From Corynebacterium poyangense (GTDB lineage: Bacteria > Actinomycetota > Actinomycetes > Mycobacteriales > Mycobacteriaceae), in contig NZ_CP046884.1 in assembly GCF_014522205.1 (NCBI RefSeq), forward strand, positions 1,798,001 to 1,862,000: a DNA stretch of 64,000 nt. The letters are read 5' to 3'. Made by a program: the position numbers and the translations under genes. The notes beneath the pieces are model-generated. The model was not told the DNA's origin, did not search any database, and was given only the letters and a program-made list of their open reading frames with translations. How positions within the stretch are numbered: position 1 is the first letter of the stretch; each line of letters opens with the position of its first letter. Of the stretch, positions 1 through 64,000 are shown piece after piece.

Positions 1-1010
1 TGGGAATGGTTAAACAACCCATTAATATGTTGAGCTGGATCGTAGATGCCGCACAGCGCGCCGTCGCCGGATCTCGGGACTATTTCACCGTCATGGCTGA
101 ACCGTTGGAGCCTAGCGCTGACCCTCAACTTGTCGCGGCCACCTCCGCCTCTGAGGCCCCACTTCTAGAAGAGCGAGCCCCGTCTCCTTTGCCTCCTCAT
201 GCTCCCGTGGTGAAGTTCACGAATGTCACTTTTAGCTATAGCCGCGATGAGCAACCCGTCATTCAGCACGTAAGTTTTGAGGTTCATCGAGGAGAAAAGA
301 TTGCCTTGGTAGGTGAATCCGGCGGAGGTAAGACCACGTTAGTCAATTTGCTTTTGGGGCTTTACCAACCGCAGGAGGGCCAACTGGAGGTATGCGCTCA
401 AGATGTTCGCACAGTGCCTGCTGCTCAGCTCCGTGCCTCGGTGGGCGTGGTGTTCCAGGATGCCAGTTTATTTTCTGGGACTGTCCGAGAAAACATCGCT
501 TATGGTCGTCCTAACGCCACCCAAGAAGAAATTGAGGCAGTCGCAAAGCGAGCTAACGCCCATGAATTCATCACCACCTTCCCAGAGGGCTATGACACCT
601 TAATCGGGGAACGAGGTTTACGTTTGTCAGGTGGTCAGCAACAGCGCATCGCTATTGCCCGCGCCATGCTTAAAGACGCCCCTATTTTGGTACTCGACGA
701 AGCCACCTCAGCGCTGGATAATCGTTCAGAAAGAACAGTTCAAGCAGGCTTAGAGGAGCTGATGGCTAACCGCACCACGGTCATTATTGCCCATCGGCTC
801 TCGACTATTGCCTCGGTTGACCGGATTGTGACTTTGGATCATGGACGGATCGATGAGATCGGGTCCCCGGCGGATTTGGCGCAGTCGGGTGGGATTTATT
901 CGCAACTTTTGAAGTTAACCGCTAGTAATTCTGCCGCCGACCAGCAACGCCTTAAGGCATTCGGATTTTCAACCCACCACACCGACGACGTCCCTTCGGC
1001 TAATCGCTAA
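1..1010 (+). CDS. ABC exporter, ATP-binding C-terminal part (truncated by window edge)
   Basis: The reading frame is open from the left edge, so this is the C-terminal part of a longer membrane-ATPase fusion; the first in-frame ATG (position 6) is probably internal. The first ~35 residues resemble the end of the last membrane segment and the linker of type-I exporters. An ATPase domain follows, with Walker A GESGGGKTT about 103 residues in, the signature LSGGQQQR, Walker B ILVLDEATSALD and the H-loop IAHRLST. It should couple ATP hydrolysis to export at the cytoplasmic membrane. The substrate cannot be told. The stop lies 10 bases before aecD, so the two may share a transcript. Confidence 0.9.
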   Translation, partial: GMVKQPINMLSWIVDAAQRAVAGSRDYFTVMAEPLEPSADPQLVAATSASEAPLLEERAPSPLPPHAPVVKFTNVTFSYSRDEQPVIQHVSFEVHRGEKIALVGESGGGKTTLVNLLLGLYQPQEGQLEVCAQDVRTVPAAQLRASVGVVFQDASLFSGTVRENIAYGRPNATQEEIEAVAKRANAHEFITTFPEGYDTLIGERGLRLSGGQQQRIAIARAMLKDAPILVLDEATSALDNRSERTVQAGLEELMANRTTVIIAHRLSTIASVDRIVTLDHGRIDEIGSPADLAQSGGIYSQLLKLTASNSAADQQRLKAFGFSTHHTDDVPSANR

Positions 1011-1020
1011 AATCCGGGGC

Positions 1021-2157
1021 ATGGATTTCCCTTCTCTAGAACAATTACGGCAGCGGCAAACACGCAAGTGGACGGTCTATCCAGAAGATGTGCTGCCGCT
1101 GTGGATCGCGGAATCAGATTTCCCCACCTCGCCGAAGGTTCTAGAGTGCATCAAACAACGCGTAGCCGCTGAATCTTTTGGCTATTCGCCTGCTTCCCAC
1201 GACCTGGAGCATGCCCTTTCTGGTTTCTGTCAGCGCCATTTTGATTGGACACCAGATCCGGAAAATATTGTCCTTACTCCTGACGTGGTCCGGGCGTTAA
1301 TGTTAGCGATTAACCATTTCACTACCCCTGGTTCGGCAGTGATTGTTCCCACCCCTGCGTATCCTCCTTTCTTAGCCTTGGCTCCGGCCACTGGTCGCAG
1401 AATGATCGAAATCTCAGCGGAAGGAGGCATCGATTTAGCTGAGGTCGAACAGGCTTTTATCCAAGGGGCCGGATCAATTCTGCTATGTAATCCACATAAC
1501 CCGCTGGGATATCAATTCTCGCGGGAATTCCTCCGGGACCTCGCTGATCTGGCTGAGCGCTATGGGGCACGAATTATTTCGGATGAAATCCATGCTCCTT
1601 TGGTTTATGAGGAAAAACATATCCCTGCAGCGTCGGTTTCAGAGGTAGCAGCTCGGGTCGTTATTACTGCGCTGGCCACATCGAAGGCTTGGAATATTGC
1701 CGGCCTTAAATGCGCCCAAATGATTTTCTCCAACCCAGAGGACAAGAAGATCTGGGATCAATTGCCTCCTCCTCTTACTGATGGGGTATCGACTCTCGGG
1801 ATCTTCGCTGCTGCGGCGTGCTACCGAGACACTTCTTCACATCTTGACGAGCAACGAGCGTGCTTACGTCATAATCGTGATTGGCTGGTTCGGGAGCTGC
1901 CCCAGCGCATCCCCGGCCTGAAAGTATCCAACCCCCAAGCCACCTATTTGATGTGGCTGGATTTCCGGGAAACTTCCTTACCCGAACACGCCAGGGATCA
2001 TACTGCCGCCTGGCTAATAGACCATGCAAAAGTAGCACTGAATGAAGGGTTAAGTTTCGGCACCCCAGGCCGAGCCCACGCCCGATTAAATTTCGCTACT
2101 TCCCCGGAGATTCTTGACGAGGCAGTAGACCGTTTAGCTCACGCTCTTACCCCATAG
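1021..2157 (+). CDS. aecD: PLP-dependent C-S lyase, MalY/PatB (AecD) family
   Basis: This 378-residue fold-type I PLP enzyme should cleave the C-S bond of cystathionine and related thioethers, giving ammonia, pyruvate and a thiol (cystathionine beta-lyase activity). The N-terminus carries the family pattern KWTVYPEDVLPLWIAESDF. The cofactor site appears as NPHNPLGY and DEIHAPL, with the Schiff-base lysine in SKAWNIAGLK (about K222). It sits directly before brnQ, the arrangement known for aecD-brnQ in C. glutamicum, which supports the symbol. A general aminotransferase is less likely because of the MalY-type N-terminus. Confidence 0.88.
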   Translation: MDFPSLEQLRQRQTRKWTVYPEDVLPLWIAESDFPTSPKVLECIKQRVAAESFGYSPASHDLEHALSGFCQRHFDWTPDPENIVLTPDVVRALMLAINHFTTPGSAVIVPTPAYPPFLALAPATGRRMIEISAEGGIDLAEVEQAFIQGAGSILLCNPHNPLGYQFSREFLRDLADLAERYGARIISDEIHAPLVYEEKHIPAASVSEVAARVVITALATSKAWNIAGLKCAQMIFSNPEDKKIWDQLPPPLTDGVSTLGIFAAAACYRDTSSHLDEQRACLRHNRDWLVRELPQRIPGLKVSNPQATYLMWLDFRETSLPEHARDHTAAWLIDHAKVALNEGLSFGTPGRAHARLNFATSPEILDEAVDRLAHALTP

Positions 2158-2221
2158 CATTACGTTCCATAGAGTGAGAGTAATGTGTCAAGCGTTCTCA
2201 TTTATTAAGAAAGGCTTGACC

Positions 2222-3607
2222 ATGACCTCAGAAAACCGGCATCCTCAAGCCGGTTTCACGATCATCCTTTTTACCTCCTTCACTCTTTTCTCCATGTTCT
2301 TTGGTGCGGGGAACCTCATCTTCCCACCAATGTTAGGAGCCGAAGCGGGTAGGAACTTCACCCCCGCAATTCTAGGTTTCCTGGGAACATCGGTCCTGCT
2401 ACCAGTACTCGCCATCGTGGCGATCGCCCAATCTGGTAGCAGCGTCCGGGATCTCGCTCGAAGAGCAGGACCTATTTTCGGACTCATCTTCCCTATTCTG
2501 GCCTATCTATCCATCGGTGCATTCTATGCTCTCCCCCGCACCGGCGCGGTAAGTTTCTCCACCGCCATCCAACCACTCACCGGCTGGGATTCCCTATTTT
2601 CTTCAGCGGTCTTTAATTTCATTTTCTTCGCCATCGCCCTATTCCTGGCCTACAACCCCAATAGTTTGGTTGACCACTTGGGTAAAATCCTCACACCGGC
2701 TCTGCTGCTATTACTAGTGGTGTTGGTTGCCTGCGCAGTAGGAATGTTCGACGGAACCCCCGGCGAGCCATCACAACGGTTCGCCTCCGCCCCGGCCGCC
2801 GTCGGACTTGTTGATGGCTACCTCACCATGGATGCCCTCGCCGCCCTTGCTTTCGGCATTGTCGTTATCTCTTCACTTCGTTACCGGGGGATTAACGAAG
2901 GACAAGCCCTAATAAACAGCACCATCAAGGCCGGTGCTATCGCCGGGGCAATCCTAGCAGTCATCTACGTCGGTCTTGGATTCATCGGCCAAGTCATCCC
3001 GAACCCCAACCAATACCCCGACGGTGCGGCGTTGCTCTCCGATGCCGCAAAACTAGCTATGAGCACTCCCGGCCAGATTGTTTTTGGGCTCATCGTTCTT
3101 CTGGCCTGCATGACCACAGCCGTCGGACTCATTGCCGCCACCTCGGAGTTCTTTGAATCCTTAGTGCCTGGTATCCGCTACCACACCTGGGCAGTCATCT
3201 TTTCGGTGATGTCATTCGCTATGGCTACCCTAGGGCTCCAGACGGTGCTCGCCATCGCCGCTCCAGTCATCGGGTTTCTCTATCCCCCGGCAGTCACCCT
3301 CATCATAGTTATCCTCATCGAATCCTTATCCCACGGAAGAATCCGTTTCCGCTGGGCCATTTACGCCCCGGTATGGGTAGCTGTGGTGTGGTCAGCCATG
3401 ACTACCTTTCACAACCTCGGTTGGGGTTCCTTTTGGCACGTCCTCATTGGCTGGTCTCCACTCACCGCGCAATCCCTGGGCTGGCTCCTCCCCGTAGCAG
3501 TGGTCTTCCTCATCAGCGCCCTATGCGACTATGCCCGTCGCACGACGCGCCCCAACTCCGTCGCGGTAGCCTCAAACCATGAGCACCCCTCCACTATCAC
3601 TCCTTGA
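2222..3607 (+). CDS. brnQ: Branched-chain amino acid carrier BrnQ (LIVCS family)
   Basis: This is a polytopic carrier of 461 residues, about 12 hydrophobic segments, importing leucine, isoleucine and valine with a cation. The N-terminal family signature FTSFTLFSMFFGAGNLIFPP is very clear. I chose the ATG at 2222, preceded by GAAAGG, because this signature normally starts about 15 residues after the initiator; a GTG at 2174 would add 16 poorly conserved residues. It lies 64 bases after aecD and its 3' end overlaps the next gene by 29 bases, so the three genes probably form an operon. Confidence 0.9.
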   Translation: MTSENRHPQAGFTIILFTSFTLFSMFFGAGNLIFPPMLGAEAGRNFTPAILGFLGTSVLLPVLAIVAIAQSGSSVRDLARRAGPIFGLIFPILAYLSIGAFYALPRTGAVSFSTAIQPLTGWDSLFSSAVFNFIFFAIALFLAYNPNSLVDHLGKILTPALLLLLVVLVACAVGMFDGTPGEPSQRFASAPAAVGLVDGYLTMDALAALAFGIVVISSLRYRGINEGQALINSTIKAGAIAGAILAVIYVGLGFIGQVIPNPNQYPDGAALLSDAAKLAMSTPGQIVFGLIVLLACMTTAVGLIAATSEFFESLVPGIRYHTWAVIFSVMSFAMATLGLQTVLAIAAPVIGFLYPPAVTLIIVILIESLSHGRIRFRWAIYAPVWVAVVWSAMTTFHNLGWGSFWHVLIGWSPLTAQSLGWLLPVAVVFLISALCDYARRTTRPNSVAVASNHEHPSTITP

Positions 3608-4562
3608 TTTTTGCACCGTGTACCGCCAGGAATCCATTGCTGACTCCCTGGCTCGTTCAGTGCTTTTAGCCCAAACCGCCGAGAGTTTGGGCTTTCGGCG
3701 TATTTGGTTCGCCGAACATCACAACATGCCCACTATCGCGTCCTCTCACCCAGCTCTCCTTATTTCTCACATTGCCGCCCGCACACAGAGCATTCGTCTC
3801 GGCGCCGGCGGGGTGATGCTCAGTAACCACGCCCCACTCCTCATAGCAGAGCAATTTGGTTTTCTATCCGAGGCCTATCCTGACCGCATTGATCTTGGCG
3901 TGGGCCGAGCTCCGGGAACTGATCCAGAAACCATGCGAGCGTTGCGTCGAGCCCCTGATGCGGCAGAGAAATTCCCCGAGGATGTCCAGGAATTACAGCG
4001 TTTTCTTTCCGCAGAGGGGAAGAATGATCCCGTCCGCGCCATTCCAGGTACCGGCACCGACGTGCCGATCTTCATTCTCGGATCATCCCTTTTTGGCGCA
4101 AGCCTGGCCGCCGCCTTAGGGCTACCCTATGCTTTTGCCTCCCATTTCGCCCCCGACCACCTTGACGCTGCTCTAGCCTATTATCGGAATAATTATCAGC
4201 CTTCTAGCCGTTATCCAGAACCCTATGCCATCGCGGCACTCAACGTCATCGGCTCAGACAGCGCCGAGGCCGCGGAAGCAGAGTTTCAGCGCGTGGTGGA
4301 ACAACGTGTGCGGCGGCAGATGAACCGCTCTGGGGCGCAGCAGCTTAGTGACAAAGAATTGACGTTGGTTGTCAATTCCCCTGCTGGGTATCAAGCTCGA
4401 CGTATGTTGCGCTACACCGTGATGGGAACACCCACCGACATCGCTCAAGGGCTTCAGGATTTTCAGCACCGGACCGGCGCTGCGGAACTCATGATTTCCC
4501 TGCAGGCTTCTAGCCCGGAGCAGATGATGAAATCCCTCACCGTGCTGGGAGAGGCGATGTGA
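3579..4562 (+). CDS. Luciferase-like flavin monooxygenase (YhbW-like)
   Basis: This 327-residue protein belongs to the bacterial luciferase-like FMN oxidoreductases (TIM barrel). Typical sequences are SLLDFCTVYRQES at the N-terminus, RIWFAEHHNMP around residue 45, RLGAGGVMLSNHAPL, and RIDLGVGRAPGTD. These are marks of the single-component LLM subgroup that includes E. coli YhbW. The substrate is unknown. The start overlaps the end of brnQ by 29 bases, which implies translational coupling. The same neighbour follows brnQ in C. glutamicum, as I recall. It converges on the BCCT gene with a 1-bp gap. Confidence 0.85.
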   Translation: MSTPPLSLLDFCTVYRQESIADSLARSVLLAQTAESLGFRRIWFAEHHNMPTIASSHPALLISHIAARTQSIRLGAGGVMLSNHAPLLIAEQFGFLSEAYPDRIDLGVGRAPGTDPETMRALRRAPDAAEKFPEDVQELQRFLSAEGKNDPVRAIPGTGTDVPIFILGSSLFGASLAAALGLPYAFASHFAPDHLDAALAYYRNNYQPSSRYPEPYAIAALNVIGSDSAEAAEAEFQRVVEQRVRRQMNRSGAQQLSDKELTLVVNSPAGYQARRMLRYTVMGTPTDIAQGLQDFQHRTGAAELMISLQASSPEQMMKSLTVLGEAM

Positions 4563-4563
4563 G

Positions 4564-6495
4564 TTATGTATCCCATTCCTCACGAGTTTGAGGACGGATG
4601 TGTTCTACTACTTTAAAGCGACGCTGCATGTCCTCGGCTTCCTCGGCATCATCGGTCATATCACCTTTAACTCCTAAGTCACCACCGATAACCACATTGC
4701 CAGGAATGACAATGTTGCCATCTTCGTCGTGCTCTAAGACTGGGGTGGGAAGGGGGTTCCCCTCCTCGTCATAGCCCGGTGCAGGACGGGATTCATGAGC
4801 TTCTAGTTTCTCTGCAGAATCTGTTTTCTCCCACTTCCGGGTGCGGATTTGTCGCTCTGCGGCAGAATCGTCACTCATCCCTTTAATGAGGGAGTACATC
4901 ATCACAAACTGCACAAGAAAGAAGGGGAAAGCAACGATGATGACCACTTCTTGGAGGGTTGCTATTCCGGATTCTGGGGAGATGATGAGGAGTGCTCCAG
5001 CGACGGCACCAATGACAACTGCCCAGAGCACGCGGTATGAGGTCGGGGTTTGATTCTCTTCGCCGGTGGCGAACATGTCATTAACCAGCGCAGCTGAGTC
5101 GATGGAGGTGATGAAGAAAATCACCACCACGATGAGGGAAAAAGCGGATACGAAGCCAGTCCATGGGTAGGCGGCAAGGAGGTTGAAGAGAGCTGCGGGG
5201 ACATCACCATTTACAACCACAGGTTCAGTGAGGATGCCGGGGTTGCTTAATTCCAGTTCAATTCCGGCTCGACCCATAATGGCGAACCACACCACGCTGA
5301 AGAAGGTGGGTAGAGCTAGGACACCGGCGATGTATTCGCGAACACTACGGCCCTTGGAAATGCGGGCGACAAACATCCCGACATACGGCGACCAACAAAT
5401 TGTCCAAGCCCAGTAAAACACTGTCCACTTTCCTTGCCAGCCTGGGTTGTCATTGAAGGAATCAGACCAAAACATATTTTTTGGCAGGAAGTCCGCATAG
5501 ATTCCAAAAGACTCCACGGTGTGCCGCAATAACGTAAGAGTAGGCCCGGTCACCAGAATAAAGACCAGCAAAGCCAAAGCCATGGCGATATTGATATTTG
5601 ATAATAACTTAATGCCTTTATCTAGACCCGAGGCAACAGAAAGACACGACACCGCAGTTATGAGCACAATAATCAATAACTGCACCCAGTTGACCTCAGG
5701 TACACCCCATAGTTTGTGCATTCCGGCGTTGATTTGAAGAACACCTAAACCAACAGATACCGCGATACCAAAAGTAGTGCCGATTATTGACAGAATATCG
5801 ATTAGCTTTCCCGGGGTGGAATAGATACGTCCGCCCAACACCGGAGCGAAGACACTTGATAGGCGAGGCGGGAGTTTCCTCTTGTAGATGAAATACCCCA
5901 GGGCCAAACCAGGAAGCGCAAGGATTGTCCACATGTGGATACAAAAGTGATAAAAGGTGAAGCCGAAGGCTTCGTTGATGGCGGCTTCAGATAATGGTTC
6001 GACGTCTGCTCGCGGAACGTTGTAGACATGGTTGATAGGTTCAGCGACGCCCCAGAACATTAGGACAGCTCCTACCCCGCCGGCAAACAACATGGCGAAC
6101 CATACCGGGAGGGAATGCTCGGGCTCATCTTCATCATCTCCAAGTTTGACTCGGCCGTAGCGGGAGGCAAAAACCGCGATTAAGAAAATCAGCATGACGC
6201 TTACACCGCCGATATACATCCACCCGAGATTGGTGAGTAGCGTTTGAGCGATATCGGTAAAAGCGACGCGCGCTCGCTCCCCTAGAAGAATCGTGGCGAT
6301 GACAAAAACCACAATGAATAAGGACGCCCCGAGGAAGATAACAGGATCAGATTTTATTCCCAGGAAGGGCTTATTTCTTTTATTTCCCCCGGGAGTATTG
6401 TCCACCTTGCTCTTTATCTGGTTCCCGCCCCCACTGCTGGAAACTTTTTCAGGTTCAGAAGTGATAATCCGAGACGGTCGGAATTTATCCATCAT
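4564..6495 (-). CDS. ectP: BCCT-family osmolyte transporter (EctP-like)
   Basis: This 643-residue sodium-coupled carrier should take up compatible solutes such as ectoine, proline or betaine under osmotic stress. About 12 membrane segments are visible. The family tryptophan-rich substrate box reads FYWAWTICWSP near residue 358, followed by the conserved VGMFVARISKGRSVREYI. The long hydrophilic N-terminus (~50 residues) and charged C-terminal tail (~100 residues, rich in D/E and G) match the osmosensory tails of corynebacterial carriers. EctP is chosen over BetP/LcoP only because this position next to the luciferase-like gene is where ectP lies in C. glutamicum; the symbol is therefore an inference. 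Confidence 0.8.
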   Translation of the reverse strand: MMDKFRPSRIITSEPEKVSSSGGGNQIKSKVDNTPGGNKRNKPFLGIKSDPVIFLGASLFIVVFVIATILLGERARVAFTDIAQTLLTNLGWMYIGGVSVMLIFLIAVFASRYGRVKLGDDEDEPEHSLPVWFAMLFAGGVGAVLMFWGVAEPINHVYNVPRADVEPLSEAAINEAFGFTFYHFCIHMWTILALPGLALGYFIYKRKLPPRLSSVFAPVLGGRIYSTPGKLIDILSIIGTTFGIAVSVGLGVLQINAGMHKLWGVPEVNWVQLLIIVLITAVSCLSVASGLDKGIKLLSNINIAMALALLVFILVTGPTLTLLRHTVESFGIYADFLPKNMFWSDSFNDNPGWQGKWTVFYWAWTICWSPYVGMFVARISKGRSVREYIAGVLALPTFFSVVWFAIMGRAGIELELSNPGILTEPVVVNGDVPAALFNLLAAYPWTGFVSAFSLIVVVIFFITSIDSAALVNDMFATGEENQTPTSYRVLWAVVIGAVAGALLIISPESGIATLQEVVIIVAFPFFLVQFVMMYSLIKGMSDDSAAERQIRTRKWEKTDSAEKLEAHESRPAPGYDEEGNPLPTPVLEHDEDGNIVIPGNVVIGGDLGVKGDMTDDAEEAEDMQRRFKVVEHIRPQTREEWDT

Positions 6496-6759
6496 TCACT
6501 CTCGTGTTCGATAACAAACGGACCGATTGATGGTATCAAAATAGTGGAGCGGAGATGAGGCTTACCCTCATTTATGCTGGTTGGCGCTCAGGGAAAGAAA
6601 GTCGCACCATAAAAGGAATTTCCGATAATTCACGTGCTTGCGTAAGTATTTCGGGTGTTTCTATAGCATGGGCACCCCACCATCTCTCACTAAATGCACA
6701 TTCAATAGTGATTCCCATGGTGAGGAATTATCTGACAACTCTGTGCGGATGCCTATGCA

Positions 6760-7683
6760 TTAGCGGCAGACCATGGAAATCAGCAAAATGACAGGAACCG
6801 ACATCATAGTCGTCACTACTCCGGCATCACGAGCCTGTTGTTCTCCTACCCTAAATTGCAAGGCATAGGTATACACATTCTGCGCTGTGGGAAGAGCCCC
6901 CAACATAATAACTGCGTGGAGCATATCTCCAGTCATCCCAAAGACCCATAATCCAAGAGCAGCACTCACCAGAGGTTGGATGAGGTTTTTCCCCAGCGCC
7001 GCAAGGAATACATCTATTCGGTGACTTCCCTTTTCCAAAACATGAGCTCTGTGCAAAGACATTCCGAACACTAAGAGCGCCATGGGCACCGATGCCCCAG
7101 CTAGAAGATGAACCGGTTGGCTAATAATAGCTGGTACCTGCCGCTGAAGTAGCTTCAACGTGATTCCTGCTAGAGACGCCAGAAGCATGGGGTTTTTCAA
7201 GGCAACCAAGAGATTATCGAGACGTCGAGCACGATTCCGAGATAATAAAATGTCCAAAGATGTCAACGCAGCAGGAGCATAGATCGCAATTTGAAAGAGC
7301 ATGAGCGGGATCACAACTGTAGCGTCGCCCAGAATATATGCAGCCAGCGGGATACCGAGGTTGCCGCCATTAGCATAGGAGGAAGAAAGCATCCCGATGA
7401 TGCTTTCGGGGGCCGATCTTCTCAGTAGGAAACGGCTAATCAGGAAGAATAGGCAACCAACTACGAGCGCAGATAGCGCCACCACGCCGAGCACTCCAGA
7501 AAAGAGCACTCTAGGATCTGCGCTCAACAATTTGTCGAAGAGTAAACATGGGGTAGCCACCAAATACACCACGCTCGACAGCGCGCGTTGACCACCTGGG
7601 CCAAGGGCCTCCTGTTTGGCTAGCAGATATCCCACCACGATAACGATGAAAATCACGATAAAACCACTCAGAACATGCACCAT
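6760..7683 (-). CDS. AEC-family (auxin efflux carrier-like) permease
   Basis: This ~307-residue membrane protein has about ten hydrophobic segments and belongs to the AEC family (YfdV/MdcF-like transporters of malonate or similar carboxylates). Visible signs are the N-terminal GFIVIFIVIVVGYLLA, the SSSYANGGNLGIPLA motif in the middle and the C-terminal LPTAQNVYTYALQF. I prefer the ATG at 7683 because it starts right before the first membrane segment and has GGAGG upstream; a GTG at 7731 would add 16 residues. The next gene on this strand encodes a 2-hydroxyacid oxidase, so a carboxylate substrate is plausible but not shown. Confidence 0.8.
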   Translation of the reverse strand: MVHVLSGFIVIFIVIVVGYLLAKQEALGPGGQRALSSVVYLVATPCLLFDKLLSADPRVLFSGVLGVVALSALVVGCLFFLISRFLLRRSAPESIIGMLSSSYANGGNLGIPLAAYILGDATVVIPLMLFQIAIYAPAALTSLDILLSRNRARRLDNLLVALKNPMLLASLAGITLKLLQRQVPAIISQPVHLLAGASVPMALLVFGMSLHRAHVLEKGSHRIDVFLAALGKNLIQPLVSAALGLWVFGMTGDMLHAVIMLGALPTAQNVYTYALQFRVGEQQARDAGVVTTMMSVPVILLISMVCR

Positions 7684-7786
7684 GATGGGAAAATCATACC
7701 TCCGTCCCGACGTACCTTCTTGTCTAGACACCTTTAGTAGCTAGACGCAGCGGCTTTTTTACCGTGACCTTTGCCACCCAGTGATC

Positions 7787-10675
7787 TTAGGAAGAAGGTT
7801 CCACTATGGCGTCTAAGAGCTCGACGATGTGCTGCGCGCGCTCCCCAGTGCCCTGTTCCACCTGCGTTCGACAAGAAAACCCATCAGCAATAACAGCTAC
7901 CTCGGTTTCTTGTTGTGCAGCTTGCGTCCGAGCTGCCTTCACCCGTGGGAATAACTCACGCTCCCCTAATTGTTGAGACATCTCCGCATGACCTGCCTCA
8001 AAGCCCCAATTACCCGCCAGTCCACAACATCCAGTTTCAATGCACGATTCTTCTATTCCCAACGCCTCAAGCAAGCCACGAGCAGGTCCCGGATTGCCGA
8101 GTGCCCGTTCATGACAATGGATTTGCGTCAATGCTTGAATATTTCGCTCTGCAATCCGAAGCTGACCGCTATCCACAGCGTTCTTGATCAGTGGCGCGAC
8201 AAACTCCACAAAAGAAACTGTGCGCTCGGCAAGTTCGGCGACACGTAGATCTGGGCTTAGTCCGGTAGCTTCCTTGCGCAACATCACTGTGCATGAAGGC
8301 TCTAAGGCCAGTACAGGCGTATGTGACTGATCACAATACTTATGAATCACCTTGGCACTGTGTTCTAGGATCCGACGCGCAGTTTTTAGCTGTCCAGTGG
8401 AATGCCATGTTAAACCGCAGCACAGGAATTCATGAGGCACAACCACAGCGATCCCGAGCTTATGAAGAAGCGATACCGCTGCTTGAGCCGGCCTCGGGTC
8501 TAAGTTGTTATTGAAGGAATCGGGCCATAACACCACCGTTGTGGCAGCTGTTACCTCAGAGTCCGGCTGAGAGTACTTCTTCCACCAACGACGGAACTGC
8601 ACTGGAGATATTCGGATAAGAGGTCGGGATTGGTCTAACCCGCCCAGGCGCGCCAGGATTTTCGCTATCGCCGGGGTGCGCATGGCGGCGTCGAGCACTA
8701 AGGCAAAGCCGGGAATTTTATGCGCTATTGCCATAGTCAGCGGCAGGAAACCCATCACATAGTGAGCCATGGGACGAAGTTTTCGACGATAGTGATGATA
8801 GAGGAACTCCGCTTTTAGAGTAGCCATATCTACGTTTACCGGGCATTCCTGAGCACAGGCGCGGCAGCTTAGACAGAGATCCAACGCTTCTTCTGCTTCA
8901 GTAGAAGAGAATCCCGCTAGGGTTTCTCCTCGCAGGAGCTCAGAAAGGATACGCGCACGTCCACGGGTGGAATGTACTTCATCTCCGGTGACTTGGAATG
9001 ACGGACACATGGCACCACTGGAGGATCGACAAGCCCCCACCCCAACACAGCGGTTGACTGCATTGCGGTAACTGCCTTGGTCTTTGGGGAAAAGATGACG
9101 TGGCTGGGGATCATGGCGGATTTGGCCGGGATCCATCCTTAATCCATCATCTACAGGATCCGCCCAGACTAGAACCCCCGGATTGAAAACCCGGTCTGGG
9201 TCAAAGATCAACGAAAACTCCTCGAACAACTTCCGCATAGCAGGGCTATACATTTCGCTGAGCAGTGCTGATCGTGCTCGACCATCCCCGTGCTCTCCAG
9301 ATAAAGAGCCACCATGACGGCTGACAAGTTGGGCTGCTTCTTTCATAAAGGAGGTGAATTGGGATATCCCCGCCTGTGAAGAGAAGTCGAAACTGATACG
9401 CACGTGTACGCAGCCTTCACCAAAGTGCCCGAACGGAATCCCCTGATATTTATGCTTTGCCATCAGGTCATAGAGGTCTCGAAGATAATCAGCTAGGTTT
9501 TCCGGAGGTACCGCGGAATCCTCCCAATTAGGCCAAGCCTCGCCGCCATCAGGCAACCGAGTAACGATCCCGGCTGCAGACTCTCGGATATGCCACAAAC
9601 CGCGCATATCCGTCTGATCGTGGACTACCACCGCATCCAAAACTGGAGTTACCCCCACCACCTGATGTGCTAGCTCACAGGCTTCTTCTAAGGTTTCTCC
9701 GCCGGTTTCGCAGAACAGCCAACCCCCCGCTCGGGCCCCGTTTTCATCGACTCCTGGAAGATTTTCTCCGGCCCGTTCCTGACCATTTTTAGATCGTAAC
9801 GCTGCTAATAAGTCCCCACCCATCCCCTCAATAGTGTTCACGCCACGAAGCCTCAAGTAGGGCGCGGCCGCAGCGGCGTCGAACACTGTCTGATAAGCCA
9901 GAACCGCCAAAGCTGTGTGCTTCGGGAGCGGCACCAACGCCACCTTCAGCCTGGTGATAATGCCGATGGTCCCTTCACTTCCAGCAATGGCTCGGGCTGG
10001 ATGCTTCAAAATATGGTGCAACCCATACCCCGACACCTGGCGTGGAAAACGTCCAAGCTCAGCTTCAATAAGAGCCGCATGATCCTGAGCTAATTTCTTC
10101 ATCGCTGCGTCGATGTTGGGATCATCACACCCCGTGTCATCCACGGTAACTTCCCGCCCATCGGCCAGCATGATAGTAACTTCCAGAAGATTGTCCGCTG
10201 CGGTTCCCCAGGCTACGGAATGTGATCCACAGGCATTATTAGCTACCATTCCCCCAACAGTGCAGCGACTATGGGTAGAAGGATCCGGACCATAGGTTAA
10301 CCCATAGGGGGCTGCGGCTTGACGTAGTTGATCACATACCACCCCTGGTTCCACGGTGGCAGTCCGGTTGATTGGATCAATCTCGATAATGCGATTGAAG
10401 TAACGGGAAGTATCAATGATTAGGCCTTCCCCTATTGCATTTCCGGCAACCGACGTACCACCACCTCGGCCAACAATCGGCCAGTTCTTTGCTTTGGCAA
10501 TAGCTAAGCCGTCGCGGATATCGGAGATCGAGCGGGGCTCCAGAATGGCGGCGGGGACGCGGCGAAAAATTGACGCGTCAGAGGTGTAGGCAGCCCGAGT
10601 TGTCATGTCTGTTCTAAGGCCAGTGCGTACGTGACGGCTGGCGGCATCGTGATCTCCGCAACACATGAGTAACAT
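7787..10675 (-). CDS. FAD-linked 2-hydroxyacid (D-lactate/glycolate-type) dehydrogenase with Fe-S module
   Basis: This large fusion of about 962 residues has three parts. First is an FAD-binding type 4 domain (VGRGGGTSVAGNAIG near residue 70) with its FAD-oxidase C-terminal domain (SLSGEHGDGRARS). Next is a ferredoxin-like 4Fe-4S segment, CLSCRACAQECPVN near 605. Last are two cysteine-rich CCG domains (EFLCCGLTWHSTG and ETGCCGLAGNWG). This layout is that of GlcD-GlcF-type fusions that oxidise D-lactate, glycolate or similar acids and pass electrons to the respiratory chain. The segment ASRHVRTGLRTDMTTRAAY is conserved in the family, so the start must lie upstream of the ATG at 10606. A FadR-type regulator is divergent 54 bp away. 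Confidence 0.85.
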   Translation of the reverse strand: MLLMCCGDHDAASRHVRTGLRTDMTTRAAYTSDASIFRRVPAAILEPRSISDIRDGLAIAKAKNWPIVGRGGGTSVAGNAIGEGLIIDTSRYFNRIIEIDPINRTATVEPGVVCDQLRQAAAPYGLTYGPDPSTHSRCTVGGMVANNACGSHSVAWGTAADNLLEVTIMLADGREVTVDDTGCDDPNIDAAMKKLAQDHAALIEAELGRFPRQVSGYGLHHILKHPARAIAGSEGTIGIITRLKVALVPLPKHTALAVLAYQTVFDAAAAAPYLRLRGVNTIEGMGGDLLAALRSKNGQERAGENLPGVDENGARAGGWLFCETGGETLEEACELAHQVVGVTPVLDAVVVHDQTDMRGLWHIRESAAGIVTRLPDGGEAWPNWEDSAVPPENLADYLRDLYDLMAKHKYQGIPFGHFGEGCVHVRISFDFSSQAGISQFTSFMKEAAQLVSRHGGSLSGEHGDGRARSALLSEMYSPAMRKLFEEFSLIFDPDRVFNPGVLVWADPVDDGLRMDPGQIRHDPQPRHLFPKDQGSYRNAVNRCVGVGACRSSSGAMCPSFQVTGDEVHSTRGRARILSELLRGETLAGFSSTEAEEALDLCLSCRACAQECPVNVDMATLKAEFLYHHYRRKLRPMAHYVMGFLPLTMAIAHKIPGFALVLDAAMRTPAIAKILARLGGLDQSRPLIRISPVQFRRWWKKYSQPDSEVTAATTVVLWPDSFNNNLDPRPAQAAVSLLHKLGIAVVVPHEFLCCGLTWHSTGQLKTARRILEHSAKVIHKYCDQSHTPVLALEPSCTVMLRKEATGLSPDLRVAELAERTVSFVEFVAPLIKNAVDSGQLRIAERNIQALTQIHCHERALGNPGPARGLLEALGIEESCIETGCCGLAGNWGFEAGHAEMSQQLGERELFPRVKAARTQAAQQETEVAVIADGFSCRTQVEQGTGERAQHIVELLDAIVEPSS

Positions 10676-10677
10676 GT
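10668..10677. promoter_or_regulatory. Possible regulator site AGTAACATGT before the hydroxyacid oxidase
   Basis: The ten bases AGTAACATGT overlap the start of the oxidase gene (start codon at 10675) and lie in the 5' region shared with the divergent GntR gene. The same ten bases recur at 13160-13169, upstream of the DctM-like permease. Two copies in divergent regulator/transport gaps suggest a shared binding site, but ten bases is short and chance is possible. Confidence 0.2.
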
Positions 10678-10729
10678 TAGTGCATGGGAGGAGTATCTAC
10701 GAACTCTTTTTCGTGGCAAGATCGACACT

Positions 10730-11494
10730 ATGGTAAAACCACCGGCCTTTGGTGACGGAACAAATCTCAGCATGACGGAAGAAGTCATGATTTATGTGCG
10801 CGACGCCGTTCACAGTGGGAAAATGCCCGCCGATACGTGGTTTAGCGTCTATCAACTTAGTGCCGAATTAGGAGTATCTCGATCCCCGGTCCGTGATGCT
10901 CTGTTGCGCCTAGAAGAAGCTGGCCTGGTTCGCTTCACCCGAAACCGGGGGTTTCAGATAGTGAAGACTCAACCGCAGGACGTCGCTGAGATCTTTGCTC
11001 TCCGACTAGAAATAGAACCTGCAGCGGCGTTCCGAGCTGCCCGGCGCTACCTCGCTGAACCAGATTTTGCTCAGGGTTTTCAGCACCATTGCCAACAACT
11101 CGTCGACTCGATGGTGAAGGCTGCGAAAGCCCAGGATGCGGAGGCTTTCTTCGATATTGATATGGAGCTTCATCAGTGGATTATGGAGGCTGGTTTAGCC
11201 CGACGCGGCTCTCGCTTTGTGCAGCAGCTTCGCAGTCATACTCGCATTCTTGGGCCTTCGACGGCAGGCACTTCGCGATCCTTCCAGACTATTTTGGATG
11301 AACACCTTCCGGTGATCGCAGCCATTGAACACGGTGAAGCACAAACCGCGAAAAGCGCCATGTATCGGCACATCGCCAACACCGGACAGCTGTTATTAAC
11401 TCAGGCGCTGAAAAGAAGCAAAGCCGAGGACCCGGAGCAAGAAGCGGCGATTATTTGGCGCCGCTATACCGAAGGGTGCGGTGATCAAACCTGA
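10730..11494 (+). CDS. GntR-family regulator, FadR/FCD subgroup
   Basis: This 254-residue DNA-binding repressor or activator has an N-terminal winged helix (FSVYQLSAELGVSRSPVRDALLRLEEAGLVRF, given here in short as the GVSRSPVRDAL recognition region near residue 50). The all-helical FCD ligand domain follows (LRLEIEPAAAFRAA, MELHQWIMEAG, DEHLPVIAAIEHG); its histidines usually hold a metal that contacts a carboxylate. It is divergent from the 2-hydroxyacid oxidase, and such pairs are usually autoregulated and induced by lactate- or glycolate-like acids. The effector is inference. Confidence 0.88.
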   Translation: MVKPPAFGDGTNLSMTEEVMIYVRDAVHSGKMPADTWFSVYQLSAELGVSRSPVRDALLRLEEAGLVRFTRNRGFQIVKTQPQDVAEIFALRLEIEPAAAFRAARRYLAEPDFAQGFQHHCQQLVDSMVKAAKAQDAEAFFDIDMELHQWIMEAGLARRGSRFVQQLRSHTRILGPSTAGTSRSFQTILDEHLPVIAAIEHGEAQTAKSAMYRHIANTGQLLLTQALKRSKAEDPEQEAAIIWRRYTEGCGDQT

Positions 11495-11527
11495 GCTGCC
11501 TGATCGGTGGCCGCGGTAGTCTCTGGG

Positions 11528-11749
11528 TTAACCTTCCTGGTGATAACGCAGAAGAAGAGCGGTCACCGCGCAGCACGTCGCGGCGCTAAATACCCACGGA
11601 GCTAGGGTTTTTGTTACTCCGCTAACGATGTCGCCCTGAAGCAAAATAAGACCTACGGCTTGAGTGACCACAATAACTACTCCGCCGAGCAGGAACAGAG
11701 CCAAGAAGATCAAGAACAAAATTCTGCATATCTGAAAAAATATGGTCAT
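11528..11749 (-). CDS. Small membrane protein following the DctM-like permease
   Basis: This is a 73-residue protein with two hydrophobic segments (IFFQICRILFLIFLALFLLG and, further on, VFSAATCCAVTALLL). The ATG at 11749 is preceded by AGGAAAAAACC and lies 12 bases after the permease stop, so the two are cotranscribed. I do not recognise a family. It may be a small accessory subunit of the permease, but it does not look like a normal four-segment DctQ protein. Confidence 0.55.
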   Translation of the reverse strand: MTIFFQICRILFLIFLALFLLGGVVIVVTQAVGLILLQGDIVSGVTKTLAPWVFSAATCCAVTALLLRYHQEG

Positions 11750-11760
11750 GGTTTTTTCCT

Positions 11761-13113
11761 TTAGGAAGTAGGTACATACACCGGTAGCCAACCCATCCCC
11801 ACTAACCAGGAAAGAGCAATCATCGGCAATACGAAGTACACAATGAGGGGGATAAACATCTTCTTCGGATCGGCTTTAGCCATCCCACTCGCCAAATAAA
11901 TGGGAGCCCCAACCGGTGGCGACGCCCCTTCAGTGGAGGTACACAGCAGCACTGCGATAATCGCCAGAGTTGGGTCTAGTCCTACCGCTGTTAAAGCAGC
12001 AACAGCTGGAGCGCCCACGGCGGCAGCGGTGGCCGTCGAGCTTAATGGGGTAGCTACGATCACCGCCATGATTCCCACTAAGAGCAGCATCACTGCTTTA
12101 GGCAGATTCAGGGAGGCTAAAAATTCAGAAAGCTGTGGTCCTACCCCTAGTTCTTCCATGATGGTGGCGGCCCCCAGGGCAGAAAAGAGCGAAATGCCCA
12201 CAGTGGCAAATTGCGGTAGATCTCGTTGCAGCTGAACCCTGAAATGAGCGTTGTTTTGCCGGATTCGAGAATACCCTTCTACCAAAGCAATGAGAGTAAT
12301 AAGAATAGGAACCCAGACAATAATTGAGATGGCCTTAATGCCATCGGCGCCCACTCTAGAGTCATCCTGAAGCCAGGTGGCCAGCGGACCGATGGTGATT
12401 AACACAGGGATGATGATCCCAATGAAAATGGAGGGAGAACGCCATCCCTGGGATAATGATTCTGACAGCGGTAGACGATCTTCTTCTGGTGTCGCCGGAA
12501 TGTGGTCTCGACGCACCCACCACCACACCACGATGAGCCGGTACAGTACTGCCCACCCGCCAGCACAGGCTAAGGCTACGTAGACGCTTGAGGCAGAAGC
12601 GGCAGCAGCTACCGGCATGGCGAGAATAATGAACATGGTGGAGTTAGGGGGCAATGCCACCCCGAGACCGGAATTCCCAGCTACTAGGGTAGCGGCTCGT
12701 TCGGGTTTCCAGCCGGTACGTCTCATCCACGGAATAGTGACTGAGCCAACAGTAGCGGTGTTCCCGGCAGTGGAGCCTGCGATCAGCCCGATGAGAGCGG
12801 AACCCAGGGTAGAAACGAAGGCTGGCCCACCGCGTAGGCGCCCGAAAATAGAGTTGAGGATGCTGATGAGTCGATCAATTAAACCTGTGGCTTGGACCAC
12901 TACCCCCATAAAGACAAAAGCCATGCCGGCAAAAGTGACCTCTGATTGTGCCCCTTTGACGACGGCGGTTGCTAAAAGTTCTGGCGCCCGAGAACCGCCG
13001 ACTAACGCAGTAGCTACCAGACCTAATAACAAAGCTTCGGCAATATCGCGGCGGAGTCCAACGTTGACTATCACAGTCACCGCAATAAATACTAGAAGTG
13101 CGATGATGCCCAC
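11761..13113 (-). CDS. DctM-like (TRAP large subunit type) permease
   Basis: This 450-residue protein has about 11-12 membrane segments, with features of the TRAP/DctM and related IT-superfamily permeases: GLIAGSTAGNTATVGSVTIPWM near residue 110 (in short, GSTAGNTATVGS), SGLGVALPPNSTMFI, and TEGASPPVGAPIYLASGMA near the end. Organic acids are the usual substrates. I chose the GTG at 13113 (AAGGGAA upstream) over the longer frame starting at 13167, because it puts the start just before the first membrane helix. No periplasmic DctP binding protein is nearby. The divergent HutC-type regulator at 13208 is the likely controller. Confidence 0.75.
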   Translation of the reverse strand: MGIIALLVFIAVTVIVNVGLRRDIAEALLLGLVATALVGGSRAPELLATAVVKGAQSEVTFAGMAFVFMGVVVQATGLIDRLISILNSIFGRLRGGPAFVSTLGSALIGLIAGSTAGNTATVGSVTIPWMRRTGWKPERAATLVAGNSGLGVALPPNSTMFIILAMPVAAAASASSVYVALACAGGWAVLYRLIVVWWWVRRDHIPATPEEDRLPLSESLSQGWRSPSIFIGIIIPVLITIGPLATWLQDDSRVGADGIKAISIIVWVPILITLIALVEGYSRIRQNNAHFRVQLQRDLPQFATVGISLFSALGAATIMEELGVGPQLSEFLASLNLPKAVMLLLVGIMAVIVATPLSSTATAAAVGAPAVAALTAVGLDPTLAIIAVLLCTSTEGASPPVGAPIYLASGMAKADPKKMFIPLIVYFVLPMIALSWLVGMGWLPVYVPTS

Positions 13114-13159
13114 GTTCGTGATTCCCTTCACTTCAAAGTTAAAAGATGACCTGCACAAC

Positions 13160-13169
13160 AGTAACATGT
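13160..13169. promoter_or_regulatory. Second copy of AGTAACATGT, upstream of the permease
   Basis: These ten bases are identical to 10668-10677. They lie about 47 bases upstream of the permease start and 39 bases upstream of the divergent GntR gene. Shared control of the oxidase and the permease by one of the two GntR proteins is a possible reading. Confidence 0.2.
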
Positions 13170-13207
13170 CACCGCGCTAATTCTGAAGCCCAGTAGAATA
13201 TATCCTC

Positions 13208-13945
13208 GTGTCAGCCATTCACGAAGAGATTTCTGCATATCTGCGCAGCTTAATTGTGAACTTATCTCCTGGAGCTCCGTTGCCTACGGAGGCGGAAATT
13301 ACCCGGCAATTCCGGTGTTCGCGGTGGTCTGCCCGAAAAGCCTTGGATACCTTAAAAAAGGAAGGGCTCGTTTACTCCGGACAGGGCCGACGTACCCGCG
13401 TCCTGGACACCGTCCCACATGAATCTTTTGAGAGTGTTATTTCTGCCGGGGCAGCTTTCCGAAGACTAGGGATCAAGTTAGGGCAAGAGACTATCTTCGC
13501 TGGCCCCATCCCCAGTAATGCGGAGCTTTCAGCAAAACTGAATATCCCCGAGGGTGAATCCATCATTAAGATCAGTCGACTCCGCAGTGCACACCGCCGG
13601 CCGATCATCGTCGAGCATTTACACTTTCCGTGGCACATTGGCCGCCCGCTTCTTGACACCGCTCTAAAAACCGCGGAAATTCATGCTCGGCTCCTCACCG
13701 ATGGGGTGGATTATCAAACGGTACACCGAGAGCTGGGAGCCACCTCATGCCCATCCGATGAAGCTACGCTGCTAAATATTTCACCAAATGCGCCGATTTT
13801 TGAGGTGAAAGTGCACGCACTGGATCGACGACGCCACACAGTGGAATACTCCATCTATCATTATTGCGCCAGCAAGGTTTCGATAGCTTTAGAAACTCTG
13901 CGACACTCCCCCTCTCCCTTGAAAATGCAATTCCATCCACACTGA
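13208..13945 (+). CDS. GntR-family regulator, HutC/UTRA subgroup
   Basis: This 245-residue transcription factor has an N-terminal winged helix (LPTEAEITRQFRCSRWSARK, residues ~23-42) and a C-terminal UTRA ligand domain starting near residue 80 (RLGIKLGQETIFAG, LNIPEGESIIKISRLR, FEVKVHALDRRRHTVEYSIY). The start is GTG. It is divergent from the DctM-like permease and lies 92 bases upstream of the peptide ABC importer, so it may control either. The ligand is not evident. Confidence 0.85.
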   Translation: MSAIHEEISAYLRSLIVNLSPGAPLPTEAEITRQFRCSRWSARKALDTLKKEGLVYSGQGRRTRVLDTVPHESFESVISAGAAFRRLGIKLGQETIFAGPIPSNAELSAKLNIPEGESIIKISRLRSAHRRPIIVEHLHFPWHIGRPLLDTALKTAEIHARLLTDGVDYQTVHRELGATSCPSDEATLLNISPNAPIFEVKVHALDRRRHTVEYSIYHYCASKVSIALETLRHSPSPLKMQFHPH

Positions 13946-14036
13946 ACACCGGTATCAACCCCGACGTTTACTTGTCCGGACATTCTCAGGATTGAGGATT
14001 CGATTCCCCTCTTCCCCCTTCATAAGCTAAGTCAAC

Positions 14037-15602
14037 ATGAGGGCTCACTCGACCTGGATACGTCCCTGGCCAGCACTTCTGGCCTGCATCATGTTCGTCA
14101 TTTCTAGTTGCTCAGCCGGGCACACAGCAGTACCCATGGCAACCTCCCACCAAGGCAATAGCCTTAATGTGGGCACCACTACAGCCATGATGTCGATGGA
14201 TTTCACTAAGGAATCCGGTGCCGCCATTCCTCAAGCTCTGATGGGGAATGTCTATGAAACCTTGGTCACCGTCGACGACTCCGGAAACATCCAACCGCTT
14301 TTAGCCACGTCCTGGACACTCAGCCCAGACCACAAAACCTACACTTTTCACCTTCGCGACGATGTACATTTCTCCGACGGCTCAGACTTCACCTCCCACA
14401 CTGCCGCTTTTTCTATCCAGCAGGTCAAAGATTCCTGGATCAACGCCTCCGCCCGGCAGATGGATGTAGTAGACCAGGTAGCAACTCCTGATCTTCACAC
14501 CTTGGTGGTGACATTACAACGGCCCTCAGCAGAATGGCTGTGGCGGATGTCGACGTTCCTCGGTGCAATGATGAGCCCCGCCAGTATTGACCGTCTCAAC
14601 ACCAACCCCTTAGGAACCGGCCCCTACCAGGTGTCTTTCTTTGCGCCAGGAAAATCCATCCACTTCCAAACCCAAGATCATTACTGGAGGGACAATCCTC
14701 CCTTTAGTTCCGCCTCTATCCAATTTTTTAGCGACGCAGTCGCTGCAACCAATGCTTTAAGTACCGGGGACCTCGACGTAATTTGGGCATTATCCAATCC
14801 GGAGCTATTGGGGAACCTTGACCAGAGCATTGCGGTCGACGTCGGGACAAGTAACGGGGAATTTCTGCTAAGCATGAATAATCAGCGCGCTCCGTTTAAT
14901 GATATTCGGGTCCGCCAAGCTGTTATGTACGCCGTCAACCGACAAGATATTATCGATACCGCCTGGGAGGGGTACGGTACTGATACTGGCGGAATTCCCG
15001 TAGCCCCTATTGATCCGTGGTATGAATTCCGAGATCATTATTCTTATGACCCCGAAAAATCGCGAGAATTATTGCAGCAGGCTGGGTTTGGCGGCAAAGA
15101 TAACACCGGCCCAGAGATAACTATTTCAGTTCCCTCATTACCCTACGCTCAGGCCGCCAGCGAAGTGATTTACTCGCAGCTAACAGATGTGGGTTTTCGG
15201 GTAAAGATGGAAAAAACCGAGTTCCCGGCGGTATGGCTCGCCAAGGTATATCAGCAGCATGACTACGATATGTCCCTTATCGCTCATACTGAACCTCGAG
15301 ATATGGTGCGTATATTTGGCGACCCAAAGTACTACGTAGGGGTTCACGATCCGGAGCTAGAAAATATTTTCCAGCAGGCAGATTCCGGCACAGCAGACCA
15401 AGAAATTCCGCTCATGAAAGACGGGGTGGAAAGAATAATGTCCCATGCTTATGCCCTGACACTCATGAATATTCCCACAATTGTTTTGCGTCAACCCAGA
15501 ATTGCCCCCATTAACCCGACAGTAACTACTGATTCTCTCGGGTTATGGAAAATAACTCCGGCTAACGATGAAGAACGTCGCGGAAAGGACAACCATGCTT
15601 AA
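14037..15602 (+). CDS. Peptide/nickel-type ABC importer, solute-binding lipoprotein
   Basis: This is a 521-residue extracytoplasmic binding protein of the DppA/OppA family (SBP_bac_5). A signal peptide ends in a lipobox-like VISSC, with the lipid-bearing cysteine at about residue 25. The family region YETLVTVDDSGNIQPLLATS follows, then TSWTLSPDHKTYTFHLRDDVHFSDG, NPLGTGPYQVSFFAPG and RVRQAVMYAVNRQDI (quoted in parts). It should capture di- or oligopeptides and deliver them to the permeases encoded downstream. Its last 8 bases overlap the first permease gene. Confidence 0.9.
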   Translation: MRAHSTWIRPWPALLACIMFVISSCSAGHTAVPMATSHQGNSLNVGTTTAMMSMDFTKESGAAIPQALMGNVYETLVTVDDSGNIQPLLATSWTLSPDHKTYTFHLRDDVHFSDGSDFTSHTAAFSIQQVKDSWINASARQMDVVDQVATPDLHTLVVTLQRPSAEWLWRMSTFLGAMMSPASIDRLNTNPLGTGPYQVSFFAPGKSIHFQTQDHYWRDNPPFSSASIQFFSDAVAATNALSTGDLDVIWALSNPELLGNLDQSIAVDVGTSNGEFLLSMNNQRAPFNDIRVRQAVMYAVNRQDIIDTAWEGYGTDTGGIPVAPIDPWYEFRDHYSYDPEKSRELLQQAGFGGKDNTGPEITISVPSLPYAQAASEVIYSQLTDVGFRVKMEKTEFPAVWLAKVYQQHDYDMSLIAHTEPRDMVRIFGDPKYYVGVHDPELENIFQQADSGTADQEIPLMKDGVERIMSHAYALTLMNIPTIVLRQPRIAPINPTVTTDSLGLWKITPANDEERRGKDNHA

Positions 15603-16536
15603 GGCCCTTTCTCAGTTAACATTAAGACTCGTCCTCAGTCTTTTTACTGCCGCTGTGCTCATCTTTATTCTCCTCCGCGCTATCCCAGGTGACCCGGCCA
15701 GTATTGCGCTGGGAGTCAACGCCACGGACGACGCCGTCGCCGCCCTTTCACACAAATTAGGAACTGACCGCCCACTGATCATGCAGTTCTTCCTGTGGAT
15801 TGGTGGTCTTCTCCACGGTGACTTCGGCACGTCTCTCCATAGTTCTCAAAATATTTCTCCCATCCTCATTGATAGAGCCCAAGTAAGCCTCATCCTCTGC
15901 TTCAGCGCAATGGTGCTTTCCCTCTGCATCGCTATCCCGCTGGGAATGTGGGCGGCTCGACGCGCCAACCACCTAGACGGCTTGGCTCTATCAATAACCA
16001 CCCAAATAGGCATAGCAATCCCTAATTTCCTTGCCGCCTTACTCTTAGTAACCATCGTCGCTGTTCACTGGCGACTACTACCAGCCCAAGGATGGGTCGT
16101 CCCCTCGGACAATGTCTGGGCCTTCCTCCAACGCCTCATACTCCCCGTCCTAGCTTTGACGTTGGTGCAAGCCGCCATCCTCGCCCGCTACGTTCGCAAC
16201 GCCGTCCTCGAAATCCTCACCCAGGACTACATCCGCACAGCACGCATGAAAGGTTTTTCGCTTCATGGTGCCCTCATGCACCACGGCATCCGCAACGCCG
16301 CTCTTCCGGTCCTTACCGTAGCCGGGGTGCAACTAACCAGCCTCATAGTTGGCGCAGTAGTTATTGAACACGTCTTTATGATTCCCGGTTTAGGCTCTCT
16401 TCTTCTTGACGCGGTATCCACTCGCGATCTCCCGCTAGTCCAAGCGGTTGTCATGTTCCTGGTGTTCTTCACCCTGGTGGTGAATTTTCTCATCGACGTC
16501 GGAACCACCCTCATTGATCCCCGCATAAGAAAGTAA
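15595..16536 (+). CDS. Peptide ABC importer, DppB-like permease
   Basis: This 313-residue inner permease begins with the typical first helix and RAIPGDPASIALG loop of DppB/OppB proteins. It ends with the EAA-type coupling region (TARMKGFSLHGALMHHGIRN, residues ~215-235) and FMIPGLGSLLLDAVSTRDLPL. The ATG at 15595 with GGAAAGGAC upstream is the likely start; it overlaps the binding-protein stop by 8 bases (translational coupling). Confidence 0.88.
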   Translation: MLKALSQLTLRLVLSLFTAAVLIFILLRAIPGDPASIALGVNATDDAVAALSHKLGTDRPLIMQFFLWIGGLLHGDFGTSLHSSQNISPILIDRAQVSLILCFSAMVLSLCIAIPLGMWAARRANHLDGLALSITTQIGIAIPNFLAALLLVTIVAVHWRLLPAQGWVVPSDNVWAFLQRLILPVLALTLVQAAILARYVRNAVLEILTQDYIRTARMKGFSLHGALMHHGIRNAALPVLTVAGVQLTSLIVGAVVIEHVFMIPGLGSLLLDAVSTRDLPLVQAVVMFLVFFTLVVNFLIDVGTTLIDPRIRK

Positions 16537-16540
16537 CCTC

Positions 16541-17386
16541 ATGCTCTATCATGCTCGACGCTTCCCCCTCAGCGGCTGGATCGGGGCCATCATCATCGTC
16601 CTGTTACTCAGTACAGCCATTCTATCCTTCTTCTGGACCCCTGCTGATCCAGTCCACGCCGAACCCAGCCAGCGCCTACTCACCAGCTCCACCGAGCATT
16701 GGATGGGAACTGATCGCTTTGGCCGAGATGTCTTTTCCCGCGTCTTGGTAGGCGCCCGAATGAGCATTTTCGTCGGTCTTATCGCCGTGGGAATCTCCTT
16801 CCTCCTTGGCACTCCCCTCGGCATGTGGGCGGGAATGAAGGGCGGCTTCATCGAATCACTCATCATGCGCGGCGCTGACCTTCTCCTCGCTTTCCCCGCT
16901 CTACTCATGGCCATTATCGCTACCGCTATCGCCGGCCCCTCGACAACCAGCACAATGACAGCTATCGGCATAGCGGGGATACCTTCCTTTGCCCGGGTCG
17001 CTCGCTCAGGAACCCTACAGGTCATGACCCAGGACTATATTTTGGCAGCACGTCAAGCTCGACGACCCTCCCTAGAAATCGCTTACCAACATGTATTCCC
17101 CAACATTCTTGGACTGGTCATGGTCCAAATCTCGGTAGCTTTTTCGCTCGCTATTTTGGCTGAAGCCGCCTTGAGTTTCCTCGGTCTTGGCACTCCACCA
17201 CCTGACCCCTCCTGGGGGCGAATGCTTCACGACGCCCAAGCCTCCATGGGATCTTCCCCTCATCTCGTATTCTGGCCAGGGCTCGCCATCGCTCTGAGTG
17301 TCTGTGGTTTTTCGCTCCTCGGAGACGGTCTACGTGACCTGTTTGATCCCCGTGCTCGACGTATCCGGAGGTCTATCCAATCATGA
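16541..17386 (+). CDS. Peptide ABC importer, DppC-like permease
   Basis: This 281-residue permease has the DppC/OppC pattern: HWMGTDRFGRDVFSRVLVGA near residue 50, a coupling loop QDYILAARQARRPSLEIAYQ, and the final FLGLGTPPPDPSWGRMLHD. It begins 4 bases after the first permease and its stop overlaps the ATPase start (ATGA). It forms the transmembrane channel with the gene before it. Confidence 0.88.
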   Translation: MLYHARRFPLSGWIGAIIIVLLLSTAILSFFWTPADPVHAEPSQRLLTSSTEHWMGTDRFGRDVFSRVLVGARMSIFVGLIAVGISFLLGTPLGMWAGMKGGFIESLIMRGADLLLAFPALLMAIIATAIAGPSTTSTMTAIGIAGIPSFARVARSGTLQVMTQDYILAARQARRPSLEIAYQHVFPNILGLVMVQISVAFSLAILAEAALSFLGLGTPPPDPSWGRMLHDAQASMGSSPHLVFWPGLAIALSVCGFSLLGDGLRDLFDPRARRIRRSIQS

Positions 17387-18894
17387 GTACTACCCCACCG
17401 CTATTAGACGTCGCCAACTTAAGGCTGACCGGAATCCTCGACAGTATTTCCTTTTCCATCAATCCCGGTGATCGAGTGGGGTTAATCGGTGAATCAGGTT
17501 CTGGAAAATCCCTCAGCGCCTTATCCATAGTTGGACTAACACCGCCACCACTTCAACCGGACGGCGATCTCTTCTTCCAAGGAAAACCGCTACCTCGCAA
17601 TGAACGTTCACTACGGAAACTCCGAGGCAAGAAAATAGGCATGGTTTTCCAGGAGCCCATGGCAGCTTTGGACCCGCTCATGAAAGCCGGAAAGCAAGTA
17701 ACAGAGGCGCTCCACCTTCATGGGGTCGACGCTAAAACAGCGCAAGAAAGAACAGATGCACTGTTTGTGGAAGTTGGCCTAGATCCAGACAAACAGAATT
17801 CTTATCCTCATGAATTATCAGGCGGCCAACGTCAGCGAGTACTTATTGCTATAGCTTTAGCAAATGACCCTGATCTTTTAATCTGCGATGAGCCGACTAC
17901 GGCCTTAGACGTCACGGTTCAAAAACAAATTGTGGATTTAATCCTCAAAGTCGTACGAGAAAGAAATACTGGTCTTCTCTTTATCACCCATGATTTGGGA
18001 TTAGTGCAGCAAGTATGTGAACGAGTTGTGGTTTTGCGCCAGGGAAAGGTGGTGGAATCCGGGACTACAGCGGAAGTTTTCCATCATCCGCGCGAGGACT
18101 ACACCAAATCTCTCATTGCATCTTCTCTGTCGCGTCCTCGCCCTCACGTTCCACATCACAATGCACCGGTAGTGTTAACGGCGCGAGGGATCACAAAAAT
18201 TCATCCGCGTCCTGCACGAAAAGGAGGACCAGTACAAGCTTTAGCCGGAGTGGATGTGTGTCTTAAAAAAGGTGCTCGGCTAGGTATTGTCGGTGAGTCA
18301 GGATCTGGTAAATCCACCCTGCTCAGGATTCTAGCTGGGCTTGATGCACCCACGGAGGGGGAAGTTAACCAGCACGGAAACTCAGTGCAAATGGTGTTCC
18401 AGGATCCGATGAGCTCCTTAGATCCCCGATGGCCAGTGTGGAAAATAGTATCCGAGCCACTACGTGCGGAGAAATTATCTAAGGCACAACGGCTAGACCG
18501 TGTACGTGAGGTGCTTTCAGCAGTTGGTCTGAATGATTCAGCCTTGGATCGTTTCCCTCATGAGTTCTCGGGGGGCCAGCGCCAAAGAATCTCCTTGGCC
18601 CGGGCATTATCTATTCGTCCGGATATCCTCCTGGCCGATGAACCGGTTTCCGCCTTAGATGTTTCCGTCCGCAATCAGGTTCTTGACCTTCTCGAACAGC
18701 TATGCACTGACTACGATGTGTCCTTGATCTTTGTCTCCCATGATCTCCCTATCACTCGGGATTTATGTGAAGAGCTGATTATCATGCAGCGCGGAAACGT
18801 GGTGGAATCCGGTCCTAGCGCCCAGCTCTGGCAGAACCCACAACACCGCTATACCCAGGAATTATTAGAGGCGGTCCCCCAGTTGAGGCTATAA
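17383..18894 (+). CDS. Peptide ABC importer, fused double ATPase (DppD-DppF type)
   Basis: This 503-residue protein contains two complete ABC ATPase domains in tandem. The first has Walker A GESGSGKS near residue 37, signature LSGGQRQR and Walker B LLICDEPTTALD. The second has GESGSGKST near residue 304, signature FSGGQRQR and Walker B ILLADEPVSALD. It therefore replaces the separate DppD and DppF subunits. It closes the operon of binding protein, two permeases and ATPase. The 3' end overlaps the convergent thpR gene by 6 bases. Confidence 0.9.
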   Translation: MSTTPPLLDVANLRLTGILDSISFSINPGDRVGLIGESGSGKSLSALSIVGLTPPPLQPDGDLFFQGKPLPRNERSLRKLRGKKIGMVFQEPMAALDPLMKAGKQVTEALHLHGVDAKTAQERTDALFVEVGLDPDKQNSYPHELSGGQRQRVLIAIALANDPDLLICDEPTTALDVTVQKQIVDLILKVVRERNTGLLFITHDLGLVQQVCERVVVLRQGKVVESGTTAEVFHHPREDYTKSLIASSLSRPRPHVPHHNAPVVLTARGITKIHPRPARKGGPVQALAGVDVCLKKGARLGIVGESGSGKSTLLRILAGLDAPTEGEVNQHGNSVQMVFQDPMSSLDPRWPVWKIVSEPLRAEKLSKAQRLDRVREVLSAVGLNDSALDRFPHEFSGGQRQRISLARALSIRPDILLADEPVSALDVSVRNQVLDLLEQLCTDYDVSLIFVSHDLPITRDLCEELIIMQRGNVVESGPSAQLWQNPQHRYTQELLEAVPQLRL

Positions 18895-19488
18895 CGCGGA
18901 GGAAATGGGGCAACGTAAACGTTCGCGATAAAGAGGACCACCTCTACGTCCCTGCCCCAGGAAAGATTCATAGAGTATTACTTCATGTACTAGGAAGTCT
19001 GGGCCACGATAGATTGACAACGCACGGCTGATATCTGACAAGAAGGGGTCCCATTCAGTGGCACGTTGGTGTGGTTGCTGACGAAGCCGAGCCACGGTGA
19101 GGTGGGGGCGTCGTTTCCCTGACGTTCGCGGCTGATCTTGGTCTTTAGTTTCCCCTGCGGTTGGTAACTCTGCATCGAGGGCTAGTTCGGAAAAACTTGA
19201 GGTATCTCCACCGGCTCCTATCCACAATGTTCGATGAGAAAACACTCCTGCTCCGCGGAGATGAAGGTTAAGCGGTTTGGGTTGCAAGGCAGCCGCCCGG
19301 GATAGGTGATCGGCGATGTCATCGAAGTAGCCGTCCGGTTGTTCGCCATAAAAAGCTACAGTGAGGTGCCAGTTTTCTGGGTCAGTCCAACGTAAATCTA
19401 CGGGAAATTCCCGACGGATGGGGGCGAGGGCGGTCTTCACATGGTCTAAGGCTTTTTCCTCGGGTTTTAAAGCCGCAAAAAGTCTCAT
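18889..19488 (-). CDS. thpR: RNA 2',3'-cyclic phosphodiesterase (2'-5' RNA ligase family)
   Basis: This 199-residue protein of the 2H phosphoesterase superfamily shows both catalytic HxTx motifs, HLTV in ENWHLTVAFYGE (about residue 43) and HLTV in RRPHLTVARLRQ (about 132). These enzymes open 2',3'-cyclic phosphates at RNA ends. I chose the ATG at 19488 (MRLFAALKP, the conserved family N-terminus); the longer reading frame upstream overlaps the divergent ribokinase gene and is unlikely. Confidence 0.85.
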   Translation of the reverse strand: MRLFAALKPEEKALDHVKTALAPIRREFPVDLRWTDPENWHLTVAFYGEQPDGYFDDIADHLSRAAALQPKPLNLHLRGAGVFSHRTLWIGAGGDTSSFSELALDAELPTAGETKDQDQPRTSGKRRPHLTVARLRQQPHQRATEWDPFLSDISRALSIYRGPDFLVHEVILYESFLGQGRRGGPLYRERLRCPISSAL

Positions 19489-19528
19489 GCCTTTTACGGT
19501 AGCGCAGGAAGAAGAAAGCCAGGTAAAA

Positions 19529-20467
19529 ATGGGTTTTATGAGTGACGTTGTGGTAGTTGGTTCAATTAACGCAGATCTTACGGTGCGAGTGTCTCGCCAC
19601 CCGCACCCAGGAGAAACACTGCTAGGAACAAGTGAGGGTGTTACCCCCGGTGGCAAGGGAGCTAATCAGGCGCTCGCTGCTGCCTTGCAGGGGGCAAAGG
19701 TATCCATGATCGGAGCAATTGGACGCGACGCTAACGCTCCGGCTGCAATTCAACTTTTGCAATCAGCCGGGGTGGACCTATCTGGAGTAGCAGAAACCTC
19801 CGAGGGAACTGGACTGGCAGTCATCACTGTTTCTGACGACGGCGAAAACACCATCATCGTGGTCCCCGGCGCGAATGCCACCGTGGATGAGGCCTATGTG
19901 TCGAACCATCAGTCTGCTATTGCAGAAGCTCAGGTTGTGATTCTGCAGGGAGAAATACCGGCCGATGGCTTTAAGAAAGCTGTTGACCTTGCCTCCGATG
20001 CCCACACCAGAGTGCTAGTTAATCTTGCCCCCGTCATTGCGGTCGATGAGCACGCACTTTTGCAGGCTAATCCCCTCATGTCCAATGAACATGAAGCTGG
20101 GCTGATCCTTCAGCAGCTAGGTCAAGGGGTAGATTCCGATGATCCCGAGCTCTTAGCCGGCAGTTTGCTTCAGGCGGGATTTGCGTCTGTTGTTTTAACC
20201 TTAGGTTCTCAAGGTTCTTTGGTGGCGGAGTCTGATGCTTCGGGACAACCAGTATTCCACCGCATTCCGGCAACCCCGGTAGAGGCTGTTGATACCACGG
20301 GGGCTGGTGACGCTTTTGCTGGTGCTTTCGCTGCTCGCCTGGTAGAAGGTGATGACCTTGTGGCAGCAGCGCGCTATGCCTCTAGGGTAGGGGCATTCGC
20401 GGTAACGGGGACAGGCGCTCAGCCTTCTTACCCAAGTCTCAAGGACTCACTCCCCCCGGAAGTGTAA
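19529..20467 (+). CDS. rbsK: Ribokinase (PfkB family)
   Basis: This 312-residue sugar kinase should phosphorylate ribose to ribose 5-phosphate. The N-terminal VVVVGSINADLTVRVSRHP and GGKGANQALAA (substrate site) are typical, as is the C-terminal active-site motif DTTGAGDAFAGAFAA with its catalytic aspartate. Starts at 19529 (AGG five bases upstream) and 19538 are both possible. The gene is divergent from thpR with only ~40 bases between, so the two share a promoter region. No ribose transporter is adjacent. Confidence 0.88.
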   Translation: MGFMSDVVVVGSINADLTVRVSRHPHPGETLLGTSEGVTPGGKGANQALAAALQGAKVSMIGAIGRDANAPAAIQLLQSAGVDLSGVAETSEGTGLAVITVSDDGENTIIVVPGANATVDEAYVSNHQSAIAEAQVVILQGEIPADGFKKAVDLASDAHTRVLVNLAPVIAVDEHALLQANPLMSNEHEAGLILQQLGQGVDSDDPELLAGSLLQAGFASVVLTLGSQGSLVAESDASGQPVFHRIPATPVEAVDTTGAGDAFAGAFAARLVEGDDLVAAARYASRVGAFAVTGTGAQPSYPSLKDSLPPEV

Positions 20468-20489
20468 ATGGGTAGGCCCGTGGAAGTAC

Positions 20490-20603
20490 TTAGGAAGAAT
20501 AAGCGTGCGGTCTTTGGCGGGGATTAATGAGGTGCTCTTCATTAATCTCCACGAGGTCATCAACATAATCAGCCAGCTCGAGCCAATCCACTGAAAATTC
20601 CAT
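20490..20603 (-). CDS. Small acidic protein downstream of pip
   Basis: This is a 37-residue open frame, MEFSVDWLELADYVDDLVEI at its N-terminus and ending near PRQRPHAYSS. It begins 19 bases after the proline iminopeptidase stop on the same strand, with AGGTAAG upstream. Its composition (many D/E, W, ordinary codons) looks coding. I do not recognise a family and size alone makes it uncertain. Confidence 0.35.
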   Translation of the reverse strand: MEFSVDWLELADYVDDLVEINEEHLINPRQRPHAYSS

Positions 20604-20621
20604 GCTTGTGATCTTACCTGG

Positions 20622-21899
20622 CTAGAAATTACGCGTCAGGTTAATCAAGCGTCGGACTATAGCCGCACCATCCTGGGCAATGCCATTGTGGTGGTACTGA
20701 TTACTGATCCAAGGACGTAAATCACGGAAATACGCGGCAGTGCGTTGAGAAAGCTCAAGGGGCACAAAAATGTCATCAAGATAGATGGCGGCTGCACATA
20801 TGGCCGGGTTTTCGGCAAGGGCCTCGGCGTCATAAAGCTGTGGCCAATCCCGTTTTCGGGCGAGTTCTTCAGCAACAGAGGCGAAGGGTTGAAGTGCGGC
20901 GTCCTCCTGGAACTGCCAAGGGAAGATGTGCTCCCCGTAAAGGTAGAACGGTTCGCTGCTGTCTGTGGGGTCAGCGTTCTCGCTAAATCCCGGAAGTGAT
21001 TCCGCTACCCGAGCGGCAGCCCACGCGGTGGCCCCAGAAACCACTCCGCCATAAATTGATTCATGCATAACTGCATAGAGGGGCGCTGTGTGGAAAGAAG
21101 TACGACGCCCCACTTCCTCAAGAAAATCTCCTCTTAGACACTTTTTCCCAGCCCGAGAGTGGAAGGGTTCTTCCAACAAGTAGGCGAGATTCTCCAACCC
21201 CGTCCCGCGGCCTAGCTCGATCCCCACGGTTCGGAACCGCCGAGAACTCAAACGCTCTCCGGTGGGGAGAATTTCCTCCTCGTTATTGAGGTGGTGGCTA
21301 ATTTCCCGGATCTGTTTCTCCGCCCAGGGGTAGCGCCGAAAAAATTCGCGGTGACGGCGAGTAAGTGCAGAATAGGTGTGTCGGTAAACCTCATCGGCAT
21401 CGTTGTTAATGCCGGGCAGACCACCAGTGAGATAAGCGTAATCGACGCTGCCTGGGTACGTGGATAAATAGTGAGTGATGCAGAAACCGCCGAAACTTTG
21501 ACCGAAAAGGCTCCAGGTTTGTAGGCCTAGGTGCTGGCGAAGCAGCTCTGCGTCAGCACAAATACTGTCTTGGCGATAATGGGTTAAAATCTCTGCGCTT
21601 GGAACTCCGCCTTGGACGTCGATTCTGCCTGACCGTCCAGTGCCACGTTGATCTAGTAACACGACCCGGTGATCGCTAAGTAACTCCGCTAGCCATCCTC
21701 CAAGCTCTGTTGGGCGCGGGGAAGGAAATCCCGGTCCTCCTTGAAGATAAAGCACAACTGGGGTATCCGGGGTGAGGTTTTTCGGCTGTAGTTCCCGAGC
21801 AAAAAGCGGGATCGTACCTCGACGTGGATCATCATGCACCAGGGGAACGTCAATGCGATGCTCGATGACACGGTGACCATACAGCAAGGTGGAATTCAT
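20622..21899 (-). CDS. pip: Proline iminopeptidase (alpha/beta hydrolase, S33)
   Basis: This 425-residue peptidase removes N-terminal proline from peptides. The oxyanion region VVLYLQGGPGFPSPRP is near residue 50, DQRGTGRSGRID near 95 and the nucleophile elbow GQSFGGFC near 150; the catalytic His is in YHHNG close to the C-terminus. The ATG at 21899 has AAGGTGATCG upstream and is preferred to the frame start three codons earlier. It lies near the peptide importer but is not in the same operon. Confidence 0.85.
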   Translation of the reverse strand: MNSTLLYGHRVIEHRIDVPLVHDDPRRGTIPLFARELQPKNLTPDTPVVLYLQGGPGFPSPRPTELGGWLAELLSDHRVVLLDQRGTGRSGRIDVQGGVPSAEILTHYRQDSICADAELLRQHLGLQTWSLFGQSFGGFCITHYLSTYPGSVDYAYLTGGLPGINNDADEVYRHTYSALTRRHREFFRRYPWAEKQIREISHHLNNEEEILPTGERLSSRRFRTVGIELGRGTGLENLAYLLEEPFHSRAGKKCLRGDFLEEVGRRTSFHTAPLYAVMHESIYGGVVSGATAWAAARVAESLPGFSENADPTDSSEPFYLYGEHIFPWQFQEDAALQPFASVAEELARKRDWPQLYDAEALAENPAICAAAIYLDDIFVPLELSQRTAAYFRDLRPWISNQYHHNGIAQDGAAIVRRLINLTRNF

Positions 21900-21984
21900 A
21901 ACGATCACCTTAGCGGGGGACTATGCCGGTAAAACTTTGTAGGGGGAATGATACCGTCGAAAACTTATGCTTTAATCATTATTT

Positions 21985-23811
21985 ATGTCTTCTGACTCTC
22001 AATATCCCCATAACCTCCACCCTGGACTGGTTCCAGGAATCGGGATAGATGAACAAAGAAACCGCTTCGAGGTAGACAAAATAGTTTTCGCCTTCACCGC
22101 CATAGTAATTTTGGCTTTCATTTTCTGGGGTGTCAGTAATCCCAGCGCTGTCGGTGAAGTCTCCGGAGTAGCCTTCGCCTGGGCTATGCGCAACACAAGC
22201 TGGCTCCTCAATATCATCATGATCCTTTGTTTGGGGCTCATGCTTGTGGTGGCGTTCTCCCGCTACGGAAGAATACGGCTAGGCAGAGATGACGAAGACC
22301 CAGAGTTTTCGCGTTTTTCCTGGATAGCTATGATGTTCGCCGCGGGAATAGGAGTGGGAATTTTCTTCTTCGGCCCCTCCGAACCGCTAGCCTACTACCT
22401 CTCTCCTCCCCCAGACACCGTCCCCACCCAGAGCCACGCCGCTATTCACCAAGCGGTAGCCCAAGCTAATTTTCACTGGGGCTTGATGCCGTGGTCGCTT
22501 TATGCGATGGTGGGCGGAGCCCTAGCCTATTCCTCCTACCGTCGAGGTCGCGTAGCTTTATTAAGCTCCATTTTCCAACCCCTCTTTGGTAAACATGCTG
22601 AGGGTATCCCCGGAAAAATCATCGATATTCTATCCATTGTGGCCACCCTCTTCGGAACCGCTGCGTCGCTAGGTATTTCTAGTCTCCAAATCAGCGAAGG
22701 TATATCCACCGTCACTGGTCACGGCCCCCTCAGCAACACCGGGTTAATAGCTATTATCGGGGTACTCACGCTGGCCTTCATTATCTCTGCCGTCACCGGC
22801 GTAGCCAAGGGAGTTCGTTATCTCTCTAACGCGAATATCACCTTCACTATGGCCTTCTTAGTTTTTGTTTTTCTCAGTGGCCCGACGCTTTTCCTTCTCA
22901 ACCTTATCCCCTCCGGCGCACTGACCTACCTTGATCAACTGCTAACCATGGCTAGCAAATCGCTCTCTTGGGGTGAGGAGACCCTAGAATTCCAATCCTC
23001 GTGGACTGCCTTTTACTGGGCGTGGTGGATCGCCTGGACGCCTTTCGTCGGGACGTTTATCGCTAAGATCTCCCGAGGACGCACCCTACGGGAATTTATC
23101 CTGGTCACCATCATTGTTCCCACTACGATTTTAATTGTCGCGTTCACTATTTTCGGCGGCACAGCAATAGATTTTGCCCGCCAAGGCCTACCCGGTTTTG
23201 ATGGCCAATCCGGAACCGAACAAGTGCTGTTTTCGCTCTTCGCTCATCTACCCTTCAGCGGGCTCACTCCCGGTCTTATCCTCATAGTGCTAGCAATTTT
23301 CTTCATCACCTCCGCCGATTCCGCCTCGATTGTGATGGGCACTTTTTCCTCGCAAGGAGATCCGGCACCCAAGAAAACCGTGGTCGTGTTCTGGGGACTT
23401 TGCATGATGGGAATTGCTATAGTCATGCTCTTTTCCGGTGGTCAAAATAGTCTCACCGGCCTCCAAAACCTCACGGTGCTTTCCGCTATCCCCTTCTCCG
23501 TGGTGCTCCTGGTTATGGCTGCTGCTTTCCTCAAAGATTTATCCACCGACCCGGAATCAATACGTCGGGTCTATGCCCGCAAAGCAGTGTCTAACGCGGT
23601 ACTTCGTGGACTAGAAGAACATGGCGACGACTTTGAACTTGCCGTGGAACATGCCGAGGAAGGACGAGGAGCTGGGTCTGATTATGACTCTGCGGCTCCG
23701 CACGTTACCGCGTGGTATCAGCGAACTGACGAAGACGGTAATCCCGTTGATTATGACTATGAAACCGGTGAGTGGTCAGATGGTTACCAGGGTGAGAAAA
23801 ACGAGGAATAG
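21985..23811 (+). CDS. lcoP: BCCT-family osmolyte transporter (LcoP-like)
   Basis: This is a second betaine/choline/carnitine family carrier, 608 residues. The substrate box reads FYWAWWIAWTPFVGTFIAKI around residue 345, closer to the classical W-rich motif than the first carrier. The glycine-rich FAAGIGVGIFFFGPSEPL of helix 3 near residue 117 matches the sodium-site region. An acidic tail follows the last helix. Position after thpR-rbsK suggests lcoP of C. glutamicum, a betaine/ectoine carrier; the exact paralogue is inference. It should import compatible solutes on osmotic upshift. Confidence 0.78.
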   Translation: MSSDSQYPHNLHPGLVPGIGIDEQRNRFEVDKIVFAFTAIVILAFIFWGVSNPSAVGEVSGVAFAWAMRNTSWLLNIIMILCLGLMLVVAFSRYGRIRLGRDDEDPEFSRFSWIAMMFAAGIGVGIFFFGPSEPLAYYLSPPPDTVPTQSHAAIHQAVAQANFHWGLMPWSLYAMVGGALAYSSYRRGRVALLSSIFQPLFGKHAEGIPGKIIDILSIVATLFGTAASLGISSLQISEGISTVTGHGPLSNTGLIAIIGVLTLAFIISAVTGVAKGVRYLSNANITFTMAFLVFVFLSGPTLFLLNLIPSGALTYLDQLLTMASKSLSWGEETLEFQSSWTAFYWAWWIAWTPFVGTFIAKISRGRTLREFILVTIIVPTTILIVAFTIFGGTAIDFARQGLPGFDGQSGTEQVLFSLFAHLPFSGLTPGLILIVLAIFFITSADSASIVMGTFSSQGDPAPKKTVVVFWGLCMMGIAIVMLFSGGQNSLTGLQNLTVLSAIPFSVVLLVMAAAFLKDLSTDPESIRRVYARKAVSNAVLRGLEEHGDDFELAVEHAEEGRGAGSDYDSAAPHVTAWYQRTDEDGNPVDYDYETGEWSDGYQGEKNEE

Positions 23812-23910
23812 CTAGTACGTTTCCCGACAGCGGTGGATAGAAGTAGCACATCGAGCTAAATCTCGGTACAGTGGGCGCCGCAAATATAAAAATCGACGAA
23901 AGGATTAAAC

Positions 23911-24111
23911 ATGGGACTGGTTGATAAGGCCAAGGAGTTCTTGAACTCTGATAAGGGACATCAGGCAACTGACCAGGCTTTAGACCACGCAGAACAAGCT
24001 GCCACCCAGAAATTTGGTGAGGACAAGGCAGATCAAATCCACAAGGTTCGGGATCAAATTGATCAGCGCCTCGGTGGCGGAGACGACGCCCCCGCTGAGT
24101 CTCAGCAATAA
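23911..24111 (+). CDS. MT0933-type small antitoxin-like protein
   Basis: This 66-residue hydrophilic protein has the sequence pattern MGLVDKAKEFLNSDKGHQAT... followed by an amphipathic helix and an acidic tail. It fits the actinobacterial MT0933 antitoxin-like family. A good ribosome site (GAAAGG) precedes the ATG. No toxin gene is next to it, so it may not be part of a true toxin-antitoxin pair. A bidirectional terminator follows. Confidence 0.75.
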   Translation: MGLVDKAKEFLNSDKGHQATDQALDHAEQAATQKFGEDKADQIHKVRDQIDQRLGGGDDAPAESQQ

Positions 24112-24120
24112 ACCCAACGG

Positions 24121-24162
24121 AAACCACACCTAGGTAACTTCTCCTATCTAGGTGTGGTTTTG
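24121..24162. terminator. Bidirectional terminator hairpin
   Basis: A perfect 13-bp stem pairs AAACCACACCTAG with CTAGGTGTGGTTT around a 14-base loop. T-rich sequence lies on the plus side and A-rich sequence on the other. It lies between the convergent antitoxin-like gene and the decarboxylase gene and can serve both. Confidence 0.8.
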
Positions 24163-24165
24163 CTC

Positions 24166-25818
24166 TTACTTGGCGCTATTAGCCAAGGCCTGAAGCAATG
24201 GCGGATAATCAAGTCGACCAGTGACGGCTTCAAGGAACACCAATTTGTCCTGAGTCTCAGTAGCTATCTTTAGTGCCTCTTCTAATTCACGCCGGGTAGT
24301 TGCTTTCAAAGAAACACAGTTTTCAGGTGTTCCACCAAAGGTTTCAAGAACTTTCTGCCAGTTGTAGGGCTGGATATCATTATATTTCTTCTCCGGCCCA
24401 CGAATAGCACGTTCAACGGTGTAGCCATCATTGTTGACCAACACAATGAAAGGGGTTAGCCCTTCTCTAAGAATGGTACCTAGCTCCTGGAGAGTGAGCT
24501 GCGCTGATCCGTCTCCAATCAGTAAGACGGCACGGTGGTCTGGTCGTGCCAAAGCAGCACCGAGAGTAGCGGGAAGTGTGTATCCAATTGATCCCCATTG
24601 CGGTTGTCCGATAAATAACGAGTTGGTGGGGAGGGAATGCGGCGCTATTCCATAAAAGCTGGTCCCCTGGTCAGCAATAACGGTTTGCCCTCGAGTGCAT
24701 CCTTCCGCGAGCAATGCCCAGAGTTGCTCCTGGGTAAGTGGGGCGTCTGGGTCTACTTCAGGTGTTTTTTGGTTTGGAATCGGGGCCAAAGGTTGCGGTT
24801 TCCACTCACTTTCTTGAGCTAACTCCACAAGGGTTTGGATAGAGTCTCGCATCGCAATGGGGGCAAACATGACTTCGCCAACGCTGGCAACCCCAGAATC
24901 AACAGAGATAACTCGATTCGGGTCAATCTCGTGGGTAAAACCGGCGGTGATGGAGTCATTAAAAATGACCCCCAGTTTCAGGAGCACCTCAGCATCTTCA
25001 ACAGCGGCCCGCGCACGTTCATCGGATGCCGCACCCGCATAGATCCCCGCAAAGCGAGGTGAGGATTCATCAACCAGCGACTTCCCCCATGCGCAGGTAC
25101 TGTACGGAATGGTGGTGTGTTCTAGCAGGCTATGGAGTTCTTCCGTAGCATCTAGCCGGTCTACAATCAGGTCTGCCAGTACTGCAACAGTCTTGCCCTG
25201 AAGATGATCACGCGCGGCTTCTTTAAAGGCCTGAACTGCATCCGGCGATGATGTTTTCTCAATTCCTTGCAACGGACCAGCGGGGCGGTAGATTTCGGCT
25301 TCAGCAACATCAGCCGGCAACATGATATAACCAGGTCGAGACTCTAAGACTACTTCTCGGATCACCCGATCAATTTCCGCTGCCGCATTTTGGGCAGTGA
25401 GTTTCGCTTGCGCTATGGTCACATGTCGCGCCATATTCAAGAAGTGGTCAAATTGACCATCTCCTAAAGAGTGATGCAGAACTTTTTGTTCCTTCTGCAA
25501 CCAGGTCCGTGGCGCACCCACAATATGAAGCACCGGAGCGTATTCTGCGTAACTTCCAGCCGTACCATTAATGGCTGATAATTCCCCTACGCCGTAGGTG
25601 GTAACCATAACGGAAAGGCCTCGCGCTCGGGCATATGCGTCTGCCGCATAGGAGGCGTTGAGCTCATTTGCCGTCCCAATCCAATTGACCTTTGGATTTT
25701 CATCGATGATCTCCATGAACGCCAGGTTGTAGTCGCCTGGAACCCCAAAAACATCAGTGACGCCAAATTCCGCAATCCGGTCTAACAAATAGTCGCCAAC
25801 GCGATACCCTTCGGACAC
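24166..25818 (-). CDS. Thiamine-diphosphate 2-keto acid decarboxylase (indolepyruvate/pyruvate type)
   Basis: This 550-residue enzyme should convert a 2-keto acid to an aldehyde and CO2. The family markers are GVPGDYN (aspartate near 28), NELNASYAADAYA with the cofactor-activating glutamate near 51, LHHSLGDGQF with the double histidine near 113, and the cofactor-binding GDGSAQLTLQELGTI with NNDGYTVE near 430-465. The HH pair separates it from acetolactate synthases. Whether indolepyruvate, phenylpyruvate, branched keto acids or pyruvate is the substrate cannot be decided. Confidence 0.82.
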   Translation of the reverse strand: MSEGYRVGDYLLDRIAEFGVTDVFGVPGDYNLAFMEIIDENPKVNWIGTANELNASYAADAYARARGLSVMVTTYGVGELSAINGTAGSYAEYAPVLHIVGAPRTWLQKEQKVLHHSLGDGQFDHFLNMARHVTIAQAKLTAQNAAAEIDRVIREVVLESRPGYIMLPADVAEAEIYRPAGPLQGIEKTSSPDAVQAFKEAARDHLQGKTVAVLADLIVDRLDATEELHSLLEHTTIPYSTCAWGKSLVDESSPRFAGIYAGAASDERARAAVEDAEVLLKLGVIFNDSITAGFTHEIDPNRVISVDSGVASVGEVMFAPIAMRDSIQTLVELAQESEWKPQPLAPIPNQKTPEVDPDAPLTQEQLWALLAEGCTRGQTVIADQGTSFYGIAPHSLPTNSLFIGQPQWGSIGYTLPATLGAALARPDHRAVLLIGDGSAQLTLQELGTILREGLTPFIVLVNNDGYTVERAIRGPEKKYNDIQPYNWQKVLETFGGTPENCVSLKATTRRELEEALKIATETQDKLVFLEAVTGRLDYPPLLQALANSAK

Positions 25819-26098
25819 AGGTGGATCCTCCTTGTTATGGGAATAAAACTAGCGGTGGGTGTTCCGCCTAAGCCGAATGTTAATCCCGTCACATTATCCT
25901 TGTCAGCCTCTGAGGACACACCTACGCACTGAGAGACAAAATTCCTGCATCTTTCCACTGATCTCGGATTTCAGGATCGACGCCTGCCAGCATTGCCCAC
26001 AATTATTGACTCCAATTCCCATTTATATGGGTCCGCATGCCTGGTGACGTCGAACCTCCTCACGCTCTGAGCTGGATGGGGACTGGTCCAGGACGTCG

Positions 26099-26698
26099 TT
26101 ATTTATTGCCGGATCCGAGTCCCCTAGTCACGAAACCATAGGCCGCAAACTTGTCCGAACCGATGTGCCACACATGATCAAACCACTGGGTGAAGGGTTC
26201 CTGCTGGCGACGTTGAGCTAGCTCTTCCGGAGTCACCAACACAATCTCAGCAACCTCATCCGGATCCGGGGCTAGGGAATTTGCATCTACGCGCCCAGCA
26301 AACACATGATTGAATTCATGCTCTGAAAGACCACTACGGTCATCATCAACTTGGTAAATCACTATTCCCAATTCCGACAAGTCCGAAACCTCGGCCCCTA
26401 ACTCCTCTAACGCCCGACGACGCACAGCATCGGCGACGGGTTCACCAGGAGCAGGATGGGAGCACGTGGCATTGGTGAGGAGCAGTGGTGAATGATACTT
26501 AGCGCCGGCTCGGCGCTGCAGGATCATGCGACCATCGGTATGAAAAAGGAAAAGCGAAAATGCCCGGTGGAGGATGCCTGGGGGGATATGGGCTTCGAGT
26601 TTCCCCATAGTTCCAAGCGGATTTCCCTCCTTATCGACCACTTCGACCTGAATATCCGCCTCACCCTGAGCAAAACGATGCTGAAATTCTTCCGACAC
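26099..26698 (-). CDS. idi: Isopentenyl-diphosphate delta-isomerase, type I
   Basis: This 199-residue Nudix-fold enzyme interconverts IPP and DMAPP for isoprenoid synthesis. The active cysteine is in LLTNATCSHPAPGE near residue 78, the Nudix-like helix is AVRRRALEELGAEV, and the catalytic glutamate region is DDDRSGLSEHEFNHVFAG. The start is GTG. A 280-bp gap to the decarboxylase start (25819-26098) shows no convincing gene. Confidence 0.87.
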   Translation of the reverse strand: MSEEFQHRFAQGEADIQVEVVDKEGNPLGTMGKLEAHIPPGILHRAFSLFLFHTDGRMILQRRAGAKYHSPLLLTNATCSHPAPGEPVADAVRRRALEELGAEVSDLSELGIVIYQVDDDRSGLSEHEFNHVFAGRVDANSLAPDPDEVAEIVLVTPEELAQRRQQEPFTQWFDHVWHIGSDKFAAYGFVTRGLGSGNK

Positions 26699-26827
26699 CT
26701 GAGGAGTGAACCTTCCTTTCTGGGCTGCGGCGAAAAACTTTCCTGTCTTAGGCCGACAAGACTTTTACCTAATGAAAATCTATCAGGACCGTGGCTGAAG
26801 AATACTCCCGGCATGAGGGATGGATTC

Positions 26828-26851
26828 TGGCGCACACATAATGTGCAAAAT
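26828..26851. promoter_or_regulatory. Putative LysR operator (copy 1)
   Basis: The sequence TGGCGCAC-N7-GTGCAAAAT lies about 100 bases before the metabolite:H+ symporter gene. It contains the inverted repeat GCAC/GTGC with 7 bases between. The same 17 defined bases and spacing recur at 29241-29264 upstream of mmsB, and a LysR gene lies between the two transcription units. This points to a shared operator. Confidence 0.5.
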
Positions 26852-26948
26852 TGTCGCCCTCATTTCGTTGCGACACTATGGATAGTTTCGCAAGATTAAT
26901 CAAAACAATGAGATTTCCGTCACATCCCCAAAGACCTAAGGAGCTCCA

Positions 26949-28292
26949 GTGAGTGTAAATACATCGACCCGACGCCAATTAAGGCGTGTGGTTGCTGCGT
27001 CGATGGCTGGAACCATCGTGGAATGGTATGAGTTTTTCCTTTACGCAACAGCAGCCACATTAGTTTTCAATCACTTATTCTTCCCGCCGAATGATGATCC
27101 ATACGTCGCGATTATCGCAGCTTTTACTACCTATGCAATCGGGTTCATCGCTCGACCACTGGGGGGAATTATCTTTGCCCACTACGGGGATAAGTATGGT
27201 CGAAAACATTTGCTCCAAGTAGCAATTGTGATGGTCGGTGCCACAACCTTCCTCATGGGATGCCTTCCCGGATTCGCTAGCACCGGCTACTGGGCCCCTG
27301 CCCTGCTCGTGAGTTTGCGCTTCATCCAGGGCATTGCCGTAGGAGGCGAATGGGGTGGAGCCGTACTCCTCGTAGCAGAACACGCCCCGCCTAAAGAGCG
27401 CGGCTTCTGGGCTAGCTGGCCTCAAGCAGCTCTGCCACTAGGAAATTTACTCGCAACAGTGGTACTCATGATCCTTTCCTGGCTTCTCAGCGAAGAGCAA
27501 TTCATTTCATGGGGTTGGCGAATAGGATTCTGGTTATCTGTTGTTATTGTTGCGTTGGGCTACTACATCCGCACTAAGATTTCCGACGCCCCCATCTTTG
27601 AAGAAACGAAAGAAGCCATGGAGCAGTCTGCGGATAAAATCGCTCACGGAGTCTTCGAAGTTCTTCGCCGATATCCACGCGGGGTATTAACTGCAATGGG
27701 AATGCGATTCGGTGAAAACGTCTTATATTACATGGTCGTTACCTTCTCGATTACCTACCTATCAGTTTGGGTGGGGCTCAAGGCCAGCAATATTCTAGGC
27801 CTAATCCTCATAGCTCACGCGCTCCAATTTTTTATGGTCCCCATGGTCGGAAAGCTTGCCGACGCCATCGGCCGTAAACCGGTGAGTTTCATAGGCGCTA
27901 TGTTAACCATGTGTTGGCCATTCATCGCCTTCCCCCTGTTGAATACGGGACAACGCCTGTGGGTGCTCCTAGCAATCGTCAGTGGTCTTCTTGCTCACAG
28001 CTTCATGTACTCGGCGCAACCCGCCATCATGGCCGAGGCATTTCCTACTCGAATGCGCTATTCCGGCGTATCCATGGGGTATCAAGTTACTTCTATCGTA
28101 GCCGGCTCTCTTGCTCCAATTATTGCTACTGAACTATTAAGAACAACAGATTCTTGGGTCCCAGTTGCGCTATATATCGTTTTCGCTGCAGCGATTACAT
28201 TCGTGGCAACAATCGTTCTAAAAGAGACGAAAGGAGTTCACTTAGAAGATGTTGACGCGAACGACCATCATTTCGAAGAAGCCAAAAACTGA
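26949..28292 (+). CDS. MFS metabolite:H+ symporter (MHS family)
   Basis: This 447-residue, 12-helix transporter of the MHS group (ProP/KgtP/ShiA-like) imports an organic acid or similar solute with protons. Typical sequences are GTIVEWYEFFLYATAATLVF near residue 20, ARPLGGIIFAHYGDKYGRK (loop 2-3) and IQGIAVGGEWGGAVLL in helix 4. The GTG start has AAGGAG upstream. The 3' end overlaps the convergent LysR gene by 25 bases. The shared upstream motif suggests it is co-regulated with mmsBA, so its substrate may feed that pathway. Confidence 0.85.
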   Translation: MSVNTSTRRQLRRVVAASMAGTIVEWYEFFLYATAATLVFNHLFFPPNDDPYVAIIAAFTTYAIGFIARPLGGIIFAHYGDKYGRKHLLQVAIVMVGATTFLMGCLPGFASTGYWAPALLVSLRFIQGIAVGGEWGGAVLLVAEHAPPKERGFWASWPQAALPLGNLLATVVLMILSWLLSEEQFISWGWRIGFWLSVVIVALGYYIRTKISDAPIFEETKEAMEQSADKIAHGVFEVLRRYPRGVLTAMGMRFGENVLYYMVVTFSITYLSVWVGLKASNILGLILIAHALQFFMVPMVGKLADAIGRKPVSFIGAMLTMCWPFIAFPLLNTGQRLWVLLAIVSGLLAHSFMYSAQPAIMAEAFPTRMRYSGVSMGYQVTSIVAGSLAPIIATELLRTTDSWVPVALYIVFAAAITFVATIVLKETKGVHLEDVDANDHHFEEAKN

Positions 28293-29179
28293 ATTTGCTT
28301 CTGTAACGCCCTCACACATGCACGTACGCGGGGATTTCGGGTGTTTTCCTGGCGTACAACCATCCAGTAACTTACTTGATGGCTAAACTCTTTAGTTAAC
28401 ACGCGACGTAACGGATATTGCACGGCGACATAATCAGGCAATAGTCCTATTCCAGCGTTATTTATCGTAGCCGAGACGTGACCAAAAACGCTGGTGCATT
28501 TTATACCGCGAGCCCCATGAGTTTGCACTGGTAAGGCCTGCCTGCCAGAGTCTAAATCATCGACTTGCAAGCCGGCCTCCACATAGTAATTTAAGGGATA
28601 GTTTTCGAGATCCTTTAAATTCTGTGGTTCGCCCCACGTATCAATAAAGCTTTCTGTAGCATAAAGGCATAGTTCATAATCCATAAGTTTTTGATTTATT
28701 GCTCTATTAACTTGTGGTTTCCCCACAACTATTTCGATATCCATTCCGGATCGTCGCTGACGGGCTCGCTGCGTAGCGGTGATCATTTCGATTTCTAGAT
28801 TAGGTTCATTTCTTTGTAAATCTGCTAAAGCTGGGGTAGCGATATGCACTGAAAAAGCATCAGGGGCAGCAATTCTCAACAGCCCACTTAAAATCGGGGA
28901 GCTCATCCCTACCTCAAGGCTTCCAAGTTCCCGGAGAACTTTCTCCGCCTCCTCGGCAACGACAATCGTTTTCTCCCCTAGCGCGGACAGCTCCCAACCA
29001 TTCTTATTACGTAAAAGAAGAGGCCCTCCCAGGGCTTTTTCTAATTCATTAATTCTTCGAGAAACCGTAGTGTGATTAACTCCCAAGTATTGACCTGCGG
29101 CGATATATCTCCCTAATCGCGCCACCGCTAAAAAAGTGACCAAACATTCTAAATGCGATGTGTCTATGCGACGTTTCAT
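28268..29179 (-). CDS. LysR-family regulator
   Basis: This ~303-residue activator/repressor has an N-terminal winged helix (LECLVTFLAVARLGRYIAAG, then GVNHTTVSRRINELEKALGG) and a periplasmic-binding-like effector domain. The ATG at 29179 has GAGGA nine bases upstream; starts at 29185/29188 are possible. It is divergent from mmsB and convergent with the symporter gene, and both of these carry the GCAC-N7-GTGC motif upstream. It is therefore the likely regulator of the whole cluster. Confidence 0.82.
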   Translation of the reverse strand: MKRRIDTSHLECLVTFLAVARLGRYIAAGQYLGVNHTTVSRRINELEKALGGPLLLRNKNGWELSALGEKTIVVAEEAEKVLRELGSLEVGMSSPILSGLLRIAAPDAFSVHIATPALADLQRNEPNLEIEMITATQRARQRRSGMDIEIVVGKPQVNRAINQKLMDYELCLYATESFIDTWGEPQNLKDLENYPLNYYVEAGLQVDDLDSGRQALPVQTHGARGIKCTSVFGHVSATINNAGIGLLPDYVAVQYPLRRVLTKEFSHQVSYWMVVRQENTRNPRVRACVRALQKQIQFLASSK

Positions 29180-29233
29180 ATCCATCAATCCTCAGTTACA
29201 CCTTCATGGGAATCAATAGCACCTCGGTAACGG

Positions 29234-29264
29234 TGTGCGTTGGCGCACACTATTGGTGCAAAAT
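29234..29264. promoter_or_regulatory. Putative LysR operator (copy 2) before mmsB
   Basis: TGGCGCAC-N7-GTGCAAAAT at 29241-29264 repeats the motif at 26828-26851. It overlaps a second inverted repeat, GTGTGCG-TTG-GCGCACAC (29234-29250). It lies between the divergent LysR gene and mmsB, where LysR proteins normally bind. Confidence 0.55.
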
Positions 29265-29341
29265 ACTGTCTAGACTGCAGTTTCTTCCACATATACCATG
29301 TTACCCAGATCACATTTTCAATTCTGAGGACGGAGGAAAAG

Positions 29342-30244
29342 ATGACAACAATTGCATGGATCGGCCTGGGGAACATGGGGTCTCACATGAGTTCCCACCT
29401 AGCTGCAGCAGGTCACTCGGTAATCGGATTTGACATCAATCCCGCCGCAATGGAGACGGCGAGATCTCGCGGGGTTAAGACAGCGTCGAGCGTAAGCGAA
29501 GCTGTTAGCGAAGCAGAAGTGGTATTCACCATGCTCCCTAAAGGGACACACGTTCGCAGTGTTGTGGAAGAAGTATGGGAAGCCGCAAACCCTGGTACTT
29601 TGATCATCGACAGCTCCACGATCGACCAAGCTACTTCCATTGAACTGCATCGTGAATCTTCCCAACGCGGATTCCAATTCGTTGATGCTCCGGTCAGCGG
29701 TGGTGTCAGCGGTGCCGAAAATGCGACGTTAGCAATAATGACGGGCGGTGCAGAAGAAGCCGTTGAAGCTGCTGAGCCTTATTTGCAACCGCTCTCGTCT
29801 CGACTCTTCCGAGCAGGTGGACCAGGGATGGGTCTCGCAGCAAAAATAGCCAATAACATGATGCTCATGATCAGCATGATGGCTAGTGCTGAGGGATCGC
29901 AGCTGGCAGATTCTTTGGGATTAGACCCACAAGTTTTCTGGGATATCGTCAGTGCGTCATCGGGAAATTCCTGGTCCCATCAAACCTGGTATCCGGTCCC
30001 AGGAATTGTTGATTCTGCGGCTGCTAATCGAAATTTCGAGCCGGGGTTCACTGCTTTACTTGCACTGAAAGACGTTAGTTTGGCGGTAGAGGCAGGCAAA
30101 GCAAAGAATTTAAACTTACCCGCCGCTAATTTAGCCTCAAAACAGTTAAAAGAATTGGTGGATTCTGGTCTGGCCGAAAAGGATTGTACTTTAATTGCTA
30201 AGTTCGTTAATCCTGACGGAAGCCTCAAGGGGTGGACAGAATAA
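29342..30244 (+). CDS. mmsB: 3-Hydroxyisobutyrate dehydrogenase family protein
   Basis: This 300-residue NAD(P)-dependent beta-hydroxyacid dehydrogenase shows the Rossmann motif IAWIGLGNMGSHMSSHLAAA at the N-terminus, the substrate signature DAPVSGGVSGAENATLAIM near residue 115 and the catalytic lysine in GMGLAAKIANNMM near 168. It should oxidise 3-hydroxyisobutyrate (or 3-hydroxypropionate) to the semialdehyde used by the next gene. GGAGG precedes the ATG at 29342. One base separates it from mmsA. Confidence 0.87.
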   Translation: MTTIAWIGLGNMGSHMSSHLAAAGHSVIGFDINPAAMETARSRGVKTASSVSEAVSEAEVVFTMLPKGTHVRSVVEEVWEAANPGTLIIDSSTIDQATSIELHRESSQRGFQFVDAPVSGGVSGAENATLAIMTGGAEEAVEAAEPYLQPLSSRLFRAGGPGMGLAAKIANNMMLMISMMASAEGSQLADSLGLDPQVFWDIVSASSGNSWSHQTWYPVPGIVDSAAANRNFEPGFTALLALKDVSLAVEAGKAKNLNLPAANLASKQLKELVDSGLAEKDCTLIAKFVNPDGSLKGWTE

Positions 30245-30245
30245 T

Positions 30246-31730
30246 ATGATCCAAGAAATCCAACACTTCGTTAACGGCCAAAATAAACCCTCTCATTCTG
30301 GACAGCAGCCAGTAGACAATCCCGCTACTGGAGATGTCATTGCTCAAGTTCATCTTGCGGATGCTGACTTTGTAGATGAAGCAATCAAGATAGCAAAGCA
30401 AGCTCAAAAAGAGTGGCGAAACACCGGTCTAGGGAAACGATCACAAGTCTTTTTCCGATTAGCGCATATTCTACGATCAGAAAATGACTCCCTGGCTGAA
30501 ATTATCAGTGAGGAAAATGGAAAAACTATTCCTGATGCTCATGGCGAAATAGCACGTGGACTCGAAAATGTAGAATTTTGCGCTGGTTTAGGGCATCATC
30601 TTAAGGGCGAAGCAGCCCAGCAAGTAGCGACCGGGATTGATGTTGAACAGTTGAAACAGCCGCTCGGTGTAGTAGCCTGTATCACTCCGTTCAATTTCCC
30701 GGCTATGGTTCCTCTCTGGATGACTACTGCGGCTATCGCCGCTGGCAATAGCGTGATCGTCAAGCCCTCAGAACAAGTTCCGGCATCTGTGATGTGGCTT
30801 GCTGATGCTTTTCAACGAGCAGGTTTGCCTAATGGTGTGTTTAACGTAATCAACGGCAAGAAAGACACCGTCGAGGCTCTCATTAATCACCCGGATATTA
30901 AGGCAGTATCCTTCGTGGGCTCTACTCCGGTAGCAAAGAGCATTTATAGCCAAGCCTCGGCAAAGGGAAAGCGAGTCCAAGCGTTAGGCGGCGCCAAAAA
31001 TCACATGGTGGTCATGCCTGATGCTGATCTCGATGCGGCAGCCGATGCCGCTGTTTCAGCAGGATTTGGTGCAGCTGGGCAACGCTGCATGGCAGTGTCG
31101 GTCATAGTTGCAGTAGGAGAAATCGCTGAGACAGTCACCGCAAAGATTGCTGAGCGGGCTAAAAAACTGAGGGTAGGACCGGGAAATAAAGACGGTGTTG
31201 ATCTTGGTCCCGTTATTAACAATGAAGCCAAGTCTAGAATCCTCAATTACATTGACTCAGCCGAAAAACAGGGTGGGACGATCGTTCTTGACGGACGTAA
31301 GTGTAGTTTGCCAGAACAAGGATATTTCGTTGGACCAACCTTGGTAGATAATGTAACACCTGGTATGGATGTTTATGATAATGAAATATTCGGGCCGGTG
31401 TTGTCAGTTGTGCGCGTAGAAAATTTCGACGAGGCAGTGGCGCTGATTAATTCAAGTTCCTATGCCAATGGCGTCGCTATTTTTACTCGTGATGGCAAAA
31501 CTGCACGCGAATTCCGGATGGAAATTGAGGTTGGAATGGTCGGCATTAATGTGCCTATTCCAGTACCCGTGGGAACCTTCTCCTTTGGTGGGTGGAAAGA
31601 TTCTCTCTTCGGCGATACCCATATCTACGGTGCGGAAGCTTTCCATTTTTATACTCGTCGCAAAGTAGTATCCACTCGCTGGCCAGATCCTGATGAATCA
31701 CAGATCAGTCTAGGATTCCCTACTCATTAG
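30246..31730 (+). CDS. mmsA: Methylmalonate-semialdehyde dehydrogenase (CoA-acylating)
   Basis: This 494-residue aldehyde dehydrogenase converts methylmalonate (or malonate) semialdehyde plus CoA to propionyl-CoA (or acetyl-CoA) and CO2. Family signs are QPLGVVACITPFNFPAMVPL near residue 142, the LGGAKNHMVVMPDAD segment, the catalytic cysteine in AAGQRCMAVS near 285 and the CoA-type C-terminus PVPVGTFSFGGWKDSLFGD. It follows mmsB directly. Myo-inositol iolA is a close relative, but no inositol genes are nearby. Confidence 0.88.
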   Translation: MIQEIQHFVNGQNKPSHSGQQPVDNPATGDVIAQVHLADADFVDEAIKIAKQAQKEWRNTGLGKRSQVFFRLAHILRSENDSLAEIISEENGKTIPDAHGEIARGLENVEFCAGLGHHLKGEAAQQVATGIDVEQLKQPLGVVACITPFNFPAMVPLWMTTAAIAAGNSVIVKPSEQVPASVMWLADAFQRAGLPNGVFNVINGKKDTVEALINHPDIKAVSFVGSTPVAKSIYSQASAKGKRVQALGGAKNHMVVMPDADLDAAADAAVSAGFGAAGQRCMAVSVIVAVGEIAETVTAKIAERAKKLRVGPGNKDGVDLGPVINNEAKSRILNYIDSAEKQGGTIVLDGRKCSLPEQGYFVGPTLVDNVTPGMDVYDNEIFGPVLSVVRVENFDEAVALINSSSYANGVAIFTRDGKTAREFRMEIEVGMVGINVPIPVPVGTFSFGGWKDSLFGDTHIYGAEAFHFYTRRKVVSTRWPDPDESQISLGFPTH

Positions 31731-31805
31731 CCCGGAGGTCTGCATACCTACCAATTGGTGCCTATTGTGGAATTCAGCAGAAAATTTTCACTGAAGGAGC
31801 CCACA

Positions 31806-32630
31806 ATGACCGAATCGGAAAACACTTGGCTACTCGATACCGCCGTTGATGGCCCAGCTGAGGCACCAACTATAGTGCTGGGCCACTCCCTCGGCTCCTC
31901 TTTGACCATGTGGGATGAGGTCGTTCCTCTTCTGAGCTCGGATTTTCAGGTAGTCCGCTATAACTTGCCTGGCCATGGCGGTGCTGCCGTTGCCCCCTTA
32001 GACCGGCCCTGTACCATGGCCGATATTCTTGCCGCGTTAGCGCGAACCCTGCAGCACCTTGGCGTCGTCGATTTTCACCTTGCCGGCCTGTCTTTTGGTG
32101 GCGCGACAGCATTGGCTGCCGGTATTGCCCACGCTGCAGGTGATCCCGACTACCACAACCTGAAGTCCATTTCTGTGATGAGTTCTGGGCCGGTTAACGC
32201 ACCCTTGGATCAGTGGTCACAAAAAATAGCAACGGTGCGTTCCTCCGGCACCGAGTCACTAGTCGACGCCACGTTCGAACGTTGGTTTTCTGATAACGCC
32301 GCCATCACTCATCCAGAAATGGTGAGAAAAATTCGAGAGGCTTTTCTTGAGTGCGACGACGCTGGCTATGCGCAAATCTGTGAAGTCCTTGGAAGCACCG
32401 ACCTTAGTAATGAGGTTTCCTCCATTAGTGTCCCAACATTGTTGATTTCCGCGGAGCATGATGGTGGTCTTCCGTGGGACAAAGCAGATGAATTGGCACT
32501 TAAAATTGCCGAGAATTCTACCCCGGTTCGAATCACGAAACTTGCAGGTGTCAAGCACATGAGCGCTGTTGAGCGACCGAGTGAGGTGGCCGAGGCACTT
32601 CGTGGACAGGTAACTGCAGCTATGGCATAG
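31806..32630 (+). CDS. Alpha/beta hydrolase (3-oxoadipate enol-lactonase-like)
   Basis: This 274-residue hydrolase has the nucleophile elbow GLSFGGATA near residue 97, an oxyanion region LGHSLGSSLTMWDEV and a catalytic histidine in GVKHMSAVERPSEV near the end. The overall pattern is that of PcaD-type lactonases and related esterases. GAAGGAG precedes the ATG at 31806. It is the last gene before a terminator and likely part of the mmsBA operon, where it may open an ester, lactone or thioester. The substrate is unknown. Confidence 0.75.
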   Translation: MTESENTWLLDTAVDGPAEAPTIVLGHSLGSSLTMWDEVVPLLSSDFQVVRYNLPGHGGAAVAPLDRPCTMADILAALARTLQHLGVVDFHLAGLSFGGATALAAGIAHAAGDPDYHNLKSISVMSSGPVNAPLDQWSQKIATVRSSGTESLVDATFERWFSDNAAITHPEMVRKIREAFLECDDAGYAQICEVLGSTDLSNEVSSISVPTLLISAEHDGGLPWDKADELALKIAENSTPVRITKLAGVKHMSAVERPSEVAEALRGQVTAAMA

Positions 32631-32643
32631 CGCCTCTACTAAG

Positions 32644-32685
32644 GATGATCGTTTCAGTGGTCTACGCTAGAACGGTCATCTTTTA
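32644..32685 (+). terminator. Rho-independent terminator after the mmsBA-hydrolase operon
   Basis: A 10-bp stem pairs GATGATCGTT (32644-32653) with AACGGTCATC (32671-32680), including one G-T pair, and is followed by TTTT. It lies just after the hydrolase stop. Confidence 0.7.
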
Positions 32686-32725
32686 TACCCAAACGGCATA
32701 GTGAGGAAGTCTAAGAAGTATTGGA

Positions 32726-32750
32726 ACCCTAGATCCTTAACGCTTAGGGT
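32726..32750 (+). promoter_or_regulatory. Inverted repeat enclosing the ribosome site of the second symporter
   Basis: ACCCTA (32726-32731) pairs with TAGGGT (32745-32750). The right arm contains AGGG, the likely ribosome-binding site six bases before the ATG at 32757. It could be a protein operator or a hairpin hiding the ribosome site. Confidence 0.3.
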
Positions 32751-32756
32751 CAAAGA

Positions 32757-34091
32757 ATGAGTTCCACATCACAATTATCCTCTTCGCCACCTTCCGCTGA
32801 GAAGACAAAACAACAGCGTAAAGCAACTTTGGGTGCTTTTGTAGGAACCTCAATAGAGTGGTATGACTTCTATATTTTCGGAACAGCCGCTGCCCTAGTT
32901 TTTGGAAAACTGTTTTATCCAGACTTAGCAGCCGGCGCAGGCCTTATTGCTTCCTTCGCCACTTTCTGGGTGGGATTCATTGCCCGACCAATCGGAGGAT
33001 TGATTTTCTCCCATTTTGGTGACCGCTTTGGCCGCAAGAACACACTGGTAGTCACATTGCTACTCATGGGCGCGGGAACCTTCGCTATTGGCTGTCTGCC
33101 CACTTATAGCAGTATCGGCATCGCCGCACCCATTTTGCTCTTACTCCTCCGAGCAATCCAAGGCATCGCAGTAGGAGGAGAATGGGGCGGCGCAGTAGTC
33201 TTAGCCACCGAGGGCTCAGAACACTCAAAGCGCGGTATGGCAGGTGCATGGGTCCAACAAGGCGCACCCATGGGTTCCATTGCCGCAACAGCAATGTTTC
33301 TCCTCGTAGGTTTTCTTCCCGATCATCAATTTCTCAACTGGGGCTGGAGAATACCCTTCTTATTCTCAGCAGTGATGGTGTTTGTGGCCTTCTACATCCG
33401 CAGACAAGTTGAAGAAACTCCCGAATTCCAGGAAGTACAAAAACAAAACAAAGTGTCGGCTTTGCCTTTAAAGGTAGTGCTAAAGAATCATTGGAAAGCG
33501 GTGCTAGCTGCTCTCTTTGCCCCGATTATGGGCATCGGTATGGCTTTTTTCTTCAACACGTTCTTGCTTTCCTGGACTACCGGATCACTTGGCATGAACC
33601 GCCAATCCATCCTCAATCTGCTACTAGTTGCCAGTATTGTGCAATTCCTGTGGCAGCCAGTAGCAGCCAGAATTGCCGAGCGCTATTCAATAAAGATGGT
33701 CATGATCAGTGCGCTCTGCGCCACTATTCTCTTAGCACCTTTACTGTTCTGGGCGCTTCAGTCCGGCAACTTCTTAGCATTGTGTATCGCCACGCTCATT
33801 AATTACGTCACCGGCACCGCTTATTATGCTCTTCTACCCGCAGCTCTGGCCGCCGCGTTCCCGCCAGAGGTCAGATACACCGGAATTTCCACTGGCTACC
33901 AGCTTTCCGCCATGATTTTCTCTGGTTCTATTCCCATGATGGGCCAGTGGATTCTCCGCATAACTGAGGAAAATGCGTGGATGGTCATGGTGTATTACAT
34001 CATTTTGCTAGCCATGAGTATCGCCGGTGTGGTTGCGCTTCTCCGTCAAGCTCATCAGGTGCGGGTAGTTCACCAAGCTGATCCCAACTAA
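32757..34091 (+). CDS. MFS metabolite:H+ symporter (MHS family), second copy
   Basis: This 444-residue transporter with 12 helices is related to the one at 26949 but clearly different in sequence. Signs are GTSIEWYDFYIFGTAAALVF near residue 30, ARPIGGLIFSHFGDRFGRK and IQGIAVGGEWGGAVVLA. It imports an unknown organic acid or similar solute. It lacks the GCAC-N7-GTGC motif upstream, so it may be controlled by the LysR gene that follows it. Confidence 0.85.
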   Translation: MSSTSQLSSSPPSAEKTKQQRKATLGAFVGTSIEWYDFYIFGTAAALVFGKLFYPDLAAGAGLIASFATFWVGFIARPIGGLIFSHFGDRFGRKNTLVVTLLLMGAGTFAIGCLPTYSSIGIAAPILLLLLRAIQGIAVGGEWGGAVVLATEGSEHSKRGMAGAWVQQGAPMGSIAATAMFLLVGFLPDHQFLNWGWRIPFLFSAVMVFVAFYIRRQVEETPEFQEVQKQNKVSALPLKVVLKNHWKAVLAALFAPIMGIGMAFFFNTFLLSWTTGSLGMNRQSILNLLLVASIVQFLWQPVAARIAERYSIKMVMISALCATILLAPLLFWALQSGNFLALCIATLINYVTGTAYYALLPAALAAAFPPEVRYTGISTGYQLSAMIFSGSIPMMGQWILRITEENAWMVMVYYIILLAMSIAGVVALLRQAHQVRVVHQADPN

Positions 34092-34128
34092 TCCTTGTTC
34101 TTGAGCGTGGATAGAGAAGAATATCCCT

Positions 34129-34995
34129 ATGAACCTTCTACGAATTAGTTATTTCCTGGCCGTGGTTGACCAGGGAACGGTGACGGCTGCGGCTCAAGCC
34201 CTCCATATTGCTCAACCTGCGTTGTCTCGGCAGATTAAAACGCTGGAGCGAGAACTAAAACTGACGCTTTTTGAATCCACCGGCAACCGCCTAAAACTCA
34301 CCGAGCAAGGCGAGGGATTTGTCAGTATCGCCCGACATTTTATGCATCAGAAGCAGGCTGCCGAAAAAGCTATTGCGAGTTTAAGGGCCGGGAAGATTCC
34401 GTGTATTCACGTCGCTGCTACTCAGGTGACAATCCGAGGTCTACTGAGTCCTTTTATTGCGAAAACACATCCTGATGATCCAGTCATTATCCCCAAGGCA
34501 ACGAATCATTTTGCTATTGAGGATGCACTACACGCTGGGTCTGATTTAGGAATACTGCCCACCGTCCCCTCTCCCCATGTGGCTAGTTATCCGCTAGGTG
34601 ACGCCCCAATTTATGCTGTCGTGCCGGAAGATCATCCCTGGGCTGAGTACGACGCTGTCTCTATCAAGCAACTGGCGAAGTCAACGCTCATCGTTTCTTC
34701 TCGTCGAGCAGTTAGCAGAATCATCATGGACAATGCCTTGAGCGAAGCTCTTATTCAGCCCGCCAGGCTGATCGAATGCGATGAAGATTCAGCAATCATT
34801 GCCCTGGCATCTGCCGGGCATGGAATAGGTATTACTTCACTGGGGACTATCCCCGCTGGAGCGGTCGCTCTTCCTATTCACCACGCTGGAACCCTGAAAA
34901 TAACCTTGCACGCGGTATGGTCCCCTCACCATTTCGCCCAACAAGCTCTACGAGATCTCAGCAAAGACCTCGCTGACTATAACAATGCGGCATAA
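34129..34995 (+). CDS. LysR-family regulator
   Basis: This 288-residue regulator has the classic N-terminal helix-turn-helix (FLAVVDQGTVTAAAQALHIA, then QPALSRQIKTLERELK) and an effector domain. It lies in the same direction between the second symporter and the amidohydrolase operon, unlike the usual divergent layout. It is the obvious candidate regulator for these genes; the effector is unknown. Confidence 0.85.
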   Translation: MNLLRISYFLAVVDQGTVTAAAQALHIAQPALSRQIKTLERELKLTLFESTGNRLKLTEQGEGFVSIARHFMHQKQAAEKAIASLRAGKIPCIHVAATQVTIRGLLSPFIAKTHPDDPVIIPKATNHFAIEDALHAGSDLGILPTVPSPHVASYPLGDAPIYAVVPEDHPWAEYDAVSIKQLAKSTLIVSSRRAVSRIIMDNALSEALIQPARLIECDEDSAIIALASAGHGIGITSLGTIPAGAVALPIHHAGTLKITLHAVWSPHHFAQQALRDLSKDLADYNNAA

Positions 34996-35066
34996 GGAAC
35001 CCGCGATTTTGGTATTGGCAATTGCCTTCATCAACCGACAGACTAAAGCATTAAGGAGGTTAGGTT

Positions 35067-36701
35067 ATGGCTTTAGACACCCTATTTGTTAATGGAAATA
35101 TCTATACTCTTGACCCTTCTCGACCTAAGGCACATGCAATCGGGGTCCATCAAGGTCGCATAATTAGCCTCGATGATGAGCTCCCGCCATCGGTCTTTTC
35201 AGAGGTCAAAGACCTAGCAGGGGCAACAGTTCTCCCTGGTTTTCAAGACGCTCATTGTCACCTGACTCATATTGGCCAAGAATCTATGCAAGTTGATATC
35301 CGGCCTTCAGCAGCACCGGATAAAAGCGCCCTTTTCAACGCTATTGCGCAGGCATGTCAGAACGCCAAACCAGGCGAATGGGTCATCGGATCTGGCTACA
35401 ATCAAAACTACTTGGATGGTCACCACCCAACCGCTGTGGAGCTTGATGAGGTTAGTTTCGGCCATCCGGTGTATTTGATTCATAACTCCCGGCATATGGG
35501 GGTGGCAAACACTAAGGCCTTTGAATTATCTGGTTTCCCTGAGCGACGCGGAGTTCCCATCCCCGAAGGTGGGGATGTCCCGTGTGAAAACGGCCAGGCG
35601 GTGGGGCTACTGCTGGAAACTGCCCGTGCCCTCATCATGGACCATATCCCTCCCACTACCCCTGAAACGGTAGCCACAATGGTAGAAGAAGGATCTCGAG
35701 CCTTAGCTGCCCTGGGGGTGACCACAGCTACTGATCCTGGAATCGGTGCACCGGATCACATCGGGATGTGTCCACAAGACCTCACTGGTTATCAAATAGC
35801 TCGAGATAGCGGAAGAATGTCGATGCGGGCTATTGTCATGCCGTATCTCACCACGCTTCATCCCCTCGCGGGACTTGAATATCAAGGCCATCCTCTCTAC
35901 ACCTTGGATTTAGGTCTACGCACGGGGCTCGGTGACTCGTGGCTTCGGATCGGTCCTACCAAAGTGCTATCAGATGGATCGCTTATTGGTCGCAGTGCAG
36001 CCATGCGCGAGCCTTATGCCCATAGTGATTCCACCGGGCTCATGCAATTTAGCGAAGAATTTCTGCGAGAAAGAATTATCGGCGCGCATCTAGCCGGCTG
36101 GGATATCGCCGTCCATGCCATCGGGGACGCTGCACTAGATAGCATCATGGATATTTTCGAAGAAGCACAATCCATTTTGCCGCGCCCAGCCCGTCACCGA
36201 ATAGAGCACGTTTCGGTGGCAGATGATAAGCAAATAGCTCGTCTTAAGCAGCTCGGGATCACCCCCGTTCCGCAAGGAACATTTATCCCTGATCTCGGTG
36301 AGGGAGCTAGCGAAGCCATCGGCGAGGATAGAGCGTCGCTGGTGTACCGCATTGGCGGTTTCCTGCGCCAAGATCTTCAATTCGCGGCTTCCACGGATGC
36401 CCCGGTAGTGTCTGCCTGCCCGATTCGAAATATCGATGCCATGGTCAACCGTCGAACCCACCTGGGCCGTGAGTTCAATTCGGAAGAAAAAATCATGGTT
36501 GAACAAGCTATCCGGGCTTATACCCTCGGTAGTGCCTGGGCTAACCATGTGTCTGATCGTGGAGTTATCAACAACGGTCAGCTAGCTGACTTTGTCCTCC
36601 TGAGCGAGGATATTTATCAAGTTCCCGCTGCGCACATCACTGATATCGCAGTAACCAGTACCTTTGTCGATGGTAAAGAGGTGTGGAATGCACGCTGGTA
36701 A
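35067..36701 (+). CDS. YtcJ-like metal-dependent amidohydrolase
   Basis: This 544-residue member of the amidohydrolase superfamily (amidohydrolase_3 group) hydrolyses an amide or related bond with bound metal. Metal-ligand regions are DAHCHLTHIG near residue 70, AVHAIGDAALDS near 350 and HRIEHVSV near 377, and the final catalytic aspartate is in ASTDAPVVS near 450. TAAGGAGG precedes the ATG. It overlaps the TPP-enzyme gene by 14 bases, so the two act in one pathway. The substrate is unknown. Confidence 0.8.
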   Translation: MALDTLFVNGNIYTLDPSRPKAHAIGVHQGRIISLDDELPPSVFSEVKDLAGATVLPGFQDAHCHLTHIGQESMQVDIRPSAAPDKSALFNAIAQACQNAKPGEWVIGSGYNQNYLDGHHPTAVELDEVSFGHPVYLIHNSRHMGVANTKAFELSGFPERRGVPIPEGGDVPCENGQAVGLLLETARALIMDHIPPTTPETVATMVEEGSRALAALGVTTATDPGIGAPDHIGMCPQDLTGYQIARDSGRMSMRAIVMPYLTTLHPLAGLEYQGHPLYTLDLGLRTGLGDSWLRIGPTKVLSDGSLIGRSAAMREPYAHSDSTGLMQFSEEFLRERIIGAHLAGWDIAVHAIGDAALDSIMDIFEEAQSILPRPARHRIEHVSVADDKQIARLKQLGITPVPQGTFIPDLGEGASEAIGEDRASLVYRIGGFLRQDLQFAASTDAPVVSACPIRNIDAMVNRRTHLGREFNSEEKIMVEQAIRAYTLGSAWANHVSDRGVINNGQLADFVLLSEDIYQVPAAHITDIAVTSTFVDGKEVWNARW

Positions 36702-38283
36702 AGCACTAGTCGAATCCCTGAAGCTCCATGGAGTCTCCCGCGTCTTCAGCGTTCCTGGAGAAAGCTACCTCGCGGTGTTAGACGGGTTGTACCAATCAGG
36801 GATTGAAAACATAGTCTGCCGACACGAAGGCGGCGCATGCTATATGGCTGATGCCTCGGCTAAATTCACCTCCAAGCCAGGCGTCGCCTTTGTCACCAGG
36901 GGACCCGGTGCCGCTAATGCTTTCGTAGGTATTCACACCGCATGGCAAGACGGAGATCCGGTTGTCCTTTTCGTTGGGCTCATCCCCATCGCCGACCGGC
37001 ATCGCGAATCTTTCCAAGAGTTTTCACCTGAAGCATGGTTTGGAACCCAAGCCAAAGCTGTTTTCATTCTGGATGAGCCGGATCGGGCATCAGAAATCGT
37101 GGCAGATGCTTTCTTCTGTGCCCAAAGTGGCCGCCCTGGACCGGTGATCGTCGGTCTTCCAGAAGATATTATCCGTCAACCTTTCGACTCCGAGCTGTCC
37201 CCACCCCGCTCTATTTCTGAGTCACCGGTTTGCCTCGATGCGGTGCTTGAGGAATTGGAAAAAGCGGAAAATCCGGCGTTGTTTGTGGGGGGCGAACGAT
37301 GGACTCCGGACGCCTGTGAGCAATTAACGCAATGGGCAGAGTCAGTACCGATTCCGGTGCTTCAGGATTGGCATGCAGATGATCGCCTACCCGACGCGTC
37401 CCCAGCGAATGCCGGAAGTTTGGGCTATGGACGGCATCAGGGGGCAGCTGATCTCTTGGATAATGCTGACCTTGTGGTGTGTCTGGGAACCGTCCCCGGC
37501 GACGTTGCCACTGATGGCTTCCAGCTGCGGCAATCCCCGCGACAGCGGACCATCGCTATCACCCCTGATCCGGAGCTTCGCGGCGCAGGTGTGAGGGTGG
37601 AAAGCCACATTGTCGCGAGCCCGGTCGAAGCAGTATCTGCTCTTAAGCCCCTTAAGCGGGGTTGGCCGGAATGGACTGCTGAGAAACACCAGGAATTTCT
37701 TGACGCCACGCGTATTCCTTCCGTGGAACCCAGCTCAGAGTATGCCCACATGAACTTGGTTTTCGCTGAGCTACAGCACTACCTCAAGGATCCGGTTTAT
37801 ACGGTAGGAGCCGGGAACCACACTGCATGGGCGCAATCTTTTATTCCGGCAACCAGCTATCCCAGCCAGCTGTCTACTCGAAACGGCTCCATGGGTTACT
37901 CCATTCCAGCAGCAGTGGCCGCCACACTAGAAACCAGTCGGCTTGTAGTAGCCGTGTGTGGGGATGGAGAGTTCTTGATGAATGCCCAAGAGCTTGCCAC
38001 TGCGGTGGAGCATAAGTGCGCATTCTTAGCCATCGTGATGGATAACTCCCAATTCGGAACCATCAGGCAGCACCAAGAAAACCACTACCCTGGTCGAGTA
38101 TCTGGGACCGCAATTCGCAATCCTGATTTTGCCTGCTATGCCCAAGCCTTTGGCGCCTATGGTGAAAAAGTAACCCGGGACTCAGAAATTGCGGATACTG
38201 TGCGCCGCTGCATTGAGGCTGTCCACTCCGGAGTTCCCGCCGTTCTCCACGTTAAGGTCGATCCGGAGATCCTGCAGCCCTAG
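36688..38283 (+). CDS. Thiamine-diphosphate-dependent enzyme, acetolactate synthase-like
   Basis: This 531-residue TPP enzyme has the cofactor-activating glutamate in VCRHEGGACYMADAS near residue 50, TRGPGAANAFVGIHTAW near 80, and the TPP/Mg site GDGEFLMNAQELATA followed by NSQFGTIRQHQ near 425-460. It resembles acetolactate synthase large subunits but has no regulatory-subunit gene nearby. It is probably a catabolic lyase or decarboxylase. The ATG at 36688 lies inside the end of the amidohydrolase gene (AGAGG upstream), indicating coupled translation. Confidence 0.78.
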   Translation: MHAGKALVESLKLHGVSRVFSVPGESYLAVLDGLYQSGIENIVCRHEGGACYMADASAKFTSKPGVAFVTRGPGAANAFVGIHTAWQDGDPVVLFVGLIPIADRHRESFQEFSPEAWFGTQAKAVFILDEPDRASEIVADAFFCAQSGRPGPVIVGLPEDIIRQPFDSELSPPRSISESPVCLDAVLEELEKAENPALFVGGERWTPDACEQLTQWAESVPIPVLQDWHADDRLPDASPANAGSLGYGRHQGAADLLDNADLVVCLGTVPGDVATDGFQLRQSPRQRTIAITPDPELRGAGVRVESHIVASPVEAVSALKPLKRGWPEWTAEKHQEFLDATRIPSVEPSSEYAHMNLVFAELQHYLKDPVYTVGAGNHTAWAQSFIPATSYPSQLSTRNGSMGYSIPAAVAATLETSRLVVAVCGDGEFLMNAQELATAVEHKCAFLAIVMDNSQFGTIRQHQENHYPGRVSGTAIRNPDFACYAQAFGAYGEKVTRDSEIADTVRRCIEAVHSGVPAVLHVKVDPEILQP

Positions 38284-38291
38284 CACCAGCA

Positions 38292-38552
38292 CTAGGCCAG
38301 GGAGAGGAAAAGTTTTTCCAAGGCTTTTTCGTCGAGGTTGTCTCCGTCGCTAGTGGACAAACATTTCCTCATCCCCGTGCTCATCAGCGTAAAGGCTGCC
38401 CGGTCAATAGCTTTAGTTGAGGCGGCTAACTGAGTTACCACGTCTCGGCAGTCAGCCCCCTCCTCCAGCATCCTAATAACCGCATCCAATTGTCCCCGTG
38501 CCCGACGCAGACGCAGGACAGTGGGTTGCGCTTCTTCTTCGCTAAACCGCAT
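38292..38552 (-). CDS. cstR: CsoR-family repressor, CstR (persulfide-sensing) type
   Basis: This 86-residue all-helical repressor of the CsoR/RcnR family has two cysteines, C35 in ADCRDVVTQLAA and C64 in MRKCLS. The copper-ligand histidine expected four residues before the second cysteine in CsoR is absent (glycine at 60), which fits the CstR branch that senses persulfides through a C-C pair. It is the last gene of an operon with a CoA-disulfide reductase-rhodanese. A typical CsoR/CstR-type palindrome lies at the operon promoter (40421-40436). Confidence 0.78.
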   Translation of the reverse strand: MRFSEEEAQPTVLRLRRARGQLDAVIRMLEEGADCRDVVTQLAASTKAIDRAAFTLMSTGMRKCLSTSDGDNLDEKALEKLFLSLA

Positions 38553-38561
38553 CCTTTTTCC

Positions 38562-40190
38562 TTACTGATAGCACGTACCCTGGCTCCAGGTTAGATACCC
38601 GCCGTCAAGGTTAACCACATCAGTGAAACCGAGGTTCTGCAACAGTGTGGCTGCAATATGCCCGCGCAATCCAACCTGGCAATGCACCAGAACCTTGTGC
38701 CCCGCTAGTTCTTGGTACCTCTCACGAATATCATCGAGTGGCAGATTCATAGACCCGGGTATAGCGCCATGCTCGTATTCTGCAGGTGTGCGTACATCAA
38801 CTAGCGTCCACCCCTGTTCGAGATAGTCAGAAACCTCATACCACTGAGCATTTCTTTCTCCCTTAACCAGGTTTTCTGCAATAAAGCCCGCCATATTGAT
38901 GGGATCTTTCGCAGATCCGAATTGCGGAGCATAGGCTAACTCCAGATCAGCTAGCCTTGAAGCTGATATCCCGGCACTCATCGCGGTGGAAATGACATCA
39001 ATCCGTTTGTCTACACCGTCTCTCCCCACAGCTTGAGCACCTAAAATAGCGTCATTGTTGGCATCAACAACCAGCTTTAAATGAATAGGAGAAGCCCCCG
39101 GGTAGTATCCAGCGTGCTGAACAGGATGCAGATGAATAATTCTGATATCACGACCTTGGCTCCGCGCCCGCTTCTCATTCCACCCCACTACCCCGGTAGC
39201 CAGACCAAAAGCACCGACAATTGCTGTGCCAAGAACGGGACGTCGGGCTACATCCTCCCCGGCAATAACATCGGCAATCAAGCGCCCCTGGCGGTTCGCC
39301 GACTGCGCTAGAGGAGCCAGGGAAGGTTGACCATTAATCGCATCTGGTTTTTCGGTGACATCCCCCACCGCGAAAATCTTCGGATCACTGGTTCGCTGTT
39401 GATCATCGACCGCAATTCCCCCCAAGGGGCCAAGATCTAAACCGGCGGTTTCCGCCAATTCTGTGGCAGGCCGCACCCCAATCGCAGTAATCACGGCATC
39501 CGCCAAAACAGTGCGTCCGTCACTTAACTCAATGTTCTTCTCCCCAATGGCAGTAATCGAAGCGTTGGTCAGAACCGTGACGCCATTGTCCGCAATATGA
39601 CGACGCACAATTGCCGACATCTCCGGATCCAAGGGACTTAGAATCTGTTGAGTCTTCTCCAGAATCGTGACTTTCTTCCCCAATTTTTGGAGATTTTCCG
39701 CAACTTCGATTCCAATAAAACCTCCCCCGATCAGAGCAACAGATTGCGCATCTTTGATGCCATCAATAATGCGATCAAGGTCTTCCACTGACCTCAAAGT
39801 CAAAGATCGTTCAATCCCAGGAAGGTCTGGGAGGAATGGTTCTGCGCCGGGAGAAAGCACTAGTGTGTCATAGTTCAACAGATAGGTATCCCCCTGGTCA
39901 TCGCGCACTGTGACTTCTTGCCGCTGCCGATCAATAGCTATGGCCCGCTGATTTACCCGAACGTCAATATTGAAGCGAGCTGCTAGGGACTCCGGAGTTT
40001 GCAGCAGTAACGAGGATCTCTCAGCAATAGTCCCGGAGATGTGATAGGGCAAACCACAATTTGCGAAAGACACGTAGCCGCTAGACTCAATCACGATAAT
40101 GCGGCGTTGCTCGTCTTTGCGTCGAAGCCGCGTAGCGGTGGACATTCCGCCGGCAACGCCGCCGATAATTACCGTCGTGGGAATACTCAC
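38562..40190 (-). CDS. CoA-disulfide reductase with C-terminal rhodanese domain
   Basis: This 542-residue FAD enzyme of the pyridine nucleotide-disulfide reductase family is fused to a rhodanese domain. The N-terminus shows TVIIGGVAGGMSTATRLRR (FAD) and the single redox cysteine in SFANCGLPYHISG near residue 44. The NAD motif is ALIGGGFIGIEVAENLQKLG near 153. The rhodanese loop KVLVHCQVGLRGH near 505 carries the catalytic cysteine. Such CoADR-Rhd proteins reduce CoA or protein persulfides and polysulfides. The neighbouring CstR-like repressor supports a role in sulfane-sulfur detoxification. Confidence 0.85.
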   Translation of the reverse strand: MSIPTTVIIGGVAGGMSTATRLRRKDEQRRIIVIESSGYVSFANCGLPYHISGTIAERSSLLLQTPESLAARFNIDVRVNQRAIAIDRQRQEVTVRDDQGDTYLLNYDTLVLSPGAEPFLPDLPGIERSLTLRSVEDLDRIIDGIKDAQSVALIGGGFIGIEVAENLQKLGKKVTILEKTQQILSPLDPEMSAIVRRHIADNGVTVLTNASITAIGEKNIELSDGRTVLADAVITAIGVRPATELAETAGLDLGPLGGIAVDDQQRTSDPKIFAVGDVTEKPDAINGQPSLAPLAQSANRQGRLIADVIAGEDVARRPVLGTAIVGAFGLATGVVGWNEKRARSQGRDIRIIHLHPVQHAGYYPGASPIHLKLVVDANNDAILGAQAVGRDGVDKRIDVISTAMSAGISASRLADLELAYAPQFGSAKDPINMAGFIAENLVKGERNAQWYEVSDYLEQGWTLVDVRTPAEYEHGAIPGSMNLPLDDIRERYQELAGHKVLVHCQVGLRGHIAATLLQNLGFTDVVNLDGGYLTWSQGTCYQ

Positions 40191-40192
40191 CG

Positions 40193-40369
40193 TTAAGACC
40201 TCCCGAATAACCGCAGCACACTGGCCATTAATCCAGCGGGTTTACGTTCCCGATCAGAGCAGGTGCACCATTGCCCACGCGGAACACTGGCTTTTACCTG
40301 CCGAATATGGTTCCCGCATCCTGCCCACGTTGTTTTTCCACAATTAAGGCAGGTCACTGGCCGACACAT
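40193..40369 (-). CDS. Small cysteine-rich (zinc-ribbon-like) protein
   Basis: This 58-residue protein reads MCRPVTCLNCGKTTWAGCGN at its start, with further HIRQV and QWCTC segments. Several cysteines and a histidine could bind a metal or react with persulfide. The ATG at 40369 has GGGAG seven bases upstream and is preferred to longer frames from 40396 or 40405. It is the first gene of the CstR-type operon, 2 bases before the CoA-disulfide reductase gene. Function is unknown. Confidence 0.65.
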   Translation of the reverse strand: MCRPVTCLNCGKTTWAGCGNHIRQVKASVPRGQWCTCSDRERKPAGLMASVLRLFGRS

Positions 40370-40420
40370 AACTGTTCTCCCATCCTTAGAGTTCATCAAC
40401 AGCAAAACTCATAGACCACT

Positions 40421-40436
40421 ATACCCCATGGGGTAT
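40421..40436. promoter_or_regulatory. CstR/CsoR-type operator palindrome
   Basis: ATACCCCATGGGGTAT is a perfect 16-bp palindrome of the G-tract type bound by CsoR-family repressors. On the minus strand its last bases overlap a -10-like TATAGT, with TTAGAT 18 bases upstream as a weak -35. Repressor binding would thus block the operon promoter. A half-site (GGGGTATA on the minus strand) lies about 20 bases further upstream. Confidence 0.75.
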
Positions 40437-40492
40437 GTTGGATCTAATTTTTATACCCCTTGCAAAATTAGCTATAGCAACATTTAAAGGTC

Positions 40493-40498
40493 TATAAT
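40493..40498 (+). promoter_or_regulatory. -10 element of the MarR gene promoter
   Basis: TATAAT lies 65 bases before the GTG start of the MarR gene. The -35 region at the right distance is poor. Two copies of AGCTGATGTTATG follow between this element and the start codon. Confidence 0.45.
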
Positions 40499-40516
40499 AA
40501 ATATCCCTATAGGAAT

Positions 40517-40560
40517 AGCTGATGTTATGCACATCATTTAAATAATGAGCTGATGTTATG
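40517..40560. repeat. Direct repeat AGCTGATGTTATG before the MarR gene
   Basis: The 13 bases AGCTGATGTTATG occur at 40517-40529 and 40548-40560, with start-to-start distance 31 (about three helical turns). The second copy ends two bases before the GTG start. This position suits an autoregulatory MarR site. Confidence 0.45.
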
Positions 40561-40562
40561 GA

Positions 40563-41099
40563 GTGGTTAACATTAAAGATCCATTGAAATCCGCGGAACT
40601 CTTTCGCTATTTGATCTTGGCATTGCAACGCCAGGGAAGCCGTGAGCTCAATCAAAAGCTAGCGAGATTAAACCTTACTGCCTCCCAAGCAGAGGCTATT
40701 GAAATCGTAGGCACCCAAGGGCCCTTGACTACCCGCGAAGTCGGAGCACAATTGGTATGCGAAACAGGAAGTCCAAGTCGGCTGCTCTCAACACTGGCCC
40801 AAAAAGGTTTTATAGTTCGTTCTACTCCCGAACAAGACCGACGAGCCACCCTTCATTCTTTAACGAAATTTGGCCGCCAAACCCTTGGCAATATTCAGCA
40901 GCTTAACCAGGAGTTTTACCAACACCTGGCAGAGGATCTAGCAAAGGTTCATAGTAACGAGCAGATGGATATCGTCACCCAGATTGCTAGATTAATCCAG
41001 TCTCCAACCATGCGGGAAACACTTCATCAACGATTTCCCGAATACTTTAAAAGTGAGGACTTCGCTAATATTCCCACCCTAGGCGTAAAGAAAACGTAA
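40563..41099 (+). CDS. MarR-family regulator
   Basis: This 178-residue winged-helix regulator has the recognition part LTTREVGAQLVCETGSPSRL near residue 58 and the wing region FIVRSTPEQDRRATLHSLTK near 85-105, a clear MarR pattern. The GTG start is used. It is divergent from the CstR-type operon and precedes kdpFABCDE by about 100 bases. Its targets are not evident; the direct repeat just before its start suggests autoregulation. Confidence 0.82.
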   Translation: MVNIKDPLKSAELFRYLILALQRQGSRELNQKLARLNLTASQAEAIEIVGTQGPLTTREVGAQLVCETGSPSRLLSTLAQKGFIVRSTPEQDRRATLHSLTKFGRQTLGNIQQLNQEFYQHLAEDLAKVHSNEQMDIVTQIARLIQSPTMRETLHQRFPEYFKSEDFANIPTLGVKKT

Positions 41100-41133
41100 A
41101 TAGCGCCTTACAGACCTCCACGGCAGCCCTAGT

Positions 41134-41156
41134 ATCCCTGGCAGACCGATAGGGAT
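41134..41156. promoter_or_regulatory. Inverted repeat upstream of the kdp operon
   Basis: ATCCCT (41134-41139) pairs with AGGGAT (41151-41156), 48 bases before the kdpF start. It may be a KdpE or other operator, or part of a transcript end for the MarR gene; there is no T-run, which speaks against a terminator. Confidence 0.3.
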
Positions 41157-41203
41157 GTCACTTTCCCCTTTCGGATGTGCTTTGAAGGATTAGGAGGTTT
41201 GGG

Positions 41204-41296
41204 ATGTCTGCCCTACTTGCCGTCGCACTTCTTCTTCTGGCTGTGGGTCTTATTGTCTACCTTTTGGTAGCGCTGATTGATCCAGAGAGGTTTTAG
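41204..41296 (+). CDS. kdpF: KdpF small subunit
   Basis: This 30-residue single-helix protein begins MSALLAVALLLLAVGLIVYL and ends ALIDPERF, the standard KdpF pattern. It stabilises the KdpABC complex in the membrane. The ribosome site is TAGGAGG. The stop lies two bases before the kdpA GTG. Confidence 0.85.
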   Translation: MSALLAVALLLLAVGLIVYLLVALIDPERF

Positions 41297-41298
41297 TC

Positions 41299-42945
41299 GT
41301 GCAACTTTCACCACTTGTCGCAGTTCTGGGACAAATTGCCCTGCTTGTCATTTTGCTGGGCTTGGCCTATGTCCCCCTGGGAGACTGGATGGCGCGAGTA
41401 TATTCTTCTGCTCACCACACACGCGCTGAGCGCTTGTGCTACCGGTTCTTAAGGATTGATCCCGATACAGACCAAACCTGGAAAGGGTATTTCCGTGCAG
41501 TACTGGGGTTTTCTATTGCCTCTGTCATCGTGCTGTACGCCATTCAACGCTTACAAGCAATTCTGCCTAGTTGGGGTAACCCTCAGCCAGCGGTTTCCCC
41601 AGCCATGGCCTTTAATACCGCAGCTAGCTTCGTTAGTAACACAAATTGGCAGTCCTATTCCGGCGAGGACACCCTCACTAATTTCACCCAAGCAGCAGGA
41701 CTTGGAGTGCAGAACTTTGTGTCTGCAGCAGTAGGCATGGCGGTTGCCATTGCGCTTGTCCGGGGCATAGCTTTTCACCGCCAGGTAGGAAACTTTTGGG
41801 TAGACCTAGTTCGCGGCATTAGCCGAATATTATTACCCGGCGCCAGCATCATCGCCATTCTCTTAGTGTTCGGCGGGGTCATCCAAACCTTCGGTTCAAA
41901 CCTCACCAGCTCTTTCGGAGTGACCATCCCCCGTGCATTAGTAGCCTCTCAAGAAGCTATTAAAGAGCTAGGAACTAATGGTGGCGGAATCTTCGGCGCA
42001 AACTCCTCTCACCCCTTTGAAAATCCCAACGCCTGGACAAATCTATTGGAGATTTTTTCGCTCCTTGTCATTCCCCTGTGTCTAATCCGCACCTATGGCA
42101 GTATTACCCGACGCCCTAAGGATTCGTTGACCTTACTCTCCGTAGTCATCGTACTCTGGGGCACCATTTTAGGTTTGATGACCTGGGCTCAGTGGTCCTC
42201 CGGTAGCTGGGAAGGTATCGAGCAAAGATTTGGACTAGGCGCGTCGACATTATTTGCAACATCGACTACTGCCACCTCAACCGGGGCCGTTAACTCTATG
42301 CATGACAGTCTTGATCCTGCCGCCGGTGGTCTAGCGCTATTAAATATGCTCTTAGGAGAAGTCTCTCCAGGCGGTGTAGGCGCTGGGCTCTATGGCTTAC
42401 TCATCGTCGCTATTCTCGCAGTTTTTGTCGGCGGACTTTTGGTGGGGCGCACCCCGGAATTTGCTGGTAAGCGAATTACCCAAAAAGAGATCACAGCGGC
42501 ATGTCTTTATATTCTGGTGATGCCGGGCCTGGTTCTGGCGGGTACCGCGATAACGGTGTTGCTTCCCGACACCATTGCGGCGCTGACTAACAATGGTCCC
42601 GCTGGAAGTGCTGCTAACGCTCACGGATTAACTGAAATTCTCTACGCCTTCACCTCAGCGGCAAATAATAATGGCTCTGCGTTCGCTGGACTTGATGTCA
42701 CCGGAACCTGGTTCCAGCTTGCTTTAGGGGTGACCATGCTGGTGGGGCGTTTTCTCCCGATATATTGCGTGCTCATGTTGGCTGGTTCTCTCGCCCAACA
42801 GCAGCGTCGCGATAGCTCCGCCGGAACGCTTCCTACCTACGGAATAAGTTTCGCGGCGCTGGTGATTGGAATTGTGGTCTTAGTATCAGCTCTCACTTTC
42901 TTCCCGGTGTTATGTCTGGGACCTATCTCAGAAGCTTTGGCTTAA
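41299..42945 (+). CDS. kdpA: Potassium-transporting ATPase, KdpA subunit
   Basis: This 548-residue potassium-selective channel-like subunit shows four selectivity-filter regions: NTAASFVSNTNWQSYSGE near 117, GTNGGGIFGANSSHPFENPN near 226, TATSTGAVNSMHDSLDP near 330 and TSAANNNGSAFAGL near 451. It binds K+ and passes it on within the KdpFABC pump. The GTG start follows kdpF directly (AGAGAGG upstream). Length is normal for the family. Confidence 0.93.
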   Translation: MQLSPLVAVLGQIALLVILLGLAYVPLGDWMARVYSSAHHTRAERLCYRFLRIDPDTDQTWKGYFRAVLGFSIASVIVLYAIQRLQAILPSWGNPQPAVSPAMAFNTAASFVSNTNWQSYSGEDTLTNFTQAAGLGVQNFVSAAVGMAVAIALVRGIAFHRQVGNFWVDLVRGISRILLPGASIIAILLVFGGVIQTFGSNLTSSFGVTIPRALVASQEAIKELGTNGGGIFGANSSHPFENPNAWTNLLEIFSLLVIPLCLIRTYGSITRRPKDSLTLLSVVIVLWGTILGLMTWAQWSSGSWEGIEQRFGLGASTLFATSTTATSTGAVNSMHDSLDPAAGGLALLNMLLGEVSPGGVGAGLYGLLIVAILAVFVGGLLVGRTPEFAGKRITQKEITAACLYILVMPGLVLAGTAITVLLPDTIAALTNNGPAGSAANAHGLTEILYAFTSAANNNGSAFAGLDVTGTWFQLALGVTMLVGRFLPIYCVLMLAGSLAQQQRRDSSAGTLPTYGISFAALVIGIVVLVSALTFFPVLCLGPISEALA

Positions 42946-42957
42946 AAGGAGTAGACG

Positions 42958-44970
42958 ATGAACACCCAAACTTTGATCTCTTCTCTGCCCTTGGCCCTAA
43001 AAAAACTGGATCCTCGCATTCAGGCTCGCAATCCGGTGATGTTAGTGGTGTGGGTGGGGGCCTCAGTATCTACCTTGTGGTCAGTTTTCCACCCTTCGCT
43101 CTTTTCCGGGTCAGTGACGGTGTGGCTGTGGCTAACCATTTTCTTCGCTTCCCTGGCTGAGGCAGTCGCCGAAGGCAGAGGAAAAGCTCAAGCTGATGCC
43201 TTAAGGTCTGTCCGTACTGATACCCAGGCCTGTCGACTATCCCCCCAGGGAGAAGTCGAGGTAGTCGCGGCTACCGAACTGCATCGCGGTGACCAGGTCA
43301 TAGTTCGTGCCGGAGATACTATCCCTGCTGATGGTGATGTTATTAAGGGAGCTGCCACAGTAGATGAATCTGCTATTACTGGGGAATCTGCCCCGGTAAT
43401 TCGTGAAGCCGGTGGGGATCGGAGCGCAGTAACGGGCGGCACGGTGGTGCTCTCTGATGAGATCGTTATCCAAGTAAGCTCTGAACCTGGGCAGAGCTTC
43501 GTTGACCGGATGATTAGCTTGGTGGAGGGGTCAGAGCGACGCAAAACCCCCAACGAGATCGCACTATCTATCCTGTTGGCCGCGCTAACCATTATCTTTC
43601 TTATTGCTGTTGTCTCTTTGGCACCCTTGGGATTGTGGGTCGGCGCTGATTTTGACCCTCTAAGCCTTACTGCTCTGCTGGTGTGCCTCATCCCTACCAC
43701 TATTGCGGCGTTGCTATCGGCCATCGGAATTGCGGGTATGGACCGACTTGTCAAACGCAATGTTTTAGCTACTTCCGGACGCGCCGTTGAAGCCGCAGGC
43801 GACGTCGATGTGCTGTTGCTCGATAAAACCGGAACCATTACCTTTGGGGCGCGTCAAGCCACCGGGTTGGCTGCCGTCAGCGAGTCTTCTGATCTCCAGT
43901 TAGCTATTGCCGCCAGGCTGGCTTCTCTGGCAGATGAAACACCAGAGGGCCGTTCCATTATTGATTATCTGCATCTTCATTTTGACCTTCCCACTCAGGC
44001 GTCTCCTGAAGAAGCCAGCGCTGAATCCGTAGCTTTTAGTGCTAGTACCAGGATGTCGGGCCTTAATATTGATGGGTATTGCTATCGAAAAGGGGCCGGT
44101 GATGCGGTACGAACGTGGGTCGCTGAAACAGACGGGATATGGCCGGCAGGTATTGATAGCGAAATTGAAAGAATTTCGGTGGCTGGTGGTACTCCCCTTG
44201 CAGTCGCCGCCGAAAACCCCCACCATCAGCGGGAAGTTTTAGGAGTGATTGAACTTTCTGACGTTGTGAAACCCGGAATGCGGGAGCGCTTTGAGGAGTT
44301 GCGACGAATGGGTATTAGAACGGTGATGGTGACCGGTGATAATCCCCTGACTGCCCGAGCTATCGCGCAAGAAGCCGGGGTTGATGACGTGTTGGCGCAA
44401 GCTACTCCAGAAGAAAAACTTGCCCGGATTAGGCAGGAGCAAGCCGCTGGCCGGATGGTAGCGATGACCGGTGATGGAACGAATGATGCCCCGGCATTAG
44501 CTCAAGCAGACGTCGGGGTGGCCATGAACACGGGAACCTCGGCTGCGAAGGAAGCCGGCAATATGGTGGATTTGGATTCAGACCCCACCAAGCTCATTGA
44601 CATTGTGGCGGTAGGAAAACAATTGTTGATTACCCGAGGAGCACTGACCACCTTCTCGCTGGCTAATGATTTGGCAAAGTACTTTGCTATCCTTCCGGCG
44701 ATGTTCGCTGTGGCGGTACCCCGTCTAGGGTCGCTCAATGTGATGGGACTGCATTCACCTCAATCCGCCGTGTTGTCTGCCATCATTTTCAACGCCTTGA
44801 TCATTATTGCTTTAGTCCCCTTAGCGCTTAAAGGAGTGAAATATCGCGCCGCGGCAGCGACCTCTTTGCTCACCCGAAACCTAGCCGTATGGGGCTTGGG
44901 TGGAGTCATTACCCCATTCATTGGGATTTGGCTGATTGACCTGGTAGTTCGCTGCTTACCTGGGATGTAA
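42958..44970 (+). CDS. kdpB: Potassium-transporting P-type ATPase, KdpB subunit
   Basis: This 670-residue P-type ATPase has all key motifs: AITGESAPV (actuator loop) near 140, DKTGTITFG with the phosphorylated aspartate near 291, and [20 protein letters not shown] near 500. It hydrolyses ATP to drive K+ uptake through KdpA. AAAGGAG precedes the ATG. No truncation or missing residue is seen. Confidence 0.93.
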
Positions 44971-45003
44971 TAACACGAAAGAAACAGTGGGAGAAGAAGT
45001 AAA

Positions 45004-45582
45004 ATGTCTCTACTCAGAGCAACCGGTCGCGGGTTTCTTGCCATGCTGATAGCTACGTTGTGCTTAGGATGTGTTTATCCAGCAGGTGTCTGGGCGATAT
45101 CAAGGATCACTCCAGCCAGCGCGAATGGACATATCCTAACTGATGATTCTTGTATTATTGCCGCACGCGGGCTCGCTGATGGACGCACCGGAGAGCAATG
45201 GTTTCACTCCCGCCCTGAGGGAATGAGCAACCTATCCCCTAAGAATCCGGAATTGTTGACTGAACAAGAGCAACGGCGCATGGACATAGCTCACCGCGAG
45301 CAGGTAAATCCCGAGCAAGTTCCGGAAGACGCCATCAGCGGATCTGCCTCCGGTGTTGACGACGGAATCAGCCCCGCATACGCGGAACTCCAGGTTCCCA
45401 GGGTGGCTCGCGAAAATGGTTTAAGTGAACAAGAAGTAAGAGAGATTGTGTCTCGACACACCACTCAACGCGGTTTAGGGATACTGGGCAATCCGGTGGT
45501 CCATGTCACTGATGTGAATATGGATCTTCCTGGCGGACACCAGTGCGCCGAGGAGGGCGTTGAGCCTCAAAAGGTGGGATGA
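45004..45582 (+). CDS. kdpC: Potassium-transporting ATPase, KdpC subunit
   Basis: This 192-residue protein has one N-terminal membrane helix and an extracytoplasmic domain with the family pattern GEQWFHSRPEGMSNLSPKNP near residue 60, SGSASGVDDGISPAYAELQV near 117 and LGNPVVHVTDVNMDL near 165 (shortened). It assembles with KdpA and KdpB. GGGAGAAG precedes the ATG. Confidence 0.9.
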   Translation: MSLLRATGRGFLAMLIATLCLGCVYPAGVWAISRITPASANGHILTDDSCIIAARGLADGRTGEQWFHSRPEGMSNLSPKNPELLTEQEQRRMDIAHREQVNPEQVPEDAISGSASGVDDGISPAYAELQVPRVARENGLSEQEVREIVSRHTTQRGLGILGNPVVHVTDVNMDLPGGHQCAEEGVEPQKVG

Positions 45583-45591
45583 TAGACAACC

Positions 45592-48150
45592 ATGGAGACA
45601 CACGGACGCGGAACACTTAAGGTTTATCTCGGTGCGGCTCCCGGCGTGGGAAAAACGTGTGCCATGCTCCAGGAAGCTCACCGGTTGTCCGCGTCCGGTG
45701 TCAAGGTGGTGGTGGGAATTGTTGAAGACCATGGAAGAGAAGGCACTCGGCATCTGGTCACGGGATTAACGCTGATTCCCCGTGATGACTACGGGGAATT
45801 AAATATCCCGGCAATTCTGGAAAGCTCTGCTTCTCTTGTCCTGGTCGATGAGTTGGCACATAGTAATAATCGCCCCTCGGGCGGCAAACGCTGGGAAGAT
45901 GTTCAACTTCTTTTAGACCACGGCATTGACGTGATATCTACTGTCAATATCCAACATCTCGAATCCTTAGGGGATGTAGTTGCCAATATCACCGGCGTAG
46001 TTCAGCACGAAACTATCCCTGACCGGGTGGTTCGTGAAGCAGACACGGTGGAGCTCGTTGATCTTTCCCCAGAATTCCTGCGCACCCGAATCGCTGATGG
46101 TTTGGTCTATGCGCCCGAAAGAATCGGACCGGCACTTAATAACTATTTCCGTCCGGGGAACCTCATTGCCCTTAGAGAACTTGCGCTGCTGTGGCTCGCT
46201 GACAAAGTTGATGATGCTTTGGCCCAGTACCGTAGTGAATTCGCTATTACGGATACGTGGGAAACGAGAGAACGGGTGGTAGTAGCTATAGCTGCGGAAA
46301 GTGATGCTGCGCCGTTGATTCGACGAGGACGACGGATTGCGCAGAAATCCTCAGCGGAATTACTCGTTGTTCATGTGATTGGCGGAGATGCCTTTGTGTC
46401 TGGTGCGGTCACGTTGATGCCGAAGATTAGGGATCTGGCGAAAAACGTTGACGCTCAGGTGCATCAGATTACGGGTGACTCAATTCCGGAGGCGTTGCTT
46501 CACTTTGCCCGAGGGGTCAATGCCACCCAGTTGGTCCTGGGGGTTAGGAAGAAACCCCGGTGGCGAAGGGTGTTGCATGAAGATACCGCGCAAGCGGTGG
46601 CTCGCGGATCGGGTCGGATCGACGTCCACTTGGTGACGCTGGATTCGGCGTCCGAGGAACAATCCCCTTCGGCGAAGAAAAACTCAACAGCACTCCACAC
46701 TGCTTTGTTGCACTGGGGGGTGGCTATAGTTGCGCCAATTCTTGCCACTATTCTGGGGCGATCTTTCAACCTGGGGCCAAATCTCTCACTTATGGCGGCA
46801 CTCTTTTTCGCCGTCATCTTGGTTGTCAGCCTTCTTGGCGGCATCATCCCCGCCTTGTTGAGCGCTCTTCTCGCCGGGCTTTTATTGAACTGGTTCTTCA
46901 CCGCCCCGCTTCACACCTTCACCATTAGTTCCCCCGCTCACGCTTTTACGTTGATCGTCATGCTAGCTATGGCCTTAGCTGTTGCCTTGCTAGTTGACAA
47001 GGCGAAGGATGCCCGGCGAGAAGCTAAGTCCGCATCCGCTGAGGCAGATCTCCTTGCGACTTTCGCCCGGGCGGCTCTTCGAGGGGCCCAACCCACCGAC
47101 GTGATGCATAAAATCATCCATGTCTTCGGTTGTCTCAAAGCCGAGGCCGTCGATGAACACGGCACTGTTTTTGCGGTGGCGAATAGTGGCGAGGACGCCT
47201 TTTACTTGGCAGAAAAAGAACCCAGCATTATTAATTCCCATAATCATTCCGTCCAGCTCAGACTGTATGGAAATCAACAACTGAGCGCAGATCACCATGG
47301 TGTTTTGAGTATTGTTGCTGACCAGTTAGCCGGACTTAAGCGACAAGAAGAATTAGGGGCGGAAGCTGCGCAAACCAAAGCCGTGGCGGCAGCAGACGAG
47401 TTGCGTCGAGCTTTATTATCCGCAGTGAGCCATGATCTGCGTTCACCCTTGGCTGCTGCAAAAATTGCGGTGTCTTCTCTTCGCGCCACTGATCTAACAC
47501 TCACTGAGGAAGATAGGTCAGAGCTTTTGGAAACTATCGAAGATAGCGTAGATGAATTAAGTGATTTAGTGGGCAATCTTCTCGATTCTTCTCGACTCGC
47601 CGCCGGTGCAGTCAGCGCCCAGCTAAGAAGCGTCCCTCTGGAAGAAACAATTTATCGGGCAATAGGAAAACGAGGGATGGAGTCCGGACGGGTTCGAGTA
47701 AGCCCCCAGTGCGCTGGTGTGTGGGTGTATGCCGACGCCTCTCTACTCGAAAGAGTTATCGCCAATCTCGTAGATAATGCTCTCCACCATGCACCAGGCT
47801 CAGAAGTTCTGGTGGGGACGCGCACCTTAACGGTGGGAGAATTAACTACTGCCGGTCTTGACATAGATTTCCCTGACGGCGCCATTGAAATCAGCGTCAA
47901 GGATTCAGGGCCAGGAATTTCTCCCGAGGCTGATGAGAAAATCTGGCAGCCTTTCCAACGTTTAGGAGATCAACAACCTGATTCTGGTGTTGGACTTGGA
48001 CTAGATATTGCCCGCGGTTTCACCACTGCTATGGGCGGTACTATTAATCTGCGGAACCGACTTGATGGTCCCGGTGCCTGCGCTACTGTTGTCTTGCCAG
48101 TGCCGAAACCCCAGGTCACCATCCCACCGGGGCAGGAGGATAGACAGTGA
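45592..48150 (+). CDS. kdpD: Osmosensitive K+ channel histidine kinase KdpD
   Basis: This 852-residue sensor kinase has a KdpD N-terminal domain (GAAPGVGKTCAMLQEA near residue 12, then VLVDELAHSNN), a universal-stress-like domain (~220-350), four membrane helices (~365-470), a GAF-like region, a dimerisation/phosphoacceptor helix with AVSHDLRSPLAAAK near 612, and a catalytic domain with NLVDNALHHAPG and DSGPGIS. It senses low K+ or turgor and phosphorylates KdpE. Its stop overlaps the kdpE start (GTGA). Confidence 0.92.
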   Translation: METHGRGTLKVYLGAAPGVGKTCAMLQEAHRLSASGVKVVVGIVEDHGREGTRHLVTGLTLIPRDDYGELNIPAILESSASLVLVDELAHSNNRPSGGKRWEDVQLLLDHGIDVISTVNIQHLESLGDVVANITGVVQHETIPDRVVREADTVELVDLSPEFLRTRIADGLVYAPERIGPALNNYFRPGNLIALRELALLWLADKVDDALAQYRSEFAITDTWETRERVVVAIAAESDAAPLIRRGRRIAQKSSAELLVVHVIGGDAFVSGAVTLMPKIRDLAKNVDAQVHQITGDSIPEALLHFARGVNATQLVLGVRKKPRWRRVLHEDTAQAVARGSGRIDVHLVTLDSASEEQSPSAKKNSTALHTALLHWGVAIVAPILATILGRSFNLGPNLSLMAALFFAVILVVSLLGGIIPALLSALLAGLLLNWFFTAPLHTFTISSPAHAFTLIVMLAMALAVALLVDKAKDARREAKSASAEADLLATFARAALRGAQPTDVMHKIIHVFGCLKAEAVDEHGTVFAVANSGEDAFYLAEKEPSIINSHNHSVQLRLYGNQQLSADHHGVLSIVADQLAGLKRQEELGAEAAQTKAVAAADELRRALLSAVSHDLRSPLAAAKIAVSSLRATDLTLTEEDRSELLETIEDSVDELSDLVGNLLDSSRLAAGAVSAQLRSVPLEETIYRAIGKRGMESGRVRVSPQCAGVWVYADASLLERVIANLVDNALHHAPGSEVLVGTRTLTVGELTTAGLDIDFPDGAIEISVKDSGPGISPEADEKIWQPFQRLGDQQPDSGVGLGLDIARGFTTAMGGTINLRNRLDGPGACATVVLPVPKPQVTIPPGQEDRQ

Positions 48151-48848
48151 CAAGGATCCTTGTTGTTGATGATGACCCGCGGCTGTTAAAAGCCCTGAAA
48201 ATAAACCTGGTGGCTCGTGGGTACCAGGTGATTTCTGCCGCCACGGGAAGCGAAGGCGTCCGTGCCGCAGCAGATCAGCATCCCGACTTGGTGGTTTTAG
48301 ATCTCGGCCTTCCTGACTTGGACGGAAAAGATGTCCTATCCGGTATTAGAGGGTGGAGTTCCGTTCCCATCATCGTGCTCACTGCCCGTGACTCCCCCAT
48401 CGATAAAGTAGCCGTGCTTGATTCCGGGGCTGATGATTACATCACCAAGCCTTTTGCCATGGAAGAGCTTCTTGCCCGGGTGCGACTGGCATTGCGACAT
48501 GCGGCCAATCAACAGCATCATTCCGATGCTCCCAGCGTCCAGGTGGGATCACTTCACATTGACCTGGCTAATACCCGCATCACCCGAGACCATAAGGATG
48601 TTCATTTAACTCCTACGGAATGGCGGATCCTGGAGATTTTAGTGCGCGCCCAAGGCCGGTTAGTGCGTCAAGATGAGCTTCTTAGAGAAGTCTGGGGCCC
48701 GGAGTATCTCAACCAAGGCCACTATTTACGCGTGTATATGGCTCAGATCCGACGCAAACTGGAACCGGATCCAGCGCATCCACGCTACCTACTAACCGAA
48801 TCTGGGTTGGGTTACCGTTTTGATCCGCCTTCTCCGAGGATCAAGTAA
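48147..48848 (+). CDS. kdpE: Response regulator KdpE
   Basis: This 233-residue OmpR-type regulator has an N-terminal receiver domain (VVDDDPRLLKALKINL, phosphorylated aspartate in LVVLDLGLPDLDG near 52, conserved lysine in YITKPF) and a C-terminal winged helix (LTPTEWRILEILVRAQGRLV). It activates kdpFABC under K+ limitation. It is the last gene of the operon. Confidence 0.92.
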   Translation: MTRILVVDDDPRLLKALKINLVARGYQVISAATGSEGVRAAADQHPDLVVLDLGLPDLDGKDVLSGIRGWSSVPIIVLTARDSPIDKVAVLDSGADDYITKPFAMEELLARVRLALRHAANQQHHSDAPSVQVGSLHIDLANTRITRDHKDVHLTPTEWRILEILVRAQGRLVRQDELLREVWGPEYLNQGHYLRVYMAQIRRKLEPDPAHPRYLLTESGLGYRFDPPSPRIK

Positions 48849-48992
48849 GAGAGGTGACCGTGACGTGTCCTGACGTACCTTCAGAAATTGATAAGCTCAT
48901 TCAGCTCTGACAGGAGGGATGAGTGACTGGTAATCAATCTGAAGAATTCAAAACCACGGTGCTGAGGTTAAAGACGAGAGCTCCATCAGCAG

Positions 48993-49205
48993 TTAGGCAT
49001 TGCTCCGTGGGCGTGAAGCATGCCATGCTTTGACCTCATCGACATTCCATAGAGCGCAATTGCGATTTAAGTGGCCTTGCAGGGCCGGGGCCTGACCTCG
49101 TGATACGTAGGAACTCCAGGTGGAAGCCCCGATACCGCAATAGTGGGCACAATCCTCTGAAAGCCAGAACTCAACCCCATCGTCATCGTAGATAGGGAAA
49201 CTCAT
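48993..49205 (-). CDS. Small helix-turn-helix protein
   Basis: This 70-residue protein (from the ATG at 49205, with GAGG upstream) reads VEFWLSEDCAHYCGIGASTW followed by SSYVSRGQAPAL and WNVDEVKAWHASRP. This is the plan of AlpA/excisionase-like or MerR-type small DNA-binding domains (helix, turn, then VDEVxxWxxxRP). It lies alone between kdpE and the cas genes. It could be a relic of a mobile element or a local regulator. Confidence 0.55.
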   Translation of the reverse strand: MSFPIYDDDGVEFWLSEDCAHYCGIGASTWSSYVSRGQAPALQGHLNRNCALWNVDEVKAWHASRPRSNA

Positions 49206-49517
49206 AGCGTGACCCACCTCACTATTGCAGAGCAGATAGCAAGCGCGGGAACAACCATAGCCCACGAGGGAGCACTGATCCGCCGGAACATGGCGATAAG
49301 GCTGAGGTATAGCAATATGGACCGTGCAGGGGTAGGGTGTGACATTTTCTTTGCCCTTTCAGTTTTTCGCTAAAGTTTAGGGGATTCCCCCGGCTATGGT
49401 CCCTATAGCCGGGGGTTTCCTCATTTGCGGCTAGTCAGAGTTGTGGTTAGAGACCTCCAGGCACCAAGGCCTCTGGGGCCGCACTCTTTTTAGGCTCTCA
49501 CTCCTTCATACCTTTTC
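49206..49517. other. 312-bp gap between the HTH gene and cas5
   Basis: No convincing gene is seen on either strand. The gap holds a strong plus-strand terminator (49387-49418) without an annotated plus-strand gene before it, then an AT-rich end leading to the cas5 stop. No CRISPR repeats are present here. Confidence 0.5.
49387..49420 (+). terminator. Strong plus-strand terminator without an upstream gene
   Basis: CCCCCGGCTAT (49387-49397) pairs perfectly with ATAGCCGGGGG (49405-49415) around a 7-base loop, followed by TTTCCTC. The nearest plus-strand gene, kdpE, ends about 540 bases earlier, so a short untranslated RNA ending here is possible. Confidence 0.65.
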
Positions 49518-50216
49518 TCATTGCCTTAAACGACACTGATTTTTAGCTGCATCTAGCCATTCCCTGCGGGTAGCGACGGCGGGAACGTTGATGATCTCAG
49601 GACCGGTATCAGCTCCCCGACTGCGATGATAGATGCGTGCTCGTTGCGTCGAACCTAGTTCCTGGTTTGGGCGATAGACCGGCAAGAGGGTCAATATATC
49701 CATACTGCTGTTTCCCAGGTAGAAGGGGAAACTTGGAGTGAAGGCTTTTCGCCCCAGATAGGTGCTGAATTGTGGGTTTCTCAGCGCAGTGGCTACTTTA
49801 TCTGGATGATTCGGAGAGGTGACCTGGATCAGGAATTCTGCATCACTAAGGTAGGTTCGCTGGGAGATACTCGTAGAACCCTGCCCATCAGGAGTCAGTT
49901 TCAACATCTTGTCCGCAGGACGTTTACCCATTGCACCTAGAAGCCGTGATTTGAAAGCCATCTCGTCTTCATGGGGTGCGATGGTGTGAAAATCATCGAT
50001 GAGAGTTCCGGGGCGATCTACCCGTACTGAGAAGGTAAGTTGCTGGACCCAGTCTTCCCACTGTCCCCGCTTAAACCCACAGGCTCCGGCTACTAGCCCC
50101 TGGAGGGCAGTATAGGTAGGAACCGGCTCAGTTCGCACGAAATTACCTGTGATGGACGGTCCAGCCCATGATTGCACAGGACCCGCTAGCCGAATAAAAG
50201 TTGACTGTATCGTCAT
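49518..50216 (-). CDS. cas5e: Type I-E Cascade subunit Cas5e (CasD)
   Basis: This 232-residue RAMP protein binds the 5' handle of the crRNA at the base of Cascade. The N-terminus FIRLAGPVQSWAGPSITGNF and the region TYTALQGLVAGACGFKRGQW are typical of CasD, as is FTPSFPFYLGNSSMDI near 150. It is the last gene of the leftward cse1-cse2-cas7-cas5 operon. Confidence 0.87.
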   Translation of the reverse strand: MTIQSTFIRLAGPVQSWAGPSITGNFVRTEPVPTYTALQGLVAGACGFKRGQWEDWVQQLTFSVRVDRPGTLIDDFHTIAPHEDEMAFKSRLLGAMGKRPADKMLKLTPDGQGSTSISQRTYLSDAEFLIQVTSPNHPDKVATALRNPQFSTYLGRKAFTPSFPFYLGNSSMDILTLLPVYRPNQELGSTQRARIYHRSRGADTGPEIINVPAVATRREWLDAAKNQCRLRQ

Positions 50217-50230
50217 AAAACTTTCACCCT

Positions 50231-51298
50231 CTAGTTTTTCACCCAGAAAACTACCTGCTCAATGAGGTCATTCTTTGTACCGTGAGTAGCCCCTGGGAAC
50301 AGGTCCGCTAAGTCCGGATAGGTTCCAGCAACAACTTGGACAGCACCGAAATTATCCGGATCAAAGTCCCGAGCCGCCCGGTATTGGCGGTCAAGCTCAA
50401 CCATGGTGGGTTTCAGGTATCCGCCTTGGTCTTTGTCGGCTTGCACGGGAGCTTCAAAATCATAGGCGCACCGATAAGTTTGTTCCTCAGCTAGGATAAG
50501 CGCAGGTTGGACAAAGGGGGCTGTGGAACGCTGTTTACCACGAGGAAGACCATAGATAATGGCGTTGATTAAAGCTCGAATATTATCCGTACTGGCGTCA
50601 TCATCAAATCCAGTCCAGCTTTCTTTTAACTGTTCTTTGTCGATGGTGACGGTTCGATAAAAAACTCCGGTGGTGTATTGCGCAACACCAAGGAACGTCG
50701 CCCCTGTGTCATGATTCTTCTCTCGAATATCATCCACCGTAGAGAAGTAATCTGTCGCAATAACTACCCCGTGAGTAGTCACAGCTGGCGACACACTCAA
50801 AGCTGCCTCGGTCCCTTTTTGCGGCGCCGCAGCGAACATCCGCCCAAATGACGCAATCGCTAAAGACCCGGTTTTCCCTTCGGCAATAAACTCACCCTGA
50901 GAGCTGTCTCCTGCAACCTGTGCTGCAGCAACCTCTAATTCCTCAGCGCTAAGCCAAATAGAGCGATCTGACTCACGATCCCCTTCTTTAACTTTGTCTT
51001 TCTTGGTCAGCGTTCCCACTAACTTTTTCGCAGCTTTAGCCAGATCTTTTTCATTGCTATCAGGAGCTATTTCTCTAGCCCTTTCAATTATCGCTTCGCT
51101 CAGTTTCCCCGACCGCACTGAGATGTCCTGGCTCGCCTCTTCATACTTAGTCCGGATTCCCTTTTTAATAGATTGAGAACTAAGCAAGGCACACGTTGCT
51201 CCACCACGGCGAACATTCTTCGGAGTTCCGGCATCATCTCGGTTGAGGTTGGAATACGGGACAGAAGCAACGATGTGCAGAGTTAAGTGACGGGACAT
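50231..51298 (-). CDS. cas7e: Type I-E Cascade backbone Cas7e (CasC/Cse4)
   Basis: This 355-residue protein forms the helical backbone on the crRNA. Family signs are LHIVASVPYSNLNRDDAGTP near the start, RRGGATCALLSSQSIKKGIR near 30, IASFGRMFAA near 152 and the central DDAST/ARD-type regions. It lies 12 bases downstream of cse2 and 14 before cas5e. Confidence 0.9.
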   Translation of the reverse strand: MSRHLTLHIVASVPYSNLNRDDAGTPKNVRRGGATCALLSSQSIKKGIRTKYEEASQDISVRSGKLSEAIIERAREIAPDSNEKDLAKAAKKLVGTLTKKDKVKEGDRESDRSIWLSAEELEVAAAQVAGDSSQGEFIAEGKTGSLAIASFGRMFAAAPQKGTEAALSVSPAVTTHGVVIATDYFSTVDDIREKNHDTGATFLGVAQYTTGVFYRTVTIDKEQLKESWTGFDDDASTDNIRALINAIIYGLPRGKQRSTAPFVQPALILAEEQTYRCAYDFEAPVQADKDQGGYLKPTMVELDRQYRAARDFDPDNFGAVQVVAGTYPDLADLFPGATHGTKNDLIEQVVFWVKN

Positions 51299-51310
51299 GA
51301 AATTCTCCTT

Positions 51311-51949
51311 CTAGATATTGTTTTCGTGATCAGTTTCAGCACTATTGTCAAAATCAAAACTGTAGAAATCGCGCAAAATACTCAGCCGATGTCGAGTTGA
51401 GGAATCACTATAGCCATTCCCCCAGTACCAAAAAACGCTAGTAAATCGATAGGGGTCAAGGGGAACAAAAATCCGCTTGGACTGCGCAAAAACTATGATG
51501 CGACGAATATTCGCTATAGCTTCCTCAACGTCTTGAGTGTGGAGGTATTTCAAACGCGAAGGAATCATGTCATTTGGTTCGCGTTGATTAACCTCAGGAT
51601 GATGCGCTAATCGTTGACACCATTTCCCCAAAGATAGCCCTCGGCCAGAATCTTCCCCCTGAGCGTCCTCGTCCTCAGATTGGGTTGCCGCCGAGAATTC
51701 TGTTTTTCCTCGCGCAAACACATTCGGATATTCAGCAATAATCGCCGCACATCGCAGGAGCGCTACGCGTTGATTCTCCGAGCACTTCTCCGGCAAGTAA
51801 GGCAAAACATAAGAATAGGCTCGGTATTCAGTTTGAAGAGTATTGCCGGCTCGAATAGCTGAGCGTTGTGCGCGATAGTGATCCGACGCCGCGTTTCGCG
51901 ACAACTCATTAATCAGCCCTGCCCAGGAGGGTCGTCGTGTATCGGCCAT
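51311..51949 (-). CDS. cse2: Type I-E Cascade small subunit Cse2 (CasB)
   Basis: This 212-residue, mainly helical protein stabilises the R-loop as a dimer in Cascade. It shows WAGLINELSRNAASDHYRA near the start and GLSLGKWCQRLAHHPEVNQR in the middle, typical for CasB. Its ATG overlaps the cse1 stop (TAATG), so translation is coupled. Confidence 0.83.
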   Translation of the reverse strand: MADTRRPSWAGLINELSRNAASDHYRAQRSAIRAGNTLQTEYRAYSYVLPYLPEKCSENQRVALLRCAAIIAEYPNVFARGKTEFSAATQSEDEDAQGEDSGRGLSLGKWCQRLAHHPEVNQREPNDMIPSRLKYLHTQDVEEAIANIRRIIVFAQSKRIFVPLDPYRFTSVFWYWGNGYSDSSTRHRLSILRDFYSFDFDNSAETDHENNI

Positions 51950-53598
51950 TATCTAGGTTCGCTTTCTTGATTGGGAACATGCTGGCATTGAAGTAAGTAG
52001 TGAATGCGCTGTTGAACTTCGAAGTTTCGGCTCGGGTTCTGGGTCAAATATGGTCCGATCACCGAATCAAATGCTCGTTGCGCTGCCTTGATAGCATCAC
52101 CTCGTAGGCTAAGGAGATCTTTCCGCGCACGCCTACTACGTTGTCGTCCAGTTTCACTTTCTCCTTCCGCAGAATTAAGAGAAGATGCGAAGTAATCAAT
52201 GAAATCCTCATACACTGGGGTGATCATTCTCCAGAAAACCTGATTCATCCGTGATTCTGCAGAAAACAAATGGGGGTATCCAGGTTTATCCGATCCCTTA
52301 TTAAACTGATCGTGTTTTTTAGCTTTATCGTATTTACGTCTTGGCCGGAATGGGCCCATAACAATGCTATAGAGAGTCAAAATGAAGTCGGCTTGGAGCC
52401 TGATCCTTTCCTGCAATCTCGCATCCACATCAAAGACCCACCGTTGTGTGTCCGGTTGAGTAATTACCGATTCCCGAATAATCGGGGAATGAGAAGTGCC
52501 GGCAATTTGATGGCGAATGAACAACAATGAGTCTTTCGAAAAATCCGGAGAGAGGACGGTGTCTCCGAAGGTATTTCGAAGAGAGTTGCTTAAATCCTCA
52601 TGCGCCCATTCAACAGCTAACTCGGTGAGATCTCGGCTGAGGTCTAAGCGTCGTGCTTTTAAGGACCCGTGCGAATCCGGCAGGTAGAAGTAGAAAGGAT
52701 CACGGGCGTTTCGAGTGTCCCACCATTGCTTACGCTCTTCAGAGGTCGTACCCATTTCAGGCAAAAACCAGTTCTCCGGGATCCCACCGATTCTTACCCC
52801 CACAAGAGTATTGCCCTCCCAGGCACACGCCGCTGTGTTCGAGCTCCACGTTGCCGACCAGAGAGGATGAATTTCTCCTCCGCTAAGACGAGACTTCTCT
52901 CCTGTCCTATCCGCCCAGGCCGGCAACCCTGACTGACGTACCCAGTCTCGGGGAATAGATTTCAGCAGTGATTCCAAGGGTGACCGGGAGTGAATAAGAA
53001 ATTCCGTAGCCGTATTACCGTCACCTAAATACCGGAAACCAGGAGATCCATTAAGGCATTTAGAACCATCATATCTAGAGTTACCACTAGGAAAGTAGGT
53101 GGCAAAAACCATCAAGGCTAGGGCACCATCCACACCATCTAAAGTCTCGGGTTTGAGCCTCTGCAAATCCCAATACGTCTGAGAGTATTCACCCGGAACG
53201 GTCGGAGATAATTTCCATGCTGGGTTTTTCCCCGGCCCGACGTGACGGGTTGTATCCTTAGGTCCCAGCGGAGGAAGAACCGGGCGTTGGAAGAACGGAT
53301 AATCCCCTTCCTGAAGGTCTAATCCCGGAGCAAGACGATTTAATACCTCTGCGATCACATCCTGAGAAATAGGTTGCGCATCACCATCGGCTACACGATG
53401 TGGAATTTTCGGGTCTATTTGGATCGCCACAGCTACGGTTGCAGCCAGAAGTCGCCATGTTGCACCGAATTCATAACCAGGCATTATGAGATCCAACATC
53501 AGGTTCGGATCAGCGGCACGCGCCAAGAAAGCTTCGACGCTCAACTGTCCCTGATTCGTTCTCACAAGAGAGAGATCCTGAAAGACATTGATACTCAT
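51949..53598 (-). CDS. cse1: Type I-E Cascade large subunit Cse1 (CasA/Cas8e)
   Basis: This 549-residue protein recognises the PAM and recruits Cas3. It begins MSINVFQDLSLVRTNQGQLS (ATG at 53598, GAGGA upstream); the longer frame to 53730 runs into the repeat-bearing promoter region and is not used. Further family-like parts are YPFFQRPVLPPLGPK near 110, NSRYDGSKCLNGSPG near 180 and a C-terminal four-helix region. It is the first gene of the leftward cas operon, divergent from cas6e. Confidence 0.88.
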   Translation of the reverse strand: MSINVFQDLSLVRTNQGQLSVEAFLARAADPNLMLDLIMPGYEFGATWRLLAATVAVAIQIDPKIPHRVADGDAQPISQDVIAEVLNRLAPGLDLQEGDYPFFQRPVLPPLGPKDTTRHVGPGKNPAWKLSPTVPGEYSQTYWDLQRLKPETLDGVDGALALMVFATYFPSGNSRYDGSKCLNGSPGFRYLGDGNTATEFLIHSRSPLESLLKSIPRDWVRQSGLPAWADRTGEKSRLSGGEIHPLWSATWSSNTAACAWEGNTLVGVRIGGIPENWFLPEMGTTSEERKQWWDTRNARDPFYFYLPDSHGSLKARRLDLSRDLTELAVEWAHEDLSNSLRNTFGDTVLSPDFSKDSLLFIRHQIAGTSHSPIIRESVITQPDTQRWVFDVDARLQERIRLQADFILTLYSIVMGPFRPRRKYDKAKKHDQFNKGSDKPGYPHLFSAESRMNQVFWRMITPVYEDFIDYFASSLNSAEGESETGRQRSRRARKDLLSLRGDAIKAAQRAFDSVIGPYLTQNPSRNFEVQQRIHYLLQCQHVPNQESEPR

Positions 53599-53700
53599 TG
53601 CACTATCCTCAAGCTCATACTTTGTTAGAATAGCAAAAGCTAGCCAGGATGCAACTGTAACTACTACAGTAGAAATTATTAAACTGAAACGTAAGGAGGG

Positions 53701-53772
53701 CTCCTCCCGCAGTCGCGGGAAAATCCACAACTTTAACTCCTACAGGAACTACCTCCACAGCACAGTGGAGAA
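53701..53772 (-). repeat. Pair of type I-E CRISPR-like repeats in the divergent cas promoter region
   Basis: On the plus strand two hairpin units occur, 53701-53723 (CTCCTCCCGC-AGTC-GCGGGA, then AAA) and 53750-53772 (TACCTCCAC-N6-GTGGAGAA), 49 bases apart. Read on the minus strand, the second becomes GTTCTCCAC...GTGGAGGTAGTTCC, which has the length and hairpin-plus-8-nt-handle form of a type I-E repeat. The 26-bp segment between them resembles the inter-repeat segments of the array at 62063-62244 (shared TGTAGGRGTTA and GATTT on the minus strand). The position between cse1 and cas6e suggests a crRNA-like regulatory element. Confidence 0.65.
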
Positions 53773-53820
53773 CAGTTGCCTTAGTGCCCTCGTGATTGAT
53801 GATAAGGAGGAACAAAACCC

Positions 53821-54549
53821 ATGCCAACTTCACCAAGGTTTTGGACTAGATTTCCCGCCCATTTAGCCGTCAACAAAAAGGTCATCTTATCTGAGCAGCA
53901 GAACAAGAACCTCGCTCAAAAGACTAGATGGAGTATTGATGACCCAAAATTCCGCCATCGCGCTGTCATGGGGTTATTTGGAGATATTGATTCTCAATCA
54001 CCTCGCTCGGAATTAAGTATCCTCTACCGCTTTGAAACACTGCCCGGGCAAGCACCGTATTTCCTCGTTCAATCCACCCAAGCACCGGTACATCACCTCA
54101 ATCTTGACGGGGTGCAAGTACGGAAAGTGGACATCACTGCCCCTGCCGAGGGCACGGAAGTAGAGTTCCGGATCACAGTAAACGCAGTAGCAAGGCGAAG
54201 TGTTGAGATCCCGGACGGTTCAAAAGAGAACACTAAGCGTAAAGAAGTCATCCGCCCGCTGTCTATGGATCCGCTACCTGATGGAAGTGGGGATTCTGAA
54301 GTAAGTGCCTGGCTCAAAGCTAAACTCTCACCAGCGCTAGATAACATGACCATTAATCGGCACGGACGCCAAGTATTGGGAGCTAATCGCCGAGGAGCAC
54401 ACAAGAATACCCGAGTTGTCCAGGTTGATATGTTCGACGGCGTCGCTACCGTTAAGGATTCAGATGCTCTCCACACTCTTCTCCTGAATGGTCTTGGCCG
54501 GGCAAAATCCTATGGTTGCGGCCTTTTAACTATAAGACCCCTCGGCTAG
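53821..54549 (+). CDS. cas6e: Type I-E crRNA endonuclease Cas6e (CasE)
   Basis: This 242-residue RAMP endonuclease cuts CRISPR transcripts at the 3' base of the repeat hairpin and stays bound. Visible parts are the N-terminal RHRAVMGLFGDIDSQSPRS with the histidine region near residue 43, and the glycine-rich loop LLNGLGRAKSYGCGLLTIRP at the C-terminus, which contacts RNA. AAGGAGG precedes the ATG. It is the first gene of the rightward operon. Confidence 0.87.
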   Translation: MPTSPRFWTRFPAHLAVNKKVILSEQQNKNLAQKTRWSIDDPKFRHRAVMGLFGDIDSQSPRSELSILYRFETLPGQAPYFLVQSTQAPVHHLNLDGVQVRKVDITAPAEGTEVEFRITVNAVARRSVEIPDGSKENTKRKEVIRPLSMDPLPDGSGDSEVSAWLKAKLSPALDNMTINRHGRQVLGANRRGAHKNTRVVQVDMFDGVATVKDSDALHTLLLNGLGRAKSYGCGLLTIRPLG

Positions 54550-54564
54550 GGCTGAACGGAGCTT

Positions 54565-56733
54565 GTGATGAACACCCCTCATCTCCACCGGTATCTTTGG
54601 GCCAAGTTTGATGGAGCTTCACAACCCTATCTGCTGCTCGCCCATCTTTTAGATACCGCTACCGTTATATCTTTGCTGTACCAACATTGGCTAAGAAAGG
54701 GTTTGCGGGATTTACTTGCTAAAGAATTAGGCTCTCGCGCCCCCAGTATTTTATCCTTCCTCGGAGGGATCCATGACCTGGGAAAAGCTAATCCGTATTT
54801 TCAAGCCCAGCCTCGTCAACATAGTGCACAGTGGAAAGCTTTCCGCACAGAACTTAGCGGGCACGGCTTGGACATTTCTGCTGATCTCACTGAGATATAT
54901 ATCGATCATCAAGAACTACGCCGCCATGAAAACATCTCGGTGTGTGGACTTAACTGGAGTGTTCACCAAGAAGACAAAATCACAACATCGTGGGCACCTA
55001 TGGCAGTTATCGCCCACCACGGAAAATTCTCTATCCCAAAGATTTTCGATGGCCTCATTAGCGAAGATCTAGAAGACAGCCTCGCAGAAACATGGCCGTT
55101 ATTGCACGAACGCATAATCGATGAAGTTTTAAAAGCCACCAAATTAGATTCCTCAGACGATATTCCTCCGGTATCTCCTGAAGTTGGAATTTTAATCAGT
55201 GGATTATTAGTTTTGGCAGACCGGATAGCCTCGCAGGCGGAATTAGTTGAATCAGGTCTGGAACAGCTCCAAACAGAAGCATTAGATCTGAATGCCCCTG
55301 AGAAATGGGCTGCGGTTAGGAAAGATGAATGTTTGGCGCTAATTGAAAAAACTGTCGGGATTTACCACCCTTGGCCAGAGGAAGAGTTAGCCGATAGCGC
55401 AATTCTTGGGGGATATCCTCCGCGTTTTACGCAGGAAAAAGCAGTGGGGGTTGGTGACGGGTTGTGGAACGTTATGGCGCCTACTGGATCAGGGAAAACC
55501 GAAGCTGCGTTGCTGCGGCACTCTCGACGAAATGAGCGCTTGATCTTTTTACTTCCTACCCAGGCTACAACCAACGCGATTATGCGTCGGATCCAAAAGG
55601 CTTTCCAGGGGACTCACAACGTTGCGGCGCTTGCTCATAGTCTTGCCGTTACTGAGGACTTTTATCAACAGCCTGCCACTGTCAGCGAGGGAACACGGGA
55701 GTATAACGACCACGATGACCACTATCAAGACACCGGAGGTCTGTATCCCACCGAATTTATCCGGAGCGGAGCGTCTCGACTCTTAGCCCCGGTATGCGTT
55801 GGCACGGTTGATCAAGCATTGATGGGGTCTTTGCCTTCAAAATTCAATCACTTGCGATTATTAGCACTCGCAAATGCTCACATTGTCATTGATGAGGTCC
55901 ACACCTTGGATCAGTATCAAGCGGAGCTGATGGAGATCTTGGTGAAGTGGTGGTCAGCTACGAACACACCGGTGACGTTTTTGACTGCTACTATGCCGGC
56001 CTGGCAGCGGGACAAGTTTTCCCGAGCATATACCGGTTTTAGTAGCACCAGCCCAGCGCAATTCCCTACGGTCGAAGAATGGTCGGCTTGTGGCAACTCT
56101 GCTATTGATATAGCGGATATACCTACGGAGTGTTATGCCATCCCCTTTCACTTGGATAGAGGAGAAGAGAAGAATTTAGTGCGACGTCATGCGGAGTGGG
56201 TGAGAGCGCAAAGGAAAAAATTCCCTGATGCCCGGATCGGGGTTATTTGTAATACCGTCGACCGAGCTCAGCAGCTTGCTGTGGAGCTTGAGGGTTTTCA
56301 CCCCGTGGTGCTGCATTCTCGGATGACAGCTGAACATCGCAACCAATCAGCATTAACTCTAGAGAAAACAATTGGGAAAGGTGGCCGAACTAGAAATTGC
56401 TTGGTTATTGGAACTCAAGCAATCGAAGCCAGTTTAGACATTGATCTTGATTTATTAAGAACAGAGTTATGCCCGGCACCGTCATTGATTCAACGCGCCG
56501 GACGGTTGTGGCGGAGGCAAGACCCCGAGCGAAACCTCCGCGTCCCCGGCATGATGAACAAAGAACTTAATATCTCGGTCATCAAACATCCGACGCCTGG
56601 CGCCACGCTTCCCTACCTTCGTTCTTTGCTGCAGCGAGTGGAAAACTGGCTTGAAAGACGAAAAGAAATAAAGTTTCCGACGATATTCAGGATTTCATTG
56701 ATCAGACCACACCAAGCCTCGAAGCTCTCATAG
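54565..56733 (+). CDS. cas3: Cas3 nuclease-helicase, N-terminal part (frameshifted gene)
   Basis: This 722-residue open frame holds the HD nuclease domain (GGIHDLGKANPYFQ near residue 66, AVIAHHGKFS near 150) and the helicase core (APTGSGKTEAALLRHS near 308, VIDEVHTLDQYQ near 440, LTATMPAW near 473, GTQAIEASLDIDL near 617, QRAGRLWRRQ near 642). After ERRKEI the frame runs into an unrelated tail and stops. The -1 frame instead continues as KVSDDIQDFIDQTTPSLEAL and joins the following C-terminal fragment. The full protein would be about 885 residues, the normal Cas3 length. So cas3 is split by a one-base deletion or an assembly error near 56655-56672. Confidence 0.85.
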   Translation: MMNTPHLHRYLWAKFDGASQPYLLLAHLLDTATVISLLYQHWLRKGLRDLLAKELGSRAPSILSFLGGIHDLGKANPYFQAQPRQHSAQWKAFRTELSGHGLDISADLTEIYIDHQELRRHENISVCGLNWSVHQEDKITTSWAPMAVIAHHGKFSIPKIFDGLISEDLEDSLAETWPLLHERIIDEVLKATKLDSSDDIPPVSPEVGILISGLLVLADRIASQAELVESGLEQLQTEALDLNAPEKWAAVRKDECLALIEKTVGIYHPWPEEELADSAILGGYPPRFTQEKAVGVGDGLWNVMAPTGSGKTEAALLRHSRRNERLIFLLPTQATTNAIMRRIQKAFQGTHNVAALAHSLAVTEDFYQQPATVSEGTREYNDHDDHYQDTGGLYPTEFIRSGASRLLAPVCVGTVDQALMGSLPSKFNHLRLLALANAHIVIDEVHTLDQYQAELMEILVKWWSATNTPVTFLTATMPAWQRDKFSRAYTGFSSTSPAQFPTVEEWSACGNSAIDIADIPTECYAIPFHLDRGEEKNLVRRHAEWVRAQRKKFPDARIGVICNTVDRAQQLAVELEGFHPVVLHSRMTAEHRNQSALTLEKTIGKGGRTRNCLVIGTQAIEASLDIDLDLLRTELCPAPSLIQRAGRLWRRQDPERNLRVPGMMNKELNISVIKHPTPGATLPYLRSLLQRVENWLERRKEIKFPTIFRISLIRPHQASKLS

Positions 56734-57227
56734 CAGAGATCGATGATGACGCTGTTGCGTCTGAGTTGAATTCGGATCTCCAGGACAAAATAGCGGAGTC
56801 TTCACAAACCATCACCAGCCGTTCTCAAGCAAGGAATGTCCGTATCAAGCTTGACGCCGTGCTTCAGGACGATGCGAAAGTTGAAAGCCTTGTTGGTTTA
56901 ACATCACAAGACTCTGTGGAAGAAAGCTCCACTCGTCTCATTGATCGGCCAAGTATTCGGGTGATTCTGTGTGACTCTAGCGGGGAAATTCCAGGAGCAT
57001 GGGAGGCCGATCCCACAACGCTCATAGCAATCCGTGGTAGAGATACCACCCAGTTACGTCGGGCATTACAAGGATCTATGTCCATACCTGACACCTCTAG
57101 ATTCTCTGGTTTGAAAGACCGAACTATTTCTTTGGGTGATGCGAAAAGCCTGTTGCGCGGATACTATGCCCTGCCGATGAATCCCGGAGAATATGACCGA
57201 GTAGTAGGACTGTTGGGTGAAGGCTAA
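56660..57227 (+). pseudogene. cas3: Cas3 C-terminal domain, separated by the frameshift
   Basis: This stretch encodes the Cas3 C-terminal domain. From about 56673 the frame reads VSDDIQDFIDQTTPSLEAL and continues without a stop to 57227. The first in-frame ATG/TTG-type start inside it is TTG at 56766, giving 153 residues. The region RPSIRVILCDSSGEIPGAWE and the C-terminal YYALPMNPGEYDRVVGLLGE fit the accessory CTD of Cas3. Its stop overlaps the cas1 ATG. Without fusion to the helicase it is unlikely to work normally. Confidence 0.75.
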
Positions 57228-58180
57228 TGGCTTATTCCGAAGAAGCACTGGCGTTTTCTACGATCTCCCCTTCCGAACAAATTCGTCTAGAAGATCGAGT
57301 TTCTTATTTGTATGTGGAGTATTGCTTGATTCGTCAAGACCGAACCGGGGTGATTGCTATTAGCCGTGGAGATGAACGCGCCCCTGAACCGGTGAATGAA
57401 CTACCTACAAAAACCCGGATTCAATTGCCCGTGGGTGGGTTGGCGACACTTATTTTAGGGCCCGGAACCAGCATTAGTCAGCCGGCGGCGACGTCTTGTG
57501 CTCGCTCAGGTGTATCGGTTCTGTTTAGCGGAAGCGGAGGAATACAGTCTTATTGTTTAGCTACCCCGCTGACCTCATCGGCTCGGTGGGCAATAGCCCA
57601 GGCTCGGCTAGTTGCTAATGAGGCGCGTCAACGAGACGCGGCGAGAATATTGTACCGAAAACAATTAGGTATTGACGATGTTCCGATGTCCTCTATTGCC
57701 GCTATGAGAGGAATCGAGGGCAGAATGATGCGAGATTTGTACAAAAAATTAGCGACAAAGCATCATATAAAAGGGTTTCGACGCGATACTAATAGCCCCG
57801 ATTATGTTAATTCCAATTTAAATCTTGCTAATTACATTTTATATGGATGTGCGGCTTCTGTGTGCTCTGTTTTAGGGATAAATCCCGCGCTCGGAATAAT
57901 ACATCGTGGAAACTCGCGATCTTTGCTGTTTGATTTAGCGGATCTCTATAAGAGAGAAATTACGATTCCGTTGGCTTTTAGAATGGACAAAGAACACGGA
58001 GGTGCTAGTGAGCTCCGAAAAGAACTGAGGCGATGTATTCAGCGACGCAAAATTCTAGAAGAGATGATGAAAATTATGATGTCAATACTTGAACCACACC
58101 TGCCGAAGCGAGATGATGACCGACTTATTGGTGGAATGAATCACGAGGTTCCTGGGCACACCCAATACGGCAGCGGATAA
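57227..58180 (+). CDS. cas1: CRISPR adaptation integrase Cas1, type I-E
   Basis: This 317-residue integrase adds new spacers together with Cas2. The metal ligands are present: glutamate in MRGIEGRMMRDLYKKLA near residue 165, histidine in GIIHRGNSRSLLFDLADLYK near 225, and the aspartates in that same helix. It looks intact. The ATG overlaps the end of the Cas3 C-terminal frame. Confidence 0.9.
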   Translation: MAYSEEALAFSTISPSEQIRLEDRVSYLYVEYCLIRQDRTGVIAISRGDERAPEPVNELPTKTRIQLPVGGLATLILGPGTSISQPAATSCARSGVSVLFSGSGGIQSYCLATPLTSSARWAIAQARLVANEARQRDAARILYRKQLGIDDVPMSSIAAMRGIEGRMMRDLYKKLATKHHIKGFRRDTNSPDYVNSNLNLANYILYGCAASVCSVLGINPALGIIHRGNSRSLLFDLADLYKREITIPLAFRMDKEHGGASELRKELRRCIQRRKILEEMMKIMMSILEPHLPKRDDDRLIGGMNHEVPGHTQYGSG

Positions 58181-58184
58181 TCCC

Positions 58185-58547
58185 ATGTTTGCGGTACTAC
58201 AGGCTCATTCCCTACCTGAGCATCTCCACGGATACCTCAGCCGGTTCTTTTCAGAAGCTGACACCGGGCTTTATGTGGGAGTGATTTCTCGGGCGGTACT
58301 TGAGCAACTCTGGGAACGATGCCTTAGCGCCGAGCTAGAAGGGTCTATTACCTTGATTCATAGTCAGTTTGACAGTGAGCAAGGCTTCTCAATAAGAACC
58401 ACAGGACCGCAGCGGCGCCCGGTCTTAGATTTTGATGGCCTAACCTTAACGACTCGCGGCCGGGTAGAAAATGGCCGCGTATGGGAACCACGAAACGAAG
58501 AAGAAATGAGGGATTTACCCACGACACAGAAGGATTTTAATTCTTAA
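58185..58547 (+). CDS. cas2: CRISPR adaptation protein Cas2, type I-E
   Basis: This 120-residue protein of the Cas2e (CT1978) type reads LPEHLHGYLSRFFSEADTGL near the start, VISRAVLEQLWERCL near 33 and FSIRTTGPQRRPVLDFDGL near 67. It forms the Cas1-Cas2 integration complex. It starts 4 bases after cas1 and is the last cas gene. No ordinary CRISPR array follows it in the next 3.5 kb. Confidence 0.88.
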   Translation: MFAVLQAHSLPEHLHGYLSRFFSEADTGLYVGVISRAVLEQLWERCLSAELEGSITLIHSQFDSEQGFSIRTTGPQRRPVLDFDGLTLTTRGRVENGRVWEPRNEEEMRDLPTTQKDFNS

Positions 58548-58757
58548 TCTAAGTTTTCATTTCTTAATTCTAGACTTTCTATGAGCGAGCAAATCTGATA
58601 CGTAGACAGAACCTGATACTGACCAATAGCAGCCGGCTACCGGCCTACTCAAGAGAGTTAACTTTTCCAGATAACTGAATATGCGATATGAAGCATCTCC
58701 GCAAGGGTGTGGTTGCGATAATTATATTTTTTCTTAAACAAAAAATACGGTTCTTTT

Positions 58758-59072
58758 TCATGATGAACTTCGATAAAAAAGTGTTACCCTACCATTCCGG
58801 CGTTTGGATTTTTCTGTTTGTTTTTCCGCCGCGGTTTTATTTGCTTCCTCGATTTCTCGGTACTTCGCAGCCAATGGGCGTAGCTCGTTACGCTGAGTCC
58901 GGTATTTCGCTGCTTCCTGACGGGCTTTTGTTAGAGCATTTTTATAATCCTCCAACGTCATCTCCCCATCACCAGCCTTAGCCTCTTTGCGGTCCTAGCT
59001 GGCTTCTTGGCCACCAGGATCAGCAGGGTTAGTGGCTGTGCTTTCAGCATCATTATGTGTAGGGGTGTCCAT
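58758..59072 (-). pseudogene. Phage scaffold-like protein remnant with internal amber stop
   Basis: From an ATG at 59072 with an excellent ribosome site (GGGAGGATAACT), the frame reads MDTPTHNDAESTATNPADPG and on to QEAS. It meets TAG (58995-58997) and continues in the same frame as DRKEAKAGDGEMTLEDYKNA and a long charged coiled-coil segment (RQEAAKYRTQRNELRPLAAK). This acidic start plus coiled coil is the layout of actinophage capsid scaffold proteins. The 3' end (after EKQTEKSK) is probably truncated by a rearrangement. Confidence 0.6.
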
Positions 59073-59204
59073 AGTTATCCTCCCGGGATATTTAAGGTTC
59101 GGTAGAAAAGATCTGGCCTCCTGTGCCATACTTAAGACCTGTCAGCTATCCCCTGACATTGACCCTCGCCGCCCTCCTGGCAGAGTCTTTCCTCGTTATA
59201 AGGG

Positions 59205-59238
59205 CATAAGAAAACCCCGCTGCCTTAACGGCACGGGG
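59205..59238 (-). terminator. Minus-strand terminator
   Basis: CCCCG-C-TGCC (59215-59224) pairs with GGCA-CGGGG (59230-59238) with one bulged base, and on the minus strand TTTTCTTAT follows. It ends the transcript of the two small genes at 59254-59778. Confidence 0.65.
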
Positions 59239-59253
59239 TGAAACAAGGATTTT

Positions 59254-59445
59254 TTAACCCCAGAAATATTCTGGCTGTTTAGCGTCTTTGTATTGTTCTT
59301 TACGATCAGTCGCCTCAAGAAAAGCCAATCCGCACATGATGTCGGTATAATCTTCTGCTTCTTCGCGACTCATATCCCATTGTTCCATGAATAGACGCAC
59401 ATGCTCATCAAACGGGAGACTACCTTTACCAGTGTGCATCTTCAT
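59254..59445 (-). CDS. Hypothetical small acidic protein
   Basis: This 63-residue protein reads MKMHTGKGSLPFDEHVRLFM and then a run of acidic and aromatic residues ending EYFWG. It starts 3 bases after the gene at 59449 and is followed by a terminator, so the pair looks like one transcript. No family is recognised; a phage origin is likely from context. Confidence 0.5.
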   Translation of the reverse strand: MKMHTGKGSLPFDEHVRLFMEQWDMSREEAEDYTDIMCGLAFLEATDRKEQYKDAKQPEYFWG

Positions 59446-59448
59446 GGT

Positions 59449-59778
59449 TTAAGGATAGATCTTGGAGAACAGTTCATCAAGAGCTGGAACAATATTGTCC
59501 GCAAAATCCTTCTCATCCCATTGGATATAGGCCCACATTCCGTCTCCCTCCTTTTGCAGAGCAATCACCTGGTTAATCCGTTTCTCACCGGTTTTCACCC
59601 CCACCCACTGCGCATAAGAACGAGCAAAAAGCTCTTTATCGGATAGCAAATACCGGTGATTTTGGATTTCCTCTACCGTATCGGGTTTATACGCTTCCAA
59701 GGCTTTCACCGTCTTGGACTGTCGTACTTTATGAAAATAAGCATCAAACACCTTTGGATGCTGAGGAATTTTTATCAC
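59449..59778 (-). CDS. Phage head-protein-like fragment
   Basis: This 109-residue frame starts with GTG. Its second half, LLSDKELFARSYAQWVGVKT followed by W-DEKDFADNIVPALDELF, resembles the C-terminal polyvalent-type domain often found at the end of phage minor head (MuF-type) proteins. It is probably a leftover C-terminus rather than a whole protein. No ribosome site stands out and the upstream 280 bp are AT-rich. Confidence 0.45.
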   Translation of the reverse strand: MIKIPQHPKVFDAYFHKVRQSKTVKALEAYKPDTVEEIQNHRYLLSDKELFARSYAQWVGVKTGEKRINQVIALQKEGDGMWAYIQWDEKDFADNIVPALDELFSKIYP

Positions 59779-60057
59779 AATAAAAATGAAATTAGCTCAA
59801 CTACATGCGTAAAAGTTTTGAATACAAATAATAGCGCATTATGGGAGAAAAAATATTGCGGTCTAATATGTTTTGCGTAATACCCTTCGTTCACTTGCGC
59901 CTGGTTAGCTAGAAAACTTACGATGTCAATAACAGAAAATTATTCAATTTTCTTTATAAAAATCTAACTGGTAAATTTGGCGTTAAGACAGTATCTTTTG
60001 GTTGAACTATTGTCCTGGTTAACCGTCGCGCACCTAATAAGGAGGTGTTTAAAGTCC
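59779..60057. other. AT-rich intergenic stretch
   Basis: About 280 bases, clearly richer in A/T than the host genes around, without a credible open frame. It should hold the promoter of the gene at 60058, but no consensus -35/-10 pair stands out. Confidence 0.4.
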
Positions 60058-60405
60058 ATGTCAAACGTTGGTCAGTGGAAAGATACACAAATTGTTGTGG
60101 ATCGAATTAAAAATCAAATCGCAGAGGAAAGGGACTGGGTTCACCTAGAGTTTGCGATAGATTATTTCGGTGTTGAGGACAGTAGGAGGCTGGATATCAG
60201 GGAGTGGGAGGAAGCTATACGACGACTTCTTTCCACTGGGGAGTTGTTCTTGCGGTTCGTACATCCCACAAATTCGCCTGATCCGATTGAAAAGAACCCG
60301 GTCGAGCCGGGAGTAACTCCGCGTCAGCTTGCTGTGAGAATTGCTACTGATCCTGATCTGTATCTTCTGTGTCTAATGCTAGACGCGCATAAGATCGAGT
60401 CTTGA
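60058..60405 (+). CDS. Hypothetical protein of mobile-element region
   Basis: This 115-residue protein begins MSNVGQWKDTQIVVDRIKNQ. The ATG at 60058 has AAGGAGGTG upstream, which fixes the start against the longer frame from 59977. It contains REWEEAIRRLLSTGELFLRF and ends LCLMLDAHKIES. No family is recognised. A strong terminator follows 20 bases after the stop, so it is a single-gene unit. Confidence 0.65.
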   Translation: MSNVGQWKDTQIVVDRIKNQIAEERDWVHLEFAIDYFGVEDSRRLDIREWEEAIRRLLSTGELFLRFVHPTNSPDPIEKNPVEPGVTPRQLAVRIATDPDLYLLCLMLDAHKIES

Positions 60406-60425
60406 TCTTAGCTATGGCCTTTATT

Positions 60426-60460
60426 CCCCCTGTGCTGATCTTGCGCAGGGGGTTGAGGTT
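60426..60460 (+). terminator. Plus-strand terminator
   Basis: CCCCCTGTGC (60426-60435) pairs perfectly with GCGCAGGGGG (60443-60452) around a 7-base loop; TTGAGGTTTATT follows. It ends the gene at 60058. Confidence 0.7.
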
Positions 60461-60469
60461 TATTGGTAG

Positions 60470-60643
60470 TTATTTGCCGAAATGGTCGGTGGCTTTCCAG
60501 TCCACCTTGCCATCAGGCTACTTCTCGACGGATGTACCTTCCGCATCTTCGTGTGATTCCTCAGCCTGGTCGGTGGCAGTGTTTGCACCACCCTCGACGC
60601 CTTCGATGAAACGTAGCCAGTGTGGTTGTGTGAACGAGTGTTT
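60470..60643 (-). pseudogene. Second scaffold-like remnant with an amber stop and no start codon
   Basis: On the minus strand, after AAAGGAG, the frame reads KHSFTQPHWLRFIEGVEGGA and then an acidic stretch to EGTSVEK. It meets TAG (60518-60520), continues PDGKVDWKATDHFGK and stops. The aromatic WLRF start followed by an acidic low-complexity part is common at the N-terminus of actinophage scaffold proteins. There is no ATG, GTG or TTG at the right place, so it is a remnant. Confidence 0.45.
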
Positions 60644-60725
60644 CTCCTTTTACAGGGGTTTCCGCCCGTTTCGGGCATGACAAAACCGCCGGCAAGAACA
60701 CTGTGGTTCTTAACAGGGGGTTTAG

Positions 60726-60778
60726 TGCGCCGCCGGGACTCGAACCCGGAGAAGGCCAACCAAAAAACTTGGCGGCGC
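60726..60778 (-). other. tRNA-like 3' end (T arm and acceptor) without D and anticodon arms
   Basis: On the minus strand a perfect T arm, CCGGG-TTCGAGT-CCCGG, is followed by CGGCGC-A, which can pair with GCGCCG 5' of a short CCAA/TTGG hairpin. The whole is 53 nt, too short for a tRNA. It may be the tRNA 3' end carried at a phage attachment site, a decayed tRNA, or a tmRNA-like fragment. A small hairpin AAGAAC/GTTCTT lies at 60694-60711. Confidence 0.4.
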
Positions 60779-60842
60779 GTTACACAAAAACCGCCACCAC
60801 AAGGTGACGTTTCAACTGCTATGTCAACGAATGGAAGATCAA

Positions 60843-61067
60843 CTAAGAATCGATATAGCCTTCATCTTCCAACTCATCAAGTAAAGGGAGAAGAGGCTCA
60901 TTCTCCTTCAGCCACTCCGCAACAGCCTTCTTCTTCACGCTCAACGGCTCACCAATTACATCTAACTCCTCCAGCAGGATAGGCAGACAATTCGGCCGCC
61001 CTTGTCTATCCATTGGGGTTAGATCATCAGAGAACCTATCCAGACTGGACGGTTTTGTCGCTTCCAT
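60843..61067 (-). CDS. Hypothetical small protein of phage region
   Basis: This is a 74-residue protein from the ATG at 61067 (GGAGGT five bases upstream): MEATKPSSLDRFSDDLTPMD, then LPILLEELDVIGEPLSVKKK and an acidic C-terminus DELEDEGYIDS. It is in frame with, and was read as part of, a longer frame to 61355, but the strong ribosome site marks its own start. It overlaps the end of the frameshifted gene upstream. The function is unknown. Confidence 0.6.
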   Translation of the reverse strand: MEATKPSSLDRFSDDLTPMDRQGRPNCLPILLEELDVIGEPLSVKKKAVAEWLKENEPLLPLLDELEDEGYIDS

Positions 61068-61355
61068 TGCTGACCTCCACATCAATGATCGGCAACTCAC
61101 CACGCTGAACACGGTAGTTTTTATATTAGTACCTGGAGAGACTAGAAATTCTTCCCGAAAAGCCTTACTCTTATCCCCATTCGTCGGCATCCAAATACCA
61201 GGCGCATCTTTCGTACCGTAACCCCGGAGTATCATCCCAGTCTTACACTCTCCCTCAGCTACTACCTGAGAAGCACTAACCTTATAGGCTCTGAAGGTGG
61301 CTATATCTCCGCATCCGCGAGCAGCCATATCCGAGTCCCTAGTTGTCAGCTTCAT
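61036..61355 (-). pseudogene. Frameshifted hypothetical phage gene
   Basis: The frame starts MKLTTRDSDMAARGCGDIAT (ATG at 61355) and runs to SPGTNIK. A run of five A follows. In the other frame the sequence continues as NYRVQRGELPIIDVEVSNGS and DKTVQSG with a stop at 61036-61038, overlapping the next gene in a normal way. One extra A would restore a 106-residue protein. It is either a real frameshift or a homopolymer error. No family is recognised. Confidence 0.5.
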
Positions 61356-61489
61356 TGCCTAGCCTGAGAAGCGATGGGAAGGGCTATGGTCAGAGTAATA
61401 CTCGCCGCCCCTATAGACCACAACCAGGCGGGCCAACTGAAACCAATGATCGCGGAGAGCGCTAGCACCCTAAACAATGGCATCGTCAT
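61352..61489 (-). CDS. Small membrane protein
   Basis: This 45-residue frame reads MTMPLFRVLALSAIIGFSWP and then a second hydrophobic stretch to ALPIASQARQ. The TGA overlaps the ATG of the next gene (ATGA), a sign of real coding. Two hydrophobic segments suggest a small membrane protein; nothing else can be said. Confidence 0.4.
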   Translation of the reverse strand: MTMPLFRVLALSAIIGFSWPAWLWSIGAASITLTIALPIASQARQ

Positions 61490-62030
61490 GAGGGAAAAGA
61501 TTCATAGCAAACCAGTTTCTGACACTGTGTGCAGTGGATCTTGACAGAACCCCGCCCCTCGTTTCAGAAAACCTCCGCTGTTTACCGCAAACGCGGAATA
61601 GCATTTTTTGACAAGGGCATTTGTCGTTTCCGCAGGTCACAGCGTTACACTAATCCCATTAATTCCCCAAAATGCACGGGTTTACAACTTTTTTGCGGGA
61701 CCGATGCGGGACCGACAGGCCCTAGCCCCGGTTCTCATCCCGCCCAAAACCGGGGGTAAGCACACGCGGATCAAGTACACACCCCCGTCGCTCACGCCAC
61801 CCCCGATAGTTGCACGACTCCACATTTTCGGTAAAGTAAATCACTGGATGGACGCGCAACCTGCACCGCTACGCGCCCAGCCAAAACATTAACCCAAAGC
61901 CCTGAGAGCTTCATCCAACAAACAAACAAGCTCACCAGCCAGGGCTTTAATAACAACAGCCCGGCCAGACGAAGAGTCGCTAAACCCAACGTCAGGCCGG
62001 GTTTAGCTTTGCTCCGGCCTGAAATGAAAG
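61490..62030. other. Non-coding stretch rich in inverted repeats
   Basis: About 540 bases without a credible gene. It contains a tandem GCGGGACCGA-type 11-mer (about 61695-61716), a long inverted repeat CCCCGGTT (61726-61733) / AACCGGGG (61748-61755), and two overlapping alternative hairpins at 61981-62021. A minus-strand frame of about 34 codons ending near 61890 (GRAVVIKALAGELVCLLDEA) looks protein-like but has no start codon. The content fits a replication, transfer or control region of a mobile element. Confidence 0.4.
61981..62021. promoter_or_regulatory. Two mutually exclusive hairpins
   Basis: TAAACCC (61981-61987) can pair with GGGTTTA (61999-62005), and CAGGCCGG (61993-62000) can pair with CCGGCCTG (62014-62021). 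The two stems share bases 61999-62000, so only one can form fully. Neither is followed by a T-run on either strand. It lies just beyond the terminator of the repeat array. Confidence 0.35.
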
Positions 62031-62057
62031 AAAACCCCCTTTCAAGAGGAAAGGGGG
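62026..62057 (-). terminator. Minus-strand terminator directly after the repeat array
   Basis: CCCCCTTTC (62035-62043) pairs perfectly with GAAAGGGGG (62049-62057) around a 5-base loop. On the minus strand TTTTCTTTC follows the stem. It begins 5 bases after the last repeat, so a minus-strand transcript of the array would end here. Confidence 0.75.
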
Positions 62058-62062
62058 GTTGA

Positions 62063-62244
62063 TACCTCCGCTTAGCGCGGAGAAAGTAGCGTGGGGATTA
62101 GTACGGTACAAGAAATACCTCCGCCTAGCGCGGAGAAGATAAGTCCGGGATTAACCCGATGCTGGAAATACCTCCACGCAAACGCGGAGAAATAAAATCG
62201 GGTAGCTAACCCCTACAAGAACTACCTCCGCTTAGCGCGGAGAA
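62063..62244 (-). CRISPR. Four-repeat type I-E CRISPR-like mini-array with short, related spacers
   Basis: Repeats lie at 62063-62084, 62116-62137, 62169-62191 and 62223-62244 (plus strand TACCTCCGC...GCGGAGAA; the third is CTCCACGC...). The core repeat is 22-23 bp and the gaps are 31 bp, period 53-54. On the minus strand each is TTCTCCGCG...GCGGAGGTA(G/T)TTCY (last one degenerate), which matches the type I-E plan: GTTC, a GC hairpin, then an 8-nt handle. Counting the handle, the true gaps are only about 24 bp, 7-8 shorter than type I-E spacers. The gaps resemble each other (GGTTA/TAATCCC core), unlike normal spacers. A terminator follows. It may be a mobile-element mini-array or a repeat decoy. 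Confidence 0.6.
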
Positions 62245-62276
62245 GTGTCTCACGGCTACCCATTACCTTAGCACCC

Positions 62277-62447
62277 ATGAAGCTCGATATCTACGATTCT
62301 CGCGCATTTTTTTCTGGCACCCCCTCTGAGCTGCTAAAAGAAGCGCTAACTCTCCTTGGCGAAAAGGATCCCACGCCCCGGCTTCTTGCGGGCCTTTATG
62401 CGACCATTTTCGACTGCGATCCGCTTGATATAAGGGTGGAAAACTAG
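62277..62447 (+). CDS. Hypothetical small protein next to the repeat array
   Basis: This is a 56-residue frame, MKLDIYDSRAFFSGTPSELL at the start and ending DCDPLDIRVEN. It starts 33 bases after the last repeat, on the opposite strand to the array transcript, so the array promoter would have to lie inside or beyond it. No clear ribosome site is seen (ACCTTAGCACCC). The amino-acid content looks natural. No family is recognised. Confidence 0.45.
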   Translation: MKLDIYDSRAFFSGTPSELLKEALTLLGEKDPTPRLLAGLYATIFDCDPLDIRVEN

Positions 62448-62497
62448 CCCTAAATTACCCCCGATCTTTTGTAAACCGCCAGGTTAAAGCATATCGA

Positions 62498-62572
62498 CTA
62501 CCCCCGTTTGAGTTACTGTATTCCATTTTTCGAGGGTGTCGTATATAGTCATAAGTGTCAGCAAGAAAGAAA
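62498..62572 (+). promoter_or_regulatory. Duplicated promoter/leader, copy 1
   Basis: CTACCCCCGTTTGAGT (62498-62513), then TATTCCA, a -10-like TATAGT (62544-62549) and the leader AAGTGTCAGCAAGAAAGAAA (62553-62572) precede the gene at 62583. The same elements in the same order precede the gene at 63202. Shared regulation of the two genes is likely. Confidence 0.6.
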
Positions 62573-62582
62573 GGAAAAGAAA

Positions 62583-63053
62583 ATGACCACCGCAACCACC
62601 GCCCAGATCAATTACATCAACTCCTTACGAGCAAGCCGCACCTTGCCAGACATGGACATCGCGGCCAAGAACATCGAGCTCTGCCTCGACAGCGTTGCCA
62701 GAAACGCGGTCGCTTCACAAGCAACCGCCATCCGCGCACAGCTCAAAGAAGAAGGCCTTCGCCCCCTTTGTGATAGAGAGCGCTACGACGCACGCTTCGA
62801 AGAGCTGTACGCCCCGGTTTTCGATGCCGCAAAAGACACCATGCGCGCTCGGCTGGAGAGCCTGGCTGCTGAGGAAGCTAAGAAAATCACTTTCGCTATG
62901 ACCGTAGACCTTGGCACCATTACCAAGGCTGAGGCTTCCAAGATCATTGGTATGCTCAAGGCGCCGGTAATGATCTTCGCCGTCAATGGTGAACAGCTTG
63001 GAGTGCGGGGCATCCTTTTTGGCATTGACCCTCAGCTCTTTACCCTTGATTAA
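62583..63053 (+). CDS. Hypothetical protein of mobile element
   Basis: This 156-residue protein has the ATG at 62583, with AAGGAAAAG upstream. It reads MTTATTAQINYINSLRASRT, then a helical region (IELCLDSVARNAVASQATAI) and a C-terminal part GTITKAEASKIIGMLKAPVM. The 'ITKAEASKIIGML' helix resembles short segments near the ends of single-strand-handling or replication-associated accessory proteins, but I cannot assign a family. It is preceded by the promoter/leader shared with the next gene. Confidence 0.65.
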   Translation: MTTATTAQINYINSLRASRTLPDMDIAAKNIELCLDSVARNAVASQATAIRAQLKEEGLRPLCDRERYDARFEELYAPVFDAAKDTMRARLESLAAEEAKKITFAMTVDLGTITKAEASKIIGMLKAPVMIFAVNGEQLGVRGILFGIDPQLFTLD

Positions 63054-63106
63054 CCCTCATTGGCTACCCCCGCTCATTTATAACAATGCAGTTCAGGGGG
63101 TATACG

Positions 63107-63180
63107 CTACCCCCGTTTGAGTCAATATATTCCACTAATCCTCACCCTGTGTTATATTAAAAGTGTCAGCAAGAAAGAAA
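63107..63180 (+). promoter_or_regulatory. Duplicated promoter/leader, copy 2
   Basis: CTACCCCCGTTTGAGT (63107-63122), TATTCCA, a -10-like TATATT (63153-63158) and AAGTGTCAGCAAGAAAGAAA (63161-63180) repeat the arrangement at 62498-62572. A partial CTACCCCCG also occurs at 63064 and a TTACCCCCG at 62456, so ACCCCCG may be a repressor or activator half-site. Confidence 0.6.
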
Positions 63181-63201
63181 CAAACTGAAAAGGAAAAGAA
63201 A

Positions 63202-63576
63202 ATGGCACTCGCAAAACTCTCCCAGATCCGCAAGACCGAGCAAGGCTACATCTTCACCGCGACCTTCACCGATGAATTCGCTTCCAATGAAGAGTACACC
63301 GTGACCTACCACACCGATGAGGATGGTGCCGGGCTGTGGGTAGAGTACCAAGAGCACGTCAGCAATGACCCCGAAACCGGGTTGGCGCAGTATGCGACCG
63401 GTCTTCGCCAAATCCTTGGTGCCACCCAGTTCGATCTTACCGTTTCGGATAAGCGCGGCACCGTGTTGGCTTACCTGCTTGCCGATGACCTCGGTTTTGA
63501 ATCTTTCCTTACCTCCGAGGGCCGATCCGCTTCCAAGGCCGCTGCTAAGGAATATGCCAAGCATCAAGGGATCTGA
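63202..63576 (+). CDS. Hypothetical protein of mobile element
   Basis: This 124-residue acidic protein (ATG at 63202, AAAGGAAAAG upstream) reads MALAKLSQIRKTEQGYIFTA at the start, followed by EEYTVTYHTDEDGAGLWVEY and an end rich in alanine and lysine. It may be a small beta-barrel. High acidity and a shared leader with the gene at 62583 suggest related roles. No family is recognised; a DNA-mimic function would be a guess. Confidence 0.65.
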   Translation: MALAKLSQIRKTEQGYIFTATFTDEFASNEEYTVTYHTDEDGAGLWVEYQEHVSNDPETGLAQYATGLRQILGATQFDLTVSDKRGTVLAYLLADDLGFESFLTSEGRSASKAAAKEYAKHQGI

Positions 63577-63625
63577 ACCTTTCCCCGGCTATATATAGGG
63601 CCGGGGTTCATAATAAGGGGAATTT

Positions 63626-64000
63626 ATGGAAATAATTACGAAGCCGGAAAAGGACCCGGAAACCGGGTGGTGGCAATGGAAAGTCGGAGAAACCACATAC
63701 CGGACTGACACTCGAGGACAAGGGTTATGGGAATGGATCGCGGATCCTGAAATTGTTGAAGTGTATTCCGGCCCTACCCCTATGATCTGGCGGCAAATTC
63801 GCGGAACCGGCCAATTCGCCCTCCCCAACCGGGACAAGCACCAATCGGTGGTCATGAGATGGCTAGGCGATACCCGAGGATGGAGAGAATACGCTGCGAG
63901 GAAGCACCTACGCCCCGATGATGTTATAGGCTGCTACCAGTACTATTTGGAATGGTTTGAAGCCCAAAAGGTTAAATTTTCAGAAGATTTGGCTTCTATT
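63626..64000 (+). CDS. Hypothetical protein (cut by the window end)
   Basis: From the ATG at 63626 (AAGGGG upstream) the frame is open for 125 codons to the right edge. It reads MEIITKPEKDPETGWWQWKV, then RTDTRGQGLWEWIADPEIVE, and later VVMRWLGDTRGWREYAARKH. The many tryptophans are notable. It lies 49 bases after the previous gene and could share its transcript. No family is recognised. Confidence 0.55.
   Translation, partial: MEIITKPEKDPETGWWQWKVGETTYRTDTRGQGLWEWIADPEIVEVYSGPTPMIWRQIRGTGQFALPNRDKHQSVVMRWLGDTRGWREYAARKHLRPDDVIGCYQYYLEWFEAQKVKFSEDLASI

Follow-up and report, generated by a model that had tools for sequence, protein, structure and literature searches.

The phage-borne array and its surroundings

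The window, by which we mean the whole analysed stretch of 64,000 nucleotides (G000:C1:1798001-1862000 of a 2.618 Mb genome), carries on its minus strand a short array of CRISPR-like repeats at 62031-62242, in which four hairpins stand around three spacers. In the order of the transcript these are R4 (62226-62242, CTCCGC-GCTAA-GCGGAG), followed by an 8-nt 5' handle of the CreR type (62218-62225, GTAGTTCT) and the guide S1 (62192-62217, beginning TGTAGGGGTTAG); R3 (62172-62189) and the spacer S2 (62138-62163); R2 (62119-62135) and the spacer S3 (62085-62110); and the last hairpin, R1 (62066-62082), which is adjoined by an intrinsic terminator (62031-62060). Successive hairpins are 53, 54 and 53 bp apart, and by arithmetic the spacers measure about 23 nt, against 32 nt in the main array of the host. 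The array is the sole row of repeats that TRF reports in the window (score 144), and its RNA fold beats all of 200 shuffles (z -5.04).

The preliminary description of this DNA had noted four minus-strand hairpins resembling type I-E repeats, and these are real (62066-62242), but some of its details have to be adjusted. The CTCCGC/GCGGAG stem is found in every repeat except R3, which reads CTCCGC/GTGGAG and contains one G-U pair, and the handle-like 8 nt that were said to follow each repeat are present after three of the four (GTAGTTCT, GTATTTCC and GTATTTCT), the fourth being followed by GTATCAAC. The terminator is there as well, with a stem of nine pairs from 62057 and then TTTTCTTT, but its distance to the last hairpin is 5-8 nt rather than a fixed 5, depending on the point from which the stem is counted (62057 or 62060). 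No Rfam family matches at gathering scores anywhere in the window, and below those scores there are three weak matches in 57000-64000. A promoter scan of 61900-62500 gave no sigma-70-like promoter; a TAnnnT box can be seen by eye slightly upstream of the arrays that we inspected. As one part of the overall explanation preferred below, we find it reasonably probable that the array is a phage-borne mini-CRISPR, which would be transcribed from the minus strand as an RNA about 200-250 nt long.

The mobile-element setting and the distance of 3.5 kb from a type I-E cas locus were both correctly described, as cas2 ends at 58547 and phage genes lie to the right of the array. A 56-aa ORF without a family (62277-62447, plus strand) is divergent from the array, and small ORFs, none of which matches a family above cut-off, are followed by genes for a minor tail protein, a holin and an endolysin; more tail genes and an integrase were recognised from the ORFs by eye. 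No tRNA was detected at 58500-62500, and a left prophage boundary or att sites were not found. A leader (TACCCCCG...GTTTGAGT...TATTCCA) is duplicated upstream of two neighbouring phage ORFs, 62456-62609 and 63065-63228, which also share their start region. In searches for the unit, the array and its surroundings had no match in phage records and 62000-64000 had none in plasmids, and in a distant DNA search of phage records neither the cas8e-cas6e region nor the phage unit of a second genome, G036, had a match.

The CRISPR-Cas system of the host and its CreR-like unit

The type I-E cas locus occupies 49518-58547, with family scores below cut-off for cas8e and cse2. On the minus strand lies cas8e (51949-53598), whose ATG at 53598 was picked by eye from likeness to the protein of genome G068, and on the plus strand are cas6e (53821-54549), cas3 (54565-57227) and cas1 with cas2 (57227-58547). 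The cas3 gene is frameshifted: an open frame of 722 aa (54565-56733) comes to an end, and the C-terminal part is encoded in another one; in the seven other genomes (of 150) that match this C-terminal part, cas3 is a single open frame of 879-952 aa. Either true decay or an error of the assembly could account for the frameshift.

The main I-E array was found by a whole-genome search with the DNA of the phage array. It lies about 40 kb from the phage array, at 1899856-1903180, where 55 repeats were detected, 61-62 bp apart, with 54 spacers. Its repeat reads CAATTCTCCGCGCACGCGGAGGTATTTCC in crRNA sense, and the supposed relationship of the window hairpins to the host's own repeat is borne out over stem and flank: they match it in the stem, in the upstream TTCTCC and, for three of the four, in most of the handle, with one or two extra bases in the loop. 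Spacers 37-38 of the main array are duplicated as 41-42. Two stray repeats, one of them inverted, are situated between an integrase and the main array (G000:C1:1898074 and 1898959), and are perhaps rearranged remains of the array end. Five of the 54 spacers (four distinct: nos. 7, 33, 37=41 and 47) are perfect matches to the neighbouring prophage, and all of their protospacers are preceded on the 5' side by AC; six further spacers match it with one mismatch, four of these with AC. Since cas3 is interrupted here, the self-targeting in the window does not prove that an inhibitor is at work.

Cas-regulating RNAs (CreR) were reportedly described by Liu et al. in Cell Host Microbe in 2023. According to the available parts of two reviews, they are crRNA-like RNAs partly complementary to a cas promoter, with which the effector complex represses the cas genes, and have been reported for types I-B, I-E and V-A (PMC13131331, PMC12737573). 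They would keep cas expression low until it is needed and let it rise when Acr proteins strike, as stated in the accessible text of one of them (PMC12737573). Between cas8e and cas6e, the minus strand of the window holds a mini-array of a similar kind, which consists of a repeat hairpin (53753-53770), a handle GTAGTTCC with a guide that begins TGTAGGAGTTAAAGTTGTGG (53720-53752), and a second, degenerate hairpin (53706-53719). Upstream of cas8e, on the same strand, there is a site with the PAM TAC and then TGTAGTAGTTACAGTTG (53652-53671), and the ATG of cas8e lies 70 bp downstream of the start of this target. In type I-E systems every sixth guide position is unpaired (so positions 12 and 18), and when guides were scored against targets each sixth position was left out of the count. 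Scored in this way, the host guide TGTAGGAGTTAAAGTTG agrees with 53652-53668 at 15/15 positions behind the PAM TAC. From this match, the intergenic unit of the host probably acts as a CreR.

Comparable units occur elsewhere in the genus. A scan for short-spaced tandem units in 242 genomes gave matches in 46, with many matches also for a reversed-pattern control, and among the matches listed a hairpin could be seen by eye only in G000, G031, G036, G181 and G192, of which G192 seems to have its units within long arrays. The units of G031 and G181 are located between divergent cas8e and cas6e (genes identified by eye), and their guides match the region upstream of cas8e at 14/15 behind an AC PAM; the build of the host unit together with these promoter matches fits CreR as reviewed in the parts of PMC13131331 and PMC12737573 that are available. 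The CreR-like unit of G068 scores 13/15 against its own cas8e promoter. When hairpins were surveyed upstream of cas6e at 30 loci, with an over-strict procedure that recognised cas6e by motif in 11 of them, no clear CreR emerged, and another scan, over at least 120 stretches, gave no tandem hairpin among the matches listed.

Phage guides and cas promoters

The first unit of the phage array, with its handle and seed (GGAGGTAGTTCTTGTAGGGGTTAG), is identical to the host CreR-like unit at 21 of 24 positions. The handle reads GTAGTTC, compared with GTATTTC in the main array (GTATTTCC) and GTAGTTCC in the CreR-like unit, and S1 and the host guide have the same site and the same PAM. When the 11-nt seed of S1 was compared, with an AC PAM, to both strands of 125 kb, the best place was the CreR target (9/10) and the next best reached 8/10, and a relaxed motif, ACTGTAGNNGTTA, occurs at two places in the 2.6-Mb genome, one of which is the CreR target. 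Shuffled versions of S1 reached 9/10 in the cas8e promoter in 1 of 4000 trials, a figure that applies to S1 alone, one of three spacers. The only difference in the seed is at position 7, where a G-T wobble is possible. Past position 11 there is no match, and over 17 nt S1 scores 9/15 at the cas8e site but 11/15 at 55353 inside cas3, so that the argument for S1 depends on the seed.

The two other spacers contain self-complementary stretches and have no convincing target. Their seeds score 6/10 (S2) and 7/10 (S3) on the cas8e promoter; with one mismatch allowed, the S2 seed has five matches genome-wide, one of them the array itself, against six for a reversed control, and the S3 seed has none. 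A unit like S2 was matched in 21 of the 242 genomes with at most three mismatches, the array itself being the only match without mismatches and two others having two. The seeds of 11 guides were also tabulated against five cas8e promoters, and each of the five host guides was best on its own promoter (9-10/10). In the same table S1 scores 9/10 on the promoter of the window's genome (G000) and at most 6/10 on the others, and S2 and S3 fit none. The phage guide of G036 scores 9/10 on the promoter of G036 and 8/10 on that of G068, as does the host guide of G036, and the guide of a third phage group scores 9/10 on that of G068 and at most 6/10 on the others.

In G036, a phage array of two units with an adjoining terminator is found beside lysis genes, and its guide also occurs in the IMG/VR contigs L023 and L031. 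This guide (TATTTCATTGACTTGGAGTCACC) is identical to the host guide of G036 (TATTTCATTGAATTGGAACCACC) at 20 of 23 positions, the differences, by eye, being at 12, 18 and 19, and each of the two agrees with the cas8e promoter of G036 at 14/15 positions, behind the PAM AAC and 101 bp upstream of the ATG. None of 4000 shuffles of the phage guide reached its promoter score. The array is about 520 kb from this promoter, compared with 8.5 kb between array and target in the window. The cas genes of G036 are uninterrupted (cas3 875 aa; cas8e one frame across L202 and L251), and when its 30 spacers were compared with 68 kb, three matched perfectly, at 2091033 and 2097319 with an AC PAM and at 2085717 without AC; another matches with one mismatch behind AC and three with 3-6 mismatches. 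The three perfect protospacers lie 13-26 kb from the array, among phage replication, ParB-like and terminase genes. Self-targeting with uninterrupted cas genes is compatible with an inhibition of CRISPR in G036, and a different, protein Acr could also be the cause of this tolerance. An HTH protein encoded divergently from the G036 phage array (L192:8295-8843) is weakly Aca2/YdiL-like (E 0.0036, below cut-off); HTH proteins of this kind are often found beside acr genes.

Viral contigs were retained by eye (L020, L022-L025, L029 and L031), and viral matches to the guide patterns in L235-L246, L248 and L249 were dropped as no hairpin could be seen by eye. In the third group, the guide of L020, L029 and L247 (TGCTAAATTTTCGG) scores 12/15 on the cas8e promoter of G068, a score reached by none of 4000 shuffles, and the guide of L024 (TGTTACTTTTTCAG) scores 11/15, with a shuffle fraction of 0.0075 of 4000. 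The guide pattern of this group, with one mismatch allowed, is found in G068 alone among the 242 genomes. The phage DNA itself was not found in G068 and has, at E <=1e-20, matches only in G205 (two, at 69% over about 380 bp), so that G068 is only a stand-in for the host of this group. Against phage records, L247 gave only 81-bp matches, to Corynebacterium phages. Directly after the unit and its terminator, these phages encode a homologue of Cas6e (L029:13511-14206), which in L029 is recognised by Pfam CRISPR_assoc (E 2.5e-18) and as Cas6e by PADLOC, with 35.4 bits in NCBIfam, below the cut-off of 45.2. Its frame is whole in L020 and L029; in L247 the end of the locus apparently truncates it, and in L024 it is divided into two frames. 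Upstream of eight weak cas6e matches in the genomes (seven beside a better copy, that of G171 the sole one) there was no convincing mini-array.

Two further viral contigs can be mentioned here. In L025, with 70% GC, a pair of I-E-like hairpins is combined with a terminator-like stem in a similar build at 5100-5350, and L022 has, near 5653, one repeat of the type seen in the main array, next to an apparent 3' end of a tRNA or tmRNA gene, perhaps an attachment site.

Explanations and known systems

The explanation that we favour, with moderate confidence in the chain as a whole, is that the phage imitates the CreR of its host. Host Cas6e would process the transcript into small crRNA-like species whose 5' handle is normal, and the RNA of R4-S1, as an imitation of the host CreR, would be loaded into Cascade, pair through the seed at the place in the cas8e promoter that CreR targets, and add to the CreR repression of cas8e-cse2-cas7-cas5. 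All three units may in addition soak up Cas6e or Cascade. What the comparison of sequences establishes is the kinship of the repeats, the terminator, the periodic match of the host unit to the promoter, the 21/24 identity and the CreR-like guides of two further phage groups, while the CreR role of the host unit and the transcription, processing, loading, repression and benefit to the phage are steps that we infer. Taken as one joint claim, it seems fairly probable that phages have repeatedly taken over the autoregulatory guide of the host CRISPR system, that a viral CreR of this kind shuts down cas transcription via Cascade, and that it is an anti-CRISPR that acts by guide mimicry at the level of cas expression, to which one phage group adds a Cas6e of its own.

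The strongest alternative, which we nevertheless consider unlikely, is a sponge of the Racr type, where the repeat alone matters, the RNA sequesters Cas6e or Cas7 in complexes that are aberrant or have no target, and the spacers are uninformative. The window repeats do mimic that of the host, two of the three spacers are self-complementary in part and have no convincing target, and type I-E Racrs were tested in the work of which PMC10651486 is available in part. It leaves unexplained the CreR-type handle and seed of R4-S1, as well as the guide of G036 with its 20/23 identity to the host guide and its 14/15 match to the promoter, and a pure repeat decoy is disfavoured because a conserved guide would be needless for it. 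The preliminary description had proposed an RNA that occupies Cas6e and Cascade in non-productive complexes because its spacers are too short. The anti-CRISPR purpose is retained here, but short spacers are probably not the main mechanism, since the host-type CreR mini-arrays in cas loci are equally short-spaced (51 bp in the window, 50 bp in G031 and 49 bp in G181) and since the first phage guide retains the handle and seed of the host CreR-like unit. A sponge action can exist on top of the guide mimicry.

It is more doubtful still that the array is captured host CreR DNA in decay, functionless in the phage. S1 diverges past position 11, S2 and S3 are orphans, and the cas3 of the window is broken, all of which would suit decay, but three phage groups have preserved the repeat and the seed of the guide, with a terminator close to the final repeat (the terminators of the other groups as seen by eye), and two of the three differences in the G036 guide fall at non-pairing positions. 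An element acting at the DNA level for the divergent ORF at 62277, such as operators, iterons or a partition site, is very improbable: the 53-bp phasing corresponds to about five helical turns and a second palindrome can be seen by eye between the hairpins, but repeat, handle and first guide are modelled on the CRISPR repeat and the CreR-like unit of the host, and the unit ends in a terminator on the minus strand.

Least probable, and about equally so, are the two remaining readings. The spacers could aim host Cascade at related phages, and viral mini-arrays of this kind do exist, according to the accessible part of PMC11656645, but when viral contigs were scanned for exact matches to the three spacers, with every sixth position left free, 1, 4 and 5 chance-like matches resulted, all in metagenome contigs and only one of the ten with C at the PAM position (imperfect protospacers fall outside such an exact-match scan), and the spacers are about 23 nt instead of 32. 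As for an addiction module like CreTA or CrePA, in which the guide represses the promoter of a neighbouring phage toxin, crRNA-like antitoxins are known from the available text of PMC12737573, but the prophage has no seed site for S1 or S3 of at least 9/10 with an AC PAM (8/10 sites do occur, for S1 at 69035, 86132 and 93323 and for S3 at 86342, and S2 has 9/10 sites at window positions -5626 and 111980), and the tested ORFs near the array contain no toxin family.

If the imitation of CreR is real, the phage copy would turn a safety loop of the host against the host itself, escape would be hard for the host without losing its self-regulation, and a few hundred nucleotides would be all that the phage needs for it. 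Some phages, on this reading, may disarm CRISPR through a brake that belongs to the host. A comparison of phage repeat units with the cas promoters of the host would be a search rule for further RNA anti-CRISPRs, and would recover elements that a search for solitary repeats sets aside. In the open-access literature, as far as titles and the starts of abstracts go, we found no description of a phage-borne CreR.

Virus-borne mini-CRISPR arrays are said to have been described by Medvedeva et al. in 2019 as a part of inter-virus conflict. The window array resembles these in being carried by a virus and presumably using host Cas proteins, but its repeats are degenerate, its spacers short and its first guide directed towards a host cas promoter; theirs, according to the part of PMC11656645 that is available, have repeats identical to those of the host, and most of their spacers are directed at related viruses. 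With the Racrs it shares that a phage encodes it, that it mimics the repeat of the host and that its role is presumed to be anti-CRISPR. Racrs are, however, solitary repeat units, and SRUFinder excludes full matches that lie in clusters within 100 bp, whereas the window has four tandem units, and the phages two to four, with handles and a host-matching guide; RacrIF1 forms an aberrant complex of Cas6f and Cas7f because its RNA has no 5' handle, and the discussion, in the accessible text, allows that some predicted Racrs may function otherwise and that other repeat-like sequences repress transcription in a Cas-dependent manner (PMC10651486). The closest likeness is to CreR, as the window array is a crRNA-like unit with a guide on the repeat of the cognate system, and this guide is partly complementary to the cognate cas promoter beside a PAM, with 9/10 in the seed and 9/15 over 17 nt for S1 and 14/15 for the phage guide of G036, although S2 and S3 lack such complementarity. 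A known CreR serves its host at the cognate operon, while here the unit is in phage DNA, 8.5 kb or about 520 kb away, and the window array adds extra orphan units. As it is not placed in the cas locus, the phage array is best said to work like a host CreR, and not to be one.
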